This document shows positions 1-64,000 of a DNA stretch of 64,000 nt, in pieces; position 1 is the stretch's first letter, and each line of letters opens with the position of its first letter. Origin of the DNA: Flavobacteria bacterium BAL38 (GTDB lineage Bacteria > Bacteroidota > Bacteroidia > Flavobacteriales > Flavobacteriaceae); contig AAXX01000006.1 in assembly GCA_000169355.1 (NCBI GenBank), forward strand, positions 62,001 through 126,000, given 5' to 3'. The translations under genes were made by a program, and so were the position numbers. The notes beneath the pieces are model-generated. The model made no database searches and was not told the origin of the DNA. It saw nothing but the letters and a program-made list of their open reading frames with translations.

Positions 1-798
1 TTTTGTAGGAATAGATGGAAATTTTAATAATTCGCAAATGGCCATTTTTAAAATAATAGTATCTATTTCTGCAATACGTTCTACATCCCAATTTGGGGTT
101 TTATCAATATATTCTTTAGATAATTCAACTTCATTTAAAACCGTTCTTCTGAACAAGTTTTTTACAAAATCTTTATCATCTTCGTCTTTATAAACTTTAG
201 GAACAATTAGGGTATCTTTTTCCGATTTTAATTGTTTGATTTGCTTTACAATTAAAGTATTAATTCCTGGTAAATCATCAACCCAAGTTAATTTATAATC
301 TTCTAAATAATCGTATAATCGATCGCTAGGCGCTATAACTTCAGTATATAAATCAATAATAAAGAATTTATCTTCTTCAAAACTTGTAGTGGATTTCTCC
401 ATGTAATTTTGGTACAACTCACTTTCTTTAACAGAATCAATTAACGCTAATATAATATCGTCGTTTAATTTCCAGTTATTAATTTTATTATCATCCAAAG
501 CTGTTTCAAGCGCTTCTGATTCGGATAATAAAACTAAAACTTGATTGTTTATGAATTTTAAATTAGGCTGACGTTCTTCTTGAGTTGCTAAATGCTTTTT
601 TGAAGCCAAATCGATATATTCTGTTTCTTTCTTTTTGATTTCAATAAGAACTGAAAGCAATAAAAGATACAAATTTTGTGTATTTTCAATACTTTGAAAA
701 AGAAATTTTTCTTCTTTATCCAAATTATCAGATTGATGTTGGTGCATGGCATAAATACTTTGCATCACTTTTACTCGGATATGTCTTCTGTTTAACAT
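1..798 (-). CDS. nusB: Transcription antitermination factor NusB, 3' end beyond the window
   Basis: The gene reads from an ATG at 798 leftwards without a stop to base 1, giving 266 codons, so its C-terminus lies outside the window. The start MLNRRHIRVKVMQSIYAMHQ and the later segment with WDVERIAEIDTIILKMAICEL match the NusB fold, whose helices bind boxA RNA with NusE (S10) in rRNA antitermination complexes. The Bacteroidota form is about twice the size of E. coli NusB because of a central insertion, which fits the visible length. It lies downstream of and on the same strand as leucine dehydrogenase, with an intrinsic terminator-like hairpin between them, so it probably has its own transcription. 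Identification is from the conserved C-terminal motif; I am confident of the family. Confidence 0.9.
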   Translation of the reverse strand, partial: MLNRRHIRVKVMQSIYAMHQHQSDNLDKEEKFLFQSIENTQNLYLLLLSVLIEIKKKETEYIDLASKKHLATQEERQPNLKFINNQVLVLLSESEALETALDDNKINNWKLNDDIILALIDSVKESELYQNYMEKSTTSFEEDKFFIIDLYTEVIAPSDRLYDYLEDYKLTWVDDLPGINTLIVKQIKQLKSEKDTLIVPKVYKDEDDKDFVKNLFRRTVLNEVELSKEYIDKTPNWDVERIAEIDTIILKMAICELLKFPSIPTK

Positions 799-825
799 AC
801 TAATTAAGAACTTTATAAAATTAAG

Positions 826-853
826 AGAGCGAAAGAATAACTCCTTTCGCTCT
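826..853 (-). terminator. Hairpin between ldh and nusB
   Basis: A perfect 10-bp inverted repeat (AGAGCGAAAG at 826-835, CTTTCGCTCT at 844-853) with an 8-base loop lies 28 bases after the leucine dehydrogenase stop codon (minus strand) and before the nusB start. The T-rich tract after the stem is short and interrupted, so termination may be partial. Confidence 0.6.
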
Positions 854-881
854 GCAAAAATACAATATTATTTAAAATGAA

Positions 882-1985
882 TTACTTCTTTAATTCATTT
901 TTTGCATCATCAATTCGATTTTGTGCCATTGAAAAAGCAGCTTGATGCGTTGTAATGTTATTATCATCTGCAAATTTGAAAATCTCTAATGCAGTATTGT
1001 AAATGTTTTCTGTTTTCTCCATAACTTGAGCATTCGTCCATTTTACTAATTCAGAATACACATTAATAACACCACCAGCATTAATTAAAAAGTCAGGTGC
1101 ATATAAAATACCTTTGTCTTTTAAAATTTTACCATGAATAGCTTCATTTGCTAATTGATTGTTAGCCGCACCAGCAATAATACTAGCTTTAATATTATTG
1201 ATAGTAGCATCATTAATAGTAGCTCCTAAAGCACATGGTGCATAAATATCTACATCAGCACTATACAAATCGGCACCTGTAAAAATGTTAGCGCCATACT
1301 TCGCTCCTACTTGGTTTACTCTATCTTCGTTAATATCAGTAATGGTAACTAAAGCACCACTTTCTGATAAGTGTTGCACTAAAACTTCACCCACATGTCC
1401 AATTCCTTGTACTAATACTTTTTTACCTTCTAAATTATCAGAACCGTATTTGTATTTAGCTGCTGCTTTCATTCCCATAAAAACACCATAAGCAGTAACA
1501 GGAGAAGGATTTCCCGAACCACCTCTTTCTACTGAAATTCCAGCAACATGTTTAGTTACTTCATTTACAGTATCCATATCTTTAGTTTCCATTCCTACAT
1601 CTTCAGCTGTAATGTATTTTCCTGATAAAGAATCTACAAATTGTCCAAAACGACGCATTAATTCTGGAGTTTTTTGAGTTTTAGCATCGCCAATAATTAC
1701 TGCTTTACCTCCACCTAAATTTAAACCTGAAATCGAATTTTTATAAGACATGCCACGAGACAAACGTAAAACATCGTTTAACGCTTCCCATTCATTTGTA
1801 TAATTCCACATTCTGGTTCCTCCTAAAGCAGGCCCTAAAACTGTGTTATGAATTCCAATAATTGCTTTTAATCCTGTATCTTTGTCGTTGCAAAATACAA
1901 CTTGTTCATGACCATCAAAAGAAACCTGACCAAATACTGGGTCTACTTTATGAAGCTCATTTGCTTTTAATAATTCTGTTGTCAT
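882..1985 (-). CDS. ldh: Leucine dehydrogenase (Glu/Leu/Phe/Val dehydrogenase family)
   Basis: The 367-residue product should catalyse NAD-dependent oxidative deamination of leucine, valine and isoleucine to 2-oxo acids, feeding branched-chain fatty acid synthesis. The N-terminal catalytic domain contains SYKNSISGLNLGGGKAVI with the two conserved lysines (K82, K94) seen in leucine dehydrogenases. The C-terminal Rossmann domain has the VQGIGHVGE dinucleotide-binding loop. The length matches the roughly 365-residue LeuDH type rather than the longer glutamate dehydrogenases. The gene is a single unit between a divergent ABC exporter and nusB. Substrate choice among leucine, valine and phenylalanine is inferred from family resemblance. 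Confidence 0.9.
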   Translation of the reverse strand: MTTELLKANELHKVDPVFGQVSFDGHEQVVFCNDKDTGLKAIIGIHNTVLGPALGGTRMWNYTNEWEALNDVLRLSRGMSYKNSISGLNLGGGKAVIIGDAKTQKTPELMRRFGQFVDSLSGKYITAEDVGMETKDMDTVNEVTKHVAGISVERGGSGNPSPVTAYGVFMGMKAAAKYKYGSDNLEGKKVLVQGIGHVGEVLVQHLSESGALVTITDINEDRVNQVGAKYGANIFTGADLYSADVDIYAPCALGATINDATINNIKASIIAGAANNQLANEAIHGKILKDKGILYAPDFLINAGGVINVYSELVKWTNAQVMEKTENIYNTALEIFKFADDNNITTHQAAFSMAQNRIDDAKNELKK

Positions 1986-2178
1986 GTGATTTTAGTTGAT
2001 TTGATAATTATTCATTATTTAATTACAATATTACGAATAATTTTAAATTGATTCAAAAAATTATATTTATTTTAATAATTTAGCAATAAAATGCTATAAA
2101 AATAGATAATCGTTCATTATCAATTGATTACCTTTTTTATCAATTTGATGTTGAATAAGTATCACTCTTAAAAAAATT

Positions 2179-3927
2179 ATGAAAGAACTGCAATATTTAA
2201 ACAAATACTTTGTCAAATATAAATATAGATTCCTTTTAGGTATAGTCATCACTATCGTTGCCCAAATATTTAAACTTTATGTTCCTAAGTTTTTTGGAGA
2301 TTCTATTAGAGCAATAGAAAATACTTCAATTCTTAAAGCAGAAGCGAAAACCATCCTTTTAAATAACTTTATTTATACTTTAATTGTGGCTTTTATTGGT
2401 GGTTTTTTAACGTTCTTAATGCGTCAAACATTAATTGTAATGTCGAGACACATTGAGTTTGATTTAAAAAATGATATCTACAAACATTACCAAACTTTAA
2501 CTCAAAGGTTTTATAAAAAAAATAGAACGGGCGATTTAATGAATAGAATTAGCGAAGATGTAAGTAAAGTAAGAATGTATGTAGGACCTTCAGTAATGTA
2601 TTCAATTAACACGCTCATCATATTTATTGTGGTTATTATTCAAATGGTACTAATTTCTCCACAATTAACATTTTATTCGTTACTTCCTCTTCCTTTATTA
2701 TCATACGGAATTTTTAAAATTAGTTCTCAAATTCATAAAAAAAGTGGTTTGTTTCAACAAAATCTTTCTACACTTTCCTCTTTTACCCAAGAAATATTTT
2801 CAGGAATTAGGGTAATAAAAGCCTACGCAATTGAAGAAAAAAAGCAAAACGAATTTAATGTTTTAGCAAAAGATAGCAGAAATAAAGCAATGGATTTAGC
2901 TAAAACAAATGCTTTATTTGGACCTTTATTAATATTACTAATTGGCCTAAGTAATTTAATTGTAATTTATGTAGGAGGTACAATGTATATTAATAAAACT
3001 ATTCCTGATTTTGGAGTAATTGCACAGTTTGTTCTTTACATCAACATGCTTACTTGGCCTGTGGCATCGTTAGGATGGGTTTCTTCCTTAGTTCAAGAGG
3101 CAGAAGCTTCTCAAAAACGAATAAATGAATTTTTAAATGAAGAGCCCGAAATTCAAAACACAAATAACAATCCTTCTACAATAGAAGGAACTATTAAATT
3201 TGACAATGTTTCATTTGAATATGAAGATACAAATATTATGGCTTTAGATCATGTATCATTTGAAATTCAAAAAGGAAAAACATTAGCAATCTTGGGTAAA
3301 ACAGGTTCTGGTAAATCTACATTACTTACCCTAATTAGTAGGTTATACGACACTCAAAAAGGTACTGTTTTTATTGATAATAAAGATATTAAAGAATTGA
3401 ATTTGTTTGATTTACGAAACCAAATTAGTGTAGTACCTCAAGACGCATTTTTATTTTCGGATAGTATTAAAAACAACATCAAATTTGGTAACGAAGAAGC
3501 TTCAGATAATGAAGTGATAGAAGCCGCTAAAAAAGCAGTGGTTCATGATAATATAATGAATTTCAATTTACAATATGAAACCATTTTAGGAGAAAGAGGT
3601 ATTACCTTATCGGGCGGACAAAAACAGCGTGTTTCTATTGCCCGAGCGCTGATTAAAAACGCTCCAATTCTTCTTTTAGATGATTGTCTTAGTGCAGTTG
3701 ATACGGAGACCGAAGAAACCATTTTAAATAATTTACTCGAGTATTGTAAAGACAAAACAACTATTATTGTAAGTCATCGAATTTCATCTGCTAAAAATGC
3801 AGATTCAATTATCATTTTAGAAGATGGAAAAATTTTAGAACAAGGTACTCATTCTCAACTATTAGAACTAAATGGCTACTATAAAGAGCTATACGTAAAA
3901 CAACTTTCAGAAAAAGAAATTGACTAA
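2179..3927 (+). CDS. ABC exporter, fused membrane and ATPase domains (MsbA-like)
   Basis: A 582-residue half-transporter with an N-terminal six-helix ABC type 1 membrane domain (about residues 15-310) and a C-terminal nucleotide-binding domain. Walker A is GKTGSGKST (373-381), the signature is LSGGQ (477-481) and Walker B is ILLLDD (497-502). The residue after the Walker B aspartate is Asp502 instead of the usual catalytic Glu, as in several YheI/BmrC-like half-transporters, so hydrolysis may be slow or need a partner subunit. It would export lipids, drugs or peptides across the inner membrane. The substrate cannot be read from sequence. It is followed closely by the PUR-like gene on the same strand. 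Confidence 0.88.
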   Translation: MKELQYLNKYFVKYKYRFLLGIVITIVAQIFKLYVPKFFGDSIRAIENTSILKAEAKTILLNNFIYTLIVAFIGGFLTFLMRQTLIVMSRHIEFDLKNDIYKHYQTLTQRFYKKNRTGDLMNRISEDVSKVRMYVGPSVMYSINTLIIFIVVIIQMVLISPQLTFYSLLPLPLLSYGIFKISSQIHKKSGLFQQNLSTLSSFTQEIFSGIRVIKAYAIEEKKQNEFNVLAKDSRNKAMDLAKTNALFGPLLILLIGLSNLIVIYVGGTMYINKTIPDFGVIAQFVLYINMLTWPVASLGWVSSLVQEAEASQKRINEFLNEEPEIQNTNNNPSTIEGTIKFDNVSFEYEDTNIMALDHVSFEIQKGKTLAILGKTGSGKSTLLTLISRLYDTQKGTVFIDNKDIKELNLFDLRNQISVVPQDAFLFSDSIKNNIKFGNEEASDNEVIEAAKKAVVHDNIMNFNLQYETILGERGITLSGGQKQRVSIARALIKNAPILLLDDCLSAVDTETEETILNNLLEYCKDKTTIIVSHRISSAKNADSIIILEDGKILEQGTHSQLLELNGYYKELYVKQLSEKEID

Positions 3928-3998
3928 ACTTTTGTTTTATCCAATTTTTTTTTAGATTTTTGAGACGCTATAACACTAATTAATTTGAAAGTAGAATT

Positions 3999-4373
3999 AT
4001 GAGAGAAAATGACATGTTAGAAAAAGAAGATATTTTTTCTAAAGTATTGCGTGCAGGAAGAAGAACATATTTCTTTGATGTAAGAGCTACAAAAGCAGAT
4101 GATTACTACATTACGATTACCGAAAGTAAAAAGTTTACCGATGAAGATGGTTCTTTTCACTTTAAAAAACACAAAATTTATTTATACAAAGAAGATTTTG
4201 CTGCCTTCAGAGAAATTTTAGACGAAATGACTGATTTTGTTCTTGACCAAAAGGGAGAAGAAGTAATTTCTGAAAGACACCAAAAAGATTTTAAAAGAGA
4301 AACATATACAGAAGGAAACGAAGAAATGAAATCTGCAGAAAGTTTTACAAATATTGATTTTGACGATATTTAA
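3999..4373 (+). CDS. PUR-family nucleic-acid-binding protein (DUF3276)
   Basis: A 124-residue Bacteroidota protein of the PUR-alpha-like family (DUF3276). The core DIFSKVLRAGRRTYFFDVRA followed by DDYYITITESKK is the PUR repeat, a Whirly-like fold that binds single-stranded DNA or RNA. The acidic tail beyond residue 90 has low complexity. A second possible start lies at 4014 (MLEKED), but 3999 gives the usual family N-terminus. It follows the ABC exporter by 71 bases and ends at a bidirectional terminator. The cellular role is unknown; nucleic-acid binding is inferred from the fold. Confidence 0.85.
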   Translation: MRENDMLEKEDIFSKVLRAGRRTYFFDVRATKADDYYITITESKKFTDEDGSFHFKKHKIYLYKEDFAAFREILDEMTDFVLDQKGEEVISERHQKDFKRETYTEGNEEMKSAESFTNIDFDDI

Positions 4374-4392
4374 TCTTTTGAAAAAAAATACA

Positions 4393-4428
4393 AATCCCAA
4401 ACTCTTAATTGAATTTGGGATTTTTTTT
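4393..4428. terminator. Bidirectional terminator between convergent genes
   Basis: The 9-bp stem AATCCCAAA (4393-4401) / TTTGGGATT (4414-4422) is flanked by A-rich sequence on the left and a T-run on the right, so it can terminate the PUR-like gene on the plus strand and the CsaA-type gene on the minus strand. Confidence 0.8.
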
Positions 4429-4759
4429 ATCCAATTCGCAACCCATTTGCAACCGGAATATCAGAAGTAAGCAAAACAATATCGTTCTCCTCGCCTACTG
4501 AACCCAACACCAAACATTCGCTCATAAAATCAGCGATTTGTTTTTTAGGAAAATTGACAACTGCAATAATTTGTTTACCTAGTAATTCTTCTTTAGAATA
4601 ACGTTTTGTAATTTGTGCTGAGGATTTTTTGATACCTAATTCAGTACCAAAATCAATCGTTAATTGATACGCTGGTTTATTTGCCTTAGGAAAATCTTGT
4701 ACTTCTAAGATAGTTCCAACGCGCATTTCTACTTTTTCAAAATCATGCCAAGTTATCAT
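4427..4759 (-). CDS. csaA: CsaA-type tRNA-binding-domain protein
   Basis: This 110-residue protein is a single EMAP-II/OB-fold tRNA-binding domain. It begins MITWHDFEKVEMRVGTILE and ends in a segment with VANGLRIG, both typical of CsaA. CsaA homodimers have been described as secretion-related chaperones in Bacillus, while the fold itself is the anticodon-stem-binding module of MetRS and PheRS. Length and full domain coverage fit free-standing CsaA. It faces the PUR-like gene across a shared terminator. Family assignment is secure, but the physiological role is not clear in Bacteroidota. Confidence 0.88.
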   Translation of the reverse strand: MITWHDFEKVEMRVGTILEVQDFPKANKPAYQLTIDFGTELGIKKSSAQITKRYSKEELLGKQIIAVVNFPKKQIADFMSECLVLGSVGEENDIVLLTSDIPVANGLRIG

Positions 4760-4825
4760 ATTTATAAAATAAAAAAGTACAATTTACCGAAGTAAATCAT
4801 ACTTATATTAGACGTTAAATCGAAT

Positions 4826-5038
4826 TTACTTTTTTGTTTTTACCTTACAAGTATTAACTCCTAACAATGTATAAAGTGGACAAAATTGAACCGATGCTGT
4901 AACAACCATTACAGCTCCTACTCCTAATGCTACCCATTTTATTGTTCCATCTAACATACCAGAGAGACCTACAATTAAAACAATAATTCCAATCATAACA
5001 CGCAAAAAGCGGTCACCAGTTCCTACATTTTTTTTCAT
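4826..5038 (-). CDS. DUF2892 (YgaP-type) inner-membrane protein
   Basis: A 70-residue protein with two hydrophobic helices (about 13-30 and 34-52), an N-terminal GTGDRFLRV segment and a FCPLYTLLGVNTC motif. Both ends match DUF2892, the membrane part found fused to rhodanese in E. coli YgaP. Here it lies directly downstream of a separate rhodanese lipoprotein, so the two probably act together in sulfur or thiol handling at the envelope. No catalytic site is visible; the two cysteines near the C-terminus are conserved in the family. Confidence 0.85.
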   Translation of the reverse strand: MKKNVGTGDRFLRVMIGIIVLIVGLSGMLDGTIKWVALGVGAVMVVTASVQFCPLYTLLGVNTCKVKTKK

Positions 5039-5054
5039 AATAACAGTATTAAAT

Positions 5055-5444
5055 TTATTTTACTGTGGGCTTGTTTTCACTAGTCCAGTTAGAAATTCCT
5101 CCTTCTAAGTCGGTTATAGCTTTAAATCCTAGTTCTTTTAATCTTGCTGCTGCCTTTGCACTTCTTCCGCCTGCTTTGCAATATACCATTACAGCTTTTT
5201 CTTTATCTAAATTCGCTACATTAGCGTCAAAATCGTCAGACATAAAATTAATATTAACCGCATTTTCAATATGTCCTTCATTAAATTCTTCTGGAGTTCG
5301 AACATCAACCAACTGAACCTCTGGCTCTGCCATTTTTTTCTCATAAGTGGCTACATCCAAAACTTGCACACCATCAGCTTGATTTTTTAAACAAGATGTA
5401 AATCCTAACAAAAGGAACATTAAACTCAATACTTTTATCTTCAT
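5055..5444 (-). CDS. Rhodanese-like lipoprotein
   Basis: The 129-residue product starts with a signal peptide ending in a lipobox-like GFTSC (Cys18), so it is probably lipidated and outside the cytoplasm. The rest is one rhodanese domain: LVDVRTPEEFNEGHIENAVN, then the active-site loop YCKAGGRS with catalytic Cys89. The loop is intact, so persulfide transfer is plausible. It sits 43 bases after the thioredoxin gene and 17 bases before the DUF2892 gene on the same strand, forming a three-gene thiol/sulfur operon. The natural sulfur acceptor is unknown. Confidence 0.88.
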   Translation of the reverse strand: MKIKVLSLMFLLLGFTSCLKNQADGVQVLDVATYEKKMAEPEVQLVDVRTPEEFNEGHIENAVNINFMSDDFDANVANLDKEKAVMVYCKAGGRSAKAAARLKELGFKAITDLEGGISNWTSENKPTVK

Positions 5445-5486
5445 TTTTCTATTTTTTATGTTTTCGAATCTAAATATACAAAAAAA

Positions 5487-5789
5487 TTAATTCAAATGAT
5501 TACTGATAATATCAGTTAAATCTTTTGAACTTAAAACTCCCGATTGTCTCCAAAGCATTTTACCTGTTTTAAATAACATTAAAGTAGGAACACCTCTTAC
5601 CATAAAATGACTGGCTAAATCTTCATGCTGGTCTACATTAATCTTAATAATTTTAACCGATTCCTTTAAATTTATTTTCACTTCTTGTAGTATTGGCGAC
5701 ATCATTTTACATGGACCGCACCATTCAGCATAGAAATCCACTAAAACCAAATCATTCCCGTTTATTATCTCATTAAATTTTGCGTTCAT
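5487..5789 (-). CDS. Thioredoxin
   Basis: A 100-residue thioredoxin with the classical WCGPC active site (Cys24, Cys27), the buried Asp in LVLVDFYAEW and the cis-Pro loop VRGVPTLMLF. It has no signal peptide, so it is cytoplasmic. It is the first gene of the minus-strand trio with rhodanese and DUF2892, and its -7 box lies at 5810-5817. The divergent position opposite hemN and the Crp/Fnr-like palindromes between them suggest oxygen- or redox-linked control. Confidence 0.92.
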   Translation of the reverse strand: MNAKFNEIINGNDLVLVDFYAEWCGPCKMMSPILQEVKINLKESVKIIKINVDQHEDLASHFMVRGVPTLMLFKTGKMLWRQSGVLSSKDLTDIISNHLN

Positions 5790-5809
5790 AATATTTATTT
5801 TTTCTACTT

Positions 5810-5817
5810 CAAAGATA
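5810..5817 (-). promoter_or_regulatory. -7 box of the thioredoxin operon
   Basis: TATCTTTG on the minus strand matches the Bacteroidota TAnnTTTG -7 element and lies about 20 bases upstream of the thioredoxin ATG. No clear -33 TTTG is seen. Confidence 0.55.
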
Positions 5818-5838
5818 CAATTTAAACATTTTTTTATC

Positions 5839-5854
5839 TGTAATAAATGTTACA
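5839..5854. promoter_or_regulatory. TGTAA-N6-TTACA palindrome, possible Crp/Fnr-family operator
   Basis: A perfect 5-bp inverted repeat (TGTAA, six bases, TTACA) lies between the divergent thioredoxin and hemN promoters. The spacing is that of Crp/Fnr-family operators. The cognate regulator is not in the window. Confidence 0.4.
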
Positions 5855-5865
5855 TAAAGGCTACA

Positions 5866-5877
5866 TGATAATTATCA
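5866..5877. promoter_or_regulatory. TGAT-N4-ATCA palindrome, possible FNR-type operator for hemN
   Basis: TGATAATTATCA is a perfect palindrome with FNR half-sites. Its centre is about 43 bases upstream of the transcription start predicted from the hemN -7 box (5901-5908), the position expected of a class II activator. HemN is the oxygen-independent enzyme, so anaerobic activation makes sense. Confidence 0.45.
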
Positions 5878-5900
5878 TTTTTTATTGCATGCAACAAAAG

Positions 5901-5908
5901 TAAGTTTG
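5901..5908 (+). promoter_or_regulatory. -7 box of hemN
   Basis: TAAGTTTG matches the Bacteroidota -7 consensus TAnnTTTG exactly and lies 23 bases before the hemN ATG. Confidence 0.6.
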
Positions 5909-5931
5909 TAATGTGCTAAAATTCTATCGCT

Positions 5932-7296
5932 ATGTCTGTATCTATAGTCCAAAAATATAATGTTCCCGGACCCCGCTATACCAGTTATCCTACTGTTCCA
6001 TACTGGGAAGAGGAAAATTTCCATTTAGAAGACTGGAAACGAACACTTTTACAATCTTTTAAAGAATCAAATGCAGCTGAAGGAATTAGTTTATACATTC
6101 ATCTTCCCTTTTGTGAAAGCCTTTGTACTTTTTGTGGATGCAATAAAAGAATAACAAAGCGTCATGAAGTTGAAGATCCTTATATAACAGCTATTATTAA
6201 AGAATGGAAATTATATTGTGAATTGTTTCCAACCCAACCTATTATTAAAGAAATTCATTTAGGAGGAGGAACTCCCACATTCTTTTCTCCTGAAAACTTA
6301 GAACGATTAATAAATGGCATTTTTGATTACGCTACAAAAGCACCAGAACATGAATTTAGTTTTGAAGGACATCCAAACAACACAACCAAACAACATTTAC
6401 AAAAATTATACAATATCGGTTTTAGAAGAGTAAGTTTTGGCGTGCAAGATTATTCTCCACACGTACAAGAAGCAATTCATCGTGTACAACCTTTTCATAA
6501 TGTAGCAAAAGTAACTTTTTGGGCAAAAGAAATTGGTTACACATCTATTGGACACGATTTAATTTTTGGACTTCCTTTTCAAAATTTACACGATGTTCAA
6601 GATACAATAGATAAAACCAAATCTTTATTTCCAGATCGATTGGCTTTTTATAGTTATGCCCATGTGCCTTGGATTAAAGGAAATGGTCAACGCGGTTTTA
6701 ATGATGAAGATTTGCCAAAAGATGATGAAAAAAGAGAATTATATGAAGAAGGGAAAAAACAATTGGCTAAAAACGGATATCATGAAATAGGAATGGATCA
6801 TTTTGCCTTAGAAAACGACAGTATGTACACTTCTTTTAAAGAAGAAAAACTACATCGAAATTTTATGGGATACACCGCATCTAAAACTCAATTAATGATA
6901 GGATTAGGTGTTTCTTCTATAAGTGATAGCTGGTACAGTTTTGCTCAAAATGAAAAAACTATTGAAGATTATTATGCCCGTTTAGCAGACAATCAATTGC
7001 CTGTTTTTAAAGGACATTTATTAACTTCCGAAGACTTAATTATTAGAAAACATATTTTAAATTTAATGTGTCAATTTTCAACATCTTGGAAAGATAAATC
7101 GTTAGATTTTTCAGAATTAACAACCGTTCTAGAAAGTTTAAAAGAAATGGAAGACGATGGCTTACTTACAATTCAAAATGAAAGCATCACAGTTACCGAA
7201 AAAGGAAAACCTTTTGTTCGTAATATTTGTATGGCTTTTGATTTACGCCTAATTAAAAAGGCGCCAGAAACTAAGCTATTTTCAATGACGATTTAG
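5932..7296 (+). CDS. hemN: Oxygen-independent coproporphyrinogen III oxidase
   Basis: This 454-residue radical-SAM enzyme converts coproporphyrinogen III to protoporphyrinogen IX without oxygen in heme synthesis. The N-terminal PGPRYTSYPT motif and the cluster-binding CESLCTFCGC (Cys61, Cys65, Cys68, plus Cys70) are those of true HemN and not of the HemW paralogue. The GGGTPTF SAM-binding motif follows, and the C-terminal HemN domain is present (about residues 360-440). It is transcribed divergently from a thioredoxin operon behind a -7 box and an FNR-like palindrome. Length and motifs agree with the family; nothing is missing. Confidence 0.95.
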   Translation: MSVSIVQKYNVPGPRYTSYPTVPYWEEENFHLEDWKRTLLQSFKESNAAEGISLYIHLPFCESLCTFCGCNKRITKRHEVEDPYITAIIKEWKLYCELFPTQPIIKEIHLGGGTPTFFSPENLERLINGIFDYATKAPEHEFSFEGHPNNTTKQHLQKLYNIGFRRVSFGVQDYSPHVQEAIHRVQPFHNVAKVTFWAKEIGYTSIGHDLIFGLPFQNLHDVQDTIDKTKSLFPDRLAFYSYAHVPWIKGNGQRGFNDEDLPKDDEKRELYEEGKKQLAKNGYHEIGMDHFALENDSMYTSFKEEKLHRNFMGYTASKTQLMIGLGVSSISDSWYSFAQNEKTIEDYYARLADNQLPVFKGHLLTSEDLIIRKHILNLMCQFSTSWKDKSLDFSELTTVLESLKEMEDDGLLTIQNESITVTEKGKPFVRNICMAFDLRLIKKAPETKLFSMTI

Positions 7297-7324
7297 GATT
7301 TAAGTATTTTGAATTCAATAAAAG

Positions 7325-7395
7325 TGAAACGTCTCTGTGTATCTCTTTCAACGTTAACTAAGTTAAAAAAAAACTCTGTGTATCTCTGTGCAAAA
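7325..7395 (+). repeat. Copy of the CTCTGTGTA / CTCGGTGTAAAAC repeat family
   Basis: Between hemN and the next convergent gene lies a diverged copy of a repeat also found at 27.2 kb and in tandem at 38.9-39.3 kb. It has an ACGTC-CTCTGTGTATCTCT start and a second CTCTGTG-type motif about 50 bases later. A short (AACTTGA)n run follows to about 7420. Confidence 0.6.
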
Positions 7396-7425
7396 ACTTG
7401 AAACTTGAAACTTGAAACCAAAAAA

Positions 7426-9255
7426 CTAATTATATCGAATATAAGCAGGTTTAGACAATTGAAAATCATACAACGATAAGTTATTGTTTTCAAAAGAATT
7501 AAATCTTGTTATATCATCTCCATCAAAAGGAATAGTAGGATAATACGAAAAGGAAATTTGGAAGCTATTAAAAACCAAAAAATCGTTATTAATTAAAGCA
7601 CCAATACTAAATTTCGAATATACTTTACTAGAAAATAAGGCTTTTGTATCTGCTAAAGATCCTAGTGTCATATTAAAATAAGGACTAAATCGAAAGCCAT
7701 ACCAACTTCCCGGAATATAAGATTGGGTTTGAAAAGAGGCTGTCCATTTTTGAACACCACTTAAACGGTTATCAAATCCTGGCAATCCATCATCATTTAG
7801 CAAACTCAAACGATCTTTAAACGAATCATCGCGATTATTTCCCCAAACGTAAGTTGGCTTTACAAACTGTCTAAAGCGCCATTTTCCCCAAAACAATAAA
7901 GGACTAAAATAATTAAATCCGGTTTTAAAAGTCGTTTGCTCTGTAATTCCCGAATTATAAAAACTTCCCCACTCTGCAAATCCACTAGCATAACCAAAGA
8001 GGAATTTTCTACCATAAGAAATATTAATTCCGTTATACATTCGTGTAGTACTATTCTTTTGTTGTTGTCCTATAATTAGGGAAATATTTTCACCATACGG
8101 AATATCTTCTGTTATATTAAAATTGAAAATAAACTTATCTTGATAAAATTTTTGTTTGGAAAAACCAATCATTCCAATCCAGTTTTTTTCAGTTGAAAAA
8201 AAGTTTGTAGGATCTAAAATTTCATCAGGCACAAGACCATATTTTTTTTGATTATAAGTAATGGCTAAAATCATATTATTAAAATAACGCTCAGGATTAG
8301 TTAAAGCATTTACTTTAAAAGATCTTCCATACCAATATTCCTGAAAATCATAAGAAATTACTTGAGGGATATAAATAGCCGAAGTTGGAAATTGTTCCGT
8401 TTGTAATCGGTTTTCAAAATTAAAACCTCCTGCATTTTTGGCTATAACCGAATAAAACGGACGATTGATATTGATACTTCTTCTACTATCATTATTATAC
8501 TCTTTAGCGTATTCTAAATCCAATCGTATGTAAGTATTTTTAATATTATTGATTGAATATTGAGCATATGTAGCTTTTTCTTTCGTATCAAAACGATTCT
8601 TAATATTTCCGCTTATCAAATGACCAAAACCTAAAATATTACGTTCCGTTAATTTAAAACTACTTTCATTTGAAGATAAACTTCCTGTTGGAATTAAAGT
8701 CCACGAATCTAAAACTCTAATTTTAACATCAATAGAATCTTTACTATTTTCAATTCCAATCGGTTGTATTAGAACTTCACGCACAAAACGCTGACTTCTA
8801 ATTAAACGTTCTGATTCTTTCAGAAGTAACGAATCGCAAAGGCTATTTTTTTTAAATAATAATAAATTCCGAATCGTAAACTCTTTTGTTTTAATATGAG
8901 TTACATTTCCAAATCGCTCAAGTCCATTTCTTGGTTTTTTTGCTTCATTTTTAACCGATTGACCAAACGGATCTAAAGTTTCGATATAAATATTCCGAAT
9001 AATTTTTCCATTCGTTTCATTAGTAATCAAAGGCTTTTCTATATGTTTTTTTTCAGGAATCAAATTTTCAACCTTTAGTGCAGATGATCTAAAAATTAAT
9101 CTATAAATAAATTTATTGAACTTGTTTTTTTGAGATAACTCATGAATATCATTATAAATAGTTGTTGTGCTATCTATCTTTTTAGTTTGAGCAAAAGCGC
9201 CCTCACTATAAAAACAGAAACAAATCAGAAAACAAACTACTATTCTTTTAATCAT
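7426..9255 (-). CDS. Outer-membrane beta-barrel protein with POTRA-like N-terminus
   Basis: The 609-residue product has a cleavable signal peptide (about residues 1-22, ending GAFAQ). A periplasmic region follows that includes a POTRA-like stretch (about 90-190: a strand with IRNIYIETLDPFG, a helix with LLLKESERLIRSQRFV, and strands with VKIRVLDSWTLIP). The remaining two thirds alternate aromatic and polar residues in the way of transmembrane beta-strands. It resembles the BamA/TamA/ShlB superfamily in general layout. I cannot assign a specific function. It is convergent with hemN and divergent from the DEAD-box gene, across a TGTAAC palindrome. Confidence 0.65.
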   Translation of the reverse strand: MIKRIVVCFLICFCFYSEGAFAQTKKIDSTTTIYNDIHELSQKNKFNKFIYRLIFRSSALKVENLIPEKKHIEKPLITNETNGKIIRNIYIETLDPFGQSVKNEAKKPRNGLERFGNVTHIKTKEFTIRNLLLFKKNSLCDSLLLKESERLIRSQRFVREVLIQPIGIENSKDSIDVKIRVLDSWTLIPTGSLSSNESSFKLTERNILGFGHLISGNIKNRFDTKEKATYAQYSINNIKNTYIRLDLEYAKEYNNDSRRSININRPFYSVIAKNAGGFNFENRLQTEQFPTSAIYIPQVISYDFQEYWYGRSFKVNALTNPERYFNNMILAITYNQKKYGLVPDEILDPTNFFSTEKNWIGMIGFSKQKFYQDKFIFNFNITEDIPYGENISLIIGQQQKNSTTRMYNGINISYGRKFLFGYASGFAEWGSFYNSGITEQTTFKTGFNYFSPLLFWGKWRFRQFVKPTYVWGNNRDDSFKDRLSLLNDDGLPGFDNRLSGVQKWTASFQTQSYIPGSWYGFRFSPYFNMTLGSLADTKALFSSKVYSKFSIGALINNDFLVFNSFQISFSYYPTIPFDGDDITRFNSFENNNLSLYDFQLSKPAYIRYN

Positions 9256-9317
9256 AATTTACTTAAATTCCTTATTTAGTTAACCAAAAGGAAACAAGTT
9301 TGTAAAGTAAATAAAAA

Positions 9318-9338
9318 TGTAACAAATTCTGTTACATC
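9318..9338. promoter_or_regulatory. ATGTAAC-N7-GTTACAT palindrome upstream of the DEAD-box gene
   Basis: A perfect 7-bp inverted repeat separated by 7 bases lies between the divergent barrel gene and helicase gene, about 50 bp upstream of the helicase start predicted from the -7 box. It resembles the TGTAA/TTACA palindrome near hemN and may be an operator for a Crp/Fnr-family factor. Alternatively it is only a hairpin. Confidence 0.35.
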
Positions 9339-9367
9339 CTACAAAAATACATTCCAAAAAGTTTATG

Positions 9368-9375
9368 TACCTTTG
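9368..9375 (+). promoter_or_regulatory. -7 box and 5' leader of the DEAD-box gene
   Basis: TACCTTTG fits TAnnTTTG perfectly. The ATG is at 9489, which leaves an untranslated leader of roughly 105 bases. This is unusually long compared with other genes here (10-30 bases) and is the kind of leader seen on cold-induced helicase genes. Confidence 0.5.
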
Positions 9376-9488
9376 CAAACAATTTTATTTACATCATGAA
9401 TTCGCCACTAACGCGAGTTTACATAAGCAAACACATTCTTAAGAAAATTGATAACATCGGTCATCAATAAAAAATACAATTCAAACAT

Positions 9489-10835
9489 ATGAAAACGTTC
9501 CAAGAATTCGATTTACCAAAATCATTACAAAAAGCATTAGACGAATTAGGTTTTGTTCACGCCACTCCTATTCAAGAAAAATCGCATTCTGTAATTCTTT
9601 CAGGAAGAGACATGATGGGAATTGCGCAAACAGGAACAGGTAAAACTTTTGCCTATTTACTTCCTATCCTTAAACAATGGAAATTTCAAAATAACGAATC
9701 GGCAAGAATTGTAATTTTAGTTCCTACTCGAGAATTAGTAGTACAAGTTGCCGAAGAAGTTGAAAAACTAACCAAATACATGAGTGTAAGAACGCTTGGT
9801 ATTTATGGAGGTGTCAACATCAACACACAAAGAAAAGCATTAGCACAAGGTGTCGATATTTTAGTTGGAACTCCAGGTCGTGTAATGGACTTAGGACTTG
9901 ATGGTGTTTTACGTTTTGACGAATTACAAAAACTAGTTATTGATGAATTTGACGAAATCTTAAATTTAGGTTTCCGTACCCAATTGACTTCAATTTTATC
10001 AATGATGAGAGGAAAAAAACAAAACATCTTATTTTCGGCAACTATGACCGAAGAAGTAGATGCCATGTTAGATGAATATTTCGAATTTCCTGAGGAAGTA
10101 TCTTTGGCACAAAGCGGAACGCCTTTAGAACAAATTGAACAAATTGTATATAAGGTTCCAAATTTCCTTACCAAATTAAACATGTTGAAACACTTGGTTC
10201 GTGAAACCGAAACCATGGAACGTGTTTTAATTTTCGTAAACAACAAACGTATTGTTGATTTGGTTTTTGAAACCTTAGACGAAGAATTTCCAGGACAATT
10301 TGGCGTAATTCACTCGAATAAATCGCAAAATTACCGTTTAAATACAATGGCTTCTTTTCAAGCGGGTGAATTAAGAGGTTTAGTTACCACCGATATTATG
10401 GCACGTGGTTTGGATATTTCTGATATTACACACGTTATTAATTTACAATTCACTGAAGAACCTGAAAAATACATGCACCGTATTGGTAGAACAGGTCGTG
10501 CTGATAAAACAGGTATTGCCATAAGTTTGGTTTCACCAAGTGAAGTTGAAAGTAAAATTGAGGTAGAATTGTTAATGGATACCAAAATTAAAGAATTTCC
10601 ACTACCTGAAGATTTAAAAATCGAAGAACGTTATTTAGACTTCGAAAAGGAAAAGAAAAAAATGAAATTCTTATTGAAAACTCCTAAAAAAGAAGGTGGA
10701 GAAGCTTTTCACAAGAAAAAAGATAAAAATGCTAAGGTAAACCTTGGTGGCCCAGGAAAACGTAAACCTCGTAAAACCGAATCGAGAAATAGAAACATCG
10801 AACGTAAAAGAGACGAGAAAAGAAAGAAAAAATAG
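9489..10835 (+). CDS. DEAD-box-type ATP-dependent RNA helicase (motif II = DEFD)
   Basis: A 448-residue SF2 RNA helicase with the Q-motif region (FDLPKSLQKALDELGF), Walker A AQTGTGKT, PTRELV, SAT and HRIGRTGRA all in order, followed by a basic C-terminal tail rich in Lys and Arg (about 390-448) likely to bind RNA. Motif II reads DEFD (residues 152-155) instead of DEAD. The first Asp-Glu pair needed for ATP hydrolysis is kept. It would unwind structured RNA in ribosome assembly, mRNA decay or cold adaptation. The long leader suggests post-transcriptional control. The basic tail and leader are seen directly; the cold role is inference. Confidence 0.9.
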   Translation: MKTFQEFDLPKSLQKALDELGFVHATPIQEKSHSVILSGRDMMGIAQTGTGKTFAYLLPILKQWKFQNNESARIVILVPTRELVVQVAEEVEKLTKYMSVRTLGIYGGVNINTQRKALAQGVDILVGTPGRVMDLGLDGVLRFDELQKLVIDEFDEILNLGFRTQLTSILSMMRGKKQNILFSATMTEEVDAMLDEYFEFPEEVSLAQSGTPLEQIEQIVYKVPNFLTKLNMLKHLVRETETMERVLIFVNNKRIVDLVFETLDEEFPGQFGVIHSNKSQNYRLNTMASFQAGELRGLVTTDIMARGLDISDITHVINLQFTEEPEKYMHRIGRTGRADKTGIAISLVSPSEVESKIEVELLMDTKIKEFPLPEDLKIEERYLDFEKEKKKMKFLLKTPKKEGGEAFHKKKDKNAKVNLGGPGKRKPRKTESRNRNIERKRDEKRKKK

Positions 10836-10945
10836 TGTTCAGTTTTGAGTTGGCAGTTTTGAGTTTTGAGTGTTTTAGATTTTAAAAAACCTAGTTTTTG
10901 AAATATAAAATTGTATAAAGAACTATAGAAACTATATAACACCAC

Positions 10946-11011
10946 CGTTACTTCGAGTGATTTTAGAATATAAAAACTTAAGATTTTATATTCTAAAATT
11001 GTATCGAGAAC
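10946..11011 (+). repeat. 66-bp hairpin repeat, forward copy
   Basis: Starts with a variant of CGTCACTTCGAGTG and ends TGTATCGAGAAC. Between them is a long palindrome (stem with AGAATATAAAA / TTTTATATTCT). A partial copy with only the right end precedes it at about 10880-10935. The conserved ends recur in all copies while the palindromic core sequence differs. Confidence 0.75.
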
Positions 11012-11033
11012 TATAGAAACAATATAACTCAAC

Positions 11034-11099
11034 CGTCACTTCGAGTGATTTTAAATTTTAAAAACCTTAGTTTTTGAAATTTAAAATTGTATCGAGAAC
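11034..11099 (+). repeat. 66-bp hairpin repeat, forward copy
   Basis: Ends are CGTCACTTCGAGTG and TGTATCGAGAAC as in the neighbour, but the core hairpin has a different sequence (TTAAATTTTAAAAAC / GTTTTTGAAATTTAA). Base pairing is kept although the bases differ. It lies immediately upstream of the GIY-YIG gene. Confidence 0.75.
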
Positions 11100-11115
11100 A
11101 ACTGAAAACTTTTTC

Positions 11116-11123
11116 TATTTTTG
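11116..11123 (+). promoter_or_regulatory. -7 box directly before the GIY-YIG gene
   Basis: TATTTTTG fits TAnnTTTG and ends only 4 bases before the ATG at 11128. Transcription would start at or next to the start codon, suggesting a leaderless or nearly leaderless mRNA and supporting 11128 as the start. Confidence 0.5.
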
Positions 11124-11127
11124 TCTT

Positions 11128-11421
11128 ATGCAAATCTCATACGTCTATATACTAAAATGCGCTGATGATTCCTACTACACAGGAGTAACCAGCAATTTGA
11201 ATCAACGTATGTACCAACATGATTCCGCATACTTTCCAGATTGCTATACCGCTTCAAGAAGACCAGTAGAATTAGTCTTTTATGCAGAATTTACTAATAT
11301 AGGATTCGCAATTGATAAAGAAAAACAAATAAAAAAATGGTCAAGAGCTAAAAAAGAAGCTTTAATAAATGGCGACTTCGATGAACTTCCAAATCTTGCA
11401 AAGAAAAGGTTTGAACAATAA
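11128..11421 (+). CDS. Small GIY-YIG nuclease (UPF0213/SLX1-like) within a repeat cluster
   Basis: The 97-residue product is a single GIY-YIG domain: VYI (6-8), YTG (17-19), the catalytic-type Arg27 in NLNQRMYQH and Glu65 in the helix before IKKWSR. An upstream in-frame ATG at 11074 would add 18 residues encoded mostly by the adjoining repeat and is less likely. Known single-domain proteins of this kind are structure-selective or uncharacterised DNases. The gene is enclosed by five copies of a 66-bp hairpin repeat, two forward copies upstream and mixed orientations downstream. This recalls transposase-like RAYT genes flanked by REP sequences. A role in spreading the repeats is inference. Confidence 0.85.
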   Translation: MQISYVYILKCADDSYYTGVTSNLNQRMYQHDSAYFPDCYTASRRPVELVFYAEFTNIGFAIDKEKQIKKWSRAKKEALINGDFDELPNLAKKRFEQ

Positions 11422-11432
11422 TAGTTTTCATT

Positions 11433-11495
11433 AGTTCTCGATACATTTTTCATAAAATAGCTAAGGCAATTTTATAAAAAACACTCGAAATGACG
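11433..11495 (-). repeat. Hairpin repeat, reverse copy
   Basis: Reads AGTTCTCGATACA at the left and ACACTCGAAATGACG at the right, the reverse complement of the family ends. The core is a different imperfect palindrome (CATAAAATAGC / GGCAATTTTATA). It follows the GIY-YIG stop codon by 11 bases. Confidence 0.75.
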
Positions 11496-11563
11496 AATGT
11501 GGAATTACGTTTACTTTTAACTATTTTTTTGTCAATTAGCTTCTAAACTACATACAAAACTAC

Positions 11564-11630
11564 CGTCACTTCGAGTGATTTTTTAAAGGAAAAATGTTGA
11601 TTTTTGCTATAAAAAATTGTATCGAGAACT
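11564..11630 (+). repeat. Hairpin repeat, forward copy
   Basis: CGTCACTTCGAGTG and TGTATCGAGAAC ends with a core of roughly complementary halves (TTTTTTAAAGGAAAAAT / ATTTTTGCTATAAAAAA). It lies between two reverse copies. Confidence 0.7.
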
Positions 11631-11652
11631 ATAGAAACGATTTCATTCCAAC

Positions 11653-11716
11653 AGTTCTCGATACATTTTGCATTTGTAAATCTTTGGCTTTACAAATACA
11701 AAACACTCGAAGTGAC
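11653..11716 (-). repeat. Hairpin repeat, reverse copy
   Basis: AGTTCTCGATACATTTT at the left, CACTCGAAGTGACG at the right, core palindrome GCATTTGTAAA / TTTACAAATAC. Almost the same core occurs in the copy at 38184-38249, 26.5 kb away, so those two share a recent source. Confidence 0.75.
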
Positions 11717-11792
11717 GAAGGTGAAATTACACTTCCAAAAACCTTCTAAACATTTTCTGAATTCTAAATTCTAAATTCTAAATGGAATTTCG

Positions 11793-11800
11793 TACTTTTG
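11793..11800 (+). promoter_or_regulatory. -7 box of the BatA-like gene
   Basis: TACTTTTG matches TAnnTTTG and ends 17 bases before the ATG at 11818. Confidence 0.55.
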
Positions 11801-11817
11801 ACAAATTCTATTTATAA

Positions 11818-13743
11818 ATGCAGTTCAAACATCCAGAAATTCTATACTTCCTTTTTCTGTTGGTTATACCAATTTTGGTGCATTTATTTCAATTACGTAA
11901 GTTTAAAAAAGAGTATTTTACTAATGTAAAACTGCTAAAAGAACTTCAAATTCAAACCCGAAAAAGTTCTAAAATTAAGAAATGGTTGTTATTAGCCACT
12001 CGCCTGTTCCTTCTAGCATGTTTAATCTTCGCTTTTGCCCAACCTTTTTTTGATGCCAAAGACACCACTAATAAAGGCAACGAACTCATTATATTATTAG
12101 ACAACTCGTTTTCTATGCAAGCTAAAGGCGCAAAAGGCGAATTGCTTAAAAGAAGCATACAAGATTTATTAGAAGAATTGCCAGAAAACCAACAATTTTC
12201 ACTCCTAACCAATTCAGAAGTTTTTTGGGATACCGATATCAAATCCATTCAAAAAGAATTGCAAAACCTAGACTATTCAGCAATGCCATTCCAATTGGAT
12301 TATTTGATTAATCAGGTGGAAACCAAAAAGAAAAACACAAAAAAAGATTACGTAATTATTACGGATGCTATTCAATCGGAAAGTAAAAAAGCGAGTACTT
12401 TAGCAGAAAACAATATAGTTTATTTTATTCAGCCAGAAGCCGAAAATAAAACCAACATCAGCATTAACAACGTAATAATTTCGCAAGTATTAGACCAATT
12501 TTACGAATTAAAAATCACGCTTCAAGCTTTTGGTGAAAGGGATAATGAAGTGCCTCTTTCTGTTTTTAGTAACAAAAAGGCAATTGCAAAAACTATAGCA
12601 AAATTTGATAATACTAAATCTGAAATTCTCATTACAATTCCTAAAAACGATTTTCACGGAAATATAAGTATCGAAGACAACAGCTTAAGCTATGACAACG
12701 AATTTTATCTAAGCATTTCAAAACCTGAAAAAGCAAATGTAATTGCCATTGGAAATTCAGACAAGAATAAATTCTTAAGTCGCATTTTTACTGCTGATGA
12801 ATTTAATTTCCAAAGCACCGAATTAGCTACTTTAGATTACAATCAAATTGAAAATCAAGATGCGATTGTACTAAATGAGTTAGAAGATTTACCAGTAGCA
12901 TTAGGAACAACGCTAAAATCGTTCTACGAAAAAGGCGGTAATATTATTTTAATTCCGAATGCAAAAAATACAACAAGTCTATTGAATACTTTTGCAAAAA
13001 ACTTTGGAGGCTTAAATTTTTCCCAACTTACAATTGCTGAAAAACAAATCACAAAAATCAATTTTAGTCATCCACTATATCAAACGGTTTTTGAGAAAAA
13101 AGTAACCAATTTTCAATATCCAAATGTAAAAGAAAGCTTTGGTTTAACTGGAAGCACTAATATTTTACAATACGAAGACAATTCGGTTTTCGTAGGTTCA
13201 ACTACAAATCGATTGGGAACTTTTTATGTTTTTTCAGCACCAATAAACAAACAAAATACTAACTTTCAAAATGCACCTTTAATTGTTCCCACCTTTTATA
13301 ACATGGGACAAAATCAAGGCAAAACCGGAATTAACGCTTATACCATTGGAGAAAACGAAAACCTGATTTTAGAAACTATTTTGGCAAAAGATGAAGTGGT
13401 TTCGGTTCAAAAAGAAGGCTATAGTTTTATTCCAATGCAACAAATTTTAAATGCAAAATGCAAATTATCATTTGGCGATTATCCTGAAGAAGCTGGAAAT
13501 TTTGATATAACTAAAGGAAAAGAATCACTTAAAAAAATCAGTTTCAACTATCCAAGAACGGAAAGCGATTTAACGCAAGTTTCGACTACCAATTTTGAAA
13601 ATTTCACTAAAGCAACTAACATTACTACCGTTTTAAATGACATTACTTCTGAACGCACAAGTAATGAAATATGGAAATGGTTTATTATCGCAACACTACT
13701 ATTTTTAATAACAGAACTACTAATCCAAAAATTTGTAAAATGA
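11818..13743 (+). CDS. BatA-type membrane protein with vWA-like domain
   Basis: The 641-residue protein starts with the BatA N-terminal domain: a first helix (about 8-25, YFLFLLVIPILVHLF), a basic cytoplasmic segment and a second helix (about 60-77). A vWA-like domain follows (ELIILLDNSFSMQAKG, residues about 88-103, with DNSFS as the MIDAS-type motif), then a large extracytoplasmic region and a C-terminal membrane helix. Bacteroidota Bat proteins are linked to aerotolerance and envelope stress, but this lone paralogue is not in a bat operon. Its stop overlaps the next start by 4 bases (ATGA), so it is translationally coupled to the dihydroorotase-like gene. Confidence 0.8.
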   Translation: MQFKHPEILYFLFLLVIPILVHLFQLRKFKKEYFTNVKLLKELQIQTRKSSKIKKWLLLATRLFLLACLIFAFAQPFFDAKDTTNKGNELIILLDNSFSMQAKGAKGELLKRSIQDLLEELPENQQFSLLTNSEVFWDTDIKSIQKELQNLDYSAMPFQLDYLINQVETKKKNTKKDYVIITDAIQSESKKASTLAENNIVYFIQPEAENKTNISINNVIISQVLDQFYELKITLQAFGERDNEVPLSVFSNKKAIAKTIAKFDNTKSEILITIPKNDFHGNISIEDNSLSYDNEFYLSISKPEKANVIAIGNSDKNKFLSRIFTADEFNFQSTELATLDYNQIENQDAIVLNELEDLPVALGTTLKSFYEKGGNIILIPNAKNTTSLLNTFAKNFGGLNFSQLTIAEKQITKINFSHPLYQTVFEKKVTNFQYPNVKESFGLTGSTNILQYEDNSVFVGSTTNRLGTFYVFSAPINKQNTNFQNAPLIVPTFYNMGQNQGKTGINAYTIGENENLILETILAKDEVVSVQKEGYSFIPMQQILNAKCKLSFGDYPEEAGNFDITKGKESLKKISFNYPRTESDLTQVSTTNFENFTKATNITTVLNDITSERTSNEIWKWFIIATLLFLITELLIQKFVK

Positions 13744-14999
13744 CGCAAGTTATTCTAAAACAAACTAAAATTATCGACGCTTCAAGTCCGTTTCACAATC
13801 AAACAATGGACATTAAAATTGAAAACGGAACGATAACGCAAATAGAAAAAGAAATATCAGCTTCTTCGGGTTTTGAAGTGGTTGCAATTCCAAATTTACA
13901 TATTTCACAAGGCTGGATGGACAGCTCGGTTTCGTTTGGAGAACCAGGCTACGAAGACCGCGAAACCATAGAAAACGGATTAAAAGTAGCGGCTAAAAGT
14001 GGTTTTACAGCTGTAATGTTACAACCCAATTCAAATCCAACTATAGATAATCAATCACAAGTTAGATTTGTTTTAGACAAAGCAAAAAATCATGCGACTT
14101 CATTATATCCTATTGGCGCTTTAACCAAAGGAAGTGAAGGAACTGATTTAGCCGAATTATACGACATGAAAAATGCTGGAGCCATTGCGTTTGGTGATTA
14201 CAAGAAAGCGTTACAAAACGCTAACCTTCAAAAAATAGCGTTGCAATACGTACAAGATTTTGATGGTTTAATTATAACATTTTGTCAGGATAACACATTA
14301 AAAGGGATCGGAATTGCAAATGAAGGAGTAATCAGTACTAAATTAGGAATGAAAGGAATTCCTGCTTTAGCTGAAGAATTACAAGTTGCCAGAAACTTAT
14401 TTTTATTGGAATATACGGGAGGAAAATTACATATTCCTACCATTTCAACTCAAGGAAGCATTACATTAATAAAAGCAGCTAAGGCTAAAGGTTTAGATAT
14501 AACGTGTAGCGTAGCGGTGCACAATTTAGTTTTAAACGAGGAAGTATTAATGGGATTTGATTCGAGATATAAAGTATTGCCTCCTTTACGAGATGAAGCT
14601 ACTCGAAAAGCATTAATTGATGCTGTTTTAGACGGAACAATTGATTGCATTACATCAGATCACAATCCGTTAGATATTGAACTTAAAAAACTAGAATTCG
14701 ATTTAGCTAAAGATGGAACAATTGGTTTAGAAAGTGCATTTGGTGCTTTATCAACAGTTTTACCAATTGAAGTAGTAATTAATAAATTAACCGCTAGTAA
14801 ACTGATTTTCAAAACAAATAACCCATCAATTGCAATTGGTAATAAAGCTGATATTTCGCTTTTTACTACTGAAGATAATTGGACTTTTGGAAAAGAAAAC
14901 ATACTTTCAAAATCAAAAAATTCAGCTTTCTTAGCACAAAAGATGAAAGGAAAAGCTATTGGAATTTACAATAATGGACAATTGATAATTAACAATTAA
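13740..14999 (+). CDS. Dihydroorotase-like protein lacking several zinc ligands
   Basis: The 419-residue product has the amidohydrolase layout of class I dihydroorotase: an N-terminal beta-sandwich, then the TIM barrel with PPLRDEATRKAL and TSDHNP. The metal site is damaged. The motif expected as D-x-H-V-H reads D61-SSVS, so both histidines are Ser63 and Ser65, and the histidine of the HVST motif is replaced (LHIPTIST). The later VAVHNL histidine and SDHNP aspartate are kept. This matches non-catalytic pseudo-dihydroorotases (PyrC') that support aspartate transcarbamoylase. The start at 13740 overlaps the stop of the BatA-like gene; a start further upstream would lie inside that gene. Confidence 0.85.
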   Translation: MTQVILKQTKIIDASSPFHNQTMDIKIENGTITQIEKEISASSGFEVVAIPNLHISQGWMDSSVSFGEPGYEDRETIENGLKVAAKSGFTAVMLQPNSNPTIDNQSQVRFVLDKAKNHATSLYPIGALTKGSEGTDLAELYDMKNAGAIAFGDYKKALQNANLQKIALQYVQDFDGLIITFCQDNTLKGIGIANEGVISTKLGMKGIPALAEELQVARNLFLLEYTGGKLHIPTISTQGSITLIKAAKAKGLDITCSVAVHNLVLNEEVLMGFDSRYKVLPPLRDEATRKALIDAVLDGTIDCITSDHNPLDIELKKLEFDLAKDGTIGLESAFGALSTVLPIEVVINKLTASKLIFKTNNPSIAIGNKADISLFTTEDNWTFGKENILSKSKNSAFLAQKMKGKAIGIYNNGQLIINN

Positions 15000-15135
15000 T
15001 AAGTTCCTTAAATTTTGATTACTTCAATTAAATTATGAACAAACAATATATTATTTAGTCGGATTGTCCTCTTGAGGGGACTTTGGGGTGTAAAAAATGG
15101 AACTGAAAAAAGTAAAAATAAAAAGACATTAAATC

Positions 15136-15459
15136 ATGAACGAAACAGAACAAGGAAAACAAACTGCAATCGTAAGTTATTTAACTATAATAGGTTCAAT
15201 AATAGCAATATTTATGAATCAAGAAGAAAATCGTAGCGAATTTGCAAGTTTTCATATTCGTCAAGCATTAGGAATTTTCTTGACTTTCTTTTTATTAGGA
15301 TATCCAATTGGGTATTTTGATAACTGGATGGTTTCTGCTTCTTTTTGGATCTTTATATTTATTTTATGGATATATGGTTTCTTAACTTGTTTAAATAATG
15401 AAACTAAAATGGTTCCTTTTTTAGGAGAATTATTTCAAAAAGTATTCAAATCCTTTTAA
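15136..15459 (+). CDS. DUF4870/Tic20-like small membrane protein
   Basis: A 107-residue protein with three to four hydrophobic segments and the pattern EFASFHIRQALGIFL followed by two more helices, typical of DUF4870-like proteins. The first helix contains SYLTIIGSIIAIFMN. No catalytic residues can be identified; the family has no established biochemical role. It lies between the dihydroorotase-like gene (136 bases upstream) and the esterase gene (34 bases downstream) and is probably cotranscribed with the latter. Confidence 0.7.
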   Translation: MNETEQGKQTAIVSYLTIIGSIIAIFMNQEENRSEFASFHIRQALGIFLTFFLLGYPIGYFDNWMVSASFWIFIFILWIYGFLTCLNNETKMVPFLGELFQKVFKSF

Positions 15460-15493
15460 ACTTTTAAACACCAAAACTTTTAACCTTTTTTAA

Positions 15494-16132
15494 ATGAATT
15501 TACACTATTTAGTCCAAGAACCTAAAATTAAGCACGATAAAAACCCTTTATTACTGCTTTTACACGGTTACGGAAGTAACGAAGAGGATTTATTCTCTTT
15601 TGCTGCAGAATTACCACAAGATCATTATGTAATTTCGGTTCGTGCGCCTTACGATTTACAACCTTATGGTCACGCTTGGTATGCTATTCATTTTGATGCC
15701 GATGAAAATAAGTTTTCAGATAACGAACAAGCAAAAGAATCGGTGCAATTAATTGCAAGCTTTATATATGAAATCATAAAACAATATCCAATAGATAGCA
15801 AAAATGTAACTTTAATAGGCTTTAGTCAAGGTGCGATTTTAAGTTATGCTACTGCTTTAACTTATCCTGAAAAAATAGCAAAAGTGGTTGCATTAAGCGG
15901 TTATTTCAATCAGGAAATTGTTCCAGAAAATATCGATACTAATGCTATATCACATTTGAAATTCTTTATTTCTCATGGTTCCGTAGATCAAGTAATTCCT
16001 GTTGAATGGGCAAGAAAAGCAAAACCAGCTTTAGAAAACTTAGGCTTAGAAGTGGAATACCAAGAATATCCTATTGGACATGGAGTTTCTCCAAAAAACT
16101 TCTTCGATTTCAAAAACTGGTTACTAAAATAA
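15494..16132 (+). CDS. Alpha/beta-hydrolase of the phospholipase/carboxylesterase family
   Basis: This 212-residue cytoplasmic enzyme has the LLLLHGYGSNEEDLF oxyanion region, the nucleophile elbow GFSQGA, an acid residue in HGSVDQVIP and the catalytic His in PIGHGVSPKN. The set and length fit the carboxylesterase/acyl-protein thioesterase (YpfH/EstB-like) family. It hydrolyses esters of short to medium acyl chains in characterised relatives; the natural substrate here is unknown. Tpx follows about 100 bases later with its own -7 box. Confidence 0.88.
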   Translation: MNLHYLVQEPKIKHDKNPLLLLLHGYGSNEEDLFSFAAELPQDHYVISVRAPYDLQPYGHAWYAIHFDADENKFSDNEQAKESVQLIASFIYEIIKQYPIDSKNVTLIGFSQGAILSYATALTYPEKIAKVVALSGYFNQEIVPENIDTNAISHLKFFISHGSVDQVIPVEWARKAKPALENLGLEVEYQEYPIGHGVSPKNFFDFKNWLLK

Positions 16133-16199
16133 AATTAGAGTACTAAATAACAAAACAATCTTTAGCAAACTATAAGTAAAACTTTAACCAATAATTCTT

Positions 16200-16207
16200 T
16201 ACTTTTG
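16200..16207 (+). promoter_or_regulatory. -7 box of tpx
   Basis: TACTTTTG matches TAnnTTTG and lies 23 bases before the tpx ATG. Confidence 0.55.
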
Positions 16208-16230
16208 CTCTTTAATAAAATAAAAAAGGT

Positions 16231-16728
16231 ATGGCATCAATTACATTAGGAGGAAATCCAATTCACACAAATGGAGAATTACCAGCAGTAGGAACTAAAG
16301 CTACTGATTTCAATTTAATAAAAACAGATTTAGGAACGGCTACATTAGCAGATTTTAATGGTTCTAGAGTTGTTTTAAATATTTTTCCAAGTATCGACAC
16401 GGGGACATGTGCAGCTTCTGTTAGAAAATTTAATGAAAAAGCAAGTACAGTATCAAATACAAAAGTATTATGTATTTCTAGAGATTTACCTTTCGCACAA
16501 AAACGTTTTTGTGGTGCTGAAGGATTAGAAAACGTAATTAATCTTTCTGATTTTAAAGACGGCAGTTTTGGAAAAAACTACGGTTTAGAAATCACTGATG
16601 GACCTTTAGCAGGTTTGCATTCTCGTGTTGTAATTGTTTTAGATGAAAATGGTACCATTCTTCATGCAGAACAAGTAAATGAAATTGCTGATGAGCCAAA
16701 TTATGACGAGGCTTTAGCAGTACTATAA
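16231..16728 (+). CDS. tpx: Thiol peroxidase
   Basis: A 165-residue atypical two-cysteine peroxiredoxin that reduces hydroperoxides using thioredoxin. The peroxidatic Cys60 is in the SIDTGTCAASVR motif and the resolving Cys94 in KRFCGAEG. Length and both cysteines match Tpx of other bacteria. It is preceded by its own promoter box and followed by 170 bases before dgkA. Confidence 0.95.
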   Translation: MASITLGGNPIHTNGELPAVGTKATDFNLIKTDLGTATLADFNGSRVVLNIFPSIDTGTCAASVRKFNEKASTVSNTKVLCISRDLPFAQKRFCGAEGLENVINLSDFKDGSFGKNYGLEITDGPLAGLHSRVVIVLDENGTILHAEQVNEIADEPNYDEALAVL

Positions 16729-16901
16729 TTGATTATAAACAAGATTTTGTCAAGCTGAACTTGTTTCAGTTTCTATTTAGATGTAACTTAGAATCACGTA
16801 TCGATTTTAAAATCGAAGATTCAACTTAGTTAAACGAGTTCTGTTTGACAAACTCATTTTGATTTGGCATTAAACTTGACTATCAAAAAAAAAATTATAA
16901 A

Positions 16902-17276
16902 ATGAAATTCGAAAAAGACGAAACCCTATTTACCGGAAGATTAAAAAGTATGGTATTTGCTTTTAAAGGAGCAATTAAATTAATTACTACAGAACATAGC
17001 GTTATGGTTCAATCCTCTTTGGCTGTATTAATGACATTTGCAGGATTCTATTTTGGAATTAATCGCTTTGAATGGATGATGCAAATCTTAGTTTTTGGTT
17101 TGGTATTAGGAATTGAAGGTTTAAATACGGCAGTTGAAAAAATTGCAGATTTTATTCATCCCGATTATCATGAACGTATCGGTTTTATTAAAGATATTGC
17201 AGCAGGTGCTGTATTTTTTGCAGCCTTAACAGCTATTGCAATCGGATGTATTATTTATTTTCCGTATTTGTTTTAA
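16902..17276 (+). CDS. dgkA: Diacylglycerol/undecaprenol kinase family protein
   Basis: A 124-residue integral membrane kinase with three helices and the family motif EGLNTAVEKIADFI, then KDIAAGAVFFAAL. These carry the glutamate, asparagine and aspartate residues used for ATP-Mg binding in DgkA-type enzymes. It phosphorylates diacylglycerol or undecaprenol in the inner membrane. It lies directly before ftsK in the same orientation; ftsK has its own -7 box. Confidence 0.9.
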   Translation: MKFEKDETLFTGRLKSMVFAFKGAIKLITTEHSVMVQSSLAVLMTFAGFYFGINRFEWMMQILVFGLVLGIEGLNTAVEKIADFIHPDYHERIGFIKDIAAGAVFFAALTAIAIGCIIYFPYLF

Positions 17277-17282
17277 TTTAGC

Positions 17283-17290
17283 TACTTTTG
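17283..17290 (+). promoter_or_regulatory. -7 box of ftsK
   Basis: TACTTTTG matches TAnnTTTG and lies 19 bases before the ftsK ATG. Confidence 0.55.
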
Positions 17291-17309
17291 TAAAAATTGT
17301 TCCGTTTAC

Positions 17310-19820
17310 ATGGCCAAAAAAACTAGCAAAGACACTGTTAATTCTACTACAGAAACCAAAGAAAAATTTTCTTGGCGCATAAGTCGTCAACAAAAATTTA
17401 TCCTTGGAATTTTACTTATATTCTTATCAATTGCACTACTGCTTTCGTTTATTTCCTATTTTATTACAGGAAATAACGATCAAAACGTAGTAAACGAATT
17501 AGCAAACAGAAGTGCTAAAGCCGACAATTGGCTTGGTAAATTTGGAGCCTACTTGGCCGATTTCTTTCTATATAAAGGTTTTGGTGTAGCCTCATTTATA
17601 TTTGTTAGAATTCTGTTCTTAATTGGCGCCTATTTAATCTTAGATATGGCCTTATCTAAATTAAAGAAAAGCTTTTTTTGGGACATTTATTTAATTATTT
17701 TTATATCGGTAATTTTTGGCTTTTTCTGGGAATACCTTCCTCAATTAGGCGGAACTGTCGGATTTGAAATGAATCTTTTCATTCAGGATTATATAGGAAA
17801 AACAGGAACATTATTGGTGCTATTATTTGGGATTGTACTTTTCTTAGTATTCAAAATTAAAATGTCGCCTGAAAGTTTTACCAAAGTTTTTGAAAAACCA
17901 CAAGCAGAATTTAATGAAGATATTGCAGCAGCAAAAGTAGTATCTCCTATTGCAGAAGAAATACAAGACGAAGAAATCAATACCGATTTACCGATCACAA
18001 CGCCTTCAAATACTAAAGACGATTTTATTTTAACCGAAGACGAAGAAGAAATGGGAAATTTCGAATTGAAAACCTATCCTTCCACGTTTGAAATAGATAA
18101 AGAAGCCTTAAAACCAACTATTGCTTCAGCATCTGAATTAAATTTAGATCCAAAACCAAAAGTTGAAACACCTGAAGTAACCAATTTTTCTATCGAAGAC
18201 AGAAGCATTCCAAAAGAAGATTTTGTAACCGAAGATGCTTTTGTAATTGAAAAAATTGAAGAAGAAGTATTGGTAGAAGAAAATTTAGCGGCTAAACTAG
18301 TTCAAGACTTTGGATTATTTGATCCAACATTAGAATTATCACATTATCAGTTCCCTCCTATTGATTTACTAAAAGAATATTCTTCTGGCGGTATTACTAT
18401 CAATCAAGCGGAATTAGAAGAAAATAAAAACAAAATTGTAGATACGTTAAAGAATTACAGCATCGGTATTTCGCAAATTAAAGCCACGGTAGGTCCTACG
18501 GTTACTTTATATGAAATTGTACCCGAAGCAGGTATTCGTATTTCTAAAATTAAAAACTTAGAAGACGATATTGCGTTATCGTTAGCAGCATTAGGAATCC
18601 GTATTATTGCGCCAATTCCGGGTAAAGGAACTATTGGTATTGAAGTACCAAATAACAATCCGACAATGGTTTCTATGAAGAGCGTAATCTCTTCTCCAAA
18701 ATTCCAAACCGCTGAAATGGAATTGCCTATTGCGCTAGGAAAAACTATTTCTAATGAAACATTTGTTGTCGATTTAGCTAAAATGCCTCACTTATTGATG
18801 GCGGGTGCAACTGGTCAAGGAAAATCGGTTGGATTAAATGCGGTGTTGACTTCCCTACTCTACAAAAAACATCCTGCAGAAGTAAAATTCGTTTTAGTAG
18901 ATCCGAAAAAGGTAGAATTAACCCTTTTTAATAAAATTGAACGTCATTATTTAGCTAAACTTCCTGATGGTGGCGATGCTATTATTACCGATAACACAAA
19001 GGTAATCAACACCTTAAATTCGTTATGTATTGAAATGGACAACCGTTATTCTTTATTAAAAGATGCCATGGTGCGTAATATTAAAGAATACAACGAGAAA
19101 TTCAGAAACCGTAAATTAAATCCAGAGAACGGACACCGCTTTTTACCTTATATTGTTTTAGTAGTAGACGAGTTTGCCGATTTAATTATGACAGCGGGTA
19201 AAGAAGTAGAAACGCCTATAGCACGTTTGGCACAATTAGCTCGTGCCATTGGAATCCACTTAATTATTGCTACACAACGTCCGTCTGTAAATGTAATTAC
19301 AGGGATGATTAAAGCCAACTTCCCAGCGCGTATTGCATTCCGAGTAACATCGAAAATTGACTCGAGAACCATTCTAGATTCTGGTGGTGCCGACCAATTA
19401 ATTGGACGAGGCGATTTATTGTATACACAAGGTAATGAAATTGTCAGAGTACAATGTGCTTTTGTAGATACTCCAGAAGTAGATAAAATTTGCGATTTCA
19501 TTGGTTCGCAAAAAGCATATCCTGAAGCCTACCTTCTTCCTGAGTATGTGGGTGAGGAAAGTGGCATAAAACTTGATATAGATATCTCCGAAAGAGATTC
19601 TTTGTTTAGAGATGCTGCCGAAGTAATTGTCACTGCTCAACAAGGAAGCGCCTCTTTAATTCAAAGAAAATTAAAATTAGGTTACAATAGAGCCGGTCGT
19701 TTAATAGATCAATTAGAAGCGGCAGGAATTGTAGGTCCTTTTGAAGGAAGTAAAGCCCGTTCAGTTTTAATTCCTGATTTAGTTGCTCTAGAACATTTTT
19801 TAAATAATGAACAAAATTAA
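17310..19820 (+). CDS. ftsK: DNA translocase FtsK
   Basis: An 836-residue protein with four N-terminal membrane helices (about 28-190), an acidic linker (190-330), the RecA-like motor with Walker A GATGQGKS (499-506) and Walker B VLVVDEFADL, and the C-terminal gamma winged helix (GSASLIQRKLKLGYNRAG onward). It pumps chromosome termini through the closing septum and activates XerCD. All domains are present at the usual length. Its 3' end overlaps the first possible start of the LolA-like gene, so the block ftsK - lolA-like - lptG is probably one transcript. Confidence 0.96.
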   Translation: MAKKTSKDTVNSTTETKEKFSWRISRQQKFILGILLIFLSIALLLSFISYFITGNNDQNVVNELANRSAKADNWLGKFGAYLADFFLYKGFGVASFIFVRILFLIGAYLILDMALSKLKKSFFWDIYLIIFISVIFGFFWEYLPQLGGTVGFEMNLFIQDYIGKTGTLLVLLFGIVLFLVFKIKMSPESFTKVFEKPQAEFNEDIAAAKVVSPIAEEIQDEEINTDLPITTPSNTKDDFILTEDEEEMGNFELKTYPSTFEIDKEALKPTIASASELNLDPKPKVETPEVTNFSIEDRSIPKEDFVTEDAFVIEKIEEEVLVEENLAAKLVQDFGLFDPTLELSHYQFPPIDLLKEYSSGGITINQAELEENKNKIVDTLKNYSIGISQIKATVGPTVTLYEIVPEAGIRISKIKNLEDDIALSLAALGIRIIAPIPGKGTIGIEVPNNNPTMVSMKSVISSPKFQTAEMELPIALGKTISNETFVVDLAKMPHLLMAGATGQGKSVGLNAVLTSLLYKKHPAEVKFVLVDPKKVELTLFNKIERHYLAKLPDGGDAIITDNTKVINTLNSLCIEMDNRYSLLKDAMVRNIKEYNEKFRNRKLNPENGHRFLPYIVLVVDEFADLIMTAGKEVETPIARLAQLARAIGIHLIIATQRPSVNVITGMIKANFPARIAFRVTSKIDSRTILDSGGADQLIGRGDLLYTQGNEIVRVQCAFVDTPEVDKICDFIGSQKAYPEAYLLPEYVGEESGIKLDIDISERDSLFRDAAEVIVTAQQGSASLIQRKLKLGYNRAGRLIDQLEAAGIVGPFEGSKARSVLIPDLVALEHFLNNEQN

Positions 19821-19827
19821 TATCAAA

Positions 19828-20472
19828 ATGAAACGTTTTTTACAAGTTGCAATTGCATTACTAATTGGTTTATCACTTCAAGCTCAAGATGCTAAAAAAG
19901 CAAAAGAGTTATTAGATGAAGTCTCTTCCAAAGTAAAATCGTATGACAATATTGTGATTGACTTTAAATACGCTTTAAACAATCCTAAAGAAAACATCAA
20001 TCAAGAAAGTAAAGGAAATGTCGCATTAAAAGGCAATTTGTACAGCCTTAACTTTATGGGGGTAACTAAAATTTTTGACGGTAAAAAAGTGTATACTATT
20101 GTTCCAGAAGATGAAGAAATTTCTATTTCAAATTTTAACGCTAACGATGAAAATGCCATTACGCCAAACAAGATGCTAACCTTTTTTAATTCAGGTTACA
20201 AATACGCTTGGGACATACTTCAAAACGTAAAAGGAAGAAAAATACAATACGTAAAATTAACACCAAATAGTAGTAAAGACCAACGCAAAGAAATTTTAGT
20301 AGGGATTGATGTTCAAACAAAACACATTTATACCGTAATTGAAGTGGGTAAAAATGGTTCAAAAACTACTTTAACTGTTAATTCTTTTAAAACAAATCAA
20401 CCTTTATCGAAAAATCATTTTACCTTTACAAAATCAAAATATCCTAATTACTACATCAATAAATTAGACTAA
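19828..20472 (+). CDS. LolA-like outer-membrane lipoprotein carrier
   Basis: The product has a signal peptide MKRFLQVAIALLIGLSLQAQ and a mature domain with the LolA fold pattern (repeated amphipathic strands, IVIDFKYALNN and a SKGNVALKGNLYSLNF stretch). LolA relays lipoproteins across the periplasm to the outer membrane. I place the start at 19828. An ATG at 19807 is in frame, overlaps the ftsK end by 14 bases and would add seven residues before the signal peptide. Position between ftsK and an Lpt permease is conserved in flavobacteria. Confidence 0.85.
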   Translation: MKRFLQVAIALLIGLSLQAQDAKKAKELLDEVSSKVKSYDNIVIDFKYALNNPKENINQESKGNVALKGNLYSLNFMGVTKIFDGKKVYTIVPEDEEISISNFNANDENAITPNKMLTFFNSGYKYAWDILQNVKGRKIQYVKLTPNSSKDQRKEILVGIDVQTKHIYTVIEVGKNGSKTTLTVNSFKTNQPLSKNHFTFTKSKYPNYYINKLD

Positions 20473-20482
20473 TTTCGTTCGG

Positions 20483-21943
20483 GTGAAAATATTAGATAAA
20501 TACATAATAAAATCTTTCATGATTACATTTACTACGGTATTTGTAATCTTGTTTTTTATATTCGTTTTACAAGGAATTTGGCTTTTTATTGCTGAACTAG
20601 CAGGTAAAGATCTTGATTTATTTACTATTTTTAAATTCCTTACTTTCTACGCTCCTACTATTGTTCCAATGGTACTTCCACTTTCGGTACTTTTGGCAGC
20701 CATTATGACATTTGGTAGTTTTGCAGAAAATTATGAGTTTGCGGCAATGAAATCTTCGGGTATATCGTTGCAGCGTGCTATGAAAATGCTGACTATTACC
20801 ATCGGAATTTTAGCATTGGTTTCTTTCTTTTTTGCCAATAACGTTATTCCGGATGCACAGTTTCGTTTTATTAACTTACGAAAAGATATTGTGCAACAAA
20901 AACCAGCTATGGCAATTGTTGAAGGTCAATTTAATACTATAGGAACATCCAATATCAAAGTAGATAAAAAAACGGGAGATAATGGCGAATTTCTAGAAGG
21001 AGTTACCATGCATGTAAAAAACAACAACATGGGACTTGGTGCTAATACCATAATAAAAGCTAAAAGAGGTGTATTAACCAGTCAAGACGATTCTAATTAC
21101 TTACAATTAGAATTATATGATGGATATTATTACGAAGATATACATCCAAAAAAGTATGAAGAACGCAAACGCTTACCGTTTACTAAAAGTAGTTTCAAGA
21201 AATATGTAATAAATATCGATTTAACTAAATTAAATCAATCCAATATAGACGATGGTAATGTAACCTCTGAAAAAATGTTAACCATTCCAGAACTTAGTTT
21301 TACAATAGATACGCTTCAAAAAAATTATAATAAAGACGTAAAGTCATATGCCGAAAATATCGTTACCCGTAATGATAATATTTTCCAAAAAAGGCAAATC
21401 AATTCCACTACAGTACAAGCAAAAACAATCAAAAAAACAGCTCCAAAAAATATTGAAAGCCTGTTCAACCCAACAGAACTAAAACAAATTTTGGAAATGG
21501 CAAAAAGTAATGCTACAAGTAGCGAATTCAGCATTCAAAGTAGTAAAACCGATTTAGAAATAAAAGCTAAAAACATTGGTTATCATTGGATGGCGATTCA
21601 TGAAAAATTTGTAATTGCTTACGCTTGTTTATTGATGTTTTTTATTGGGGCACCATTGGGAGCTATTATTAGAAAAGGAGGATTAGGTTTACCTATCGTT
21701 TTTGCAATGCTAATATTTATAGCTTTTCATTTCATTAATACATTTGGGCGAAAATTAGCTGAAGAAAGTACGATAACTCCTTTTATTGGCGCTTGGATGT
21801 CGTCTATAATTATGACACCATTTGCCATACTGCTTACCTATAGAGCCACAAACGATATTGGATTGATGATTAATTTTGATTGGTTAACAGATCCGATCAT
21901 GAAAATAATTAATAAAATAAATAAAAACAACGACAACAACTAA
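20483..21943 (+). CDS. LptF/LptG-type permease (YjgP/YjgQ family)
   Basis: A 486-residue membrane protein starting with GTG at 20483, 10 bases after the LolA-like stop. Six helices are arranged three plus three (about 10-120 and 370-470) around a periplasmic beta-jellyroll domain, as in the permeases that extract lipopolysaccharide and pass it to the Lpt bridge. The N-terminal [12 protein letters not shown] is typical. A long charged insertion (about 255-345) sits between the jellyroll and the second helix set. Whether it is LptF or LptG cannot be decided here. It ends 4 bases before ribB. Confidence 0.9.
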
Positions 21944-21947
21944 CACC

Positions 21948-23081
21948 ATGTCTAAAAACATACAACTAAATACAATTGAAGAAGCTATAGAAGACATCCG
22001 ACAAGGAAAAGTAATTATAGTGGTAGACGATGAAGACAGAGAAAACGAAGGTGATTTTTTAGCAGCTGCAGAAAAAGTAACGCCCGAAATGATAAACTTT
22101 ATGGCTACGCACGGTAGAGGTCTTATTTGTGCTCCATTAACAGAATCGCGTTGCAAAGAATTAGATCTTCATGCCATGGTACGCAACAATACCGATCATA
22201 TGGAAACTGCTTTTACTGTTTCTGTAGATTTAAAAGGTAAAGGAGTAAGTACCGGAATTTCAGCTAAAGACAGAGCTTTAACTATTCAGGCATTAATTGA
22301 TGCCGAAACAAAACCATACGATTTAGCGCGTCCTGGTCATATTTTTCCTTTAATTGCAAAACAAGGAGGTGTTTTAAGAAGAACCGGACATACAGAAGCG
22401 GCCATCGACTTTGCTCGTTTAGCAGGATTTAAACCAGCTGGCGTTATTGTGGAAATTATGAACGAAGATGGAACAATGGCTCGATTACCACAACTAGTTG
22501 AAGTAGCTAAAAAGTTTGACTTAAAATTAGTTTCTATTGAAGATTTAGTGGCTTATAGAATGCAACACGACAGTCTAATTCAAAAGAAAGAAGATTTTAA
22601 TATAGAAACTCGATTTGGAACTTTTAGATTACGTGCTTATTTGCAAACCACAAACAAACAAGTCCATTTAGCTTTAACAAAAGGAAATTGGAATGCTGGC
22701 GATACTGTACTTACCAGAATTAATACTACACAAGTTAATAACGATATATTAGGTACATTAACAAGCGATAACGACAAAAAACTAGATGACATCTTCCGTA
22801 AAATAAACGAAGCTGAAAAAGGAGCTATTATCTTTATTAACCAAGAGGTAAAATCGTTAGAATTATTAGACCGTATTACCGAATTAAAAGTGCTACAAAG
22901 TCAAGGCGAAATGAAAGCTCCTCAAATTAAAATGGATACAAAAGATTTTGGAATTGGGGCACAAATTTTACACGATTTAGACATTACCAAAATAGAATTA
23001 CTATCTAATAGCTCTGCTCCTACTAAACGTGTAGGAATGATTGGCTACGGATTGGAAATTATGGAATACAAGAATTATTAA
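21948..23081 (+). CDS. ribB: 3,4-dihydroxy-2-butanone 4-phosphate synthase with degenerate GTP cyclohydrolase II domain (RibBX-like)
   Basis: The 377-residue protein has an intact RibB domain (about 1-205) with [21 protein letters not shown] and the [16 protein letters not shown] motif; it makes the four-carbon riboflavin precursor from ribulose 5-phosphate. The C-terminal RibA-like domain (206-377) keeps the overall length but contains no cysteine at all, so the three zinc-binding cysteines of GTP cyclohydrolase II are missing, as is the usual catalytic region. It therefore resembles RibBX proteins whose cyclohydrolase half is inactive. A separate RibA is expected elsewhere in the genome. 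Confidence 0.9.
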
Positions 23082-23101
23082 ATTCTGAAAAAATATTAAG
23101 A

Positions 23102-23132
23102 AAACGCTCAAAATATCTTGAGCGTTTTTTTT
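23102..23132 (+). terminator. Intrinsic terminator after ribB
   Basis: Stem AAACGCTCAA (23102-23111) / TTGAGCGTTT (23118-23127) with a 6-base loop and a run of T residues, 20 bases after the ribB stop. It closes the ftsK-lolA-lptG-ribB transcription unit. Confidence 0.85.
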
Positions 23133-23317
23133 ATTTCAATTATATCCTATCAAATTACACCTAAATATTTAATAATAGTATTTCAATATTTATTTTTATA
23201 TTTATAATCGAATTTCGCACACATAAAAAAAATGAAATTAACTTAAAAAGTAAGAAAGTCAAAATTGAAGTGAATAGTATTCAAAAATCAGAATAAATCA
23301 ACTTAAAATTAAATTTT

Positions 23318-24100
23318 ATGACAAAAAAATCACTTTTTTTAATCTTATTTTCGATACTTTCTTTTAGTATTATGACTAATGCACAAGAAGTCCATAAAAA
23401 AAAATCAATTAGCGAATTAAAAGACGAGAAAAATCCACTCAACTTTGCTCGAGTAAATTTTTATAAAAACACCGTCGTATTTTTTAATGAATATTTAGAT
23501 ACAGATAGTGGATCTATCAATACAACAGATCTACGATATACACATCCTTTTAAAAATCGTTCTTGGAATTTCCGTGCAGATCTCCCTCTAATATCGGGTA
23601 ATACTTCTTCGATAAACAAAACAGCAATTGGCGATATCTCTTTTAGCATTGCCCACATTCCATATTTAACAAATAATAGAGGAATCTCTTTCAGAGCAAG
23701 AATTACTTCGAACTCAAGTAATAATCCTGATTTTGGTTCAGGTAAATGGGTGTTTACTCCAACAGTTTTTTACGGTCAATATTTAAATAAAAAAGGATCT
23801 ATTCTTTGGACAACTTATCTCGAAAACAAATTCAGTTTTGCAGGTAATAGTGATAGAGCTAATATAAACGCTTACACTTTTGACAACGCTATCACTTATT
23901 CTTTTTTAAATAGTTGGATAGCTACAGATTTTTCTGTTGGATATAATGTTAAATCAGAGACAAATCCTTATGCATTAGCTTTAGAGTATGGCACAAAATT
24001 TACACCAGACACCATGTTGTATTTTCATCCAAGTATTGGTATTGGCTCAGAAAGACAATATAATTACGGTGTCGAATTTGGAGTAGTCATTTTGTACTAA
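23318..24100 (+). CDS. Outer-membrane beta-barrel protein, unknown role
   Basis: The 260-residue product has a signal peptide (about 1-22, ending TNAQ) and then continuous alternating strands rich in Tyr, Phe and Asn that end with an aromatic residue (VVILY), the usual C-terminus of an outer-membrane barrel. The overall look is like transporter-type barrels annotated near phenol-degradation MetA or as hypothetical. I cannot assign a substrate. It stands alone behind the ribB terminator and ahead of a repeat cluster. Confidence 0.6.
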   Translation: MTKKSLFLILFSILSFSIMTNAQEVHKKKSISELKDEKNPLNFARVNFYKNTVVFFNEYLDTDSGSINTTDLRYTHPFKNRSWNFRADLPLISGNTSSINKTAIGDISFSIAHIPYLTNNRGISFRARITSNSSNNPDFGSGKWVFTPTVFYGQYLNKKGSILWTTYLENKFSFAGNSDRANINAYTFDNAITYSFLNSWIATDFSVGYNVKSETNPYALALEYGTKFTPDTMLYFHPSIGIGSERQYNYGVEFGVVILY

Positions 24101-24278
24101 TTTAAACTAATAAGCAAAATAAATTAATATAGTTTGTTTGCTGTAGTATACGAAGGAAATTAAGAAGTATCAAGAAATAAATATTTCGTGTTTACGAGTA
24201 TTTTCTTTTGATATTTTTTTATTAATAAAAAAAAATAACTAGAGTATTACCCCTAATATAACCTAAGATTAAATGTAG

Positions 24279-24638
24279 CGTCACTTCAAGTGCGAAGCGT
24301 ATCGAGAAGTTTTCCTCATCAAACAATAAATAAATCTAATACCCGATGAATGAAATTTACGTCAGTTCGAGTAATTTTCGATAGAAAATTGTATCGAGAA
24401 CAAGTCAAATTTCATTAATAACAACTTCGTTATTCGTCACTAAAACTACGAAGCGTAACGAGAAGTTTTCCTCTTCAAACCACAAAAATAAATCTAATAC
24501 CCATTGAATGAAATTTACGTCAGTTCGAGTAATTTTCGATAGAAAATTGTATCGAGAACAAGTCAAATTTCATTTATAACAAATTCGGTACACGTCACTT
24601 CGACTGCGAAGCGTATCGAGAAGTTTTCCTCTTCAAAC
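24279..24638 (+). repeat. Array of hairpin-repeat relatives, about 157-bp tandem unit (B-A-B-A-B)
   Basis: Three B units (24279-24324, 24435-24480, 24593-24638) begin CGTCAC and contain GCGAAGCGTATCGAGAAG (one copy mutated). They alternate with two A units (24360-24401, 24518-24559) beginning CGTCAGTTCGAGTAATTTT and ending TGTATCGAGAAC. The B-A period is 156-158 bp and the two A blocks with their flanks are nearly identical over about 100 bp, indicating a recent tandem duplication. Both unit types share the ends of the 66-bp hairpin repeats near 11 kb. The whole 584-bp gap between 24101 and 24684 has no plausible gene. Confidence 0.8.
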
Positions 24639-24684
24639 ACATAAATAAACGCTAAAAGATTATTTTAAAAGTAATAAAAAGAAA

Positions 24685-26217
24685 CTACTCTTTAAAAATA
24701 TTCATTTCCTCATTGTAAATAGGGCTCTCAATATTTAAAAAGTTCAAAACACTATGAAAAACATGATATTGAGAAAGCATGTCAAATTTCTTAATCTTTT
24801 TAGAACTATCCTCTGGAAGCCATACAATAAAAGGAATTTCATATTGTTCTTTAGGAGCAATACTCATTGGAATACCATGCATATACAAGTTTTTTTCGCC
24901 TAAAGATTCGCCATGATCAGACACAAAAAGTAGGGTGCTTTTATAAGAATCTAATTCTTGTAATGCTTCTATTGTTTTGTGCAAAATATAATCGGTATAA
25001 ACAATTGTATTATCATACGCATTTATAAGTTCGGCTTGAGAACAATTAGACAATTCAACACTTTCACAAACCGGTTTAAAATGTTCAAATTGTGAAGGAT
25101 ATTTTTTGTTATAACTAGGACCGTGACTTGTGCTTGTATGTAAAATAATCAAAATTTTGTTCTTTTTACTAGCTAAAATTTGTTCTTTTAAACCATATAA
25201 AAGTACTTCGTCATAATTACAATACTCTTCTTTACAATTAGTCTGTAAATAGGCTCTATCTTGATAATTTTTAATATGAACAGGTGGCTCTCCCCAGTTA
25301 GAAGTTCGCCAAATTACTTCAACATCATTGCGATATAAATAATTAGGTAAAATTTCATATAAATCACCTGTTTCTTTATGATCTAAAATACTTTTTACTC
25401 CAGCAGTAGTATAAGTGGCACTAGAATTGGCATCAAAATGGAATAGATTTTGAGTTTTAGACAGCAACGGATTCGTATTTTTACTATAACCATACAACGA
25501 AAAATTTTGTCTTCGAGCCGATTCTCCAATAACTAAGACCACAACTGCCTTTTCATTATCCTTAATTTTAGCATCAGGAAGTAAAATTTCTTTTTCATTT
25601 TTCTTATTCTCATGAATATAATAAAGAGAGGTATTCACTACATAGGACCAAGGCATCGCTAAACCTCCTAATCGTTTTGAATTTTTATCAATCCAAAGCC
25701 AATTACTTGCATTAACAAAAACTAAAACTAATGCAAATAGTAAAGTAAGAGATGAAAGTATTGAAAATCTCTTAAAAGAAACGCGTTCAACTTTACTTCT
25801 AAGAATAAAATAACTTGGTAAAACTCCTAAAAAAAGAAGATATAACACCATTTTATAAGAAAAATAACTGCTCGATTCATCGTAATTGGTATTAAATACA
25901 TTACCTATCATGCTTTCATCTACAATGATGCCATAAGTAGCTACAAAATAAACGGCAATAGCATTCATTAAAAAGAACAACACCAATAAAAATTTGCCTA
26001 TTCGTTGAGATAAATACAACAGTAAAAAAAACACAAATGCATTTAATACAATCATGAGCACAACTAAACTCGCTATTACAAAAACGCCGCTAAAACTTTT
26101 ATAATTGATATTCTCAAATACGAAATTAAAAAAAGGAATATGAAAAAATAAGAAGTTAAGACAACTGATAAGTAAAACAAAAGAAAGAATCTTAAAGTTA
26201 TTTTTTAAAGTAAACAT
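24685..26217 (-). CDS. eptA: Lipid A phosphoethanolamine transferase (EptA family)
   Basis: An inner-membrane enzyme of about 510 residues with five N-terminal helices (to about residue 165) and a periplasmic alkaline-phosphatase-like domain starting VVVLVIGESARRQNFSLYGY. The nucleophile Thr is expected in SSATYTTAGV, and VSDHGESLGEK supplies metal ligands. It transfers phosphoethanolamine from phosphatidylethanolamine to lipid A and so lowers envelope negative charge. I prefer the ATG at 26217; one at 26241 is in frame and would overlap the preceding PAP2 gene by 44 bases. Coupling to a PAP2 phosphatase fits a lipid A dephosphorylate-then-modify pathway. Confidence 0.88.
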   Translation of the reverse strand: MFTLKNNFKILSFVLLISCLNFLFFHIPFFNFVFENINYKSFSGVFVIASLVVLMIVLNAFVFFLLLYLSQRIGKFLLVLFFLMNAIAVYFVATYGIIVDESMIGNVFNTNYDESSSYFSYKMVLYLLFLGVLPSYFILRSKVERVSFKRFSILSSLTLLFALVLVFVNASNWLWIDKNSKRLGGLAMPWSYVVNTSLYYIHENKKNEKEILLPDAKIKDNEKAVVVLVIGESARRQNFSLYGYSKNTNPLLSKTQNLFHFDANSSATYTTAGVKSILDHKETGDLYEILPNYLYRNDVEVIWRTSNWGEPPVHIKNYQDRAYLQTNCKEEYCNYDEVLLYGLKEQILASKKNKILIILHTSTSHGPSYNKKYPSQFEHFKPVCESVELSNCSQAELINAYDNTIVYTDYILHKTIEALQELDSYKSTLLFVSDHGESLGEKNLYMHGIPMSIAPKEQYEIPFIVWLPEDSSKKIKKFDMLSQYHVFHSVLNFLNIESPIYNEEMNIFKE

Positions 26218-27025
26218 AAATAAATTTATAAAGAGCAACAAATAAACTAATTAATGCTAAATAAAACACTATAATATTTTCATTAAATATTTTAATGAGT
26301 AACGAAATACCACAGGCAATAATAAGAAGAATAAAAAAGGGACAATATTTTTTATTATTAATCCAAGCCCAAATTTTATATTTTCGACTAATAAAAATAC
26401 CTAAAAGACCTGAGATATAGCCTATAATACTTCCACTAATAACGTCAAGTGGATGATGTGCTCCAATTGCCACTCGGGTAAACACAAGTAATAATCCTGT
26501 TGTAACAATTAAAAAAACCCATACTACTTTATTGGTTAATTTTTGGGGCATAAAAGCAAACATTAGCACTGTAAAAATAGTAAAAATGGTAATGGAATGT
26601 CCAGATGGTAAGCTACTAAAACCATGTAATACTTTACCAACAATAATAAAGCTATCATTATCATAAACTTGTGCCGGTCTTGGAACTAAAAATAAATCTT
26701 TTAAAAATTTAGAAAAAACAAGCGAAACAAGTAAAGCCGAAATAAGCGCCTCCCATATTTTAGGAGCGTATACTACAAGAATGATTAAAAAAGACAAAAA
26801 GATGGAAGCATCACCAAATTGTGTAAGGTTATATTCAGTGGAAGGATATTGTCCTAAATAATGATTAATTGAATAAAACCAATCTTTTTGAATGGCAACA
26901 TAACCTTGAACATTAAATGCATTATTTACCAAAAGAAATAGAACGATAGTTAGAATCAATAATAGGGGAAGTAAAAATAACCTAGGCTTAATTTTATTCA
27001 AATTAGCAATTACAACTGTGTTCAT
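26198..27025 (-). CDS. PAP2-family lipid phosphatase (LpxE/LpxF-like candidate)
   Basis: The 275-residue membrane protein has the three PAP2 motifs: LKDLFLVPRPAQV (K-x6-RP), LPSGHSITIF (PSGH) and TRVAIGAHHPLDV (SR-x5-H type). Six helices surround them. The gene overlaps the start of the phosphoethanolamine transferase by about 20 bases, so the two are translated together. In other Bacteroidota such pairs remove a lipid A phosphate and add phosphoethanolamine. LpxE versus undecaprenyl pyrophosphatase cannot be settled from the motifs alone; the pairing favours LpxE. Confidence 0.85.
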   Translation of the reverse strand: MNTVVIANLNKIKPRLFLLPLLLILTIVLFLLVNNAFNVQGYVAIQKDWFYSINHYLGQYPSTEYNLTQFGDASIFLSFLIILVVYAPKIWEALISALLVSLVFSKFLKDLFLVPRPAQVYDNDSFIIVGKVLHGFSSLPSGHSITIFTIFTVLMFAFMPQKLTNKVVWVFLIVTTGLLLVFTRVAIGAHHPLDVISGSIIGYISGLLGIFISRKYKIWAWINNKKYCPFFILLIIACGISLLIKIFNENIIVFYLALISLFVALYKFIYVYFKK

Positions 27026-27425
27026 TTTAAGAATTTATTAACAAAAATAAATAAATATCTTAAAAATTGGATAAAAAATTACAGAATTAAGAATAAATTA
27101 ATTTTCAAATTTAGAATTCAAAATAACTTCGTGAAGCTATGTGTAAAAAACTAGGTGCCTATGTGGTATAAACTTCTAATAAAGAAAGTATCACTTATTC
27201 AAGAGATGCTTAACAGCATGACAAACTATGCGTGTAGTCTAATGTTAACTATACTAAGTGAAACGTCCGATACTTCGGACCGAAGCTTCGGACTCTGTGT
27301 AGCTCTCTCAACGCAAACAATATCAAAAAAAACTCGGTGCATCTCTGTGTAACAAACTATATCCCTATGTGTTTAAAAAAATGCAACAAGCTTATCAGCA
27401 TAACAAACCAATAACCTCTTATACC
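27026..27425. repeat. Gene-free gap with a copy of the CTCTGTGTA / CTCGGTGTAAAAC repeat
   Basis: About 27188-27355 holds a full copy of the repeat also found in tandem at 38.9-39.3 kb, including the shared TATCACTTATTCAAGAGATG start, an ACGTCC...CTCTGTGTAGCTCTCTCAACGC middle and AACTCGGTG end. A palindromic insert of about 22 bases made of CGGACCGAAGCTTCGGA lies between ACGTCC and CTCTGTG, as in one tandem copy. I see no gene in this 400-bp stretch. Confidence 0.65.
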
Positions 27426-28847
27426 TTAATTATTTTTTGTTAAATTAGTAATCATGCCTTTAAATATAAAACCATGAAAAGGAAGAACCGAATACCAATA
27501 CAACCTCCCTAACAACCCTAAAGGTCGGAAAGTAGCCGTTTGAACCAATTGATTGCCAACAATTCTAAATTCCAGCCAAGCTTCTCCGGGTAATTTCATT
27601 TCAGCAAACAGCAACAAACGTCCTTCTTCCTTATTCGCATATAAAACCCGCCAAAAATCTAATGCATCCCCTGTATTTAGTTCGTTCTCAGAAGTACGCC
27701 CTCTTCTTAGTCCTACTCCACCCGTTAGCTTATCTAAAAAACCTCTAATTTTCCATAACCAATTTCCATAATACCAACCCGTATTTCCTCCAATACTCCA
27801 AATTTTGTTAATACAATTCTCTTGGTTTTCAACAATACTAGTTCTTCTGTCTTTAAAACATCCAAAAGAAGGAACCTGAATAAAATCGGACACATTAAAA
27901 TTTAATCCACTACTAGAATAAGCATCTTTCCAACTAGAAATAATTTCATTGTTTTCAATCTTACTAAACGCTCTTTTAAGAGCTGCTGTATAACTCAAGG
28001 GTTCAATTCCAAGAATCGTATTCAGTTTATTATCTCTACAAACCACCTCAACTTTCATACTATGTACTAATGAAGTGGCAAGGTTATAAGATGTAGAGGT
28101 TACAAAATACAACCAATAAGAAGAAAGTTTCGGAGTCATAATAGGAACAACAAAAATGCTACGTTTTAAATTACGCACTTTACCAAAATCCAACAACATA
28201 TTTTTATACGACAGTATATCTGGACCTCCTATATCAAAATTTTGATTATAGGTTGCTGGATGAAACAAAGTTTTAGAAAGAAAAGCAATAACATCTGAAA
28301 TTCCAATAGGTTGGCATTTGGTATGTAACCATTTGGGAGTCACCATAACAGGTAATTTTTCAACCAAATCTCTAATAATTTCAAAAGAAGCACTACCTGA
28401 TCCTATAATTATTCCAGCTCTTAAAGTAGTAAAATTATAAACCCCTTTACTAAGTTCAACTTCTACATTTTTTCTTGAAGTTAAATGTTTAGAAAGTTCT
28501 GTTTCATTAACAATACCACTTAAATAAACAACATGTTTCACTTGGGTGTTTTGAAGCGCATTTCTAAAATTTATAGCCGAAATTTCCTCCATAGATTCAT
28601 AATCTCCTGCCGAAGACATAGAATGCACTAAATAAAAAGCTCCATCAATATCTTCAGGAATACTTTCAAGAGATTTTTTATCTAATAAATCAATCTGAAG
28701 CACCGTTATATTGGCTTTTAAAGATTCTGGCGGATTAAATCTATTACTATCTCTCACACAACAAACGACCTCGTGACCTAATTCAATTAAAACCGGAAGC
28801 AATCGTTTACCAATATAGCCTGTAGCACCTGTTAGTAATATTTTCAT
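27426..28847 (-). CDS. NAD(P)-binding SDR-type oxidoreductase with C-terminal DUF2867
   Basis: A 473-residue fusion. The N-terminal half is an atypical short-chain dehydrogenase / NmrA-like Rossmann domain beginning MKILLTGATGYIGKRLLPVL with the GxxGxxG motif; the C-terminal part (about 320-473) matches DUF2867, with IRGFLDKLTGGVGLRRGR and a closing segment rich in aromatic residues. Proteins of this architecture are widespread in Bacteroidota but lack a known substrate. It stands alone between two long gaps. Reductase or epimerase activity is possible; the active-site Tyr-Lys pair cannot be placed with certainty. Confidence 0.82.
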   Translation of the reverse strand: MKILLTGATGYIGKRLLPVLIELGHEVVCCVRDSNRFNPPESLKANITVLQIDLLDKKSLESIPEDIDGAFYLVHSMSSAGDYESMEEISAINFRNALQNTQVKHVVYLSGIVNETELSKHLTSRKNVEVELSKGVYNFTTLRAGIIIGSGSASFEIIRDLVEKLPVMVTPKWLHTKCQPIGISDVIAFLSKTLFHPATYNQNFDIGGPDILSYKNMLLDFGKVRNLKRSIFVVPIMTPKLSSYWLYFVTSTSYNLATSLVHSMKVEVVCRDNKLNTILGIEPLSYTAALKRAFSKIENNEIISSWKDAYSSSGLNFNVSDFIQVPSFGCFKDRRTSIVENQENCINKIWSIGGNTGWYYGNWLWKIRGFLDKLTGGVGLRRGRTSENELNTGDALDFWRVLYANKEEGRLLLFAEMKLPGEAWLEFRIVGNQLVQTATFRPLGLLGRLYWYSVLPFHGFIFKGMITNLTKNN

Positions 28848-29167
28848 ATCGTTTTTTTATATAATAATTTGTAACAACTTTAGATTAGTAAATAAGAAAT
28901 GCTATTCAAAATCTAATTCGTAAGGCTTAAAGTTATAATTTTTTACGATTAAAATTAAATTAACTTTTTAAACCGTACCTAATAGTACAATATAATTATT
29001 GGAAAACTATATTAAATATAAAAAAATCAAATTTAACCCTTTGGTATCCTTTGTTTTTGTTGAAGTTTTATTGGCTGAATTTCGTTTCTGAAGAAAATGA
29101 AATAAATGCAGAATAAAAAAAATGGGCAGATTAAGTTATCTATACCCTTTTTTATATTTAAAAAATA
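28848..29167. other. Intergenic gap, no gene seen
   Basis: 320 bases of AT-rich sequence between two minus-strand genes. Short fragments of inverted sequence occur but no convincing terminator, promoter pair or reading frame was found. Confidence 0.5.
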
Positions 29168-29494
29168 TTATGCTTTAACAGAGGTAAGTGTTTCGCAAAC
29201 TTCTGCACATCTTTTAAATGCTTCAGCACATTCTTTACAACTTTCATGATGAGATGCATGTTTAGCACACTCTACCGAACATGCTTTACAAATTTTAGCA
29301 CACAAATCGTGTAGATCTTGTGCGTATTCAGAACCTCTTGTATCAAATCTTGCGAATAATGCACAAATGTCAGCACAATCGCGGCACAATAGGATACAAT
29401 CTTGATTGCCATCTTTAATACAATCTGTGATACATTTTTCGCATGTAACTAAACAAGCTAGATAAGCTTCAATACAACTTTTTAAATTTTTCAT
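29168..29494 (-). CDS. Four-helix bundle copper-binding protein (DUF326)
   Basis: This 108-residue protein has many cysteines spaced as CxxxC on helices (for example CLVTCEKCITDC, CILLCRDCADICALF, CAKICKACSVEC), the hallmark of DUF326 / Csp copper-storage-like bundles. Such proteins form four-helix bundles whose cores bind many Cu(I) ions. It has no signal peptide, so it resembles the cytosolic Csp3 type. It stands alone with no copper exporter beside it in the window. Confidence 0.9.
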   Translation of the reverse strand: MKNLKSCIEAYLACLVTCEKCITDCIKDGNQDCILLCRDCADICALFARFDTRGSEYAQDLHDLCAKICKACSVECAKHASHHESCKECAEAFKRCAEVCETLTSVKA

Positions 29495-29826
29495 TTTACT
29501 TTGATTTACATTGTGAATGAATTTTCATAATGTGGTAAATGTAAATACTTTATAAAGCAGACATCTTACATAATTATATAAATTATAGGGTATCATTCAC
29601 TCCTTATTTCTTTATAATGGTTAACAAAACCAAGAACAACACCACAGTTCAAGATATGCAACAGGTTAATAGAATAAAAAATAAATTTTTATTCAAAATA
29701 GTATCTAAATAATTTAAAAAAACAAATATAACGGTAATTCAATTTCAAACATTTTAGTTTGATATTTAACTAAAAATTAATAAACGTTTTTATAATTCAT
29801 TTTTAAAATAATTTACCTTTATAAAT
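29495..29826. other. Divergent promoter region, no gene seen
   Basis: 332 bases between the divergent copper-binding protein and vWA genes. A near-consensus -7 element (TACCTTTA) lies about 10 bases before the vWA start codon. Nothing else is recognisable. Confidence 0.45.
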
Positions 29827-30936
29827 ATGATGAAAGGATTTTATTTTAAACAATACGAAGCACCCTATCAAACCCCTTTTGATAGACTTTTTGGTGTTTT
29901 TAAAGAGTTAATAACGCATACTTCGGGAGATTTCGACGAAGCCATTGATTGGTTGCGTGAACTTGATGTAGAATACAAATTAACCGATGAAAACTACACC
30001 ATCGAGGATTTTATTGAAGATTTAAAGAAAAAGGGATATATCCAAGAAGAATTCAAAGAGGACGGCTCTTCTGGTGGAATAGGTATCACCGCAAAAACCG
30101 AACGTGCGATTCGTCAACAAGCTTTAGACCAAATTTTTGGGAATCTTAAAAAAGCAACTGGAGGAAATCACAAAACCAAGCAAACGGGAACTGGGGATGA
30201 ACACACAGGAGAGTTACGTGAATTTAATTTTGGCGATGGACTCGAACGAATTTCTTTAACAGAAAGTCTTCGTAATGCACAAATCAACAATGGTGTTGAA
30301 GAATTTATGCTTACTGAAAATGATTTAGTGGTTGAAGAAACGCAGTTTAAATCGCAAATGAGTACTGTTTTAATGATTGATATTTCACACAGCATGATTC
30401 TTTATGGCGAAGACCGAATTACACCAGCCAAAAAAGTAGCGATGGCATTAGCCGAACTAATCACAACTCGATATCCTAAAGACACACTCGATATATTGGT
30501 TTTTGGTAATGACGCTTGGACAATTGCTATTCGCGATTTACCGTATCTAAAAGTAGGCCCTTATCATACCAATACCGTCGCTGGATTGCAATTGGCAATG
30601 GATTTGCTCCGAAGAAAACGCAACACCAACAAGCAGATTTTTATGATAACTGATGGGAAACCAAGTTGCGTGAGAGAAAAAAATGGCGATTATTATATGA
30701 ACAGCAATGGGCTCGACGAATATATCGTTGACAAATGCTACAACCAAGCGCAACAAGCCCGAAAATTGCATATTCCCATCACTACTTTTATGATTGCAAA
30801 TGATCCTTATTTACAGCGATTTGTAGATAATTTTACGGAAGCTAATCAAGGGAAAGCATTTTACACGGGACTAAAAGGACTTGGTGAAATGATTTTTCAG
30901 GATTATGAAGCCAATCGGAAGAAGAAAATTAAGTAA
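29827..30936 (+). CDS. vWA-domain protein, partner of a MoxR-type ATPase
   Basis: The 369-residue cytoplasmic protein has an N-terminal acidic helical region, then a von Willebrand A domain from about residue 180 with the MIDAS motif DISHSM (Asp185, Ser187, Ser189), and MITDGKPS for the fourth ligand position. The layout is that of the BchD/CoxE-type vWA proteins that work with AAA+ ATPases. The AAA+ gene lies 91 bases downstream on the same strand. Such pairs act as chelatases or protein-remodelling chaperones; no target is visible here. Confidence 0.82.
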   Translation: MMKGFYFKQYEAPYQTPFDRLFGVFKELITHTSGDFDEAIDWLRELDVEYKLTDENYTIEDFIEDLKKKGYIQEEFKEDGSSGGIGITAKTERAIRQQALDQIFGNLKKATGGNHKTKQTGTGDEHTGELREFNFGDGLERISLTESLRNAQINNGVEEFMLTENDLVVEETQFKSQMSTVLMIDISHSMILYGEDRITPAKKVAMALAELITTRYPKDTLDILVFGNDAWTIAIRDLPYLKVGPYHTNTVAGLQLAMDLLRRKRNTNKQIFMITDGKPSCVREKNGDYYMNSNGLDEYIVDKCYNQAQQARKLHIPITTFMIANDPYLQRFVDNFTEANQGKAFYTGLKGLGEMIFQDYEANRKKKIK

Positions 30937-31027
30937 GCAGTGTTCTGTCTCAGTTTGCAGAAGCAGTTTACAAATTATCAGGAACAAACTAAATCATCCT
31001 AAACTTTTCAATTCAAATAATAATTAA

Positions 31028-32482
31028 ATGAATAACATAAAAACACTTGGCGAATTAAAATTATCTGGATACCAATCAAAAAGTATAAAAGACGAATTGC
31101 GCCATAACCTAAGAGAAAAAATAAAATCAGGAAAACCCGTTTTTGAAGGAGTTTACGGATTTGAAAATACAGTAGTTCCAGAACTTGAAAGAGCGATTTT
31201 ATCACGTCACAACATCAATCTACTTGGACTTCGTGGTCAGGCAAAAACCCGAATGGCGCGCAAAATGATTGAATTATTAGACGAATATATTCCCGTAATT
31301 GCTGGTTCAGAAATCAATGACGATCCCTTAAATCCAATTTCTCGCTTTGCAAAAGATTTAATTTCAGAAAAGGGAGATGCAACTCCAATTGAATGGATGC
31401 ACCGAAGCGAACGTTTTTACGAAAAATTGGCAACGCCAGATGTTACGGTTGCCGATTTAATTGGTGATGTTGACCCTATAAAAGCAGCTAACTTAAAACT
31501 CTCTTATGCCGACGACCGAGTAATTCATTTTGGAATGATTCCAAGGGCGAATCGTTGTATATTCGTAATCAATGAATTACCCGATTTACAAGCCCGAATT
31601 CAAGTGGCACTTTTCAATATCCTGCAAGAAGGCGACATACAAATTCGTGGTTTTAAGTTGCGATTGCCACTCGATATGCAATTTGTTTTTACTGCTAATC
31701 CAGAAGATTATACCAATCGTGGCAACATCGTAACCCCTTTAAAAGACAGAATTGGTTCTCAAATTTTAACCCATTATCCAGAAACTATTGCCATTGCAAG
31801 AGCCATCACGGAACAAGAAGCAAAGCTCGACGAATCGCAATCAGATTTGGTTTATGTTCCTAGTTTAGCCAAAGATTTGCTAGAACAAATTAGCTTTGAG
31901 GCACGAGAAAGCGAATACATCGACAACAAAAGTGGTGTTTCGGCACGTATGAGCATTACCGCTTACGAAAATTTGTTAAGCACTGCCGAAAGAAGAGCTT
32001 TGAAATCTGGGAACGAAAAAACCACTTTACGCCTATCCGATTTTATGGGAATAATTCCTGCAATTACAGGCAAAGTAGAATTGGTTTATGAAGGAGAACA
32101 AGAAGGAGCTGCCATAGTTGCACAACATTTAATTGGAGATGCCATCCATACTTTTTTTCCAGCTTATTTTCCTAAGATTGAAAAATTAGAAAAACAAGGC
32201 GAAAAAAATGCATTTTCCGATACAATAGAATGGTTTTACGCATGCGGTTTTCAATTATTAGATGATTGTTCTGACGAAGAATACCAATCAATTTTAGATG
32301 ATGTTGCGCCTTTAGACATTTTAATTAAAAAATACCAGCCACAAACCTTACAAGAAGATATCTATTTTTTGAAAGAATTTATCCTTTGGGGATTAGTAGA
32401 ATATGATAAACTATCTAAAGATCGTTTTGAAAACGGCTACCAATTTAAAGATACTTTGGGCAGTTTTATTGATAAACTATAA
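31028..32482 (+). CDS. MoxR/Mg-chelatase-like AAA+ ATPase
   Basis: A 484-residue AAA+ protein with NINLLGLRGQAKTRMARKM as a variant Walker A (GLRGQAKT), a Walker B region ending FVINELPDL, and FVFTANPEDYTNRG as the sensor 1 region. This is the magnesium-chelatase/MoxR clade. Walker B shows Asn-Glu in place of Asp-Glu, which is common in this subfamily. It forms an operon with the vWA protein upstream, as in chelatase-type complexes. A strong terminator follows. The substrate of the complex is unknown. Confidence 0.85.
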   Translation: MNNIKTLGELKLSGYQSKSIKDELRHNLREKIKSGKPVFEGVYGFENTVVPELERAILSRHNINLLGLRGQAKTRMARKMIELLDEYIPVIAGSEINDDPLNPISRFAKDLISEKGDATPIEWMHRSERFYEKLATPDVTVADLIGDVDPIKAANLKLSYADDRVIHFGMIPRANRCIFVINELPDLQARIQVALFNILQEGDIQIRGFKLRLPLDMQFVFTANPEDYTNRGNIVTPLKDRIGSQILTHYPETIAIARAITEQEAKLDESQSDLVYVPSLAKDLLEQISFEARESEYIDNKSGVSARMSITAYENLLSTAERRALKSGNEKTTLRLSDFMGIIPAITGKVELVYEGEQEGAAIVAQHLIGDAIHTFFPAYFPKIEKLEKQGEKNAFSDTIEWFYACGFQLLDDCSDEEYQSILDDVAPLDILIKKYQPQTLQEDIYFLKEFILWGLVEYDKLSKDRFENGYQFKDTLGSFIDKL

Positions 32483-32485
32483 AGC

Positions 32486-32518
32486 AAAAGCGGATTTGAA
32501 TTTCAAATCCGCTTTTTT
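32486..32518. terminator. Strong bidirectional terminator
   Basis: The 13-bp stem (AAAGCGGATTTGA / TCAAATCCGCTTT) with a tiny loop and flanking A/T runs ends both the AAA+ gene (plus strand) and the GH16 gene (minus strand). Confidence 0.9.
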
Positions 32519-32525
32519 ATTGTTA

Positions 32526-34124
32526 TTATTTTTTTAATACTTTATAAGTATCAATCCCTTTTTCTGAAATTATTAAAACTAAATAAATGCCATTTTGAAA
32601 ATTAGATACATCAATATTTGTATTTTCTTCTTTCAAGACACAAGAATATAGTTTTTGTCCTAATAATGAATATATTTCTGCTGTAGTATTTATGTTTTCT
32701 TTGCTATTTATAGTTAATTCGTTTGTAACAGGATTTGGAAATAATTTAATTTTAGAGAAATTTGAAACATTATCAAGGTTCAATACGTTTTCTTGATATA
32801 CTCTTACATAATCAATTTCCATTGTTGATTGAACAAAATTTGGTGCTACACTGGGTTCTATTGCAATATTTAAAAGTAAGTATTGTTCTGCGTCAAAAGG
32901 CCAAGTGTATTGGTTTTTAATAGCCGGATTATAACTAAAATGATTGATTCCATTTACGCTAAATGTTATACTTTGTTCATTCCATTCAACAGCATAAATA
33001 TTAAATTCGTTAGATACGTTTGGTTTATATTGTGCGTTATAACTAAATTCTCCAACAGATAAATTACCGTTTATAGGATGATGTACCGCACTAGAAATAA
33101 CATTTTGATTGGTTCCCCAATGTTCCATAATATCTATTTCTCCGCATGCAGGCCAATGTAAAGTCCCATGAGTGCTAGTCCAAAAACCGCCTGGTTCTAT
33201 AATACTTTTCCCAAGCATCCATATTGCTGGCCATGTTCCAGCTCCTGTAGGTAATTTTGCACGAACTTCAACTCGTCCATATTTAAAAGCAAATTTCGAA
33301 TTTAATCTAGCAGAAGTAAATTGCTTCGTTTGTCCTTGATTTGTAAATTCTTCTCTTTTTGCTACTATATTCAGAAATCCATTAGAAATAAATGAATTAT
33401 CTTCACTGTCTGTGTAGTGCTGTAATTCTCCATTATACCAACTAAATCCATTTGGTAATTGAGTTTGATGAAACCAATTTAAACTATTTACAGCTCCATT
33501 TCCATCAAATTCGTCACTCCAAACTAAATTGTTAAATGTAGAAACTGCTCCAGAATATAAAAAATCATCAATATAAGCTAACACATTTGAGGTATTATTT
33601 TCTCCATTTAGTTGAATTAAAACCCTGTTAAAATCCCACCTGTTTAATGGATTAAGTGAGTTAGGATCTAAATTTATGTAAGCATCTGTAGCAAAATCAA
33701 ATGTTATTGTTTGCCATTGGTTCAAAAGTATGGGTTTAATAATTTCACATTGAGTAGACCAAGGTTGAGCTATAGTTCCATTTTGAAGCTTTAATGAAAT
33801 TTGATTGTTTTGATTTCCAGTAATTCCATTTGAAGGCACATATACTTGTAAAGAAAACACACTACTTGTTAATAAATTAAAATTAAATCCCGCATCAAAA
33901 CCTACATTAGCATACAGTCCTCCAACATCAGAATATCTTAAAACTTTTGTAGAGAGATTACTTCCATTCGGAAAAGGGTTGTTAAAATTAGTATCTATAA
34001 TACAATCATCACCAAACCAAGAAGGAATACTACTGTTTCCTTCAAAATTGTCTTGTGAAATCTGAGTTTGAGAAAATAGTGAGATACAAAAAAATAAAAG
34101 TAAAAGTGAAATAATTGTGCGCAT
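32526..34124 (-). CDS. Secreted GH16 endo-beta-glucanase (laminarinase type) with T9SS sorting domain
   Basis: The 532-residue enzyme has a signal peptide (about 1-19), a beta-sandwich carbohydrate-binding-like region (about 20-190), a GH16 catalytic domain (about 200-450) with the catalytic EIDIME (329-334; Glu329 nucleophile, Glu334 acid/base), and a C-terminal type IX sorting domain starting KIKLFPNPVTNELTI. The beta-bulge form of the motif points to beta-1,3-glucanase. It is exported and attached to or released from the surface through the T9SS. It stands alone; no SusCD pair is near. Confidence 0.92.
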   Translation of the reverse strand: MRTIISLLLLFFCISLFSQTQISQDNFEGNSSIPSWFGDDCIIDTNFNNPFPNGSNLSTKVLRYSDVGGLYANVGFDAGFNFNLLTSSVFSLQVYVPSNGITGNQNNQISLKLQNGTIAQPWSTQCEIIKPILLNQWQTITFDFATDAYINLDPNSLNPLNRWDFNRVLIQLNGENNTSNVLAYIDDFLYSGAVSTFNNLVWSDEFDGNGAVNSLNWFHQTQLPNGFSWYNGELQHYTDSEDNSFISNGFLNIVAKREEFTNQGQTKQFTSARLNSKFAFKYGRVEVRAKLPTGAGTWPAIWMLGKSIIEPGGFWTSTHGTLHWPACGEIDIMEHWGTNQNVISSAVHHPINGNLSVGEFSYNAQYKPNVSNEFNIYAVEWNEQSITFSVNGINHFSYNPAIKNQYTWPFDAEQYLLLNIAIEPSVAPNFVQSTMEIDYVRVYQENVLNLDNVSNFSKIKLFPNPVTNELTINSKENINTTAEIYSLLGQKLYSCVLKEENTNIDVSNFQNGIYLVLIISEKGIDTYKVLKK

Positions 34125-34345
34125 GTTAACTTTTTTTTAATTTGTTGTATACCATATCCCTTAATTTTTATTCAACCTATTTTAAAAAGAGAGACGCAAT
34201 CAGTATAAGAAACATTAGGTAACTTAAAGATATGACAACGTGCCAAGACCAAGCCATCACAAATATAAAGAAAATTTTCGAATTTTCTAAATATACGAAA
34301 ACTACCAACATTACTAGTGGGTTATATTTTAAAGTCGGGAGAATT

Positions 34346-34363
34346 TGAGGTGCGGAGTATTTT
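34346..34363. repeat. 18-bp motif shared with 53815-53832
   Basis: TGAGGTGCGGAGTATTTT here and TGAAGTGCAGAGTATTTT at 53815 match at 16 of 18 bases. Each copy lies within about 20 bases after the stop codon of a defence-type gene (GIY-YIG helicase and HEPN-like gene) and in the same orientation relative to it. Confidence 0.35.
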
Positions 34364-34379
34364 CACACGAGCTGAGAAA

Positions 34380-36557
34380 TTAAAAACCTATCACTTTAAC
34401 AAAAACACCAATTACCTTCAGACTAATAGTCTCCTCATCACGAAGTACAATAGGTGTATAATCCAAAGTTGATTTTGGCAAAAGGGTTATTTCCTCGTGT
34501 CTCCAATTATCTTCAGTAGTTATTTTTTTACTACCATATTCTTTCACAGTGTAATTAGAACCAAAATCAGCATCAATAAAATCGGTCATTTCTACCAGAG
34601 TAATTAAACCATTTCGAGAACCATGGGTATATTTTTCAAAAAGACAAATAGAACCATTAGGTATAATTTTATTCATTGATTCCCCAACTACCTTACAAGC
34701 AAAATAACGTTCCTGATTATGAATGGTATCTTCCAATTCTATATAACGTATATCCTCAACTAATTGAAGTTCAGAAAAAGAACCAGCAGCAATTTCTAAA
34801 TCGTAGAATGGAATCGTTTTTCTATTCGGTTCATCTACAATTTTTAAATTTGGTCTTTCTTCAGTTGTGGTTCTTAAAGCAATGAATTGACTCAAGTATT
34901 TTCTTAGATTATCATTACAAGCATAAATAAAAGTTCCTTTTACACCTCGCAAAAGAATTGTTTTATAGATATTTAAAATATAATCTTTTAAAATTTCAAT
35001 ATCTTTGATAGTGTTTTTACCAGCTTTATCTTTGTACTTACTTTTATCAATTACCAACTTCTTCGTTTCAAAATCATAATCAAGCTCTGGTCCTATAATA
35101 ACACCTGTGTAATTTAAATCGTATCCTTGAGTGGTATGAATACAACCAACTTCATCTATCGATTTTGGTGAATTAACCCAATCTATAGCAACACTATTCC
35201 AACGTAATTTTGTATCTTCAATTACAATATCAAAAGCTGATTTATCTTTATTAGAAATCCATTCCCATGCATAACCTGCAACCATTCTTGATAAGCCATC
35301 TAATTTTTCACGTTTATTAATCTCATCCACCATTTGTTGAAGATCTTCAAACAAATAACATTCGTATTCTAAGGATTGAAACTTATTTGTAGAATCAATC
35401 TTATTATCCAGTAGGTCATGAATTAACTTAACATATTCATTACCACCTCTACATCTAAATTGCGTTTTAAGAGTTTCAATACGTGTCGATGGCGCATTTT
35501 CAAGTGCAACATAGCGAGAACGTAAAACATCAGATGGCTTTATAGATTGAAAACGGTCATAAAAAATGAGTGATTTTTTTGATTGAATTAATAACCAATC
35601 TAATTCAGATGCCGCTGATTCATCTAACCCTAAAGCTTTACAAGTATCATCAAAAGGCTTAAAATAAGGTCCTAAATTAACACGTCTTCGTAAGCGATGT
35701 CCTTCATCAACAATTACTAAATCATACTTGTTTTTTGCCAAATCTGATGGACCTACTACCATTTTTGGTGATAATCCTTGGATATTTTTAAACACTTTAG
35801 ATATAGTTTTTCTAAATGAAGCCATCGGAATAACTAAAGCCATTTCCAACTCACCATATTTGGCTCTAACTGCTTTCAAAAGATTGAATAATTCCAAATC
35901 TTCTTCATCAAAATCAGCAAAGTTAAAATCATCAAGATTTGTCTTAAGTAACTTGAAAAGAAATATTGCTAATATTGATTTACCAGTTCCTGCTCCTCCT
36001 TGAATTAAACTGACATTTGTATTATCATCAAGTAAACATTCTAAAATTAATTTCAAACTCGCAACTTGTTCGGTTGAAAGAGATTTGTAGGGCGAGTATT
36101 TAAATAAATCAGAATTGTCTATATTTTCTAATGAATGGCGTGCAATTCCCATTGCTCTTAATTCATCCCAGATATCAGAAAATAATTCCCAATAAACTTC
36201 TTTTTGCTGATAAAAACGATGATTTGCAATTCCTAGGTTTGCATTTTTAAGATGGTATTGTCCATCAGCATTGATGTAGCGAATAAGATTGGCCTCTACA
36301 TCAAGTGTTGCTGATTTATTGAATAAATCACTCGTAATAAGGTTGACAGCTGTTAAATCTTTTTTGTTTTGTGTTTTTGAATGCGCTTTCATGCGTTTTA
36401 CAACATCAGTTGTTTCACCTACATAAGCATATTTAGTTTGTTGATCATTTAGAAAATACACCAAAGGCCATGAAAGGTAGTCCCGATGATTATCAATAAT
36501 TTCTTTCTCTAAGTTGGAATCAAAATTATAACGTGAAATCGAAAATCTATTTTTCAT
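34380..36557 (-). CDS. GIY-YIG nuclease / DUF2075 helicase / S24 (LexA-UmuD-like) peptidase fusion
   Basis: A 725-residue three-part protein. Residues 30-95 form a GIY-YIG nuclease (VYF at 33-35, YVG at 45-47, Arg55, Glu88). Residues 155-560 form a DUF2075/Schlafen-like helicase with Walker A GGAGTGKS (187-194), Walker B VIVDEGH (281-287) and a TQG motif. Residues 575-725 form an S24 peptidase domain with an AAG cleavage site (Ala591-Gly592), Ser627 in GESMN and Lys672 in YTVKEYG. The 35-residue gap between Gly592 and Ser627 equals that of UmuD (Gly25 to Ser60). So the C-terminal tail could be self-cleaved on RecA filaments, or act only as a fold. It directly abuts the upstream MazG-like gene. 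Defence or damage response is inference. Confidence 0.85.
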   Translation of the reverse strand: MKNRFSISRYNFDSNLEKEIIDNHRDYLSWPLVYFLNDQQTKYAYVGETTDVVKRMKAHSKTQNKKDLTAVNLITSDLFNKSATLDVEANLIRYINADGQYHLKNANLGIANHRFYQQKEVYWELFSDIWDELRAMGIARHSLENIDNSDLFKYSPYKSLSTEQVASLKLILECLLDDNTNVSLIQGGAGTGKSILAIFLFKLLKTNLDDFNFADFDEEDLELFNLLKAVRAKYGELEMALVIPMASFRKTISKVFKNIQGLSPKMVVGPSDLAKNKYDLVIVDEGHRLRRRVNLGPYFKPFDDTCKALGLDESAASELDWLLIQSKKSLIFYDRFQSIKPSDVLRSRYVALENAPSTRIETLKTQFRCRGGNEYVKLIHDLLDNKIDSTNKFQSLEYECYLFEDLQQMVDEINKREKLDGLSRMVAGYAWEWISNKDKSAFDIVIEDTKLRWNSVAIDWVNSPKSIDEVGCIHTTQGYDLNYTGVIIGPELDYDFETKKLVIDKSKYKDKAGKNTIKDIEILKDYILNIYKTILLRGVKGTFIYACNDNLRKYLSQFIALRTTTEERPNLKIVDEPNRKTIPFYDLEIAAGSFSELQLVEDIRYIELEDTIHNQERYFACKVVGESMNKIIPNGSICLFEKYTHGSRNGLITLVEMTDFIDADFGSNYTVKEYGSKKITTEDNWRHEEITLLPKSTLDYTPIVLRDEETISLKVIGVFVKVIGF

Positions 36558-36896
36558 TTATAACTGATCATATTTATCTGATTTACCTTTAGCTTTTTCA
36601 ACTGGATATTTCTCTCCATTTCGCTTAATTTTTTCAGATACAATATCAAATGGATCCAATCCATATTTTTCAGCTAATAAAAAGGAAAAAGACAAAATAT
36701 CCGCCAATTCTTCTTTTATACGGTCAATTTCAACCTTATCAGATTGCTCAGGAGATTTCCATAAGAAAAGTTCATTTAGTTCAGAAGCTTCAATTGAAAT
36801 AGCAACCGCAAGATTTTTAGAATCATGGAATTGTTCCCAATCTCTATCATCTCTAAACTTAATAAGTTCATCAATAACGTTTCTATACTTATCCAT
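36558..36896 (-). CDS. MazG-like nucleotide pyrophosphohydrolase
   Basis: The 112-residue protein is an all-alpha NTP pyrophosphohydrolase of the MazG/RS21-C6 type: ISIEASELNELF gives E-x2-E and EELADILSFSFLLAEKYG gives E-x2-D, the Mg-binding helices. It hydrolyses non-canonical or regulatory nucleotides such as dCTP analogues in relatives. Its stop codon is immediately followed by the ATG of the GIY-YIG helicase, so the two are cotranscribed and translationally coupled. In this context it could remove nucleotides needed by phage or made during the response. That is inference. Confidence 0.88.
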   Translation of the reverse strand: MDKYRNVIDELIKFRDDRDWEQFHDSKNLAVAISIEASELNELFLWKSPEQSDKVEIDRIKEELADILSFSFLLAEKYGLDPFDIVSEKIKRNGEKYPVEKAKGKSDKYDQL

Positions 36897-36912
36897 TTTT
36901 AAAACATTTCTT

Positions 36913-36920
36913 CAAAAATA
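36913..36920 (-). promoter_or_regulatory. Promoter of the MazG - GIY-YIG helicase operon
   Basis: Minus-strand TATTTTTG is a perfect -7 box 16 bases before the ATG. TTG lies 20 bases upstream of it, close to the Bacteroidota -33 spacing. A second TATTTTTG occurs at 36974-36981. No LexA operator can be named because the Bacteroidota consensus is unclear. Confidence 0.5.
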
Positions 36921-37061
36921 ATGAAAAAAAAGTACCTCTGCAACCCATAAAAACAGCTGATTTACAAAACATGCAAAAATACGGAGATACATTTCCTAGC
37001 GAAAGTAAATAAAGGGATTGAGATAAAAATGTGTAAATCCGTACAAGAAGTGTTAAAATAC

Positions 37062-37093
37062 AAAACGCCCCACCATTACTGGCAGGGCGTTTC
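37062..37093 (-). terminator. Terminator after the DUF6266 gene
   Basis: The stem ACGCCC / GGGCGT with neighbouring A and T bases (AAAACGCCC ... GGGCGTTT) lies 33-65 bases downstream of the DUF6266 stop on the minus strand. Confidence 0.6.
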
Positions 37094-37126
37094 CAATCTT
37101 CCTAAAGAACACTAAAAATAGAAAGA

Positions 37127-37768
37127 TTAACCTACAGTCACAGCACCTAAATACAAACTGGTAGCAAACAACTTGTCATCCGTTGAAACAAATGCTGCCC
37201 AAACCTGTACCTCTAGCCCACTTAAAAAGTTAGGCAACGATAAGGTAGCACTTTCGCTACTTCTATCACCAGCGTTCAAACTATACACGGTAGCTTTTGA
37301 GGTGGGTTCGTACACCACTACTACTAATTGGTCAGTAGCTGCAGCCTCCCCTTGCCCACTGTTGTCCGTCCAAGTGAAGTCTAGGTTTTGCCCTGTTCCA
37401 GCGGTTACGGCACCGTTATTAATCCCTAGCAAGTCGCCTTTACTAATTAAGATTTTGGTGTAATCCCACTCGTAGTTAGGATCATTAAACACAATCGCCT
37501 CCTTCATCAAGTACGACATCGCTTGATTGCGTCGCGTTTTCAAACCAGTGTTACTACCAAAATAGCGTTTAATCACAGGTTGAACACCCCCTAGAAATTC
37601 GGTAGTCATGGCAAACTTGCTTCGTTGCTGTTGCTGAAAAGCCGTTGCTAAACGATTACTCTTTTTTGGTAAACTACGCATTACCTCTTTACCTCGCCAT
37701 GTAGCGCCCACCACCGGACCTACTTTTCCCGAAAATGCACCTAAGATGCCTTTATTGTATGTACCCAT
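37127..37768 (-). CDS. DUF6266 family protein
   Basis: A 213-residue protein beginning MGTYNKGILGAFSGKVGPVVGATWRG, the conserved start of DUF6266 proteins of Bacteroidota; a longer reading from 37831 lacks support. The N-terminal half is basic and the C-terminal half is beta-rich, ending in repeated strands. There is no signal peptide. Function is unknown. These genes often occur in several copies per genome. Its base composition (many GC-rich stretches) is higher than that of neighbouring accessory genes. Confidence 0.85.
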   Translation of the reverse strand: MGTYNKGILGAFSGKVGPVVGATWRGKEVMRSLPKKSNRLATAFQQQQRSKFAMTTEFLGGVQPVIKRYFGSNTGLKTRRNQAMSYLMKEAIVFNDPNYEWDYTKILISKGDLLGINNGAVTAGTGQNLDFTWTDNSGQGEAAATDQLVVVVYEPTSKATVYSLNAGDRSSESATLSLPNFLSGLEVQVWAAFVSTDDKLFATSLYLGAVTVG

Positions 37769-38330
37769 ACTCTTTACTAATTTAAAATTGTTACTTATTT
37801 TTTGTTTTTGATGCGCGCTATCAAAGAACATTACAAAGGTATTTTGACCTTCTTAAAAAAGCAAGTGATTTTGAATTAACAAATTGATTTACAATGATTT
37901 GAATGGATTTAAAATGTTTTAAATAGTAATGAAATGGAATAACCTAAAATAACCACACTTGAATGGTTTTGACGGCTTTTGACCGATTTTGACAGCATTT
38001 GATTGGTTCGTACTATTTTTATAGGGGTTTTGTTCGTAATTGGTTCGTATGTTGTTCGTAAGCGCTTCGTAAAGACATAGTTGTATACGACCAATGAAGC
38101 AATAAATACAAAATCAAACTGGGGGAAAAGTGAAAGCGCAAAAATCAAGTTCAAACTTAATACTTGAAACAAAATGCATCCATTAGTTCTCGATACATTT
38201 TGTATTTGTAAATCCGAAGCTTTACAAATACAAAACACTCGAAATGACGAAGGTGGAATTATGAATTTAAAAGAAAAGAAGTAAAAAAAAGGGAAGGAAA
38301 ACCCACGAGAACCTGCTGTAGGTTCAAAGT
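37769..38330. other. Gap with simple repeats and one hairpin repeat
   Basis: 562 bases without a supported gene. From about 37900 to 38065 the sequence is a string of related short TTTTGA-type and TTCGTA-type repeats. A hairpin repeat follows at 38184-38249. Confidence 0.5.
38184..38249 (-). repeat. Hairpin repeat, reverse copy
   Basis: Ends AGTTCTCGATACATTTT and CACTCGAAATGACG with core GTATTTGTAAA / TTTACAAATAC. The core is nearly the same as in the copy at 11653-11716, 26.5 kb away. Confidence 0.75.
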
Positions 38331-38594
38331 TTATAAAAGTTCACTGTTTTGAACTTTTTTCATTAATGACTTAGTAAAGAAACTTTTCGGATACAAAATT
38401 TTACCCCCAAGTTTAGAGAAAGGAATAGTATTTTCTTTGCGATAACGATACAATGTCGAATCACTGATATTAAAAATTCGTTTTACATCGGCAGCATCTA
38501 ACCATACATCATCAACAGCTTGTTGTTGTAATGATAAAATGGTCATTTTTAAATCGTTAATTTCTGTTTTTAAAATTTCAACGTCTGTCTTCAA
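38331..38594 (-). CDS. Excisionase-type helix-turn-helix protein
   Basis: An 87-residue protein with an N-terminal coiled-coil-like helix (about 3-28) and a winged HTH of the HTH_17/MerR-like excisionase family: WLDAADVKRIFNISDSTLYRYRKENTIPFSKLGGKILYPKSFF. Such proteins are frequent in Bacteroidota mobile elements, where they act as excision or regulatory factors. No integrase is present in the window, so this may be a leftover of an element. DNA binding is well supported; the role is not. Confidence 0.85.
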   Translation of the reverse strand: MKTDVEILKTEINDLKMTILSLQQQAVDDVWLDAADVKRIFNISDSTLYRYRKENTIPFSKLGGKILYPKSFFTKSLMKKVQNSELL

Positions 38595-38917
38595 GGGCTT
38601 ATAAATTATGATTCATTTACAAACATCTAAAAAAAAGCTATCTAAACAAAGATAACTTGAAAAAAAGTTCCGCGAAGTTTTTAACAATTAATCGTTGAAT
38701 ATCCATTTGCTAAAGTTGCTTATTTTTAAAATAAAAAAAAGATTGTAAATACAAGATAAACAGAAGTTTACAAGAATAACAGCAACTCTATTTACTTGAT
38801 GCTTAGTTAATGTACACTAAATTTATAGTGTTGGTTTTATGACTATTAATTAAAATTATTGATAACTCAGTTACCAATAAAAAGAAAAAATTAGTTAAAA
38901 ATTGAAACAAAAAAAGC

Positions 38918-39322
38918 AAAACGTCCGAAGTTTCGGTCCGAAGCTTCAGACTCTGTGTATCTCTCTCAACGCAATCCACTAAAAAAAACTCCGTGAAGCT
39001 CGGTGTAAAACATATAAAATTAAGTATCACTTATTCAAGAGATGCTTACCAGCATAACAAACTAGGCGGTTAGGCTTATGTGAACTATGAAAAGTAAAAC
39101 GTCCACTCTGTGTAGCTCTCTCAATACAATCTAATTAAAAAAAACTCGATGAAGCTCGGTGTAAAACATATAAAATTAAGTATCACTTGTCCAAGAGATG
39201 CTTACCAGCATAACAAACTATACATTTAGGCTTAAGTGAACTATGAAAAGTGAAACGTCCACTCTGTGTAACTCTCTCAACGCAATCCACTACAAAAAAA
39301 CTCCGTGAAGCTCGGTGTAAAA
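38918..39322 (+). repeat. Tandem array of CTCTGTGTA / CTCGGTGTAAAAC repeats, about 156-bp period
   Basis: Three copies of ACGTCC (with ACTCTGTGTA) and AACTC-GTGAAGCTCGGTGTAAAAC occur in one orientation, starting near 38920, 39099 and 39255. Each unit includes AAGTATCACTT-TTC/CC-AAGAGATGCTTACCAGCATAACAAACTA. The first copy carries a 22-base palindromic insert (TTTCGGTCCGAAGCTTC) also present at 27.2 kb. The 1,002-bp gap 38595-39596 contains nothing else except a terminator and a possible tRNA remnant. Confidence 0.75.
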
Positions 39323-39354
39323 CTATTTTGGCTATGTGTTTTAAAAAAAAAAGC

Positions 39355-39389
39355 ATAAAAAAAACCGATTCATTTCTGAACCGGTTTTA
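39355..39389 (-). terminator. Terminator on the minus strand next to a possible tRNA remnant
   Basis: AAAACCGATTCA / TGAACCGGTTTT forms a stem with a short loop; a long A-run to its left (39341-39364) is the minus-strand T-tract. It would end a minus-strand RNA coming from 39390 or beyond. Confidence 0.55.
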
Positions 39390-39390
39390 G

Positions 39391-39420
39391 CCTGCGGAGA
39401 AAGAGGTTCTCGAACTCTTT
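39391..39420 (-). other. Possible tRNA 3'-end remnant / attachment site
   Basis: On the minus strand the bases read like the T-arm and acceptor end of a tRNA: AAGAGTTCGAGAACCTCTT then TCTCCGCA, with the terminator directly after. The T-loop has nine bases instead of seven and no complete tRNA lies upstream, so it is at most a remnant, as left by integration at a tRNA 3' end. Confidence 0.3.
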
Positions 39421-39596
39421 TGTAACTATCAATGTTTTCAGTACTTCCTGTTTTGTCATTCGCCATAGGGTAACCTATAGGGTAACTACTTTTTTAAAGT
39501 ATAAATTATACAAGGTAAAAATAGTGTTTTGGTTCTAAAAAAACAAATTTTTGAATCAGTTATTTTTTAATTATTTTTGAAAATAAATACTATAAG

Positions 39597-39977
39597 ATGA
39601 AATCACTATTCATTAAATTATTTTCATTAACAGCATCATTATTTATTTTAAATTTAGGGACAGCATGTAATGATGAAATTGAATCAAATGATAATTATTA
39701 TATCAAGTACATAATTCGTGGAAATGGGGCTTATGGTCGTTTCAGTAATTGGACAGTATCAACTCCTGATGGAAACTACACTAATAATGGTATTCAAGTT
39801 CGTAGTTGGAATCAAACTTATGGACCGGTTAATAGAGGTTTTAGATGTAATGTACAAATAAATGATTATATAAGTGGAGCTCCATCAATAGAAATTCATG
39901 TTTCGAAAAACGATGAGCCTTTTACACTAAAAGCAAATAGAAACGCAAATACTTGTTCTTATACAATAGATTTTTAA
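39597..39977 (+). CDS. Small secreted protein of unknown function
   Basis: A 126-residue product with an N-terminal hydrophobic signal segment ending near Cys24 (LGTACND), which could be a lipobox, although the -3 position is Gly. The mature part has three more cysteines or fewer and a beta-rich pattern of YYIKYIIRGNGAYG and similar strands. I do not recognise the family. It follows an upstream region with no -7 box that I can define, and stands alone. Confidence 0.55.
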   Translation: MKSLFIKLFSLTASLFILNLGTACNDEIESNDNYYIKYIIRGNGAYGRFSNWTVSTPDGNYTNNGIQVRSWNQTYGPVNRGFRCNVQINDYISGAPSIEIHVSKNDEPFTLKANRNANTCSYTIDF

Positions 39978-40054
39978 ACTGTAAGCATCCACAGTCAAGT
40001 AAATATTAGAATAAAAAATCAAAGAATACCTATTGAGAAGCATATCATAACATA

Positions 40055-40387
40055 CTAATACATCAAATGCATTTTCTCTTTATTTCTCCAACCCGCTTGA
40101 TTTTCATACTCAACAAAATAGATTTTAATATCAGCTTGATTAGGATAATCTACAAAATAGATTTTCTTTTTTGCTTGATTAGGATACTGCGTAAAAAACC
40201 ATTTTCCGTTATTCTCTCCAGCTTGGTTTTCATACTTTACTTTGTATACTTTTAAATCGGCTTGGTTTTCGTATTGTACAACATAAACCTTAACATCAGC
40301 CTGATTAGCATACTGAGCACTAAAGACTTTTTGGGCACTTACCTGTGACGCAAAAAACAAAACGAAAAAACAAGCTATGTATTTCAT
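40055..40387 (-). CDS. DUF6150 repeat protein with signal peptide
   Basis: The 110-residue secreted protein has a signal peptide (MKYIACFFVLFFASQVSAQ) followed by six repeats around a Y-x-NQA core (YANQAD, YENQAD, YENQAG, YPNQAK, YPNQAD, YENQAG), each about 13 residues with alternating hydrophobic strands. This is the DUF6150 pattern. It probably folds as a regular beta-structure with the Asn-Gln-Ala turns aligned. The start at 40387 is preferred to 40417 because the signal peptide begins there. The role is unknown. Confidence 0.8.
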   Translation of the reverse strand: MKYIACFFVLFFASQVSAQKVFSAQYANQADVKVYVVQYENQADLKVYKVKYENQAGENNGKWFFTQYPNQAKKKIYFVDYPNQADIKIYFVEYENQAGWRNKEKMHLMY

Positions 40388-41281
40388 ATATAATATTTTA
40401 TTACTAATATAATACAATTTATTATATATAATAAACGTTATTAAATATAATATTTCTTATGATAAATAATAATTTACATGATTTGGTAGCTTTAAAAAAA
40501 TGTAACACAATCTAAATTAATTTAGATTGATTCAGATTTTATCTAATCACAATTTATAATAATTTATTTTATAAATAAATTTAAGGTCGGAAAGATGGTG
40601 TAATAGCCAAGAATGAGAACTAAATTTATTAGCAATATAGAATATTTGGTGAAAAAAATGTTCCTTCCATTAGAATTCGGACATTGCGCTTACTTGCTAT
40701 TAGCAAACGTTACATCTTTTTCCTAATTAGGTTTGAGTAATTCTCAAAGTAATAAAGTATCGATGTTGTTGAATTTTCTATTTTATATTTTTTTTCATCC
40801 TTAAAAGCTCTGAAAAAATACCCCTTGGATCTTACTTTATCAATTTGAATTGCATCCCAAAACTCTATGAAAGCTTGTTTATATGCGCAACCTTTAAGTC
40901 TATTTTCAAAAATACTATTATAACAAATATAATTTACCGTTTATATATATGTTATAAAATATAATATTTTTCATAATTTTTAATTATTTGTTTATTTTTT
41001 TTGCTAATATTTTGTGTTGTTTTTTAAATTTTAGATTAAATATTTAACAATAATTAATACAAAAAATGTTAAATATTCACATAATTCTTATATATTTTAA
41101 TGTTTTAACAACATAAATTTAAAATAAGTATGTTTTTCATCGATTTTTAACTTGACAAAACACATATAGTATAGAGCATTGCGTTATAAATAAATTATTT
41201 AAAAAGTGTAACAAAACATTTTTGTAAATGTATAAGTATAAAAGCAACGTTATCTTACAAACTAATCAATCAACTTAAAAA
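40388..41281. other. Long AT-rich gap with a possible gene remnant
   Basis: Almost 900 bases of AT-rich sequence between a minus-strand and a plus-strand gene. The only coding-like stretch is a minus-strand open frame without a good start (40710-40940). No hairpin terminator or tRNA was found. Confidence 0.5.
40710..40940 (-). pseudogene. Possible remnant of a coding gene, start missing
   Basis: A 76-codon open stretch between two in-frame stops has no ATG at its 5' end, but its sequence (including FIEFWDAIQIDKVR and ILYYFENYSNLI) looks like real protein and not random AT-rich translation. I do not recognise the family. It is likely the 3' end of a decayed gene. Confidence 0.3.
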
Positions 41282-41911
41282 ATGAAAAAACATCAAGTAC
41301 ACAATTTAATTATTCTCGATGAAAGTGGCTCCATGAATAGTATCAAAAAAACTATTCTAAATGGATTTAACGAATTGATTAATTCTGTAAAATCGATTGA
41401 AAAAGAATTTCCTGAACAAGAGCATTATATTTCTATTATATCTTTTAATAGTAAAAATGAAAATAATGTAATTCATTTTAATGAGCCAGTTAGTAAAATA
41501 GAAACAATTGATGATAAAAACTATAATCCTGAATCTTCTACACCCCTTTTTGATGCTATGGGGTTTAGTATATTAAAATTAAAGAATTTTTTAAGCGATA
41601 AAAATAATTATAGTGTTCTGGTAACCATTCTAACAGATGGTGAAGAAAATGCTTCAAAAGAATACTCATTAACGTCAATTAAAAGAATTATAGAAGAACT
41701 AAAATCAGAAAATTGGACATTTACCTACATAGGCACAGACCACGATATAGATAAAACTACAATGGACTTAAACATTAACAATAAAATTCGTTTTGATAAA
41801 AATGGAAGAGGCATAAAAAATATGTTTGAAATTGAAACAAACTCGAGAATAAAATACAGTCTAGCTATAAGAGAAGGTAAATTAATTTCAGATGATGATT
41901 ACTATAAATAG
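41282..41911 (+). CDS. Free-standing vWA-domain protein (TerY-like)
   Basis: A 209-residue protein that is essentially one von Willebrand A domain: NLIILDESGSM for the MIDAS, SSTPLFDAM for the Thr ligand and LTDGEEN for the Asp. Length and motifs resemble TerY-type cytoplasmic vWA proteins that occur in stress and conflict systems. It heads a plus-strand series with an ECF sigma factor, a membrane-anchored protein and a MORN-protease gene. The vWA protein is probably a scaffold or regulator. The family call is firm; the system is inferred. Confidence 0.85.
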   Translation: MKKHQVHNLIILDESGSMNSIKKTILNGFNELINSVKSIEKEFPEQEHYISIISFNSKNENNVIHFNEPVSKIETIDDKNYNPESSTPLFDAMGFSILKLKNFLSDKNNYSVLVTILTDGEENASKEYSLTSIKRIIEELKSENWTFTYIGTDHDIDKTTMDLNINNKIRFDKNGRGIKNMFEIETNSRIKYSLAIREGKLISDDDYYK

Positions 41912-41990
41912 TTTGTAATTACCAAATAGTTAATTCCTTTTTACGTCATTAGACAAAATCACTTTTAGTAACCTTTAATTCATACTGCAT

Positions 41991-42527
41991 ATGTTAAATC
42001 TTATTAATCAAGCTAAGTCAGGAAACCAAATTGCATTTTACCAAATCTGGAATTATTATCATAAAAGTGTTTATTATTTTATCTTGAATAAGACGCATAA
42101 TGAAAATCTTTCAACGGAAATTACTAACACTACTTTTATGAAAGCTTTCTTAAAGATTAAACAATACAACCCTGAGTATGAATTTAGTACTTGGTTATTT
42201 ACGATTGCGAAAAATACATTGTATGGTAGTAATAAATCAAAGGCATTCTTATTTGTGGACATTTCTGAAATTGAAACTATGTCTGATTTTTACGCAAATG
42301 AATTCAATGAATTGGAACAAGAAAAAGAAAACATACTCTTGAAGAGCATAAATGAATTAAATGAAAAATACAAAAAGGTTATTACACTTCGTCTTGAAAA
42401 TTACAAAAACAATCAAATAGCTCAAAAAACTGGATTATCAGAAGCTAACGTAAGAGTAATTATCAATCGTGCAAAAAATCAATTAACCAATAAAGTAAAT
42501 TCATTATCTAAAATAGATGCTGCTTAA
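41991..42527 (+). CDS. ECF-type RNA polymerase sigma factor
   Basis: The 178-residue protein has the sigma-70 region 2 (IAFYQIWNYYHKSVYYFIL, then NTTFMKAFLKIKQYNPEYEFSTWLFTIAKNTL with the WLFTIARN-type motif) and region 4 (LRLENYKNNQIAQKTGLSEANVRVIINRAKNQL). No anti-sigma factor gene is adjacent. The next gene is a membrane-anchored protein, which may act as the sensor. It probably controls the local cluster. Distinct promoter targets cannot be read here. Confidence 0.92.
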   Translation: MLNLINQAKSGNQIAFYQIWNYYHKSVYYFILNKTHNENLSTEITNTTFMKAFLKIKQYNPEYEFSTWLFTIAKNTLYGSNKSKAFLFVDISEIETMSDFYANEFNELEQEKENILLKSINELNEKYKKVITLRLENYKNNQIAQKTGLSEANVRVIINRAKNQLTNKVNSLSKIDAA

Positions 42528-42581
42528 ATAATAAGTTATCTTTTTTATAAAAATATATTAACCCAAATTAAATAACTAATT

Positions 42582-43946
42582 ATGAAAAACAAAAATCAAA
42601 AAATTTTAATTTTAGCTATCATAAGTACTATAGCTATATTCATCTTGACCTATAAATGTGAGAGTAAATCAAACACTAAAGTAGATACGAAAATTAACAA
42701 ACCAACAACTAAAAACACTTATTCAAAGCCAATTGAAGGATTGGATATCCACTATCAGCAATTTGAGGTTGATACTCAAAAAGAAAATACATTAACAACA
42801 AATGAAGGAACTCAAATTCGCATTCCAAAAAATGCATTTTTAGATGAAGATGGTCAACCAGTAATTGGAAAAGTTAAAATTGAATATCGAGAATTTAGAA
42901 ATCCTCTTGATTTTTATATTGCAGGAATTCCAATGGAGTTAGAAAATAATGGTGAAAAAAAAGTTTTTGTATCTGGTGGTATGTTTGAAATGAATGCTAT
43001 TACAGAAAACAATAAGAATGCATCTGTTAATCCAAAAAATTTAATAAAAGTAGATTTGTTAAGCACATCAAAATCAACAGACTTTAATGTTTACGATTTA
43101 GATAAAAAAACAAATACATGGGTATTAAAAGGAAAAGATAGCATTAATGTTAAAAATAAAGAAAAAGAATTAACTGCTTTAAGCATTCCTCCTATTCCGC
43201 AAATTGCAAAACCTTATTCTTTTTCAATAAAGGACGATACAGGAGAATATCCAGAAATTAAAGAATATGAAAATGTAAAGTTCACACCTATAAACTTGAA
43301 TACTTGTGCAATTTCAAATGCACAAGAAATGAAAGTAATACCAAGAGAACATGGAATTTATGAAGTAGTTTCAATTACTAAGCTTGGTAAATATAGAAAT
43401 GAAAGGTCTTGCTTATGTTATTTAGCATTTGAAGAAGGAAAAGATTATAACGAAGCTTTAAGAAAATATCAAAAAAAATACGGCCCACTTATTCAAAAGA
43501 AAAACGATATATTAAAGATGTGGGATAAGTATGAATTAGATTTAGCTAAAGTTGCAATATTAAAATCTAACTTAAATGAAAAAATAACAAGAACCTTAGA
43601 GGTTAATCAGTTTGGCTTTGTGAATATAGATTATGAATCTAGCTTTCCTATTGGAGTAGAATTAAAACCAAATTTTGTTGATGCTGATGGGAAAAAATTA
43701 GAGTTAAAAAATGTGGCTTTGATAGAAAAAGAAACCAATGCAATTTACAGATACACTAACAAAATAAAATTCAATCCAAAGAAAACAAACATATTAATTG
43801 GAATTACTGCTGATAATAAACTGGCATTTATAAAAAGTAAGGATTTAAATAAACTTTCAAACAATTCTGCATCTATCCAAATGTATATCTATGAAAATAA
43901 ACTCGTTAGTTATGACGACATTTTCAAATTTATTTTTAAAAATTAA
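42582..43946 (+). CDS. Membrane-anchored extracytoplasmic protein with ZU5-like beta domain
   Basis: A 454-residue protein with one N-terminal membrane helix (about 6-22) and a large outside part. Residues about 67-140 carry TNEGTQIRIPKNAFLDEDG followed by a conserved-looking beta segment, a pattern found in many Bacteroidota surface proteins with ZU5-like or carboxypeptidase-regulatory-like folds. The C-terminal half has several beta segments. The nearest genes are the ECF sigma factor and the MORN-protease, with a short 12-base spacing to the latter. I cannot name a function; envelope sensing for the sigma factor is a guess. Confidence 0.55.
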   Translation: MKNKNQKILILAIISTIAIFILTYKCESKSNTKVDTKINKPTTKNTYSKPIEGLDIHYQQFEVDTQKENTLTTNEGTQIRIPKNAFLDEDGQPVIGKVKIEYREFRNPLDFYIAGIPMELENNGEKKVFVSGGMFEMNAITENNKNASVNPKNLIKVDLLSTSKSTDFNVYDLDKKTNTWVLKGKDSINVKNKEKELTALSIPPIPQIAKPYSFSIKDDTGEYPEIKEYENVKFTPINLNTCAISNAQEMKVIPREHGIYEVVSITKLGKYRNERSCLCYLAFEEGKDYNEALRKYQKKYGPLIQKKNDILKMWDKYELDLAKVAILKSNLNEKITRTLEVNQFGFVNIDYESSFPIGVELKPNFVDADGKKLELKNVALIEKETNAIYRYTNKIKFNPKKTNILIGITADNKLAFIKSKDLNKLSNNSASIQMYIYENKLVSYDDIFKFIFKN

Positions 43947-43957
43947 AACTATAATGT

Positions 43958-45184
43958 ATGAAAAAAATATTGTTATTATTTCTAGTTTTATGTATAAATA
44001 TTGGTTTGTTTTCTCAAAGTAAAGACACCATTTATTACAATTCTAATTGGGAACTTGCTAATTCTTCAGAACATGACTATTATATTATAAAAGAAGGGAA
44101 TAGAAAAAATGGTGCGTATACAACTTATTATATTACAGGAGAAATTCGATCTAATTTCTACTGCAATGAAATCAACTATGAGGATATCTTAAAATCAAAA
44201 TTTGACTCAGAATATAAAGAATATTCAAATAATGGTAAAACCATTATTCAAGGAAACTATGTAAATGGATTAAAAGATGGTAAATGGAACTATTTTTCAG
44301 AATCGGGTAACTTAACTTCAGAAGAAGTTTATGAAAAAGGCATTTTAAATGGTATGTATGCACGCTATTATGATAATAACAAACTGTATGAGAAGGGAAA
44401 TATGACAAATGGAAAGAAAAACGGTGATTGGGTTTCCAAATATTATGATGGTGCTTTAAAAAGCATTTATAACTATAAAGACAGCCTTGTAACACCTATC
44501 TGTCATATTTGTAATGAATACAAAAAATGTAAAGCTGTTATAAATAATCCGTTTAATAAAAATAGTATTCAAAGTGATTGGACTTGTAATGATACTTTGG
44601 CATATACACAAATAGATGAAGGATTGTTAGTAACATTTAACAAAGTAACGAATAGCAATTTTTATATTGATTTAGAAGTTCCTTGGAAAGAATATGATGA
44701 TATTTCATTTGAAGTTACTTTTAAAAATACAGAAAACTCAGCACTTGAATATGGTCTTGTTTGGAATGAGACTTTAATAGAAAACACATATAATCAATTT
44801 ATGGTTACAAACCTAGGTGAATTTGTAATTTATAATTTAGTAGATAATGTTTATATGGAAAATAAATTCGAAAAAACAGAATCTCTTCTTTTAGAGCCTG
44901 GTGAGGAAAATATTTTAAAAATTTCAACCAAAGGTAATCTAGTATATTATTCTATAAATGGAGATATAGTAGATACTCAAAAAATCACAAATTTTGAAGG
45001 TAGCCTATTTAAAATTATTGTTTATAACAATGAAAGTTTAGATGACGAATCTATTATTTTAAAAAATTTCATTTTTAAAGATACTGAAGAATATTCTAGT
45101 GTAGAAAATGGATTAGAACCAGGTAAATTTGAATGGACAGGAAGTGAAGTGGGTTTTATGTGTCTAATGAAGGATATATTGTAA
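43958..45184 (+). CDS. MORN/YwqK-type repeats and beta-sandwich part of a frameshifted MORN-trypsin protein
   Basis: The frame encodes 408 residues: a signal peptide (about 1-19), MORN-type repeats (about 85-175, including NGLKDGKWNYFSESGNL and NGKKNGDWVSKYYDGALK) and a concanavalin-like beta-sandwich (about 190-390). The end MCLMKDIL is out of frame with what follows. The tandem GAAGT-GAAGT at 45141-45150 shifts the frame; with one copy removed the reading continues through GSGFYVSNEGYIVTNYHV into the trypsin-like domain. The reconstructed protein is 601 residues. The upstream part is probably still made. Confidence 0.75.
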   Translation: MKKILLLFLVLCINIGLFSQSKDTIYYNSNWELANSSEHDYYIIKEGNRKNGAYTTYYITGEIRSNFYCNEINYEDILKSKFDSEYKEYSNNGKTIIQGNYVNGLKDGKWNYFSESGNLTSEEVYEKGILNGMYARYYDNNKLYEKGNMTNGKKNGDWVSKYYDGALKSIYNYKDSLVTPICHICNEYKKCKAVINNPFNKNSIQSDWTCNDTLAYTQIDEGLLVTFNKVTNSNFYIDLEVPWKEYDDISFEVTFKNTENSALEYGLVWNETLIENTYNQFMVTNLGEFVIYNLVDNVYMENKFEKTESLLLEPGEENILKISTKGNLVYYSINGDIVDTQKITNFEGSLFKIIVYNNESLDDESIILKNFIFKDTEEYSSVENGLEPGKFEWTGSEVGFMCLMKDIL

Positions 45185-45768
45185 CCAACTATCACGTTGT
45201 TGAAAATGCCAATGAAGTATGGGTAAAATGTAAACAAGATGGCATTTATCAAAAATTTAAAGCAGAAATAATTCAAAAAGATGTTAGTAATGATTTAGCA
45301 CTAATAAAAATTAATGATTCAGCTTTTAAAACCTTAAAAGAAATACCCTATTCAATACTTTCGGGAACATCGCCTTTAGGAAGTAATGTTTTTACTTTAG
45401 GATATCCTTTAGCCTATGTAATAGGTGAAAATGTTAAATATACATCAGGAAATATAAGCTCAAATTGCGGCATGTACAATGATGTGACTAGTTATCAAAT
45501 GACTGTACCTGTTCAACCTGGTAACAGTGGTGGTCCATTATTTGATACAAATGGAAATATTGTTGGTGTAGTAGTTGCACAACTAAACAAAGAATTATAT
45601 GGAAGTGAAAATGTGAATTATGCTATTAAATCAAATATTGTAAAGAACATAGTTGATATGGTACCCAACCTAACTTTGAAAAAGAGAAATACTAAAATGA
45701 ATAAATTAACTCAAGTTGAAAAAATCAATTTGTTATCAGATTATGTGGTTATGATTCAGACTTTTTAA
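45160..45768 (+). CDS. Trypsin-like serine protease (S1C/HtrA type), separated from its N-terminus by a frameshift
   Basis: This frame contains the protease domain with His in TNYHVV, Asp in SNDLALIKI and Ser in QPGNSGGPLFD, so all three catalytic residues are present. The start MSNEGYI is internal to the intact gene and lacks a signal peptide, so the free product would be cytoplasmic if made at all. HtrA-type relatives degrade misfolded proteins or act in signalling. There is no PDZ domain. A tail of about 40 residues after the protease includes KLTQVEKINLLSDYVVMIQTF, which recurs in degraded form at 47375. Functional only if the frame is restored. Confidence 0.75.
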   Translation: MSNEGYIVTNYHVVENANEVWVKCKQDGIYQKFKAEIIQKDVSNDLALIKINDSAFKTLKEIPYSILSGTSPLGSNVFTLGYPLAYVIGENVKYTSGNISSNCGMYNDVTSYQMTVPVQPGNSGGPLFDTNGNIVGVVVAQLNKELYGSENVNYAIKSNIVKNIVDMVPNLTLKKRNTKMNKLTQVEKINLLSDYVVMIQTF

Positions 45769-45862
45769 TGAATTGTTTTTTTTAAATCAAAATTATATAA
45801 ATAAATGAACTCATTGAAAAATACCTTTCAAATGATACATTTTTTATCAAAAAAACATTTAT
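45697..45862 (+). repeat. Duplicated segment, copy 1 (protease 3' end and truncated next gene)
   Basis: About 165 bases here match 47375-47550. The left part is the coding 3' end of the protease (LLSDYVVMIQTF); the right part (45805-45860) is a truncated start of the gene found intact at 47483. So the pair protease end plus downstream gene was duplicated and each copy decayed in a different half. Confidence 0.65.
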
Positions 45863-45928
45863 AAAATGTTGCTTAACTCAAACTGTGATTTTTATTCGGA
45901 TATTCCACAATTAACTAAATAATTAAAT

Positions 45929-46258
45929 ATGATAACCCTAAAAGAATATTTAAAGAACCATTTAACTCATGAAGAAACAAATAAATTTATAGCAAACACA
46001 AAAAGATTTAGAATGTTTTTCAATAGAAACAAAAATAAATCTGCCTATTACTCTTTTAGATGTGCTTTTGACTTTAATATCGTTCCAGAGGGTGAATGTT
46101 ATTGGAATGATAAATTGAAAAAAATTAATGATGTAGTTTTTACATATCATCCGAATGGGAAAATTAGAGCAATTATTCCGATAGTAAATGGCGAGATACA
46201 TAAATATTGTTATTTTTTAGACCAAAATGAACAACTACAAAATATAATTGAACATTGA
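45929..46258 (+). CDS. Small unknown protein
   Basis: A 109-residue basic cytoplasmic protein starting MITLKEYLKNHLTHEETNKF. It has several aromatic residues (YYSFRCAFDFN, YHPNGKIRAIIPIV) and no membrane or signal segment. I do not recognise a family. It sits between the protease gene and a membrane-anchored protein in a series of small genes, an arrangement seen in immunity-gene arrays. The reading frame and base use look like real coding sequence. Confidence 0.55.
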   Translation: MITLKEYLKNHLTHEETNKFIANTKRFRMFFNRNKNKSAYYSFRCAFDFNIVPEGECYWNDKLKKINDVVFTYHPNGKIRAIIPIVNGEIHKYCYFLDQNEQLQNIIEH

Positions 46259-46324
46259 GATAATTATTGTGATGTGATTTTTGAAAAATAATTATACATT
46301 TAACTAATTTTAAAAAAATGAACT

Positions 46325-47182
46325 ATGGAATTTATTAAATTACAAATCATTTTAATTATTGTATTTATAATAATAATTTTGATTATTTACAATTTAAGTA
46401 AAAAAATAAAGAAACATGAATTACAAATTTTAGCAATGGAAAAGGATTTAAATATACAATATGAGATGATATCGGATTTATTAGACGAAAATGAAAGTTC
46501 TGACATAAAAATAAAGAATGAACAAGATGATATTAGTATTTTACCTATTGAGTTAATTCCTTCAGATTCAGAATTATTTAAATCAGAACTATTAAAATCT
46601 AAACAGGCGGCAATTACAATTTATTATAATAATGGTGATAATGAACGTAAAATTTGGAATGCATCAAAGATGAATCAAAACTCTAATATTTTGGGCAATA
46701 TAAGGTCTAGACAGGAGTTTAGAAACGGGAATTGGCAAAAGGAAAATATTTCAAAAGTAGTAGTTGAGGTTGATTATAATTTATCACTAAAAACCTCAGT
46801 TCAATTTAATACGTATAAATATTTTAATGAAAATACAATAACAAAAGATAATGCAATTAGATTAATAAATAATAAGTTTGATTTAAATTTAAACAATTAC
46901 AATACGAATTGGTCAAATATTAACGCAAATGGAATTTGGTCAATAGAGCCAAATTTTGAGAGGGAAACTCAAAATTTGTATTTGTTATTGAACAATAATA
47001 ACTCGAAAAAAATTCATATTTTTAAAATTCCAGCAAATAACAAAGTATATGAAAAATTATATTCAAGAAATGACAAAAACGTTTTTAGATTATTATTTAA
47101 TGTTCACGACACTGAATTTATTGAAACTTTAAAGGATATAGATTTTAAAGAATTTTATATAAATTTTATTCAATATGATTAA
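46325..47182 (+). CDS. Membrane-anchored protein with the RSR-x-EFR-x-GNWQ domain
   Basis: The 285-residue product has an N-terminal membrane helix (about 5-24), a coiled-coil linker and a domain starting LPIELIP (about residue 74) that contains KIWNASKMNQNSNILGN, RSRQEFRNGNWQ and KVVVEVDYNL. A near copy of this domain is at the C-terminus of the convergent 268-residue protein at 48106 (LPITLIP ... GNLRSRPEFRQGNWQ). Here a further 130 residues follow. I do not recognise the domain. Cytoplasmic location of the domain is probable. Role unknown. Confidence 0.55.
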   Translation: MEFIKLQIILIIVFIIIILIIYNLSKKIKKHELQILAMEKDLNIQYEMISDLLDENESSDIKIKNEQDDISILPIELIPSDSELFKSELLKSKQAAITIYYNNGDNERKIWNASKMNQNSNILGNIRSRQEFRNGNWQKENISKVVVEVDYNLSLKTSVQFNTYKYFNENTITKDNAIRLINNKFDLNLNNYNTNWSNINANGIWSIEPNFERETQNLYLLLNNNNSKKIHIFKIPANNKVYEKLYSRNDKNVFRLLFNVHDTEFIETLKDIDFKEFYINFIQYD

Positions 47183-47248
47183 TTTAATCTTTTGAACTTG
47201 AAATAAGCTTAAAATATTTTTGTAAAAATTTTAGGGTAAAAATTTCGA

Positions 47249-47362
47249 ATGCATCATCATGGGAAGGGTTTTGACTTTGAAATATGGACACTGGAAGGAA
47301 GTGCCGTAAAATTAAGAATGCAGGAGGGCAGGGTATTTGAGTGTTATATTTACAATTATTGA
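47249..47362 (+). CDS. Possible 37-residue ORF, uncertain
   Basis: An ATG-started frame (MHHHGKGFDFEIWTLEG...) has higher GC than its surroundings and balanced codons. It has no close ribosome-binding context that I can judge and no family match. It may be the remnant of a longer gene or a real small protein. The first 20 bases lie in a 50-base stretch that recurs near 47995-48040. Confidence 0.25.
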   Translation: MHHHGKGFDFEIWTLEGSAVKLRMQEGRVFECYIYNY

Positions 47363-47374
47363 ATAAATATAACT

Positions 47375-47550
47375 ATGAATAAACTAACAAATGAATAAAA
47401 AATTAGTTTACTATCAGATTTTGTGGTTATGATTCAAACTTTTTTAAAAAAATGTAATTTTAAGAAATCAAAAATTAATATTATGGAAACAAATAAATTT
47501 ATTGAGAAATACCTTTCAGATGATAAAAATTTTATCAAAAAAATAGGAAG
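47375..47550 (+). repeat. Duplicated segment, copy 2
   Basis: Starts with a degraded copy of the protease 3' end (ATGAATAAACTAAC then a stop, with GATTTTGTGGTTATGATTCA preserved) and runs into the intact gene at 47483. See 45697-45862. Confidence 0.65.
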
Positions 47551-47857
47551 AAAAAATGAATTAAAGGAAGAAGAAGATTTTTATAAATTATTAGAATTGT
47601 GGTTGGAAAAATCTGATGAAATAACAATTGGTGATTTAAGAATATATACTGGAAACACAAAATTAATATTAATAGAAATAAATTCAGATTCATATTATCT
47701 AAATGCAGATACTAAAAAATTTGGTGTTTCAGAATTTATTAAAAATAAAAACAATCCATTTAAAATAATTCCAAATAGTAAAGGAAAATTGAATAAAATT
47801 ACTAATAGAAGTGATTCAGAACCAATCAAAGGATTTTATTTATATAAGAAAATTTAA
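47483..47857 (+). CDS. Small unknown protein (intact duplicate)
   Basis: I start this at METNKFIEKYLSDDKNFIKK (47483), giving 124 residues; a longer reading from 47423 would include the decayed protease tail. The product is acidic to neutral, soluble and of no family I know. A truncated copy of its first 15 or so codons lies at 45805-45860 behind the protease. It may be an immunity-like or accessory protein of the protease gene. That rests only on position. Confidence 0.55.
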   Translation: METNKFIEKYLSDDKNFIKKIGRKNELKEEEDFYKLLELWLEKSDEITIGDLRIYTGNTKLILIEINSDSYYLNADTKKFGVSEFIKNKNNPFKIIPNSKGKLNKITNRSDSEPIKGFYLYKKI

Positions 47858-48105
47858 TAATTGTATAATTTGAAAAATAATGAGGTTTGAAAATTATTTA
47901 ATGTTGAACCTTTTTTATTTTTAAACTTACTATTCGCAAAATTATTTCTACTTTTAAGATTTGTGCTTTATATTATTTGAAAGTAAAATGGGCTTAAAGT
48001 ATTCTGGCAAAAAAATAAAAATTTTGAAGGCATCATATTTATATGTTTTTCAACTTGTTTCAATTAAAAGAAATTAATTTAAAAAAAAATACACTTAAAA
48101 TTTTA

Positions 48106-48912
48106 TTAATATTTTATACTTACTTCAACTTTTTTTATCCTAGATTCTTGCCAGTTACCTTGTCTAAACTCTGGTCTTGACCTTAAATTGCCAATAACAT
48201 CTGATGTTTCTCTCATCTGATTTGCGTACCAAATTTTACTTTCTTTTTCTTTATGGAAGAAATAAGTTGTTATTATTGCTTTTTTGGTAATTAATAAATC
48301 TCTCAAAAAATCGTTTGCGTTTTCTGGAATTAAAGTTATTGGTAGTACATTATTAATAATATAATTGTCTGATAATGCTATTCTGTCATTAACTATTGGC
48401 TCATTAAAAATATCAATAGCTTTTTCAATTTTTATTGAATTAAAAATTGATTCATCTGTTTGTTTTACCTCTGAATTGTCTACATCTAAAACTTCAACAT
48501 AAACAAAATTTAAATCGGTTTCACTTTTTTTAAACTTAATTATACTTCCAGCTTCTTTATTATAAAGCGCAATTGCTAATGGTAATTTATAATATAAATT
48601 TTTATTATCCGCTTTATGGGTATTTTCAGATAAAATTAAAGAAAGTATTTTATCTTCTTTTATGTAATATAGTTTTACTTTGCTTCCTATTGAGGTACAA
48701 CGTTCATTAATTACTTCATCGAATTGTTCTTCAGAAATTACTTCTAAATTTGAATTTTTTTCTAACTCAGATTCACTATTTATAATCTGTTTAGAGCTAT
48801 TTGAAGCTGATTTTGCTTTTCTACTTGAAATAACACTATACATTAAAAAAATAAATGTTACAATGAAAAATAAAAAATGGTGGGACTCGTAAAATTCTTG
48901 GATATTATTCAT
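48106..48912 (-). CDS. Membrane protein with GreA/GreB C-terminal-like and RSR-x-EFR-x-GNWQ domains
   Basis: A 268-residue protein with one N-terminal membrane helix (about 12-28). Residues about 60-155 resemble the C-terminal FKBP-like domain of GreA/GreB: IGSKVKLYYI, then YYKLPLAIALYNKEAGSIIKFK and VYVEVLDV. The last 80 residues (LPITLIP to VSIKY) hold the domain shared with the 285-residue protein at 46325, which reads in the opposite direction. The Gre N-terminal coiled coil is missing, so it is not a transcript-cleavage factor. The product ends right at the end of the shared domain, where the other protein continues. Function unknown. Confidence 0.6.
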   Translation of the reverse strand: MNNIQEFYESHHFLFFIVTFIFLMYSVISSRKAKSASNSSKQIINSESELEKNSNLEVISEEQFDEVINERCTSIGSKVKLYYIKEDKILSLILSENTHKADNKNLYYKLPLAIALYNKEAGSIIKFKKSETDLNFVYVEVLDVDNSEVKQTDESIFNSIKIEKAIDIFNEPIVNDRIALSDNYIINNVLPITLIPENANDFLRDLLITKKAIITTYFFHKEKESKIWYANQMRETSDVIGNLRSRPEFRQGNWQESRIKKVEVSIKY

Positions 48913-49002
48913 ATTGTATTAATTTTTTAAAAAATAATTTATTTCAATTCATTATACATCGATAAAAAAGAAGTTAAATTGTTGTCTTTTATAAAGTAAT
49001 CG

Positions 49003-49010
49003 TAAATTTG
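49003..49010 (+). promoter_or_regulatory. Orphan plus-strand promoter
   Basis: TAAATTTG is a perfect -7 box with TTG 18 bases upstream. The only frame after it is a 13-codon ATG ORF at 49033-49074 (MSKSNYSYIKTVL). Coding-like fragments follow in other frames, so this is probably the start of a decayed gene. Confidence 0.4.
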
Positions 49011-49211
49011 TGTTGCAAAATATAAAAAAACGATGAGTAAAAGTAATTATTCTTATATTAAAACTGTTTTATAACAGCTGATTTCTTTTTATAGATAATA
49101 AAAAATTAATAAAGCAGTCAACAAAAATGATCTTCAAACTCAAGAAAATGAGATTCTAACTTTTTTCTAAATTCTTCTTATAAAAAAAGAATAGATTCAT
49201 AGTAATTTAAT

Positions 49212-49709
49212 CTAATAATCTTTAAACATAATTTTTTTATCCTTTGGTTTTGAAAGCAATAGATTTTCATTTTCAAATTGACTGCATTCATAAATATCAA
49301 TAACCTTATTGTCTTTAATTTCTAAAATTAAATCCATGTAGTGATTGCTTTTATTACCCACAAATGTAAATCCAATACAATTTGTATTAGTACATACTCC
49401 TGAAGTGCATTTACCTTCAAACCGATTCAAAAAAGTATTACCTCGTTTTGAAAATTCATCAAATGCATCTGTTATTTTATAAATAAAGGCTTTTTTATCA
49501 AACTCCTTGCTTAAATGCTTTTTATCTAAAATTAATTGAATCATATTGCTATCTAAACGTTCCAAAAAGTACAAAATAGCATCCTCTTGAGTTTGTAATG
49601 GTATATTCCCATCCTCATTCAAAATTAGTCGACTTCCATCTTTTTTCACTAAAACAACATCACCCATCTGAGCAAGTTGATGTAATATATTTTGTTGTTC
49701 TGGAGTCAT
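49212..49709 (-). CDS. Unknown protein of the retron operon, with Cys cluster
   Basis: The 165-residue protein starts MTPEQQNILHQLAQMGDVVLV. Its middle holds GKCTSGVCTNTNCIGFTF, a C-x4-C-x4-C arrangement that may bind a metal, followed by a beta-strand segment with NHYMDLILEIKDNKVIDIYEC. I do not recognise a named family. It is the last gene of the minus-strand operon and starts 5 bases after the DUF3127 gene, so it is probably cotranslated with it. A fourth cysteine is at the C-terminal side (YECSQF). Confidence 0.6.
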   Translation of the reverse strand: MTPEQQNILHQLAQMGDVVLVKKDGSRLILNEDGNIPLQTQEDAILYFLERLDSNMIQLILDKKHLSKEFDKKAFIYKITDAFDEFSKRGNTFLNRFEGKCTSGVCTNTNCIGFTFVGNKSNHYMDLILEIKDNKVIDIYECSQFENENLLLSKPKDKKIMFKDY

Positions 49710-49714
49710 TTTTC

Positions 49715-50056
49715 TTAAAACGGTAAATCATCTTCGACTAAAGGTTCTTCACTAGACATCAAATTTTCATGTAAGGAATTTACAATTTTTTCCTCACCAG
49801 AAACTATCTTCCATGCTCTGATATCGGTATACCATTTCCCATTGAATTCTCTACTTTCCAATTCAAAATCAATATCCAATTGTTTCCCAATCATTAATTG
49901 TTTTTCATTGATTTTATCTCCCCAAATACTAATGCATATTTTTTTTGGATATTGCCCTTCCGTTTCAACAATAATATCTTGCTTTCTCCACTGTCCATTT
50001 TTCCCCATACCTGTTTGTAAAGGGAGTAATTGAATTAATTTAGCTTTTATATTCAT
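49715..50056 (-). CDS. DUF3127 OB-fold protein with SSB-like acidic tail
   Basis: A 113-residue protein of the Bacteroidota DUF3127 family: WRKQDIIVETEGQYPKKICISIWGDKI and ESREFNGKWYTDIRAWKI are the OB-fold strands, as in single-stranded-DNA-binding proteins. It ends EDDLPF, close to the DDIPF tip by which SSB recruits partners. The DnaB-like helicase of the same operon ends DEAPF. It lies 71 bases after the retron RT. It may bind the retron DNA or phage ssDNA. Family is firm; role inferred. Confidence 0.85.
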   Translation of the reverse strand: MNIKAKLIQLLPLQTGMGKNGQWRKQDIIVETEGQYPKKICISIWGDKINEKQLMIGKQLDIDFELESREFNGKWYTDIRAWKIVSGEEKIVNSLHENLMSSEEPLVEDDLPF

Positions 50057-50127
50057 AAGAAATCTATTTGATTACAAATTAATACTATAGGTATGCGAAT
50101 ATGGTACATAATTCAGCATCCTTTAAC

Positions 50128-51207
50128 TTATGCCAATTGAAATATCATTTTATAGTGATACTTAAACTTAAGAACAATAGGATCATCATGACCGCGAACT
50201 TGAGCAATAAAATTTATATAGCCTTCTAAACGATTCAAAAAATAAGTTTCACTAGTATTTCTAATTTCATTTTTACTTTTAAAATGATTTTTAGCAGCTT
50301 TTGAAATACCTTTTTGTAAGGTATCATGCAACATAGCACGAACCATTTTAATGATTTTTCTATCTACATTTACTTTCTCATTAACCACAAGCCCCGTAAC
50401 AGTTTGTTTTCGATTGTTGGATTTTAATCTTGTTTTCTTAACATTCAATTCAAACTGATTTTGTTCAATTATTTCTTTCAATTCAGTATATTGAGCTTTT
50501 GAAATGGATTGATTAGATGAAAAGGTTAAATCATCGGCATAACGAGAATAACGTATCTCATTTTTCATACAATATGCCGATAAAGCGCTATCTAATTCCA
50601 AACAAATAAAGTTGGAAATAACTGGTGATGTTGGAGAGCCTATAGGAAGCTTTCCTTCATAGGTAACCAATAAAGTTAAAGCAGTAGCAATTTGTTCATT
50701 AAATCTAAAATAATCGGATAAAAATAATTCTTTTACACGATAAGCTTTTATAGAAGGAAAAAAATCCTTCAAATCAACATTAAGTACATATTTTTGTTGA
50801 ACATGTATTTTAGCATTCTCAAAAATATTGCATACTTTTTCTTTTTTATTAGGGTTGATTACAAACCCATGAACCCCTTCAGGACGAACCAAATGATAAT
50901 AATTTTGTAAATAAAAATTCAATCTCGATTGAATGTACATTAATTGAGATTCTGGAGTTTGTATCAAGCGATTGCCTCCTCTTTTCTTGGGTATTTGAAA
51001 AGTTTCGTATTGTGGATGGTTAATTAAATTTTCAATATCAAAAAGTCTAGTTTTAAATAACAAACTTAAATCAGCAATTTTAACAACAGAAAGTAATTTT
51101 GATACAAAAAAAGTTTGATCAAATCGAAAATCAATAGCTTCAAAAGGTCCATAATAGTAACTATTATATTCTTCTAATCTAGCGTGTATTTTATTTATTA
51201 ATATCAT
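50128..51207 (-). CDS. Retron-type reverse transcriptase (intact)
   Basis: The 359-residue enzyme has the features that mark retron RTs: NAKIH (131-135, the NAxxH motif), DLKDFFPS, YADD (223-226) and VTG (270-272) in GLVVNEKVNV. It should copy the adjacent ncRNA into multicopy single-stranded DNA covalently linked to RNA. A 153-base ncRNA candidate with 10-bp a1/a2 arms lies just upstream (51220-51372). It is the second RT of the operon; the first at 54557 is split. All catalytic motifs are intact. Confidence 0.93.
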   Translation of the reverse strand: MILINKIHARLEEYNSYYYGPFEAIDFRFDQTFFVSKLLSVVKIADLSLLFKTRLFDIENLINHPQYETFQIPKKRGGNRLIQTPESQLMYIQSRLNFYLQNYYHLVRPEGVHGFVINPNKKEKVCNIFENAKIHVQQKYVLNVDLKDFFPSIKAYRVKELFLSDYFRFNEQIATALTLLVTYEGKLPIGSPTSPVISNFICLELDSALSAYCMKNEIRYSRYADDLTFSSNQSISKAQYTELKEIIEQNQFELNVKKTRLKSNNRKQTVTGLVVNEKVNVDRKIIKMVRAMLHDTLQKGISKAAKNHFKSKNEIRNTSETYFLNRLEGYINFIAQVRGHDDPIVLKFKYHYKMIFQLA

Positions 51208-51219
51208 ATTAAATGAGTA

Positions 51220-51372
51220 AAAGCCGTTGGTTATTATCTTTGAAATATACTAGTGAACTTTGTTCACTAGTAATCTTTAGTACCTAACAATAGTATTGAA
51301 TGGATTGCGGAACACAACCTCTAAGTCATTTTTAAATTTAGGTTTGACTTCATAATTTTTGCCAACGGCTTA
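51220..51372 (-). ncRNA. Retron 1 msr-msd ncRNA candidate
   Basis: Read on the minus strand, a1 is AAGCCGTTGG (51371-51362) and a2 is CCAACGGCTT (51230-51221), a perfect 10-bp inverted repeat. Between them are an AAGTCA / TGACTT stem, a GGTTG / CAATCC stem and, close to a2, a perfect 10-bp hairpin ACTAGTGAAC-AAA-GTTCACTAGT (51249-51271), suited to the msd. a1 begins 5 bases after the DnaB-like stop codon and a2 ends 13 bases before the RT ATG. I see no promoter, so it is probably cut from the operon transcript. Confidence 0.75.
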
Positions 51373-51376
51373 TATT

Positions 51377-52357
51377 TTAAAAAGGGGCTTCATCTTCATT
51401 TACATCAAAATCTTTAAAATTAAAAGGTTTTTCTAATTCTGAAAGACGTTGAGGATGTATGTCAAAACTTTTAAAATAATTATTCAAAGAAGTAAATCTA
51501 GTAAATTGAAAATCTCGCTTAAAATAACTCGTTCCAATTTTACCATTTTTGTTCTTTGCCACAAACAACATCAATAATGAATCTGTAGGAGTTCTATCTA
51601 CATCATCTAATTCATCTATCATGTAGTATTCAGGGCGATACAACAACCAAACTTTATCCGCAATTTGCTCAATAGAACCACTATCGCGTAAATCAGACAA
51701 TTGAGGTCTTTTACTAGAACCTCTAACTTCTACCGCACGGCTCAATTGACTTAAAAGTAAGATGCATATATTCAATTCTTTAGCACACATTTTTAACATT
51801 CTACAAATATGTCCAATTTCAGCTTCTCGACCTGAATTGTACTTGCCAATTCCTAATAATTGTAAATAATCAATTACAACTATTTTAGTTTGGTAAGCAG
51901 CAACATGATCTTTAATAATTTGAATAGTTTCATTTACATTAGCTTCACCAACATCACTAATAAACAATTTGCTTTTCTCTAATATTTGGGCAGCATCTTT
52001 AAGCAACGCTTTATCAGAATCAATTAATTGATTTTGAATAATTTTAGTTACTGAAATACCTGTTCTATCAGATAACAAGCGAGCGGTTAGAACTGAAGGT
52101 GTTAAATCGAAAGAGAAAAACAATATTGATTCTTGTTCACAAATATTTGAAACCAAATTCACTACAAACAAACTTTTCCCCATTGCAGGTCTACCTCCAA
52201 TAACCACCAACTCACCTAAAGATAAGCCACCAAACTCTTCATCAAAATATTGAAATCCTGTAGGTATACTATTTTTATTGGCACGGTTACTCAATAAGTT
52301 TTCTATGATTTCATTAGACAACTCGTGGATTGAGGTGGATTGTATTGGATTCATCAT
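51377..52357 (-). CDS. DnaB-type helicase C-terminal domain protein
   Basis: This 326-residue protein is the RecA-like motor of replicative helicase DnaB without the N-terminal primase-binding domain. It has GGRPAMGKS (54-62), IVVIDYLQLL (Walker B), LSQLSR and SDLRDSGSIEQIADKVWLLYR. It ends DVNEDEAPF, similar to SSB's acidic tip. It lies between a RecD-like helicase upstream and the retron ncRNA downstream in the same operon. It may load on ssDNA or on the retron DNA. The length (326 against about 450-500) shows it is a specialised form. Confidence 0.9.
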   Translation of the reverse strand: MMNPIQSTSIHELSNEIIENLLSNRANKNSIPTGFQYFDEEFGGLSLGELVVIGGRPAMGKSLFVVNLVSNICEQESILFFSFDLTPSVLTARLLSDRTGISVTKIIQNQLIDSDKALLKDAAQILEKSKLFISDVGEANVNETIQIIKDHVAAYQTKIVVIDYLQLLGIGKYNSGREAEIGHICRMLKMCAKELNICILLLSQLSRAVEVRGSSKRPQLSDLRDSGSIEQIADKVWLLYRPEYYMIDELDDVDRTPTDSLLMLFVAKNKNGKIGTSYFKRDFQFTRFTSLNNYFKSFDIHPQRLSELEKPFNFKDFDVNEDEAPF

Positions 52358-52410
52358 TTATTTATTTTTTTATTTGTTTAACTTCCGAAATTTAGAAATT
52401 AAAATACATT

Positions 52411-53760
52411 TTAATACAAGACTAAACTTGACTTTGCTCTTGTTACTGCTGTATATTGATACTTTAAAGTAGGCATATAAAAAGAATTTATTAATACTTT
52501 ATCCCATTCGCCACCTTGTGCCTTGTTACAAGTAATAGAATGACCATAACTTGCTCTTATGGCTCCTACGTATCTATCATCCGAAGGATTAAGTGATTCT
52601 CTGTACACTTTGTTTTTTGAAAATCGCTCATGTCGTAAACGATTTTCTTGTTCAAGCTGTAATCCCTCTGGATGTATAATACTTTCTAATAAGATATAAT
52701 CTTCAATAATTTCTTCTGCACCTTGAAGTGTTTTTGATAGTAGCTTAACTGGAATAAAATGCAATCCCGCAACCATTTCTATAGCATTATGATTCACCTC
52801 ACTAACAACTACATGATCACCACTATAAAGCTGATAATCATTTCTTTTCCATGTAGTTGTAATGAGTAATAAATCATTTACCTCAATAACTTTTGCATTC
52901 GATCCATAAATTTTTTCACGAACAACACCATTAAACATTTTATTCATTTTATGAGTAGCACCAATTGAAATAACACTATCTAAACCATGAGACAAATATT
53001 CATTAACATAGTCTGTAGATGCTTGCAATATTGTTTTCTTTTCAACACCTAATAATGTAACTTTTTCAGCATTCGATTCTATTCCTAATCTAATATTTGT
53101 AGCATTCTTTAAAATAAAACTACCATCTTCTTGTCTTTTAACCTCGGTTAATAAATAAGACTTCCCTTGAATATTAAATTTAGCCTGTAAATATTCATTT
53201 GATAAGGCTCTAGACTCTGATTCATTAACAGGAGGTAATTGATTTTTGTCTCCTAAAAAAATAATTTTATTTAAAGGATTTCCATTTTTTACATAATCAA
53301 TCAAATCCTTTAATAATGAATTATCTGATATAAATAAACTCCCTACCTCCTTTTGAACTGTCGAAGCTATCATAGAAGCTTCATCAATGATAAAAATAGT
53401 TCTATCTTTTACTGTATTTTCTTTAATAACAAACTTAATTTCAGCCGTATCAGAATTCGTTTGTACGTTATAAATTAACGAATGAATGGTACTATTTAAT
53501 GTTTTAGATTTACGTCCTAAAATTCGTGCTGCTCTACCTGTTGGAGCTGCAATTTTATAATGAATTGCTTTAGCATTCAAATAACCAATTAAAGCAGTAG
53601 TGATAGAGGTCTTTCCTGTTCCAGCTGCACCACATAAAATATAGAAATCATCTTTGTTACTTTCACTCACAAAATCACTCATAGCCAATAAAGCTACTCT
53701 TTGTTGCGCAGTAGGACAATCAAACTGTAAATGATCTAAAATAGTAATTGTTGGTTCCAT
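52411..53760 (-). CDS. SF1B helicase of the RecD/Dda type
   Basis: A 449-residue SF1B helicase with CGAAGTGKTSITTAL (Walker A 44-51), IFIIDEASMI (Walker B), FLGDKNQLPPV and, at the end, GHSITCNKAQGGEWDKVLIN with YTAVTRAKSSLVLY. The order and length are those of T4 Dda and RecD2-like proteins that move 5' to 3' on ssDNA. It is preceded by the HEPN-like gene and followed 53 bases later by the DnaB-like gene. Two different 5'-3' type helicases side by side in a retron operon are unusual. Confidence 0.9.
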   Translation of the reverse strand: MEPTITILDHLQFDCPTAQQRVALLAMSDFVSESNKDDFYILCGAAGTGKTSITTALIGYLNAKAIHYKIAAPTGRAARILGRKSKTLNSTIHSLIYNVQTNSDTAEIKFVIKENTVKDRTIFIIDEASMIASTVQKEVGSLFISDNSLLKDLIDYVKNGNPLNKIIFLGDKNQLPPVNESESRALSNEYLQAKFNIQGKSYLLTEVKRQEDGSFILKNATNIRLGIESNAEKVTLLGVEKKTILQASTDYVNEYLSHGLDSVISIGATHKMNKMFNGVVREKIYGSNAKVIEVNDLLLITTTWKRNDYQLYSGDHVVVSEVNHNAIEMVAGLHFIPVKLLSKTLQGAEEIIEDYILLESIIHPEGLQLEQENRLRHERFSKNKVYRESLNPSDDRYVGAIRASYGHSITCNKAQGGEWDKVLINSFYMPTLKYQYTAVTRAKSSLVLY

Positions 53761-53814
53761 AGTATGTTGGTTTTAATTGTTCAACGATACAAAGGAAAGA
53801 ATCATGTGTGCAGA

Positions 53815-53832
53815 TGAAGTGCAGAGTATTTT
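53815..53832. repeat. 18-bp motif shared with 34346-34363
   Basis: TGAAGTGCAGAGTATTTT, 16 of 18 bases identical to the copy at 34346. It lies 4 bases after the stop codon of the HEPN-like gene and before the helicase gene. Confidence 0.35.
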
Positions 53833-53835
53833 TTT

Positions 53836-54555
53836 TTATATATGTTGAATTAACTGTTTTACTAGTAAACTAAAAAATTTGTTGTACTCTACTTTGTTTA
53901 CTTCCAAATCATTCTCTATTTGTTCAAATCTATTTTTTTCTTCACCCCTTAAATTTTCTCTATGTGAGGCTTTATTTCTAAGGAAAATTAAATCATTCCA
54001 AATTTTGTAAGTATAATTTATATTAAAAAAAGTTTTTACCCAAAACAACTTAGTTGGTAAAGAAATATTTTTTAAGGCTTTTGGACTTTTGTCTTCATTA
54101 AAAAAACCATATTGACCCTCCAATAAATTATTACGGTTATCCCTATATAAGTCTGGATTATTGATAATTATTGTATAGGCATCAAATTTCAAAATTAAGT
54201 AATTAAAAATGTTTTCTAATTGAAGAATTAAACGTCGAACATATTCCAAAATATTGTTTTCATTTTCGGCAATTTTCATTTCTTTGAAGTCACTTGTTAA
54301 AGTAATTTTAAGATTAGAGTCCTTGATTTTCTTGTAAAAATTGAAACCCTCCCTCCAATATTGACCATCAATATATTTGAGAAAAGATTTAGTTCTTCTC
54401 AAATCTTGATGAAGTTCATTCAAATCCGAAATATTTATGTTTTCATTATTTTTTTTTAACAATATTTCCTTAAACCACAAATGCTCCTCCTGACTGCATA
54501 TTTCATCAATCAAAAGGAGTAACTTTTCTAAACTCTCTTTACTATATTTAGCCAT
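53836..54555 (-). CDS. HEPN-like protein, possible retron effector
   Basis: The 239-residue all-helical protein has RNKASH (Arg193 to His198), matching the R-x4-6-H motif of HEPN ribonucleases, in a helix after LIFLRN. Polar and acidic residues surround it. HEPN proteins often degrade RNA in toxin and abortive-infection systems. It begins 1 base after the end of the split RT gene, so the two belong to one unit. If the retron DNA holds it inactive, it would be the toxin. HEPN assignment rests on the motif and helical content only. Confidence 0.6.
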   Translation of the reverse strand: MAKYSKESLEKLLLLIDEICSQEEHLWFKEILLKKNNENINISDLNELHQDLRRTKSFLKYIDGQYWREGFNFYKKIKDSNLKITLTSDFKEMKIAENENNILEYVRRLILQLENIFNYLILKFDAYTIIINNPDLYRDNRNNLLEGQYGFFNEDKSPKALKNISLPTKLFWVKTFFNINYTYKIWNDLIFLRNKASHRENLRGEEKNRFEQIENDLEVNKVEYNKFFSLLVKQLIQHI

Positions 54556-54556
54556 A

Positions 54557-55884
54557 CTATTTTTTATAATGGGTCATTGCTTCATCAAGTCCAACATCAA
54601 ATATCAAATCTAAAATATTAACTGCTTCAGAATTGTTTTTAGATGTTGTTCCAAGTAACAAATCAAACCGCTTCTTTAGTTTTAAATAAGTTCCATCATC
54701 CGCCCCTTTCACCATTTTCAAATATAATAATTTGCCCTCAATAACCATAGCCATGTTAGGTTGTTCTGACTTTACATGACCTTTATCAGCCAAATAAATA
54801 TTTAGAAAAATAGCATAAGACTTGTCATATCCATAACGTTCCCACAAATACAACCATTGACGTAACTGCTTTACATAACGGCGGGTTACATTAATTTTAT
54901 CAGTAACAACTAAACCCGTCACTTCCTGACGATATCCTCTCTTTTGTAAGCGAACTTTACTTTCTTTAATATGGAAATTTTGTTCGATAATTATTTTACG
55001 AACTTCACAATCAAAGGTAGTTCCTGAAGCGAATATTTTTTCAACTTTTGTAGGGCTAACTTCATACGTATTATGCTTGCTACTAAACGTAATATCATCT
55101 GCATAACGCGAATAATTTAAACCAAATCGCTTTGCAACACCACTTAATCGCTTATCTATCTTTTCACAAATAATATTAGTCAAAGTGGGCGAAGTAGGTG
55201 CCCCTTGCGGCAAAACTGAAGTTATAACTTTTATCCAATTACTCTCTTTAAATCGTTCCACTTCCATAGGAGTACAACAAAGAGTAGCTATAAAATTGGC
55301 TATATTTTTTCTTTCAACTGTTGTACCAAGATTAAAGGGTGCTACTAGCAATCTACCCCAAACACGTGAACGATCTACACTTGGAAAAAATCTTTTAAAT
55401 CTATATTGTAAACATAAGTTTGTCCAATATGTTTCTTAGCATTATCTACAATTGATTTTCCTATTACAAATCCTGTAGCAGCAGTATGCGGTTCATGTAA
55501 ACATTGTAAAATAATATTTAATGCTTTTTGAAACTCTTTTAATCCTTTTATAGGTGCATGTATCGTTCTATCTTGACCAGATTTTTTTTTAATTATAAAA
55601 GGTACGTAACAATCTTTTCTGTTGATGTTCTTTTTTTCTATAACTACATTTTTTTCTATAAAAGGTTCAAACTTTGATAAATCAATTCTAAAATCCACTC
55701 TTGATTTTATAACTTGACTATCTTTAGTAATAAAATAATTCAATTGCTTTTCTGAAAAAGGAACTGTTTTATCACCATAAATCATTTGTTTGGCTATATT
55801 TAGTAACTCTAAAAAATCAGATTTTGACTGCATTTCTTTAAATGCGGTTTGTACTTGAAATTTAAATTCTGGAGTTAGTATCAT
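54557..55884 (-). pseudogene. Second retron-type reverse transcriptase, split by a 1-base homopolymer change
   Basis: Two frames together make one RT. The first (55884 to 55375, 169 residues) has NAKKH (148-152) and stops in IDLKDFFQV. The second (to 54557) continues PSVDRSRVWGR, YADD and VTGLVVTDKINV. Adding one T to the run of six at 55385-55390 joins them into a 442-residue protein with DFFPS restored, exactly as in the neighbouring RT. It may be a real frameshift, slippage-controlled expression or a sequencing error. All catalytic motifs are intact across the join. Confidence 0.85.
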
Positions 55885-55906
55885 ATTAATTGTATGGTTG
55901 TCTTAA

Positions 55907-56254
55907 AAAACCGTAGCTGTTATTCTTTCTATATGTACTCAAATAATCAATTTATAACTATTCAAATAATATATTAATAATAAATCTAATATATTAGTAA
56001 GGGTGTTGCGCTAAGATCTTAAACACAACAATAACACCACTAACATTCAGTTTTGGCTATTAAGTTGCTGATTGCGGTATCTTTTTGAAAATGCTCGTAA
56101 AGTCTTACTTCTCTACTTCAATACCTAGAAACTAAATATAACCAAAACCACCTACCGATTTGAAAAAATAAAACTACTTTTTCCAGCAGGCAAGCCTATC
56201 TTTCGATAGACAATTCAATACTATTACTACGGTTTTCAAAGAACTTGTTGTTTG
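55907..56254 (-). ncRNA. Retron 2 msr-msd ncRNA candidate
   Basis: A perfect 10-bp inverted repeat, AAAACCGTAG (55907-55916) and CTACGGTTTT (56227-56236), spans about 330 bases upstream of the split RT (ATG at 55884). A minus-strand -7 box lies just beyond the distal arm, so transcription would start near 56254. Inside are short hairpins (CTATC-TTTC-GATAG near 56197-56210, GGTGTT / AACACC at about 56001-56038, and a TAATATATTA palindrome). It is long for a retron ncRNA, so boundaries are tentative. Confidence 0.55.
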
Positions 56255-56260
56255 ACTCTG

Positions 56261-56268
56261 CAAACGTA
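56261..56268 (-). promoter_or_regulatory. -7 box of the retron 2 operon
   Basis: Minus-strand TACGTTTG fits TAnnTTTG and sits 25 bases before the distal arm of the retron 2 inverted repeat. It probably drives the whole operon down to 49212. Confidence 0.5.
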
Positions 56269-56311
56269 TTTCAATACTATGCATTTTAACTGCATATTCA
56301 ATTTTATTTCT

Positions 56312-56319
56312 TATATTTG
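56312..56319 (+). promoter_or_regulatory. -7 box of the WYL gene
   Basis: TATATTTG fits TAnnTTTG and ends 37 bases before the WYL ATG. It is divergent from the retron 2 promoter, about 45 bases away. Confidence 0.5.
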
Positions 56320-56356
56320 GTTATTCAATGTTTTGTAAATATATAAAAAATCTGCA

Positions 56357-57373
56357 ATGGCTGTAACAAAAAATCCTCTAATTCGCTATAAAATTTTAGA
56401 TGCTTGTTTTAGAAATCCTTATAAAAAATATACCAAAGAACTATTACTAGAAACCTTAAATGAAAAGTTGATGGAATTATTTGATGATGAATCCCACTGC
56501 ATCAAATTACGACAAATGCAAGACGATATTGCCTTTATGAAAAGTGCTGAAGGGTGGAGCATTGAATTAGCAGAAGAATTTGATGGTAAAAAAAGAATTT
56601 TCCGTTATGAAGACCTCAACTTTTCCATTAACAACGCAACATTAAATGAAATTGAGATAAGTGAATTCCAATCGGCTATTCATGTATTATCACAATTTGA
56701 AGGCATGCCCCAATTTGAAGGAATACAAGAAATCATTGCAAAATTAAAATACGATTTAAAAGCAGATAATAACAAGCAACCTTTTATAGGTTTTGATACT
56801 AATCAAGATTTAAAGGGTATTGAATATTTCAGTCAGTTATACAATGCTACACAAAATCAAGAACCAATTCAGATTACTTACAAAGATTTTAAAGCAGAAC
56901 AACCTTATACGTTTACACTACATCCCTACTATTTAAAACAATACAACAACCGTTGGTTCCTTTTTGGACTTCATGAAGAAACCATGAAACCTGATTGGAA
57001 TGTAGCCATTGATCGTATCGTGTCTATTGAAACAAGTAATGTAAAATTCATCCCAAACACAACAATTGATTGGCAAGATTATTTTTCAGATATGATTGGG
57101 GTAAGTAAACCCATTGATGGCAAATTAGAAGAAATTGTTTTACATTTCAATCAATTGACAGGTAAATACATGGAAAACAAACCTATACACGAAACTCAAA
57201 AACACAAATGGCTAAATGAAGAAACATTAGAAATCAAAATCAAAGTAATTCCTAATTATGAATTAGAACGTTTGATTTTGAGTTATGGAGATAGTGTAAA
57301 AGTAATGGAGCCTAAGGATTTAAGGCAAAGAATAAAGAACAGAGTTGAAAATAATGTTAAATTATATGGATAA
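56357..57373 (+). CDS. WYL-domain transcriptional regulator
   Basis: A 338-residue regulator with a winged-helix N-terminus (about 8-75) and a WYL domain (about 165-240: EPIQITYKDF, LHPYYLKQYNNRWFLFG, DRIVSIE). The C-terminal WCX-like segment with ELERLILSYGDSVKVMEPKDLRQRI follows. WYL proteins of this layout (BrxR, CapW type) repress defence operons and respond to nucleic-acid ligands. It is transcribed divergently from the retron operon, sharing a compact promoter region, so it probably controls both. It overlaps the convergent DprA-like gene by 12 bases at their 3' ends. Confidence 0.9.
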   Translation: MAVTKNPLIRYKILDACFRNPYKKYTKELLLETLNEKLMELFDDESHCIKLRQMQDDIAFMKSAEGWSIELAEEFDGKKRIFRYEDLNFSINNATLNEIEISEFQSAIHVLSQFEGMPQFEGIQEIIAKLKYDLKADNNKQPFIGFDTNQDLKGIEYFSQLYNATQNQEPIQITYKDFKAEQPYTFTLHPYYLKQYNNRWFLFGLHEETMKPDWNVAIDRIVSIETSNVKFIPNTTIDWQDYFSDMIGVSKPIDGKLEEIVLHFNQLTGKYMENKPIHETQKHKWLNEETLEIKIKVIPNYELERLILSYGDSVKVMEPKDLRQRIKNRVENNVKLYG

Positions 57374-58297
57374 TGAATCTTCAAATGCCTTATAATCTTC
57401 ATTTCCAGCAATCGAAATAATTTCTCTTGTCTTAATTAATTCTTTTGATTTAATATCACACATCTTTTGCAGACCTTCTTTTAATTCAGTTAACAAGAGT
57501 CTATTTCCGCTAAATTCATCTGAATTATTATATTCAGAATTAGTTTTAAAATCTATGATACCTATAGGTCTATTTAACTCCGAGAATGTTTTGAGGGTAT
57601 ACTTTGAGCCCCCATTACTACTACTCTGAATAAGAATTAAACCTCTTGACAAACCAGCTTGAATTCTACTCGCCTTGCTGCCTGAAAATTGGTCTTCTTT
57701 TTTATTTGGTTCATTTTCAGAAAGCAAAAGTCCGTTTCTATCTAAAACTTTTTTTGCCAATTCTTTTGTGATTTTTGAAGATGTTTTTTCAAAATTTAAT
57801 CCACCAGAGATTACTCCGATTACATTAGAAAAAACCTCATCTGAATTTGTAATACTATGTTTATCTATCCCTTCCACAAGTCCATTACAAATTGCCCAGT
57901 GCTCTGAAAAATATTGACCTACTTTTTTGGCAATTTTATTACCTAATTCTGTAGACTTTCTTGTCCCTATAACAGCTATTGATTTGTGAAGCAATTCTAT
58001 ATTTCCTTTTGCATATAAAACAGGTGGTGGATCTTTAATCTCTAATAAAAGTTTTGGATAATCTGCATCTAAATAGGAAATAATTTTTATACCATTAGCA
58101 TTACATTCACTAATGATATCTCTAGCTTTTAGAATATTTACCTGTAAATCCTTTTCATCAATTTTATTACTTAAACTTAAAAGCATTTCTAAATTATCTC
58201 TGTAAAGACTTATTAAATGTGAATGCTGTTTCATAAAGGAAGCTCCAATTCCTTTAATATTAGCTAATGCAATTATGTTTTCAATATATTTTTCCAT
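57362..58297 (-). CDS. DprA/Smf-like protein in the restriction operon
   Basis: The 311-residue protein has a helical N-terminus and the DprA Rossmann-like core: DPPPVLYAKGN, SIAVIGTRKSTELG, GLVEGIDKHSI, VISGGLN and SENEP. Housekeeping DprA loads RecA onto incoming ssDNA. I start it at 58297, where the ATG shares one base with the stop of the HAD-PRTase gene (TAATG); a longer reading from 58342 lies inside that gene. The usual Tyr-Pro in the GGLD-x2-YP motif is not kept. Position at the end of a type I restriction operon suggests a defence-specific paralogue. Confidence 0.85.
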   Translation of the reverse strand: MEKYIENIIALANIKGIGASFMKQHSHLISLYRDNLEMLLSLSNKIDEKDLQVNILKARDIISECNANGIKIISYLDADYPKLLLEIKDPPPVLYAKGNIELLHKSIAVIGTRKSTELGNKIAKKVGQYFSEHWAICNGLVEGIDKHSITNSDEVFSNVIGVISGGLNFEKTSSKITKELAKKVLDRNGLLLSENEPNKKEDQFSGSKASRIQAGLSRGLILIQSSSNGGSKYTLKTFSELNRPIGIIDFKTNSEYNNSDEFSGNRLLLTELKEGLQKMCDIKSKELIKTREIISIAGNEDYKAFEDSLSI

Positions 58298-59553
58298 TAA
58301 CTTATGCGTATTGATAAACCACAACCAGTATTGTAAGGACAATTATAAAATTTAACGCCATCTTCTTTACGAATACTAATTCTCATATTAGAATTACATC
58401 TCGGACAGGTTTTAGAGTGTATGGGTAAAATTAAATAAAATAAAGCAATGAATAAAATGTTTTTAACTCCTTTACTTCTTAACTGAGTTGCAATTTCATA
58501 AGCAGTTGCTGAAGATGTAAATTGATCATCTATTATAATTATAGATTTACCTTCTAAATCAACAGTATCTAAAGTAAATAAATATTTATTAATAAAAGTT
58601 CTTCTAGAGGTATAATCAGGTCTATTTCTTAAAGAACCCTCAACATCATCACGCCATTCAAACAACTTTACTTTGGGTATTGAGCTTTCTACCAAATCAA
58701 AAATCTCTTTCATTTTATTTGGTGGTGTTGTTGTCTTCTTGTCCGACACATAAGTTAAATAATCCCAGCTAAATTGCTTTTGATTTTCTACAACATTAAA
58801 ATAATTATTAATTCCAGTAGCAAGGGTTTTTAAAAAATCAAAACTCCTATTTGGATTATCTATTTGATAATATTTATCTGCTCTTGAATATTTATCGCAT
58901 TCACCATCTTCTTGTCGTGCTAAACATCTAAAAGCAGTAAAACCATTTTGATATTTAATATATTTAAAAGGAACAGCCTTAATTGAATTTTTTTTCTGAA
59001 AAGCACTTTCAATGGCTAACAAATTTTCAAGCGGATTGGCTACAATAGTATTAATATCATCATACGATTTTGCATAATAGGTAGGTCCCATTTTTAAGGG
59101 TTTCCAACTTTGACCTATACCATCCCTTTCTTCTATTACTGATGCAATATAAAATTCTGTAAAAATGGTTCTAATATTTAATCTTCTGCCTAACTCAATA
59201 TCTAGAAAACTATCACCAATAAAGATAAAATTATCCCGGTCTATGTAAAGTTCTCTTAAAATTATATTTGCATTTATATAGTCTAAAGTCCTTTCTGTGT
59301 TAGGTTTATCAGCTAAAAAAACAAAATCACATTGAAAAAGTTCTGTTGCTATTTTTTGAACATATTTAGGATGTGAATCAGAAACAATAATAATTTTATT
59401 TCCTAGAGATTTTTGATGATTTATAAATTCAACAGCACCTTTAAATACTGGTATCGATGCAATAACAGTATCCTCAACACCATCTTTCATCCCTTTAAAT
59501 TGAGGATGCGCAGTATTCGTTAATGTGCCGTCTAAGTCAATTAAAAGTACCAT
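58297..59553 (-). CDS. HAD hydrolase - phosphoribosyltransferase - zinc-finger fusion
   Basis: A 418-residue protein in three parts: a HAD phosphatase-like domain (1-170) with DLDGT (6-10) and GDSFLDIE; a phosphoribosyltransferase domain (190-375) with the PRPP-binding loop IIIDDQFTSSATA (339-351); and a C-terminal four-cysteine zinc ribbon (Cys383, Cys386, Cys405, Cys411). The PRTase plus zinc finger recalls ComFC, a competence protein, and the next gene is DprA-like, also a competence protein. It begins 3 bases after the hsdR stop. The joint presence points to ssDNA handling or nucleotide signalling linked to restriction. This is inference. Confidence 0.85.
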   Translation of the reverse strand: MVLLIDLDGTLTNTAHPQFKGMKDGVEDTVIASIPVFKGAVEFINHQKSLGNKIIIVSDSHPKYVQKIATELFQCDFVFLADKPNTERTLDYINANIILRELYIDRDNFIFIGDSFLDIELGRRLNIRTIFTEFYIASVIEERDGIGQSWKPLKMGPTYYAKSYDDINTIVANPLENLLAIESAFQKKNSIKAVPFKYIKYQNGFTAFRCLARQEDGECDKYSRADKYYQIDNPNRSFDFLKTLATGINNYFNVVENQKQFSWDYLTYVSDKKTTTPPNKMKEIFDLVESSIPKVKLFEWRDDVEGSLRNRPDYTSRRTFINKYLFTLDTVDLEGKSIIIIDDQFTSSATAYEIATQLRSKGVKNILFIALFYLILPIHSKTCPRCNSNMRISIRKEDGVKFYNCPYNTGCGLSIRIS

Positions 59554-59556
59554 TTT

Positions 59557-62535
59557 TTATAATCCCCTAACTCTTTTATCATACAAATCATTAAACCATA
59601 TTTTCTTAAACATCAAGTTTACGCGGTCTTCTGAAAGTTTGTTGTAAAGCTCTAATTTTGTGTTTATGAAGTTTAGTAATTCATTATCAATTTCTTCACT
59701 GAATTTATCTTGAATATTATCTCTAGAATTATTTCTATTAAAGAAACTCATTAGCTCTTCATTAGAATATATTTTATCCTTCATTTTTTGAAATTCCACT
59801 TTATCCTCATCAGTTAAGTCAATTCCAAAAGTATCGTTTAAAACTTTGATAATGTTAGTTAACATATCTAGTTCATCTTCCTCTTTTCCAGAAGCACCAC
59901 CTGGTGTCATACCATACATTTCGCCATTTTCAGAAACCAATGCTAAATCTGTGGTGTATTGATGTTGAATTTTATAACTATCTAACTCCACTTCTCCTAA
60001 AACATCTAATGGTAAATTAGTTTTTATATAGGGAAGCATTTTAAGAAGTGCAGTTAAAAAAACATAATATTTTTCTAATTCAACATCTGTAAAAGTGATA
60101 ATTTGACTTAAAAAACGATACAGTTTTAAAAAAGTTTGTACTTCCGATTTAAAATTAATTTGGTCCTCTTCTTTAAGTTCGGCTTCATAGCGATTGGTAA
60201 CTGTTTTTAAAATTGGGTTTAATTTTTCATAATTATTCCCTTTTCTAAAGAAAATATCCGCAAAGGCTTCAACTTCATTTTGGTAAATTAAGTTAAAGCT
60301 ATCTATTTTACTTTGAACTGTATATAAACTATTAGGGTCGGTTTGATTGTCTTCTTCCATGAAATTTTCTCCGTAATAGTACTGAAAATCTTTTTGTACT
60401 AATTCAGGGTCATTCACAAAGTCTAGCACCATAGTACTTTCTTTTCCTCTCATGGTTCTGTTCAAACGACTTAACGTTTGTACAGTAGAGGCTCCTCCTA
60501 ATTTCTTGTCCACAAACATAGTATGCAACATTGGTTCATCAAAACCTGTTTGATACTTGTTAGCCACTATTAAAAATCTAAATTGAGGTAATTTAAAAGC
60601 TTCAGGAATGGCTATTTTTCCTTGCAGCTGATTCATGCTTATTTCCGTATATTCCTCGTTAGTTTCACTATCTTTAACCGTTCCTGAAAAAGCAACCAAA
60701 GCACCATAAGGCAGTTTCATTTCTTGCATAATTTCATCAAACTTGCGTTTGAATCGTACCGCATGTAAACGAGATTTAGTAACTACCATAGCACGTGCCT
60801 TACCTTGAATTTCATTTTGTGTTTTACTTACAAAATGCTCAATCATAATTCGGGCTTTTCGCTCAATAGCATGGTCTTGTAAATCTACGTAAGAACCTAA
60901 TAAACGAACTGTTTTCTTCTTTTCGTATTCTTTATCGTCTATTTCAGTACGTTTTATAATTTTATAATAACGCTTAAACGACATATAGTTTTTTAACACA
61001 TCACGAATGAAACCTTCCTTTATGGCTTGTTCCATAGTATACGTGTCAAAAGCCTTAATTTTTCCATCGATTAAACGGCCAAATAATTCTTCTGTTTTAG
61101 GTTTTGGAGTAGCGGTAAAAGCAAAAAAAGAAATATTGGGTTGTTTCCCTTTTCGTTTGATTTCGTCTGCAATAATATCATCTAAATCTTCAGATACGTC
61201 TTCTTTTTCAGCTTCTTCAAGTGAAAGTGATTTCTTTAAATGTCTTGCTGCTTCTCCTGATTGCGAACTATGTGCTTCATCAATAATAACCGCATATTTT
61301 CGCTCAGGCATACTGGCTATGGTTTCAGAAATTACTGGGAATTTTTGAATAGTCGTAATAATAATACGCTTGCCTTCTTCAATTGCTTTTTTAAGGTCTT
61401 GAGCCGTTTTATTTTCGTCAATATAAGCTACTAATCCTGGCGTATTATCTAATTGACGAATGTTGTTTTGTATTTGTTTGTCTAATGCTCTACGGTCATT
61501 AACCACTATTACAGAATCATATAAGGCTTTGTCATCGTTCTCATTTTGATAAAAGCCCGCTAATCGATAAGCTAACCAAGTAATGGTATTGGATTTACCA
61601 GAACCTGCCGAGTGTTGTATTAAATAGTTTTTCCCAACTCCTTCTTCTTTTACAGCGTGTAATAAGCGTTGCACTGCTCTACGCTGATGAAAACGAGGAA
61701 ACAACAACTTAGTAGATTTTTTTTCTTTTAAACCCTTTGTAACTGTGTCATATTCCTTTTCTAGATCGGTTTGAATGTTGATGTAATTTTGAAGCAAATC
61801 TAAAAGGGAATCTTTGGTCAATACATCTTCCCATAAATACGAAGTAGCGAAACCATCAGGATTAAAGTTATCTAAACCTTGATTAAAAGGTAAAAAGAAA
61901 GTTCCTTTTCCTTTTAATTCTGTGGTCATGAATACTTTTTCTGTTCCTACAGCAAAATGAACCAAACAACGCTTGAATTCTAAAAACGGTTCTCCTTTTG
62001 GATCTCTATCTTGAATGTATTGTTTGATGGCATTGTGATGGTTTTGACCTGTTAACTCGTTTTTAAGCTCTAAAGTAACTACAGGTATACCATTTACAAA
62101 CAAAACCAAATCAATAGAATTGTTGTTTTTAGCAGAATACTTTAACTGACGTACAACAGCCAAACGATTTTTCTTATACCATTCCTGATGTTCTGGTGAT
62201 TTATCATTAGCGGGTTGAAAATACACCATATCAAATTGTACGCCTCTATCTTTGACTTTGTTGCGCAACAAATCTAAAGTTTTGTCTTTACTGTCTTTGT
62301 AGGTTTTGGCAATATTGGCTACAATTTTTTCATCTACTTTATTGCCATATTGTTCTAACTTTAGTAAGTTATATTTATCTGGTTGGGTTTCTTGTATAAA
62401 GGCAATAGCCTCACTAGGAATGAGGCATAATTCTTTATCATAAGCACTGGCGTGAACTTCATGAAAACCTCCATGATCCACTAAATACTTAACAATATGT
62501 TCTTCTACATGTATTTCTTTTGTACCGCCTGCCAT
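59557..62535 (-). CDS. hsdR: Type I restriction endonuclease subunit HsdR
   Basis: A 992-residue restriction and translocation subunit. The N-terminal PD-(D/E)xK nuclease has Asp142 and ELK (156-158) in DLVLFVNGIPVVTLELK. The motor has SAGSGKS (309-315) and VIIDEAHSSQSG, followed by the SF2 motifs and a helical C-terminus. It cleaves unmethylated DNA after ATP-driven translocation when bound to HsdM and HsdS. HsdM is not in the window and should lie to the right beyond hsdS. The HAD-PRTase gene follows after 3 bases. Confidence 0.96.
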   Translation of the reverse strand: MAGGTKEIHVEEHIVKYLVDHGGFHEVHASAYDKELCLIPSEAIAFIQETQPDKYNLLKLEQYGNKVDEKIVANIAKTYKDSKDKTLDLLRNKVKDRGVQFDMVYFQPANDKSPEHQEWYKKNRLAVVRQLKYSAKNNNSIDLVLFVNGIPVVTLELKNELTGQNHHNAIKQYIQDRDPKGEPFLEFKRCLVHFAVGTEKVFMTTELKGKGTFFLPFNQGLDNFNPDGFATSYLWEDVLTKDSLLDLLQNYINIQTDLEKEYDTVTKGLKEKKSTKLLFPRFHQRRAVQRLLHAVKEEGVGKNYLIQHSAGSGKSNTITWLAYRLAGFYQNENDDKALYDSVIVVNDRRALDKQIQNNIRQLDNTPGLVAYIDENKTAQDLKKAIEEGKRIIITTIQKFPVISETIASMPERKYAVIIDEAHSSQSGEAARHLKKSLSLEEAEKEDVSEDLDDIIADEIKRKGKQPNISFFAFTATPKPKTEELFGRLIDGKIKAFDTYTMEQAIKEGFIRDVLKNYMSFKRYYKIIKRTEIDDKEYEKKKTVRLLGSYVDLQDHAIERKARIMIEHFVSKTQNEIQGKARAMVVTKSRLHAVRFKRKFDEIMQEMKLPYGALVAFSGTVKDSETNEEYTEISMNQLQGKIAIPEAFKLPQFRFLIVANKYQTGFDEPMLHTMFVDKKLGGASTVQTLSRLNRTMRGKESTMVLDFVNDPELVQKDFQYYYGENFMEEDNQTDPNSLYTVQSKIDSFNLIYQNEVEAFADIFFRKGNNYEKLNPILKTVTNRYEAELKEEDQINFKSEVQTFLKLYRFLSQIITFTDVELEKYYVFLTALLKMLPYIKTNLPLDVLGEVELDSYKIQHQYTTDLALVSENGEMYGMTPGGASGKEEDELDMLTNIIKVLNDTFGIDLTDEDKVEFQKMKDKIYSNEELMSFFNRNNSRDNIQDKFSEEIDNELLNFINTKLELYNKLSEDRVNLMFKKIWFNDLYDKRVRGL

Positions 62536-62567
62536 AGTTTTCTATTATGTTATTGAAAAAGCAATTT

Positions 62568-63035
62568 CTATTCTAATTTCGATAACAACTCTTTAATTTC
62601 TGCTTTCTTTGTTTGAATCTCTTTATAAATTTTTATTTGTTCTTCAAGATTAGCTTTTTCAGTTTTGAGCTCTTCAATAGAAATCTCTATAGCTGTTTTT
62701 TCTTTTTCTTGAGATTCAACAGAAAGTGCCTCAAGTTGACTTTGGCTCATAGAACTATATTTGTTTAAAACATCTAAAACAAGTTGTGGTTTAGTTATGC
62801 TGTTTTTTTCAAACAACACAGCTCCATTATATGATAACTTTAAAACTTTATATCTTCTTGGGCTATAATAGTCTTTCCATGAAACTGAAATATTAGTATT
62901 GATTAACAAATAATCATTACTCCAAGTGCTACCATCTGGGGCTACTAAAATACAATTTAATGGAGGGTTATTCCCTTCATAATATACTGCTTCAAATTTA
63001 TTTTCATTAATTACAATGCCTGCTTTTTTTTCCAT
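62568..63035 (-). CDS. Small coiled-coil protein between hsdS and hsdR
   Basis: A 155-residue protein with a beta-rich N-terminal half (about 1-90, including NPPLNCILVAPDGSTWSNDY and SPRRYKVLKLSYNGAV) and a coiled-coil C-terminal half (about 108-155, rich in Glu and Lys). It starts 2 bases after the hsdS stop and precedes hsdR by 32 bases, so it belongs to the operon. I do not recognise a named family with certainty. It may be a modulator or an anti-restriction switch. That is speculation from position. Confidence 0.6.
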   Translation of the reverse strand: MEKKAGIVINENKFEAVYYEGNNPPLNCILVAPDGSTWSNDYLLINTNISVSWKDYYSPRRYKVLKLSYNGAVLFEKNSITKPQLVLDVLNKYSSMSQSQLEALSVESQEKEKTAIEISIEELKTEKANLEEQIKIYKEIQTKKAEIKELLSKLE

Positions 63036-63037
63036 AA

Positions 63038-64000
63038 CTAATTATTTTTTTTTATTTGCCACTCTCTAACATCTATCTTACCCGTAACCGCTTCTGAAAT
63101 TAAGGATTGACGGTAGGTTTGAAGTTTTTCGATTTGAGATAATATTTTTGATGAAATAATATCTATAATTTTACAATTTTCATCAATATAATTTAATATC
63201 TCTTTTTGAATTTCTAATTTTGGGGTAATTATAATTAACTCTTTTACAATAGAAGAATTTAAACCAGCCATAATAGAACCAACAGAATTTAGTGCTAATT
63301 GTTGAAATACATAATCACTTTGTTCTAAAAGAATTGAAAATAATCTTCCATCAAATAAATCTTCATTAAATCTCAACCTTAATAAATGGGAATCTAAAAT
63401 ACCTTTTTCATATGATGAATTAAATACTTTTGATTTACCTGTTGTACCCATCATAGTTATTAAAATATCACCATCAAGTATTTCATATTGTTTAAAATCT
63501 TTCTCGAATCTTTCAGGATCTATATATCTATGTCCTAATGTAAAATCGTCTTTAATAACATTTCCTTGACCATAAATTTTAATTCCATTGTCTGTTAAAG
63601 TATCTAATTTTAATGCACTCCCAAAAGGACCAATTTTAATTCCGTTTTCTGAACTTAAAAGGTATTTAACTTTTTTAACCTCCCAATTCTCTGGAATTTC
63701 TCCCAACCATTCTAAACCACTATCTTTCATAGGGGCGTTTGGGTTTAAGCCTTTAGTAACCGCTTCGTTAATAACGGCTTGGCGTTTTTCTTTGAGTAAT
63801 TCAATTAAACGCTTTTTCTTTTCAATAGTAGCATCGATTAGATTGGTTTTGTAATCAAGATAGTCCGCGATTTTTATTTGTTCTTCCAAAGAAGGATTTA
63901 ATAAATATAAATTTTTAACATCACTATCATTTATACCCGCCTGAGCACCTCCTGTTTGATGTGTTAATATTTGAGATCTCATATTTAAAAACATATAGTA
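63038..64000 (-). CDS. hsdS: Type I restriction specificity subunit HsdS, 5' part beyond the window
   Basis: The frame stays open to base 64000 (two codons beyond the first visible ATG at 63994), so only the C-terminal 320 or so residues are seen. They contain the end of the first target recognition domain (LTHQTGGAQAGINDSDVKNL), a first conserved helix region (KRLIELLKEKRQAVINEAV), the second recognition domain (GLEWLGEIPENWEVKK onward) and the second conserved helix (LQTYRQSLISEAVTGKIDV). It decides which DNA sequence is methylated and cut. Confidence 0.93.
   Translation of the reverse strand, partial: YYMFLNMRSQILTHQTGGAQAGINDSDVKNLYLLNPSLEEQIKIADYLDYKTNLIDATIEKKKRLIELLKEKRQAVINEAVTKGLNPNAPMKDSGLEWLGEIPENWEVKKVKYLLSSENGIKIGPFGSALKLDTLTDNGIKIYGQGNVIKDDFTLGHRYIDPERFEKDFKQYEILDGDILITMMGTTGKSKVFNSSYEKGILDSHLLRLRFNEDLFDGRLFSILLEQSDYVFQQLALNSVGSIMAGLNSSIVKELIIITPKLEIQKEILNYIDENCKIIDIISSKILSQIEKLQTYRQSLISEAVTGKIDVREWQIKKNN

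What the first reader, a model, noticed from the sequence alone, without database searches (positions are those of the whole stretch)
34380..36896. GIY-YIG / helicase / LexA-like self-cleaving fusion with a coupled MazG pyrophosphohydrolase
One 725-residue protein joins a GIY-YIG nuclease, a Schlafen/DUF2075-type helicase and an S24 domain whose AAG site, Ser627 and Lys672 lie where LexA and UmuD have them (Gly-to-Ser distance equal to UmuD). The S24 part would let RecA-ssDNA filaments trigger cleavage, turning DNA damage or phage attack into activation or release of the nuclease-helicase. The MazG gene is joined stop to start. I know of no characterised system with this set.
Basis: partly seen in the sequence, partly recalled or inferred. 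Interest (0 to 1): 0.82.

Follow-up and report, generated by a model that had tools for sequence, protein, structure and literature searches.

The report
Restriction-type nuclease with LexA-like tail
A bacterial defence-type DNA-cutting enzyme carries at its end a small self-cutting domain of the kind that senses DNA damage, and its gene is paired with one for an enzyme that probably removes altered DNA building blocks; the same tail sits on several unrelated classes of restriction enzyme, which suggests a shared, untested way of switching such enzymes off or on when DNA is damaged.

Summary
A 725-aa protein (GIY-YIG nuclease, PF09848/DUF2075 helicase, C-terminal S24 domain) is encoded stop-to-start behind a MazG-like gene.

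The tail is a distinct S24 subfamily: in 198 genomes 9 hits at E<=1.3e-62, the next at 6.9e-5. It also occurs on DUF3427 (SauUSI-like, type IV) enzymes, type I HsdR and a type III Res protein, so it looks like a portable module of ATP-dependent restriction enzymes. Its model matches RecA-bound LexA (Z about 14).

MazG is dCTPP1-like. Tailed DUF3427 enzymes instead have an upstream NUDIX whose nearest solved relative acts on 5-Me-CTP.

Best reading: a restriction enzyme with a modified-dCTP sanitiser and a RecA-triggered self-cleaving "fuse". Cleavage, RecA dependence, direction and all enzyme activities are inferred.

The parts
36558..36896 (-). MazG-like (dCTPP1-like) nucleoside triphosphate pyrophosphohydrolase, 112 aa, first gene of the pair
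   Evidence: PF12643 65.8 bits; mammalian dCTPP1 at E 1.3e-14 and 4qgp at 4.2e-17 in the PDB; E36, E39, E63, D66 (EXXE/EXXD) invariant in 23 of 23 aligned
34380..36557 (-). GIY-YIG / DUF2075 helicase / S24 fusion protein, 725 aa, starts directly after the MazG stop codon
   Evidence: 13 full-length relatives in genome contigs
36228..36488 (-). GIY-YIG nuclease domain, about residues 24-110
   Evidence: PF01541 at 32-67; PADLOC PDC-S14 match over 24-110; Y34, Y45, G47, R55, H59, E88, N105 in 28 of 28
34917..36014 (-). SLFN-g3 / DUF2075 helicase domain, residues 182-547
   Evidence: PF09848 202.5 bits; Walker A K193 28 of 28, Walker B D284 and E285 27 of 27 with letters
34383..34850 (-). S24 (LexA-like) self-cleaving-type tail, residues 570-725
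   Evidence: PF00717; subfamily profile; AlphaFold2 model pLDDT 79.9, LexA 1jhe Z 14.4, rmsd 2.3 over 121 residues
34782..34787 (-). predicted scissile bond Ala591-Gly592
   Evidence: Ala 33 of 33 and Gly 32 of 33 tails that have this region; the exception, L156, has Thr
34677..34679 (-). predicted nucleophile Ser627
   Evidence: 34 of 34 tails
34542..34544 (-). predicted general base Lys672
   Evidence: 34 of 34 tails
34377..37043 (.). block shared with Flavobacterium sp. LMO8 (L032) at 92.6% DNA identity: both genes and about 150 bases upstream; downstream flanks unrelated, upstream only short repeat-like similarity
   Evidence: blastn of the window against L032; L033 shares 34366-36901 at 83.9% and nothing else of the window

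Best explanation
The pair is a restriction-type, probably anti-phage cassette made of three functional parts. (1) The GIY-YIG / DUF2075 protein is an ATP-driven DNA translocase-nuclease that attacks invading DNA, most likely DNA with altered (C5-modified) cytosine, so it works like a type IV enzyme such as SauUSI. (2) The dCTPP1-like MazG hydrolyses C5-modified dCTPs, keeping them out of host DNA, which would otherwise become a target, or starving a phage that uses them. (3) The S24 tail is a fuse. While intact, the enzyme works. When ssDNA accumulates, RecA filaments bind the tail and it cuts itself at Ala591-Gly592, separating residues 1-591 (ending in -Ile-Ala-Ala) from the last 134 residues, and the nuclease-helicase is switched off or cleared. 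It would be a built-in form of restriction alleviation. Shown here: anatomy, conservation of catalytic residues, fold match, linkage, and reuse of the tail on type I, III and IV enzymes. Inferred: all enzymatic activities, RecA dependence, direction of the switch, substrate of MazG. My step-wise estimates: self-cleavage competent 0.85; RecA-triggered 0.7; shut-off rather than activation 0.5 to 0.3; restriction/defence role 0.8; MazG acts on C5-modified dCTP 0.55.
For: Tail: Ser and Lys 34 of 34, Gly 32 of 33. The subfamily stands apart: in 198 genomes 9 hits at E<=1.3e-62 and one more at 6.9e-5, the own genome's other S24 protein not among them. In 395 genomes 18 hits at E<=1e-14, none on a complete stand-alone protein: 10 DUF2075-type (one broken by an in-frame stop), 5 DUF3427, 2 HsdR-like, 1 contig-end fragment (classes). 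Type I operon hsdM-hsdS-AAA-HNH-HsdR+S24 in L047 (hsdS by eye). Type III Mod followed by Res+S24 in L156. Fold: LexA 1jhe Z 14.4 and RecA-bound LexA 8trg Z 14.0, model residues 12-156 and 10-156, which include the cleavage site. The genome has RecA and only one other S24 at E<=0.001, by eye a UmuD overlapping a UmuC. Modified-cytosine logic: DUF3427 partners are related to SauUSI, which cuts 5mC/5hmC DNA (passages of PMC3874153). The NUDIX upstream of DUF3427-S24 (5 of 5: L045, L046, L048, L064, L090) has, for the L046 copy, 3gwy as best PDB match (E 1.6e-39), and the substrate found for that enzyme in a 74-compound screen was 5-Me-CTP (PMC5158307). dCTPP1 and E. coli Orf135 are given as 5-methyl-dCTP hydrolases (PMC10742078). 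A NUDIX is fused to a DUF2075 helicase in L110. An S24-less GIY-YIG-DUF2075 gene in Paenibacillus follows a MrcB_N gene. Two MazG relatives outside DUF2075 operons overlap HNH_2 genes (L178, L181). RdrA- and RdrB-like genes follow the L059 copy directly; an RdrB-like gene lies downstream of the L056 copy with two genes between.
Against: No activity is shown by any search. No modified-base reader domain was recognised in the 725-aa protein; SauUSI has DUF3427 for this, ours does not. The NUDIX partner also matches MutT-type proteins, some better than CTP pyrophosphohydrolase 2rrk (5x1x 1.8e-22, 7syc 3.6e-13 and 1mut 1.7e-11 against 1.4e-10), so a role against oxidised nucleotides is open; the 3gwy substrate is a ribonucleotide. 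The tail is optional: 23 of 28 DUF2075 proteins lack it, and L014, same genus as the window, has none. MazG is also found with tail-less helicases, so tail and MazG need not act together. L156 has Thr at the scissile Gly position. The -AA end left after cleavage resembles the LexA fragment (recalled), but AAG is simply the S24 site, so it is no independent support for degradation. The immediate neighbours in the window are not known defence genes, and several relatives (for example L032, L035, L057) have housekeeping-like neighbours by eye. Direction rests on analogy.
Confidence: 0.4

Rival explanations
1. Activation: the tail holds the nuclease-helicase inactive, and RecA-triggered self-cleavage releases an active enzyme upon phage attack or DNA damage.
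For: UmuD is activated by cleavage (recalled). Proteolytically activated nuclease proenzymes exist in Hachiman and AVAST (abstract and passages of PMC12799240).
Against: Tail-less relatives exist for GIY-YIG-DUF2075 (L014), DUF3427 (L142, L143) and HsdR (window 59557-62535), so no gate is needed in general. A type I or III enzyme that waits for RecA filaments would act late on incoming DNA.
Confidence: 0.25
2. Schlafen-like abortive system: the GIY-YIG domain cuts RNA or tRNA and MazG lowers NTP pools, so that infected cells stop growing.
For: PF09848 is named Schlafen group 3 helicase; [quoted passage not shown]
Against: The same tail is on DNA restriction enzymes of types I, III and IV; MazG is dCTPP1-like; PD-(D/E)XK-like N-termini (by eye, ELKQW motif) replace GIY-YIG in sister proteins that mostly keep the MazG (5 of 6).
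Confidence: 0.12
3. The S24 tail is catalytically competent but is used mainly as a dock, for RecA filaments, for dimerisation or for DNA ends, and is not cleaved under physiological conditions.
For: S24 domains also dimerise (recalled); the scissile Gly is Thr in L156 although Ser and Lys are kept.
Against: Ser and Lys are kept across four enzyme classes and the A-G bond in three of them, which docking alone would not need.
Confidence: 0.12
4. A DNA repair or nucleotide-pool housekeeping pair rather than defence.
For: RecA link by fold, house-cleaning partner, helicase-nuclease architecture.
Against: Sparse presence: 25 of 395 phylum genomes have any match, several to the tail or helicase alone. 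The same two genes lie in different surroundings in close relatives. RADAR-like or restriction genes near some relatives.
Confidence: 0.08

Closest known systems
SauUSI (type IV, PLD nuclease-helicase-DUF3427)
   Same: Single-chain nuclease plus ATP-dependent helicase; its tailed DUF3427 relatives carry the same S24 subfamily and an upstream pyrophosphohydrolase
   Different: The domains given for SauUSI in PMC3874153 (PLDc, P-loop NTPase, DUF3427) include no S24; our protein has GIY-YIG and SLFN-g3 helicase, no DUF3427; modification dependence untested
LexA / lambda CI / UmuD (S24 self-cleaving, RecA-stimulated)
   Same: Fold, scissile Ala-Gly, Ser-Lys dyad
   Different: Attached to the C-terminus of a nuclease-helicase; S-to-K spacing 45; forms its own subfamily; RecA response untested
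Restriction alleviation of type I enzymes by ClpXP
   Same: Damage-coupled proteolytic suppression of a restriction helicase-nuclease (PMC12707154 section 25)
   Different: There an external protease acts on HsdR; here a built-in self-cleaving tail is proposed
dCTPP1 / RS21-C6 and the NUDIX CTP pyrophosphohydrolases (3gwy, 2rrk)
   Same: MazG partner matches dCTPP1; the parallel NUDIX matches 3gwy best and 2rrk more weakly
   Different: Here co-operonic with a restriction-type helicase; MutT-type proteins also match the NUDIX
Nuclease-protease pairs of Hachiman and AVAST
   Same: Proteolysis used to control an immune nuclease, recurrently acquired by unrelated systems
   Different: Trypsin-like protease acting on a separate proenzyme (abstract and passages of PMC12799240); the terms S24, LexA and MazG do not occur in that main text

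Membership tests
S24 self-cleaving (LexA/UmuD) superfamily | Ser-Lys dyad and scissile Ala/Cys-Gly in register | tested here: met
   Ser 34 of 34, Lys 34 of 34, Gly 32 of 33; PF00717 over its cut-off
S24 self-cleaving (LexA/UmuD) superfamily | LexA-type fold including the cleavage region | tested here: met
   1jhe Z 14.4, rmsd 2.3 over 121 residues, model 12-156; the cleavage loop itself is of low confidence in the full-length model (residues 588-601)
S24 self-cleaving (LexA/UmuD) superfamily | RecA-stimulated self-cleavage | not testable with these tools
   needs biochemistry
SLFN-g3 / DUF2075 helicases | PF09848 over the cut-off with helicase motifs | tested here: met
   202.5 bits against 24; Walker A and B kept
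GIY-YIG nucleases | GIY-YIG core with catalytic Tyr, Arg, Glu and Asn | tested here: met
   24.3 bits against 22.6; residues in 28 of 28
MazG-like / dCTPP1 all-alpha NTP pyrophosphohydrolases | EXXE...EXXD metal motif and homology to dCTPP1 | tested here: met
MazG-like / dCTPP1 all-alpha NTP pyrophosphohydrolases | hydrolysis of C5-modified dCTP | not testable with these tools
   inferred from relatives only
Type IV (modification-dependent) restriction enzymes | cleavage of modified, not unmodified, DNA | not testable with these tools
   no assay
Type IV restriction enzymes of the SauUSI kind | DUF3427 recognition domain | tested here: not met
   no PF11907 match in the 725-aa protein at E<=1 and none at E<=1e-15 in the own genome
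Known defence systems in PADLOC-DB 2.0.0 | full-length match to a defence model | tested here: not met
   only partial matches, best PDC-S14 3e-9 over residues 24-110; MazG none at E<=1

The most novel reading that the evidence does not exclude
A LexA-type tail is a general, portable regulatory cassette of ATP-dependent restriction enzymes (type I HsdR, type III Res, type IV SauUSI-like and DUF2075 enzymes): a RecA-operated self-cleaving fuse that couples restriction directly to DNA damage. In two of these classes it is laid over an older pairing of the enzyme with a C5-modified-dCTP sanitiser (MazG/dCTPP1 or NUDIX).
Probability: 0.4. Interest if true: 0.88.

Novelty: new variant of a known kind. 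Interest (0 to 1): 0.74.

Why it matters
Restriction enzymes endanger their own host, above all after DNA damage. A RecA-reading self-cleaving tail, reused on four enzyme classes, would be a direct molecular link between the SOS signal and restriction, an intrinsic counterpart to ClpXP-dependent restriction alleviation. The coupled dCTPP1-like or NUDIX enzymes give a testable answer to how a cell with an enzyme against modified cytosine keeps modified nucleotides, also those salvaged from digested phage DNA, out of its own chromosome.

Tried and rejected
Viral relatives of the whole protein: 15 pattern matches, none a relative (such a scan reaches close relatives only). PDB relatives by sequence of the 725-aa protein: none at E<=1. 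The tail profile against PDB sequences gives one weak LexA match, E 0.082; the fold search was needed. Plasmids: the tail in 1 record only at E<=1e-5, Halomonas.

"MazG always with DUF2075" is rejected: 9 of 28 have it directly upstream (L105 begins near a contig end, so little of its upstream side was visible); the PD-(D/E)XK-type locus L026 lacks it (5 of 6 of that type have it; my first checkpoint note says "every" and is wrong there). In a tenth genome (G172) MazG lies upstream with one gene between. Of four more distant records (L065-L068) only L068 has it. "NUDIX always with DUF3427" is rejected: of 21 matches 17 were checked and 11 have it, 6 of 6 in the strong SauUSI-like group; the 6 without are divergent.

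Origin of the tail from the UmuD of the same genome is not supported: that UmuD is a very long branch in the tail tree. Whether L014 lost the tail or never had it is unsettled: it falls beside tailed L013/L015 in a midpoint-rooted tree. My first wording that the flanks of the L032 copy are unrelated was too strong: downstream there is no similarity, but upstream short repeat-like stretches match. A NUDIX motif pattern flagged nothing; the NUDIX genes were noticed by eye and then confirmed by Pfam for two (L045, L143) and by similarity for the others.

In print: the paper searches listed no paper on this fusion or on S24-tailed restriction enzymes; I saw 25 of 80 titles, 15 of 23, 15 of 159 and 30 of 56, and the library lacks most subscription journals. 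DUF2075 occurs in 5 papers (listing only). DefensePredictor (PMC13092281, one passage) names MazG among uncharacterised predicted defence domains, so MazG in defence is not new in general.

Papers seen: passages of PMC13092281, PMC3874153, PMC7159879, PMC5158307, PMC10742078, PMC8281217, PMC12707154 (also section 25), PMC5415555 (no LexA in it) and PMC12799240; abstract and outline of PMC3855555; listings only of the rest. Recalled, not from calls: LexA/UmuD residue spacings, LexA fragment degradation, UmuD activation by cleavage, S24 dimerisation.

Dropped rows: A1 (17 tails) became A4 (19) without the Halomonas tail and with three more; A2 (23) became A5 (22) without L066. Counts use all tails again.
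Full report
What is there. The window lies in a genome of 2.8 Mb in 14 contigs; the nearest named relative of the pair is in Flavobacterium sp. LMO8 (95% protein identity). On the minus strand a MazG-like gene (36558-36896) is followed without a gap by a 725-codon gene (34380-36557). Pfam places GIY-YIG at 32-67, SLFN-g3/DUF2075 helicase at 182-547 and S24 at 583-659. The GIY-YIG and S24 scores are just above the curated cut-offs, but seven GIY-YIG core residues are the same in 28 of 28 proteins, including two from Bacillota and one from a faecal "Bacteriophage sp." record, and Walker A and B residues are kept.

The pair. Against L032 the main DNA similarity spans 34377-37043, both genes plus about 150 bases upstream. 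Downstream there is no similarity (GH16-like gene by eye in the window, a different gene in L032). Upstream, L032 continues directly into a stretch that matches window 39346-39415, so the window has about 2.3 kb between (37044-39345), and repeat-like stretches at window 38951-39345 and 27119-27371 match L032 4751-5137. L033 shares 34366-36901 and nothing else of the window; L043 shares 34401-36863. So the two genes travel together between different surroundings. In the GIY-YIG group a MazG ORF lies directly upstream in 25 of 25 loci (the window and 24 relatives), including a tail-less member (L014), one broken by an in-frame TAG (L009) and one truncated (L016). In six sister proteins whose first 250 residues are a different, PD-(D/E)XK-like domain (by eye), MazG is upstream in 5 of 6. 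Of four more distant records, MazG is upstream in one (L068) and not in L065, L066 or L067. A wider draw gives the limits: of 28 PF09848 proteins at E<=1e-30 in 198 genomes, 9 have MazG directly upstream and 5 carry the tail; all 5 are GIY-YIG proteins with MazG. In the other direction, of 16 MazG matches at E<=1e-15 in 15 of 198 genomes, 10 are directly beside DUF2075 genes (one a remnant), 1 is in such an operon with one gene between, 2 overlap HNH_2 nuclease genes, 1 lies near an SRAP gene, and 2 are doubtful matches with a stop inside.

The tail is a portable module. A protein search in 395 phylum genomes already hit C-termini of much longer proteins. Pfam identified these as DUF3427 proteins (L017, L019) and T1R_D3 type I proteins (L027, L028). 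A profile of 17 tails found 18 tails at E<=1e-14 in the same 395 genomes: 10 DUF2075-type (one broken), 5 DUF3427, 2 HsdR-type and one fragment at a contig end. A second profile run down to E 1e-4 in 198 genomes gave 9 tails at E<=1.3e-62 and then a single 147-aa protein at 6.9e-5; the own genome's UmuD-like protein did not reach 1e-4. So the tails form a subfamily well apart from the other S24 proteins of these genomes. In viral contigs the tail is on an HsdR (L155) and on a type III Res protein that follows its Mod methyltransferase (L156); such contigs may hold host DNA. In L047 the tailed HsdR ends an operon hsdM, hsdS (by eye), AAA ATPase, HNH gene, hsdR. A Halomonas plasmid record has the tail in a second frame behind a PD-(D/E)XK-like DUF2075 protein, without MazG. 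The tail is thus on enzymes of type I, III and IV kind and on DUF2075 enzymes, with a second phylum in the case of Halomonas.

Is it a working S24 domain? Over 34 aligned tails Ser627 and Lys672 are invariant, Ala591 is in 33 of 33 and Gly592 in 32 of 33 that hold this region; L156 has Thr for Gly. AlphaFold2 on 19 tails gives mean pLDDT 79.9 and pTM 0.78. Foldseek's first two matches are LexA and lambda repressor in complex with RecA filaments (E 1.1e-4 and 9.7e-4); VIA-align gives LexA 1jhe Z 14.4 (rmsd 2.3, 121 residues), full-length LexA on RecA 8trg Z 14.0, lambda repressor 8gmu 13.8 and UmuD' Z 10.1 (97 residues). The full-length model (pLDDT 76.2, pTM 0.58) leaves the placing of the domains open, and its linker 564-570 and cleavage loop 588-601 are of low confidence. 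The host has RecA and only one other S24 protein at E<=0.001, by eye a UmuD that overlaps UmuC, so a RecA-UmuD partnership is likely present while no LexA was found.

The partner enzyme. MazG matches a pyrophosphatase (4qgp, E 4.2e-17) and mammalian dCTPP1 (E 1.3e-14). The tailed DUF3427 enzymes have a NUDIX gene overlapping upstream in 5 of 5 (L045, L046, L048, L064, L090). For the L046 copy the best PDB match is B. fragilis 3gwy (E 1.6e-39); MutT-type proteins follow (5x1x 1.8e-22) and CTP pyrophosphohydrolase 2rrk is at 1.4e-10. The substrate found for 3gwy in a 74-compound screen was 5-Me-CTP (PMC5158307 passages). Orf135/NudG and dCTPP1 are given as 5-methyl-dCTP hydrolases (PMC5158307 and PMC10742078 passages), and a mycobacterial MazG removes 5-OH-dCTP (PMC3855555 abstract). 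SauUSI, the model DUF3427 enzyme, cuts 5mC and 5hmC DNA (PMC3874153 passages). One DUF2075 helicase (L110) has a NUDIX domain fused to its N-terminus. Two pyrophosphohydrolase folds paired with two helicase classes, both with relatives that act on C5-modified cytosine nucleotides, point to a shared logic: an enzyme against modified cytosine needs a clean dCTP pool, or attacks the phage's modified dCTP. For our protein this is inference; no reader domain was recognised, and the NUDIX could also serve against oxidised nucleotides.

Mechanism. Tail-less relatives exist for the DUF2075, DUF3427 and HsdR classes (type III was not examined), so the tail is an added control. Because it sits on enzymes with different ways of recognising DNA, the common feature it is likely to serve is the danger that an ATP-driven nuclease poses to a damaged host. 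In type IA and IB systems ClpXP degrades HsdR during damage repair (PMC12707154 section 25). A self-cleaving tail that reads RecA filaments would do the same without an external protease, and as breaks made by the enzyme lead to RecA filaments, it would also act as negative feedback. I prefer this fuse to activation (about 0.5 to 0.3), but nothing here decides it.

Defence context. Nine proteins near relatives were chosen by eye for PADLOC, so this is no survey. RdrA- and RdrB-like genes follow the L059 copy, an RdrB-like gene lies two genes beyond the L056 copy, a HEC-06 gene is beside L063, a Ppl-like gene near L060, a PDC-S60 gene near L050, a REase_I gene near L036 and a type IV REase match beside L066; the TPR protein of L053 had only weak matches. 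Other relatives (L032, L035, L057) have housekeeping-like neighbours by eye. In the window the immediate neighbours are not known defence genes, but 50-62.5 kb holds retron-type RTs, a ShosA-like gene and type I HsdR.

Verdict. Each domain is known; the combination and its reuse were found in none of the listings of the paper searches, so I call it a new variant of a known kind.

Noticed in passing
window 50128-51207 and 54557-55884: Two reverse transcriptase genes with best PADLOC matches to retron classes XI, I-C and XII; the second is split into two ORFs (54557-55351 and 55375-55884).
   Followed up: partly
window 57362-59553: ShosA-like DprA gene next to a HAD/phosphoribosyltransferase gene, resembling a ShosTA pair (the second partner was not scanned with PADLOC).
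   Followed up: partly
window 59557-63994: Type I HsdR of 992 aa without an S24 tail, with an HsdS-like gene (by eye) behind it: a tail-less control in the same genome.
   Followed up: no
window 37044-39415: Relative to L032 about 2.3 kb (37044-39345, with small ORFs 37127-37831 and 38331-38594) lies between the shared block and the next matching stretch; repeat-like DNA at 38951-39345 and 27119-27371 also matches DNA upstream of the L032 copy. It could mark how the cassette or its neighbours moved.
   Followed up: partly
L034 3492-5393, L040 3401-5377, L042 3692-5668, L044 3701-5674, L053 9664-11628 (-), L182 1010-3016: A gene of about 630-670 aa directly upstream of MazG, TPR-containing by Pfam in L034, L044 and L053 (the others by eye), forms a three-gene operon in some loci. 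L035 and L042 share flanks but only L042 has it, so it is optional.
   Followed up: partly
L034 5395-5697, also L038 and L040: The MazG gene carries an extra N-terminal segment of about 100 aa, no Pfam match in L034, only seen where the TPR-type gene is also upstream.
   Followed up: partly
L182 3372-4463: A 363-aa protein without a Pfam match sits between MazG and a DUF2075 helicase in one operon; unexplained.
   Followed up: no
L185 3324-6619: MazG-like gene overlapping an HNH_2 nuclease gene, near a C5-cytosine methylase (Pfam run on the same genes in L181).
   Followed up: partly
L110 1405-3777 (-): NUDIX domain fused to the N-terminus of a DUF2075 helicase.
   Followed up: yes
L047 4069-6022 and L155 80-1896: AAA ATPase plus small HNH gene (Septu/PtuAB-like by eye; Pfam for L047 only) inside or next to type I operons, upstream of the S24-tailed HsdR.
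   Followed up: partly
L055 8796-10982: In this same-genus relative the fusion gene is interrupted by an in-frame TAG; the S24 part still has Ser, Lys and the Gly.
   Followed up: partly
window 40055-40417 (-): Small ORF with repeated YENQADLKVY-like motifs.
   Followed up: no
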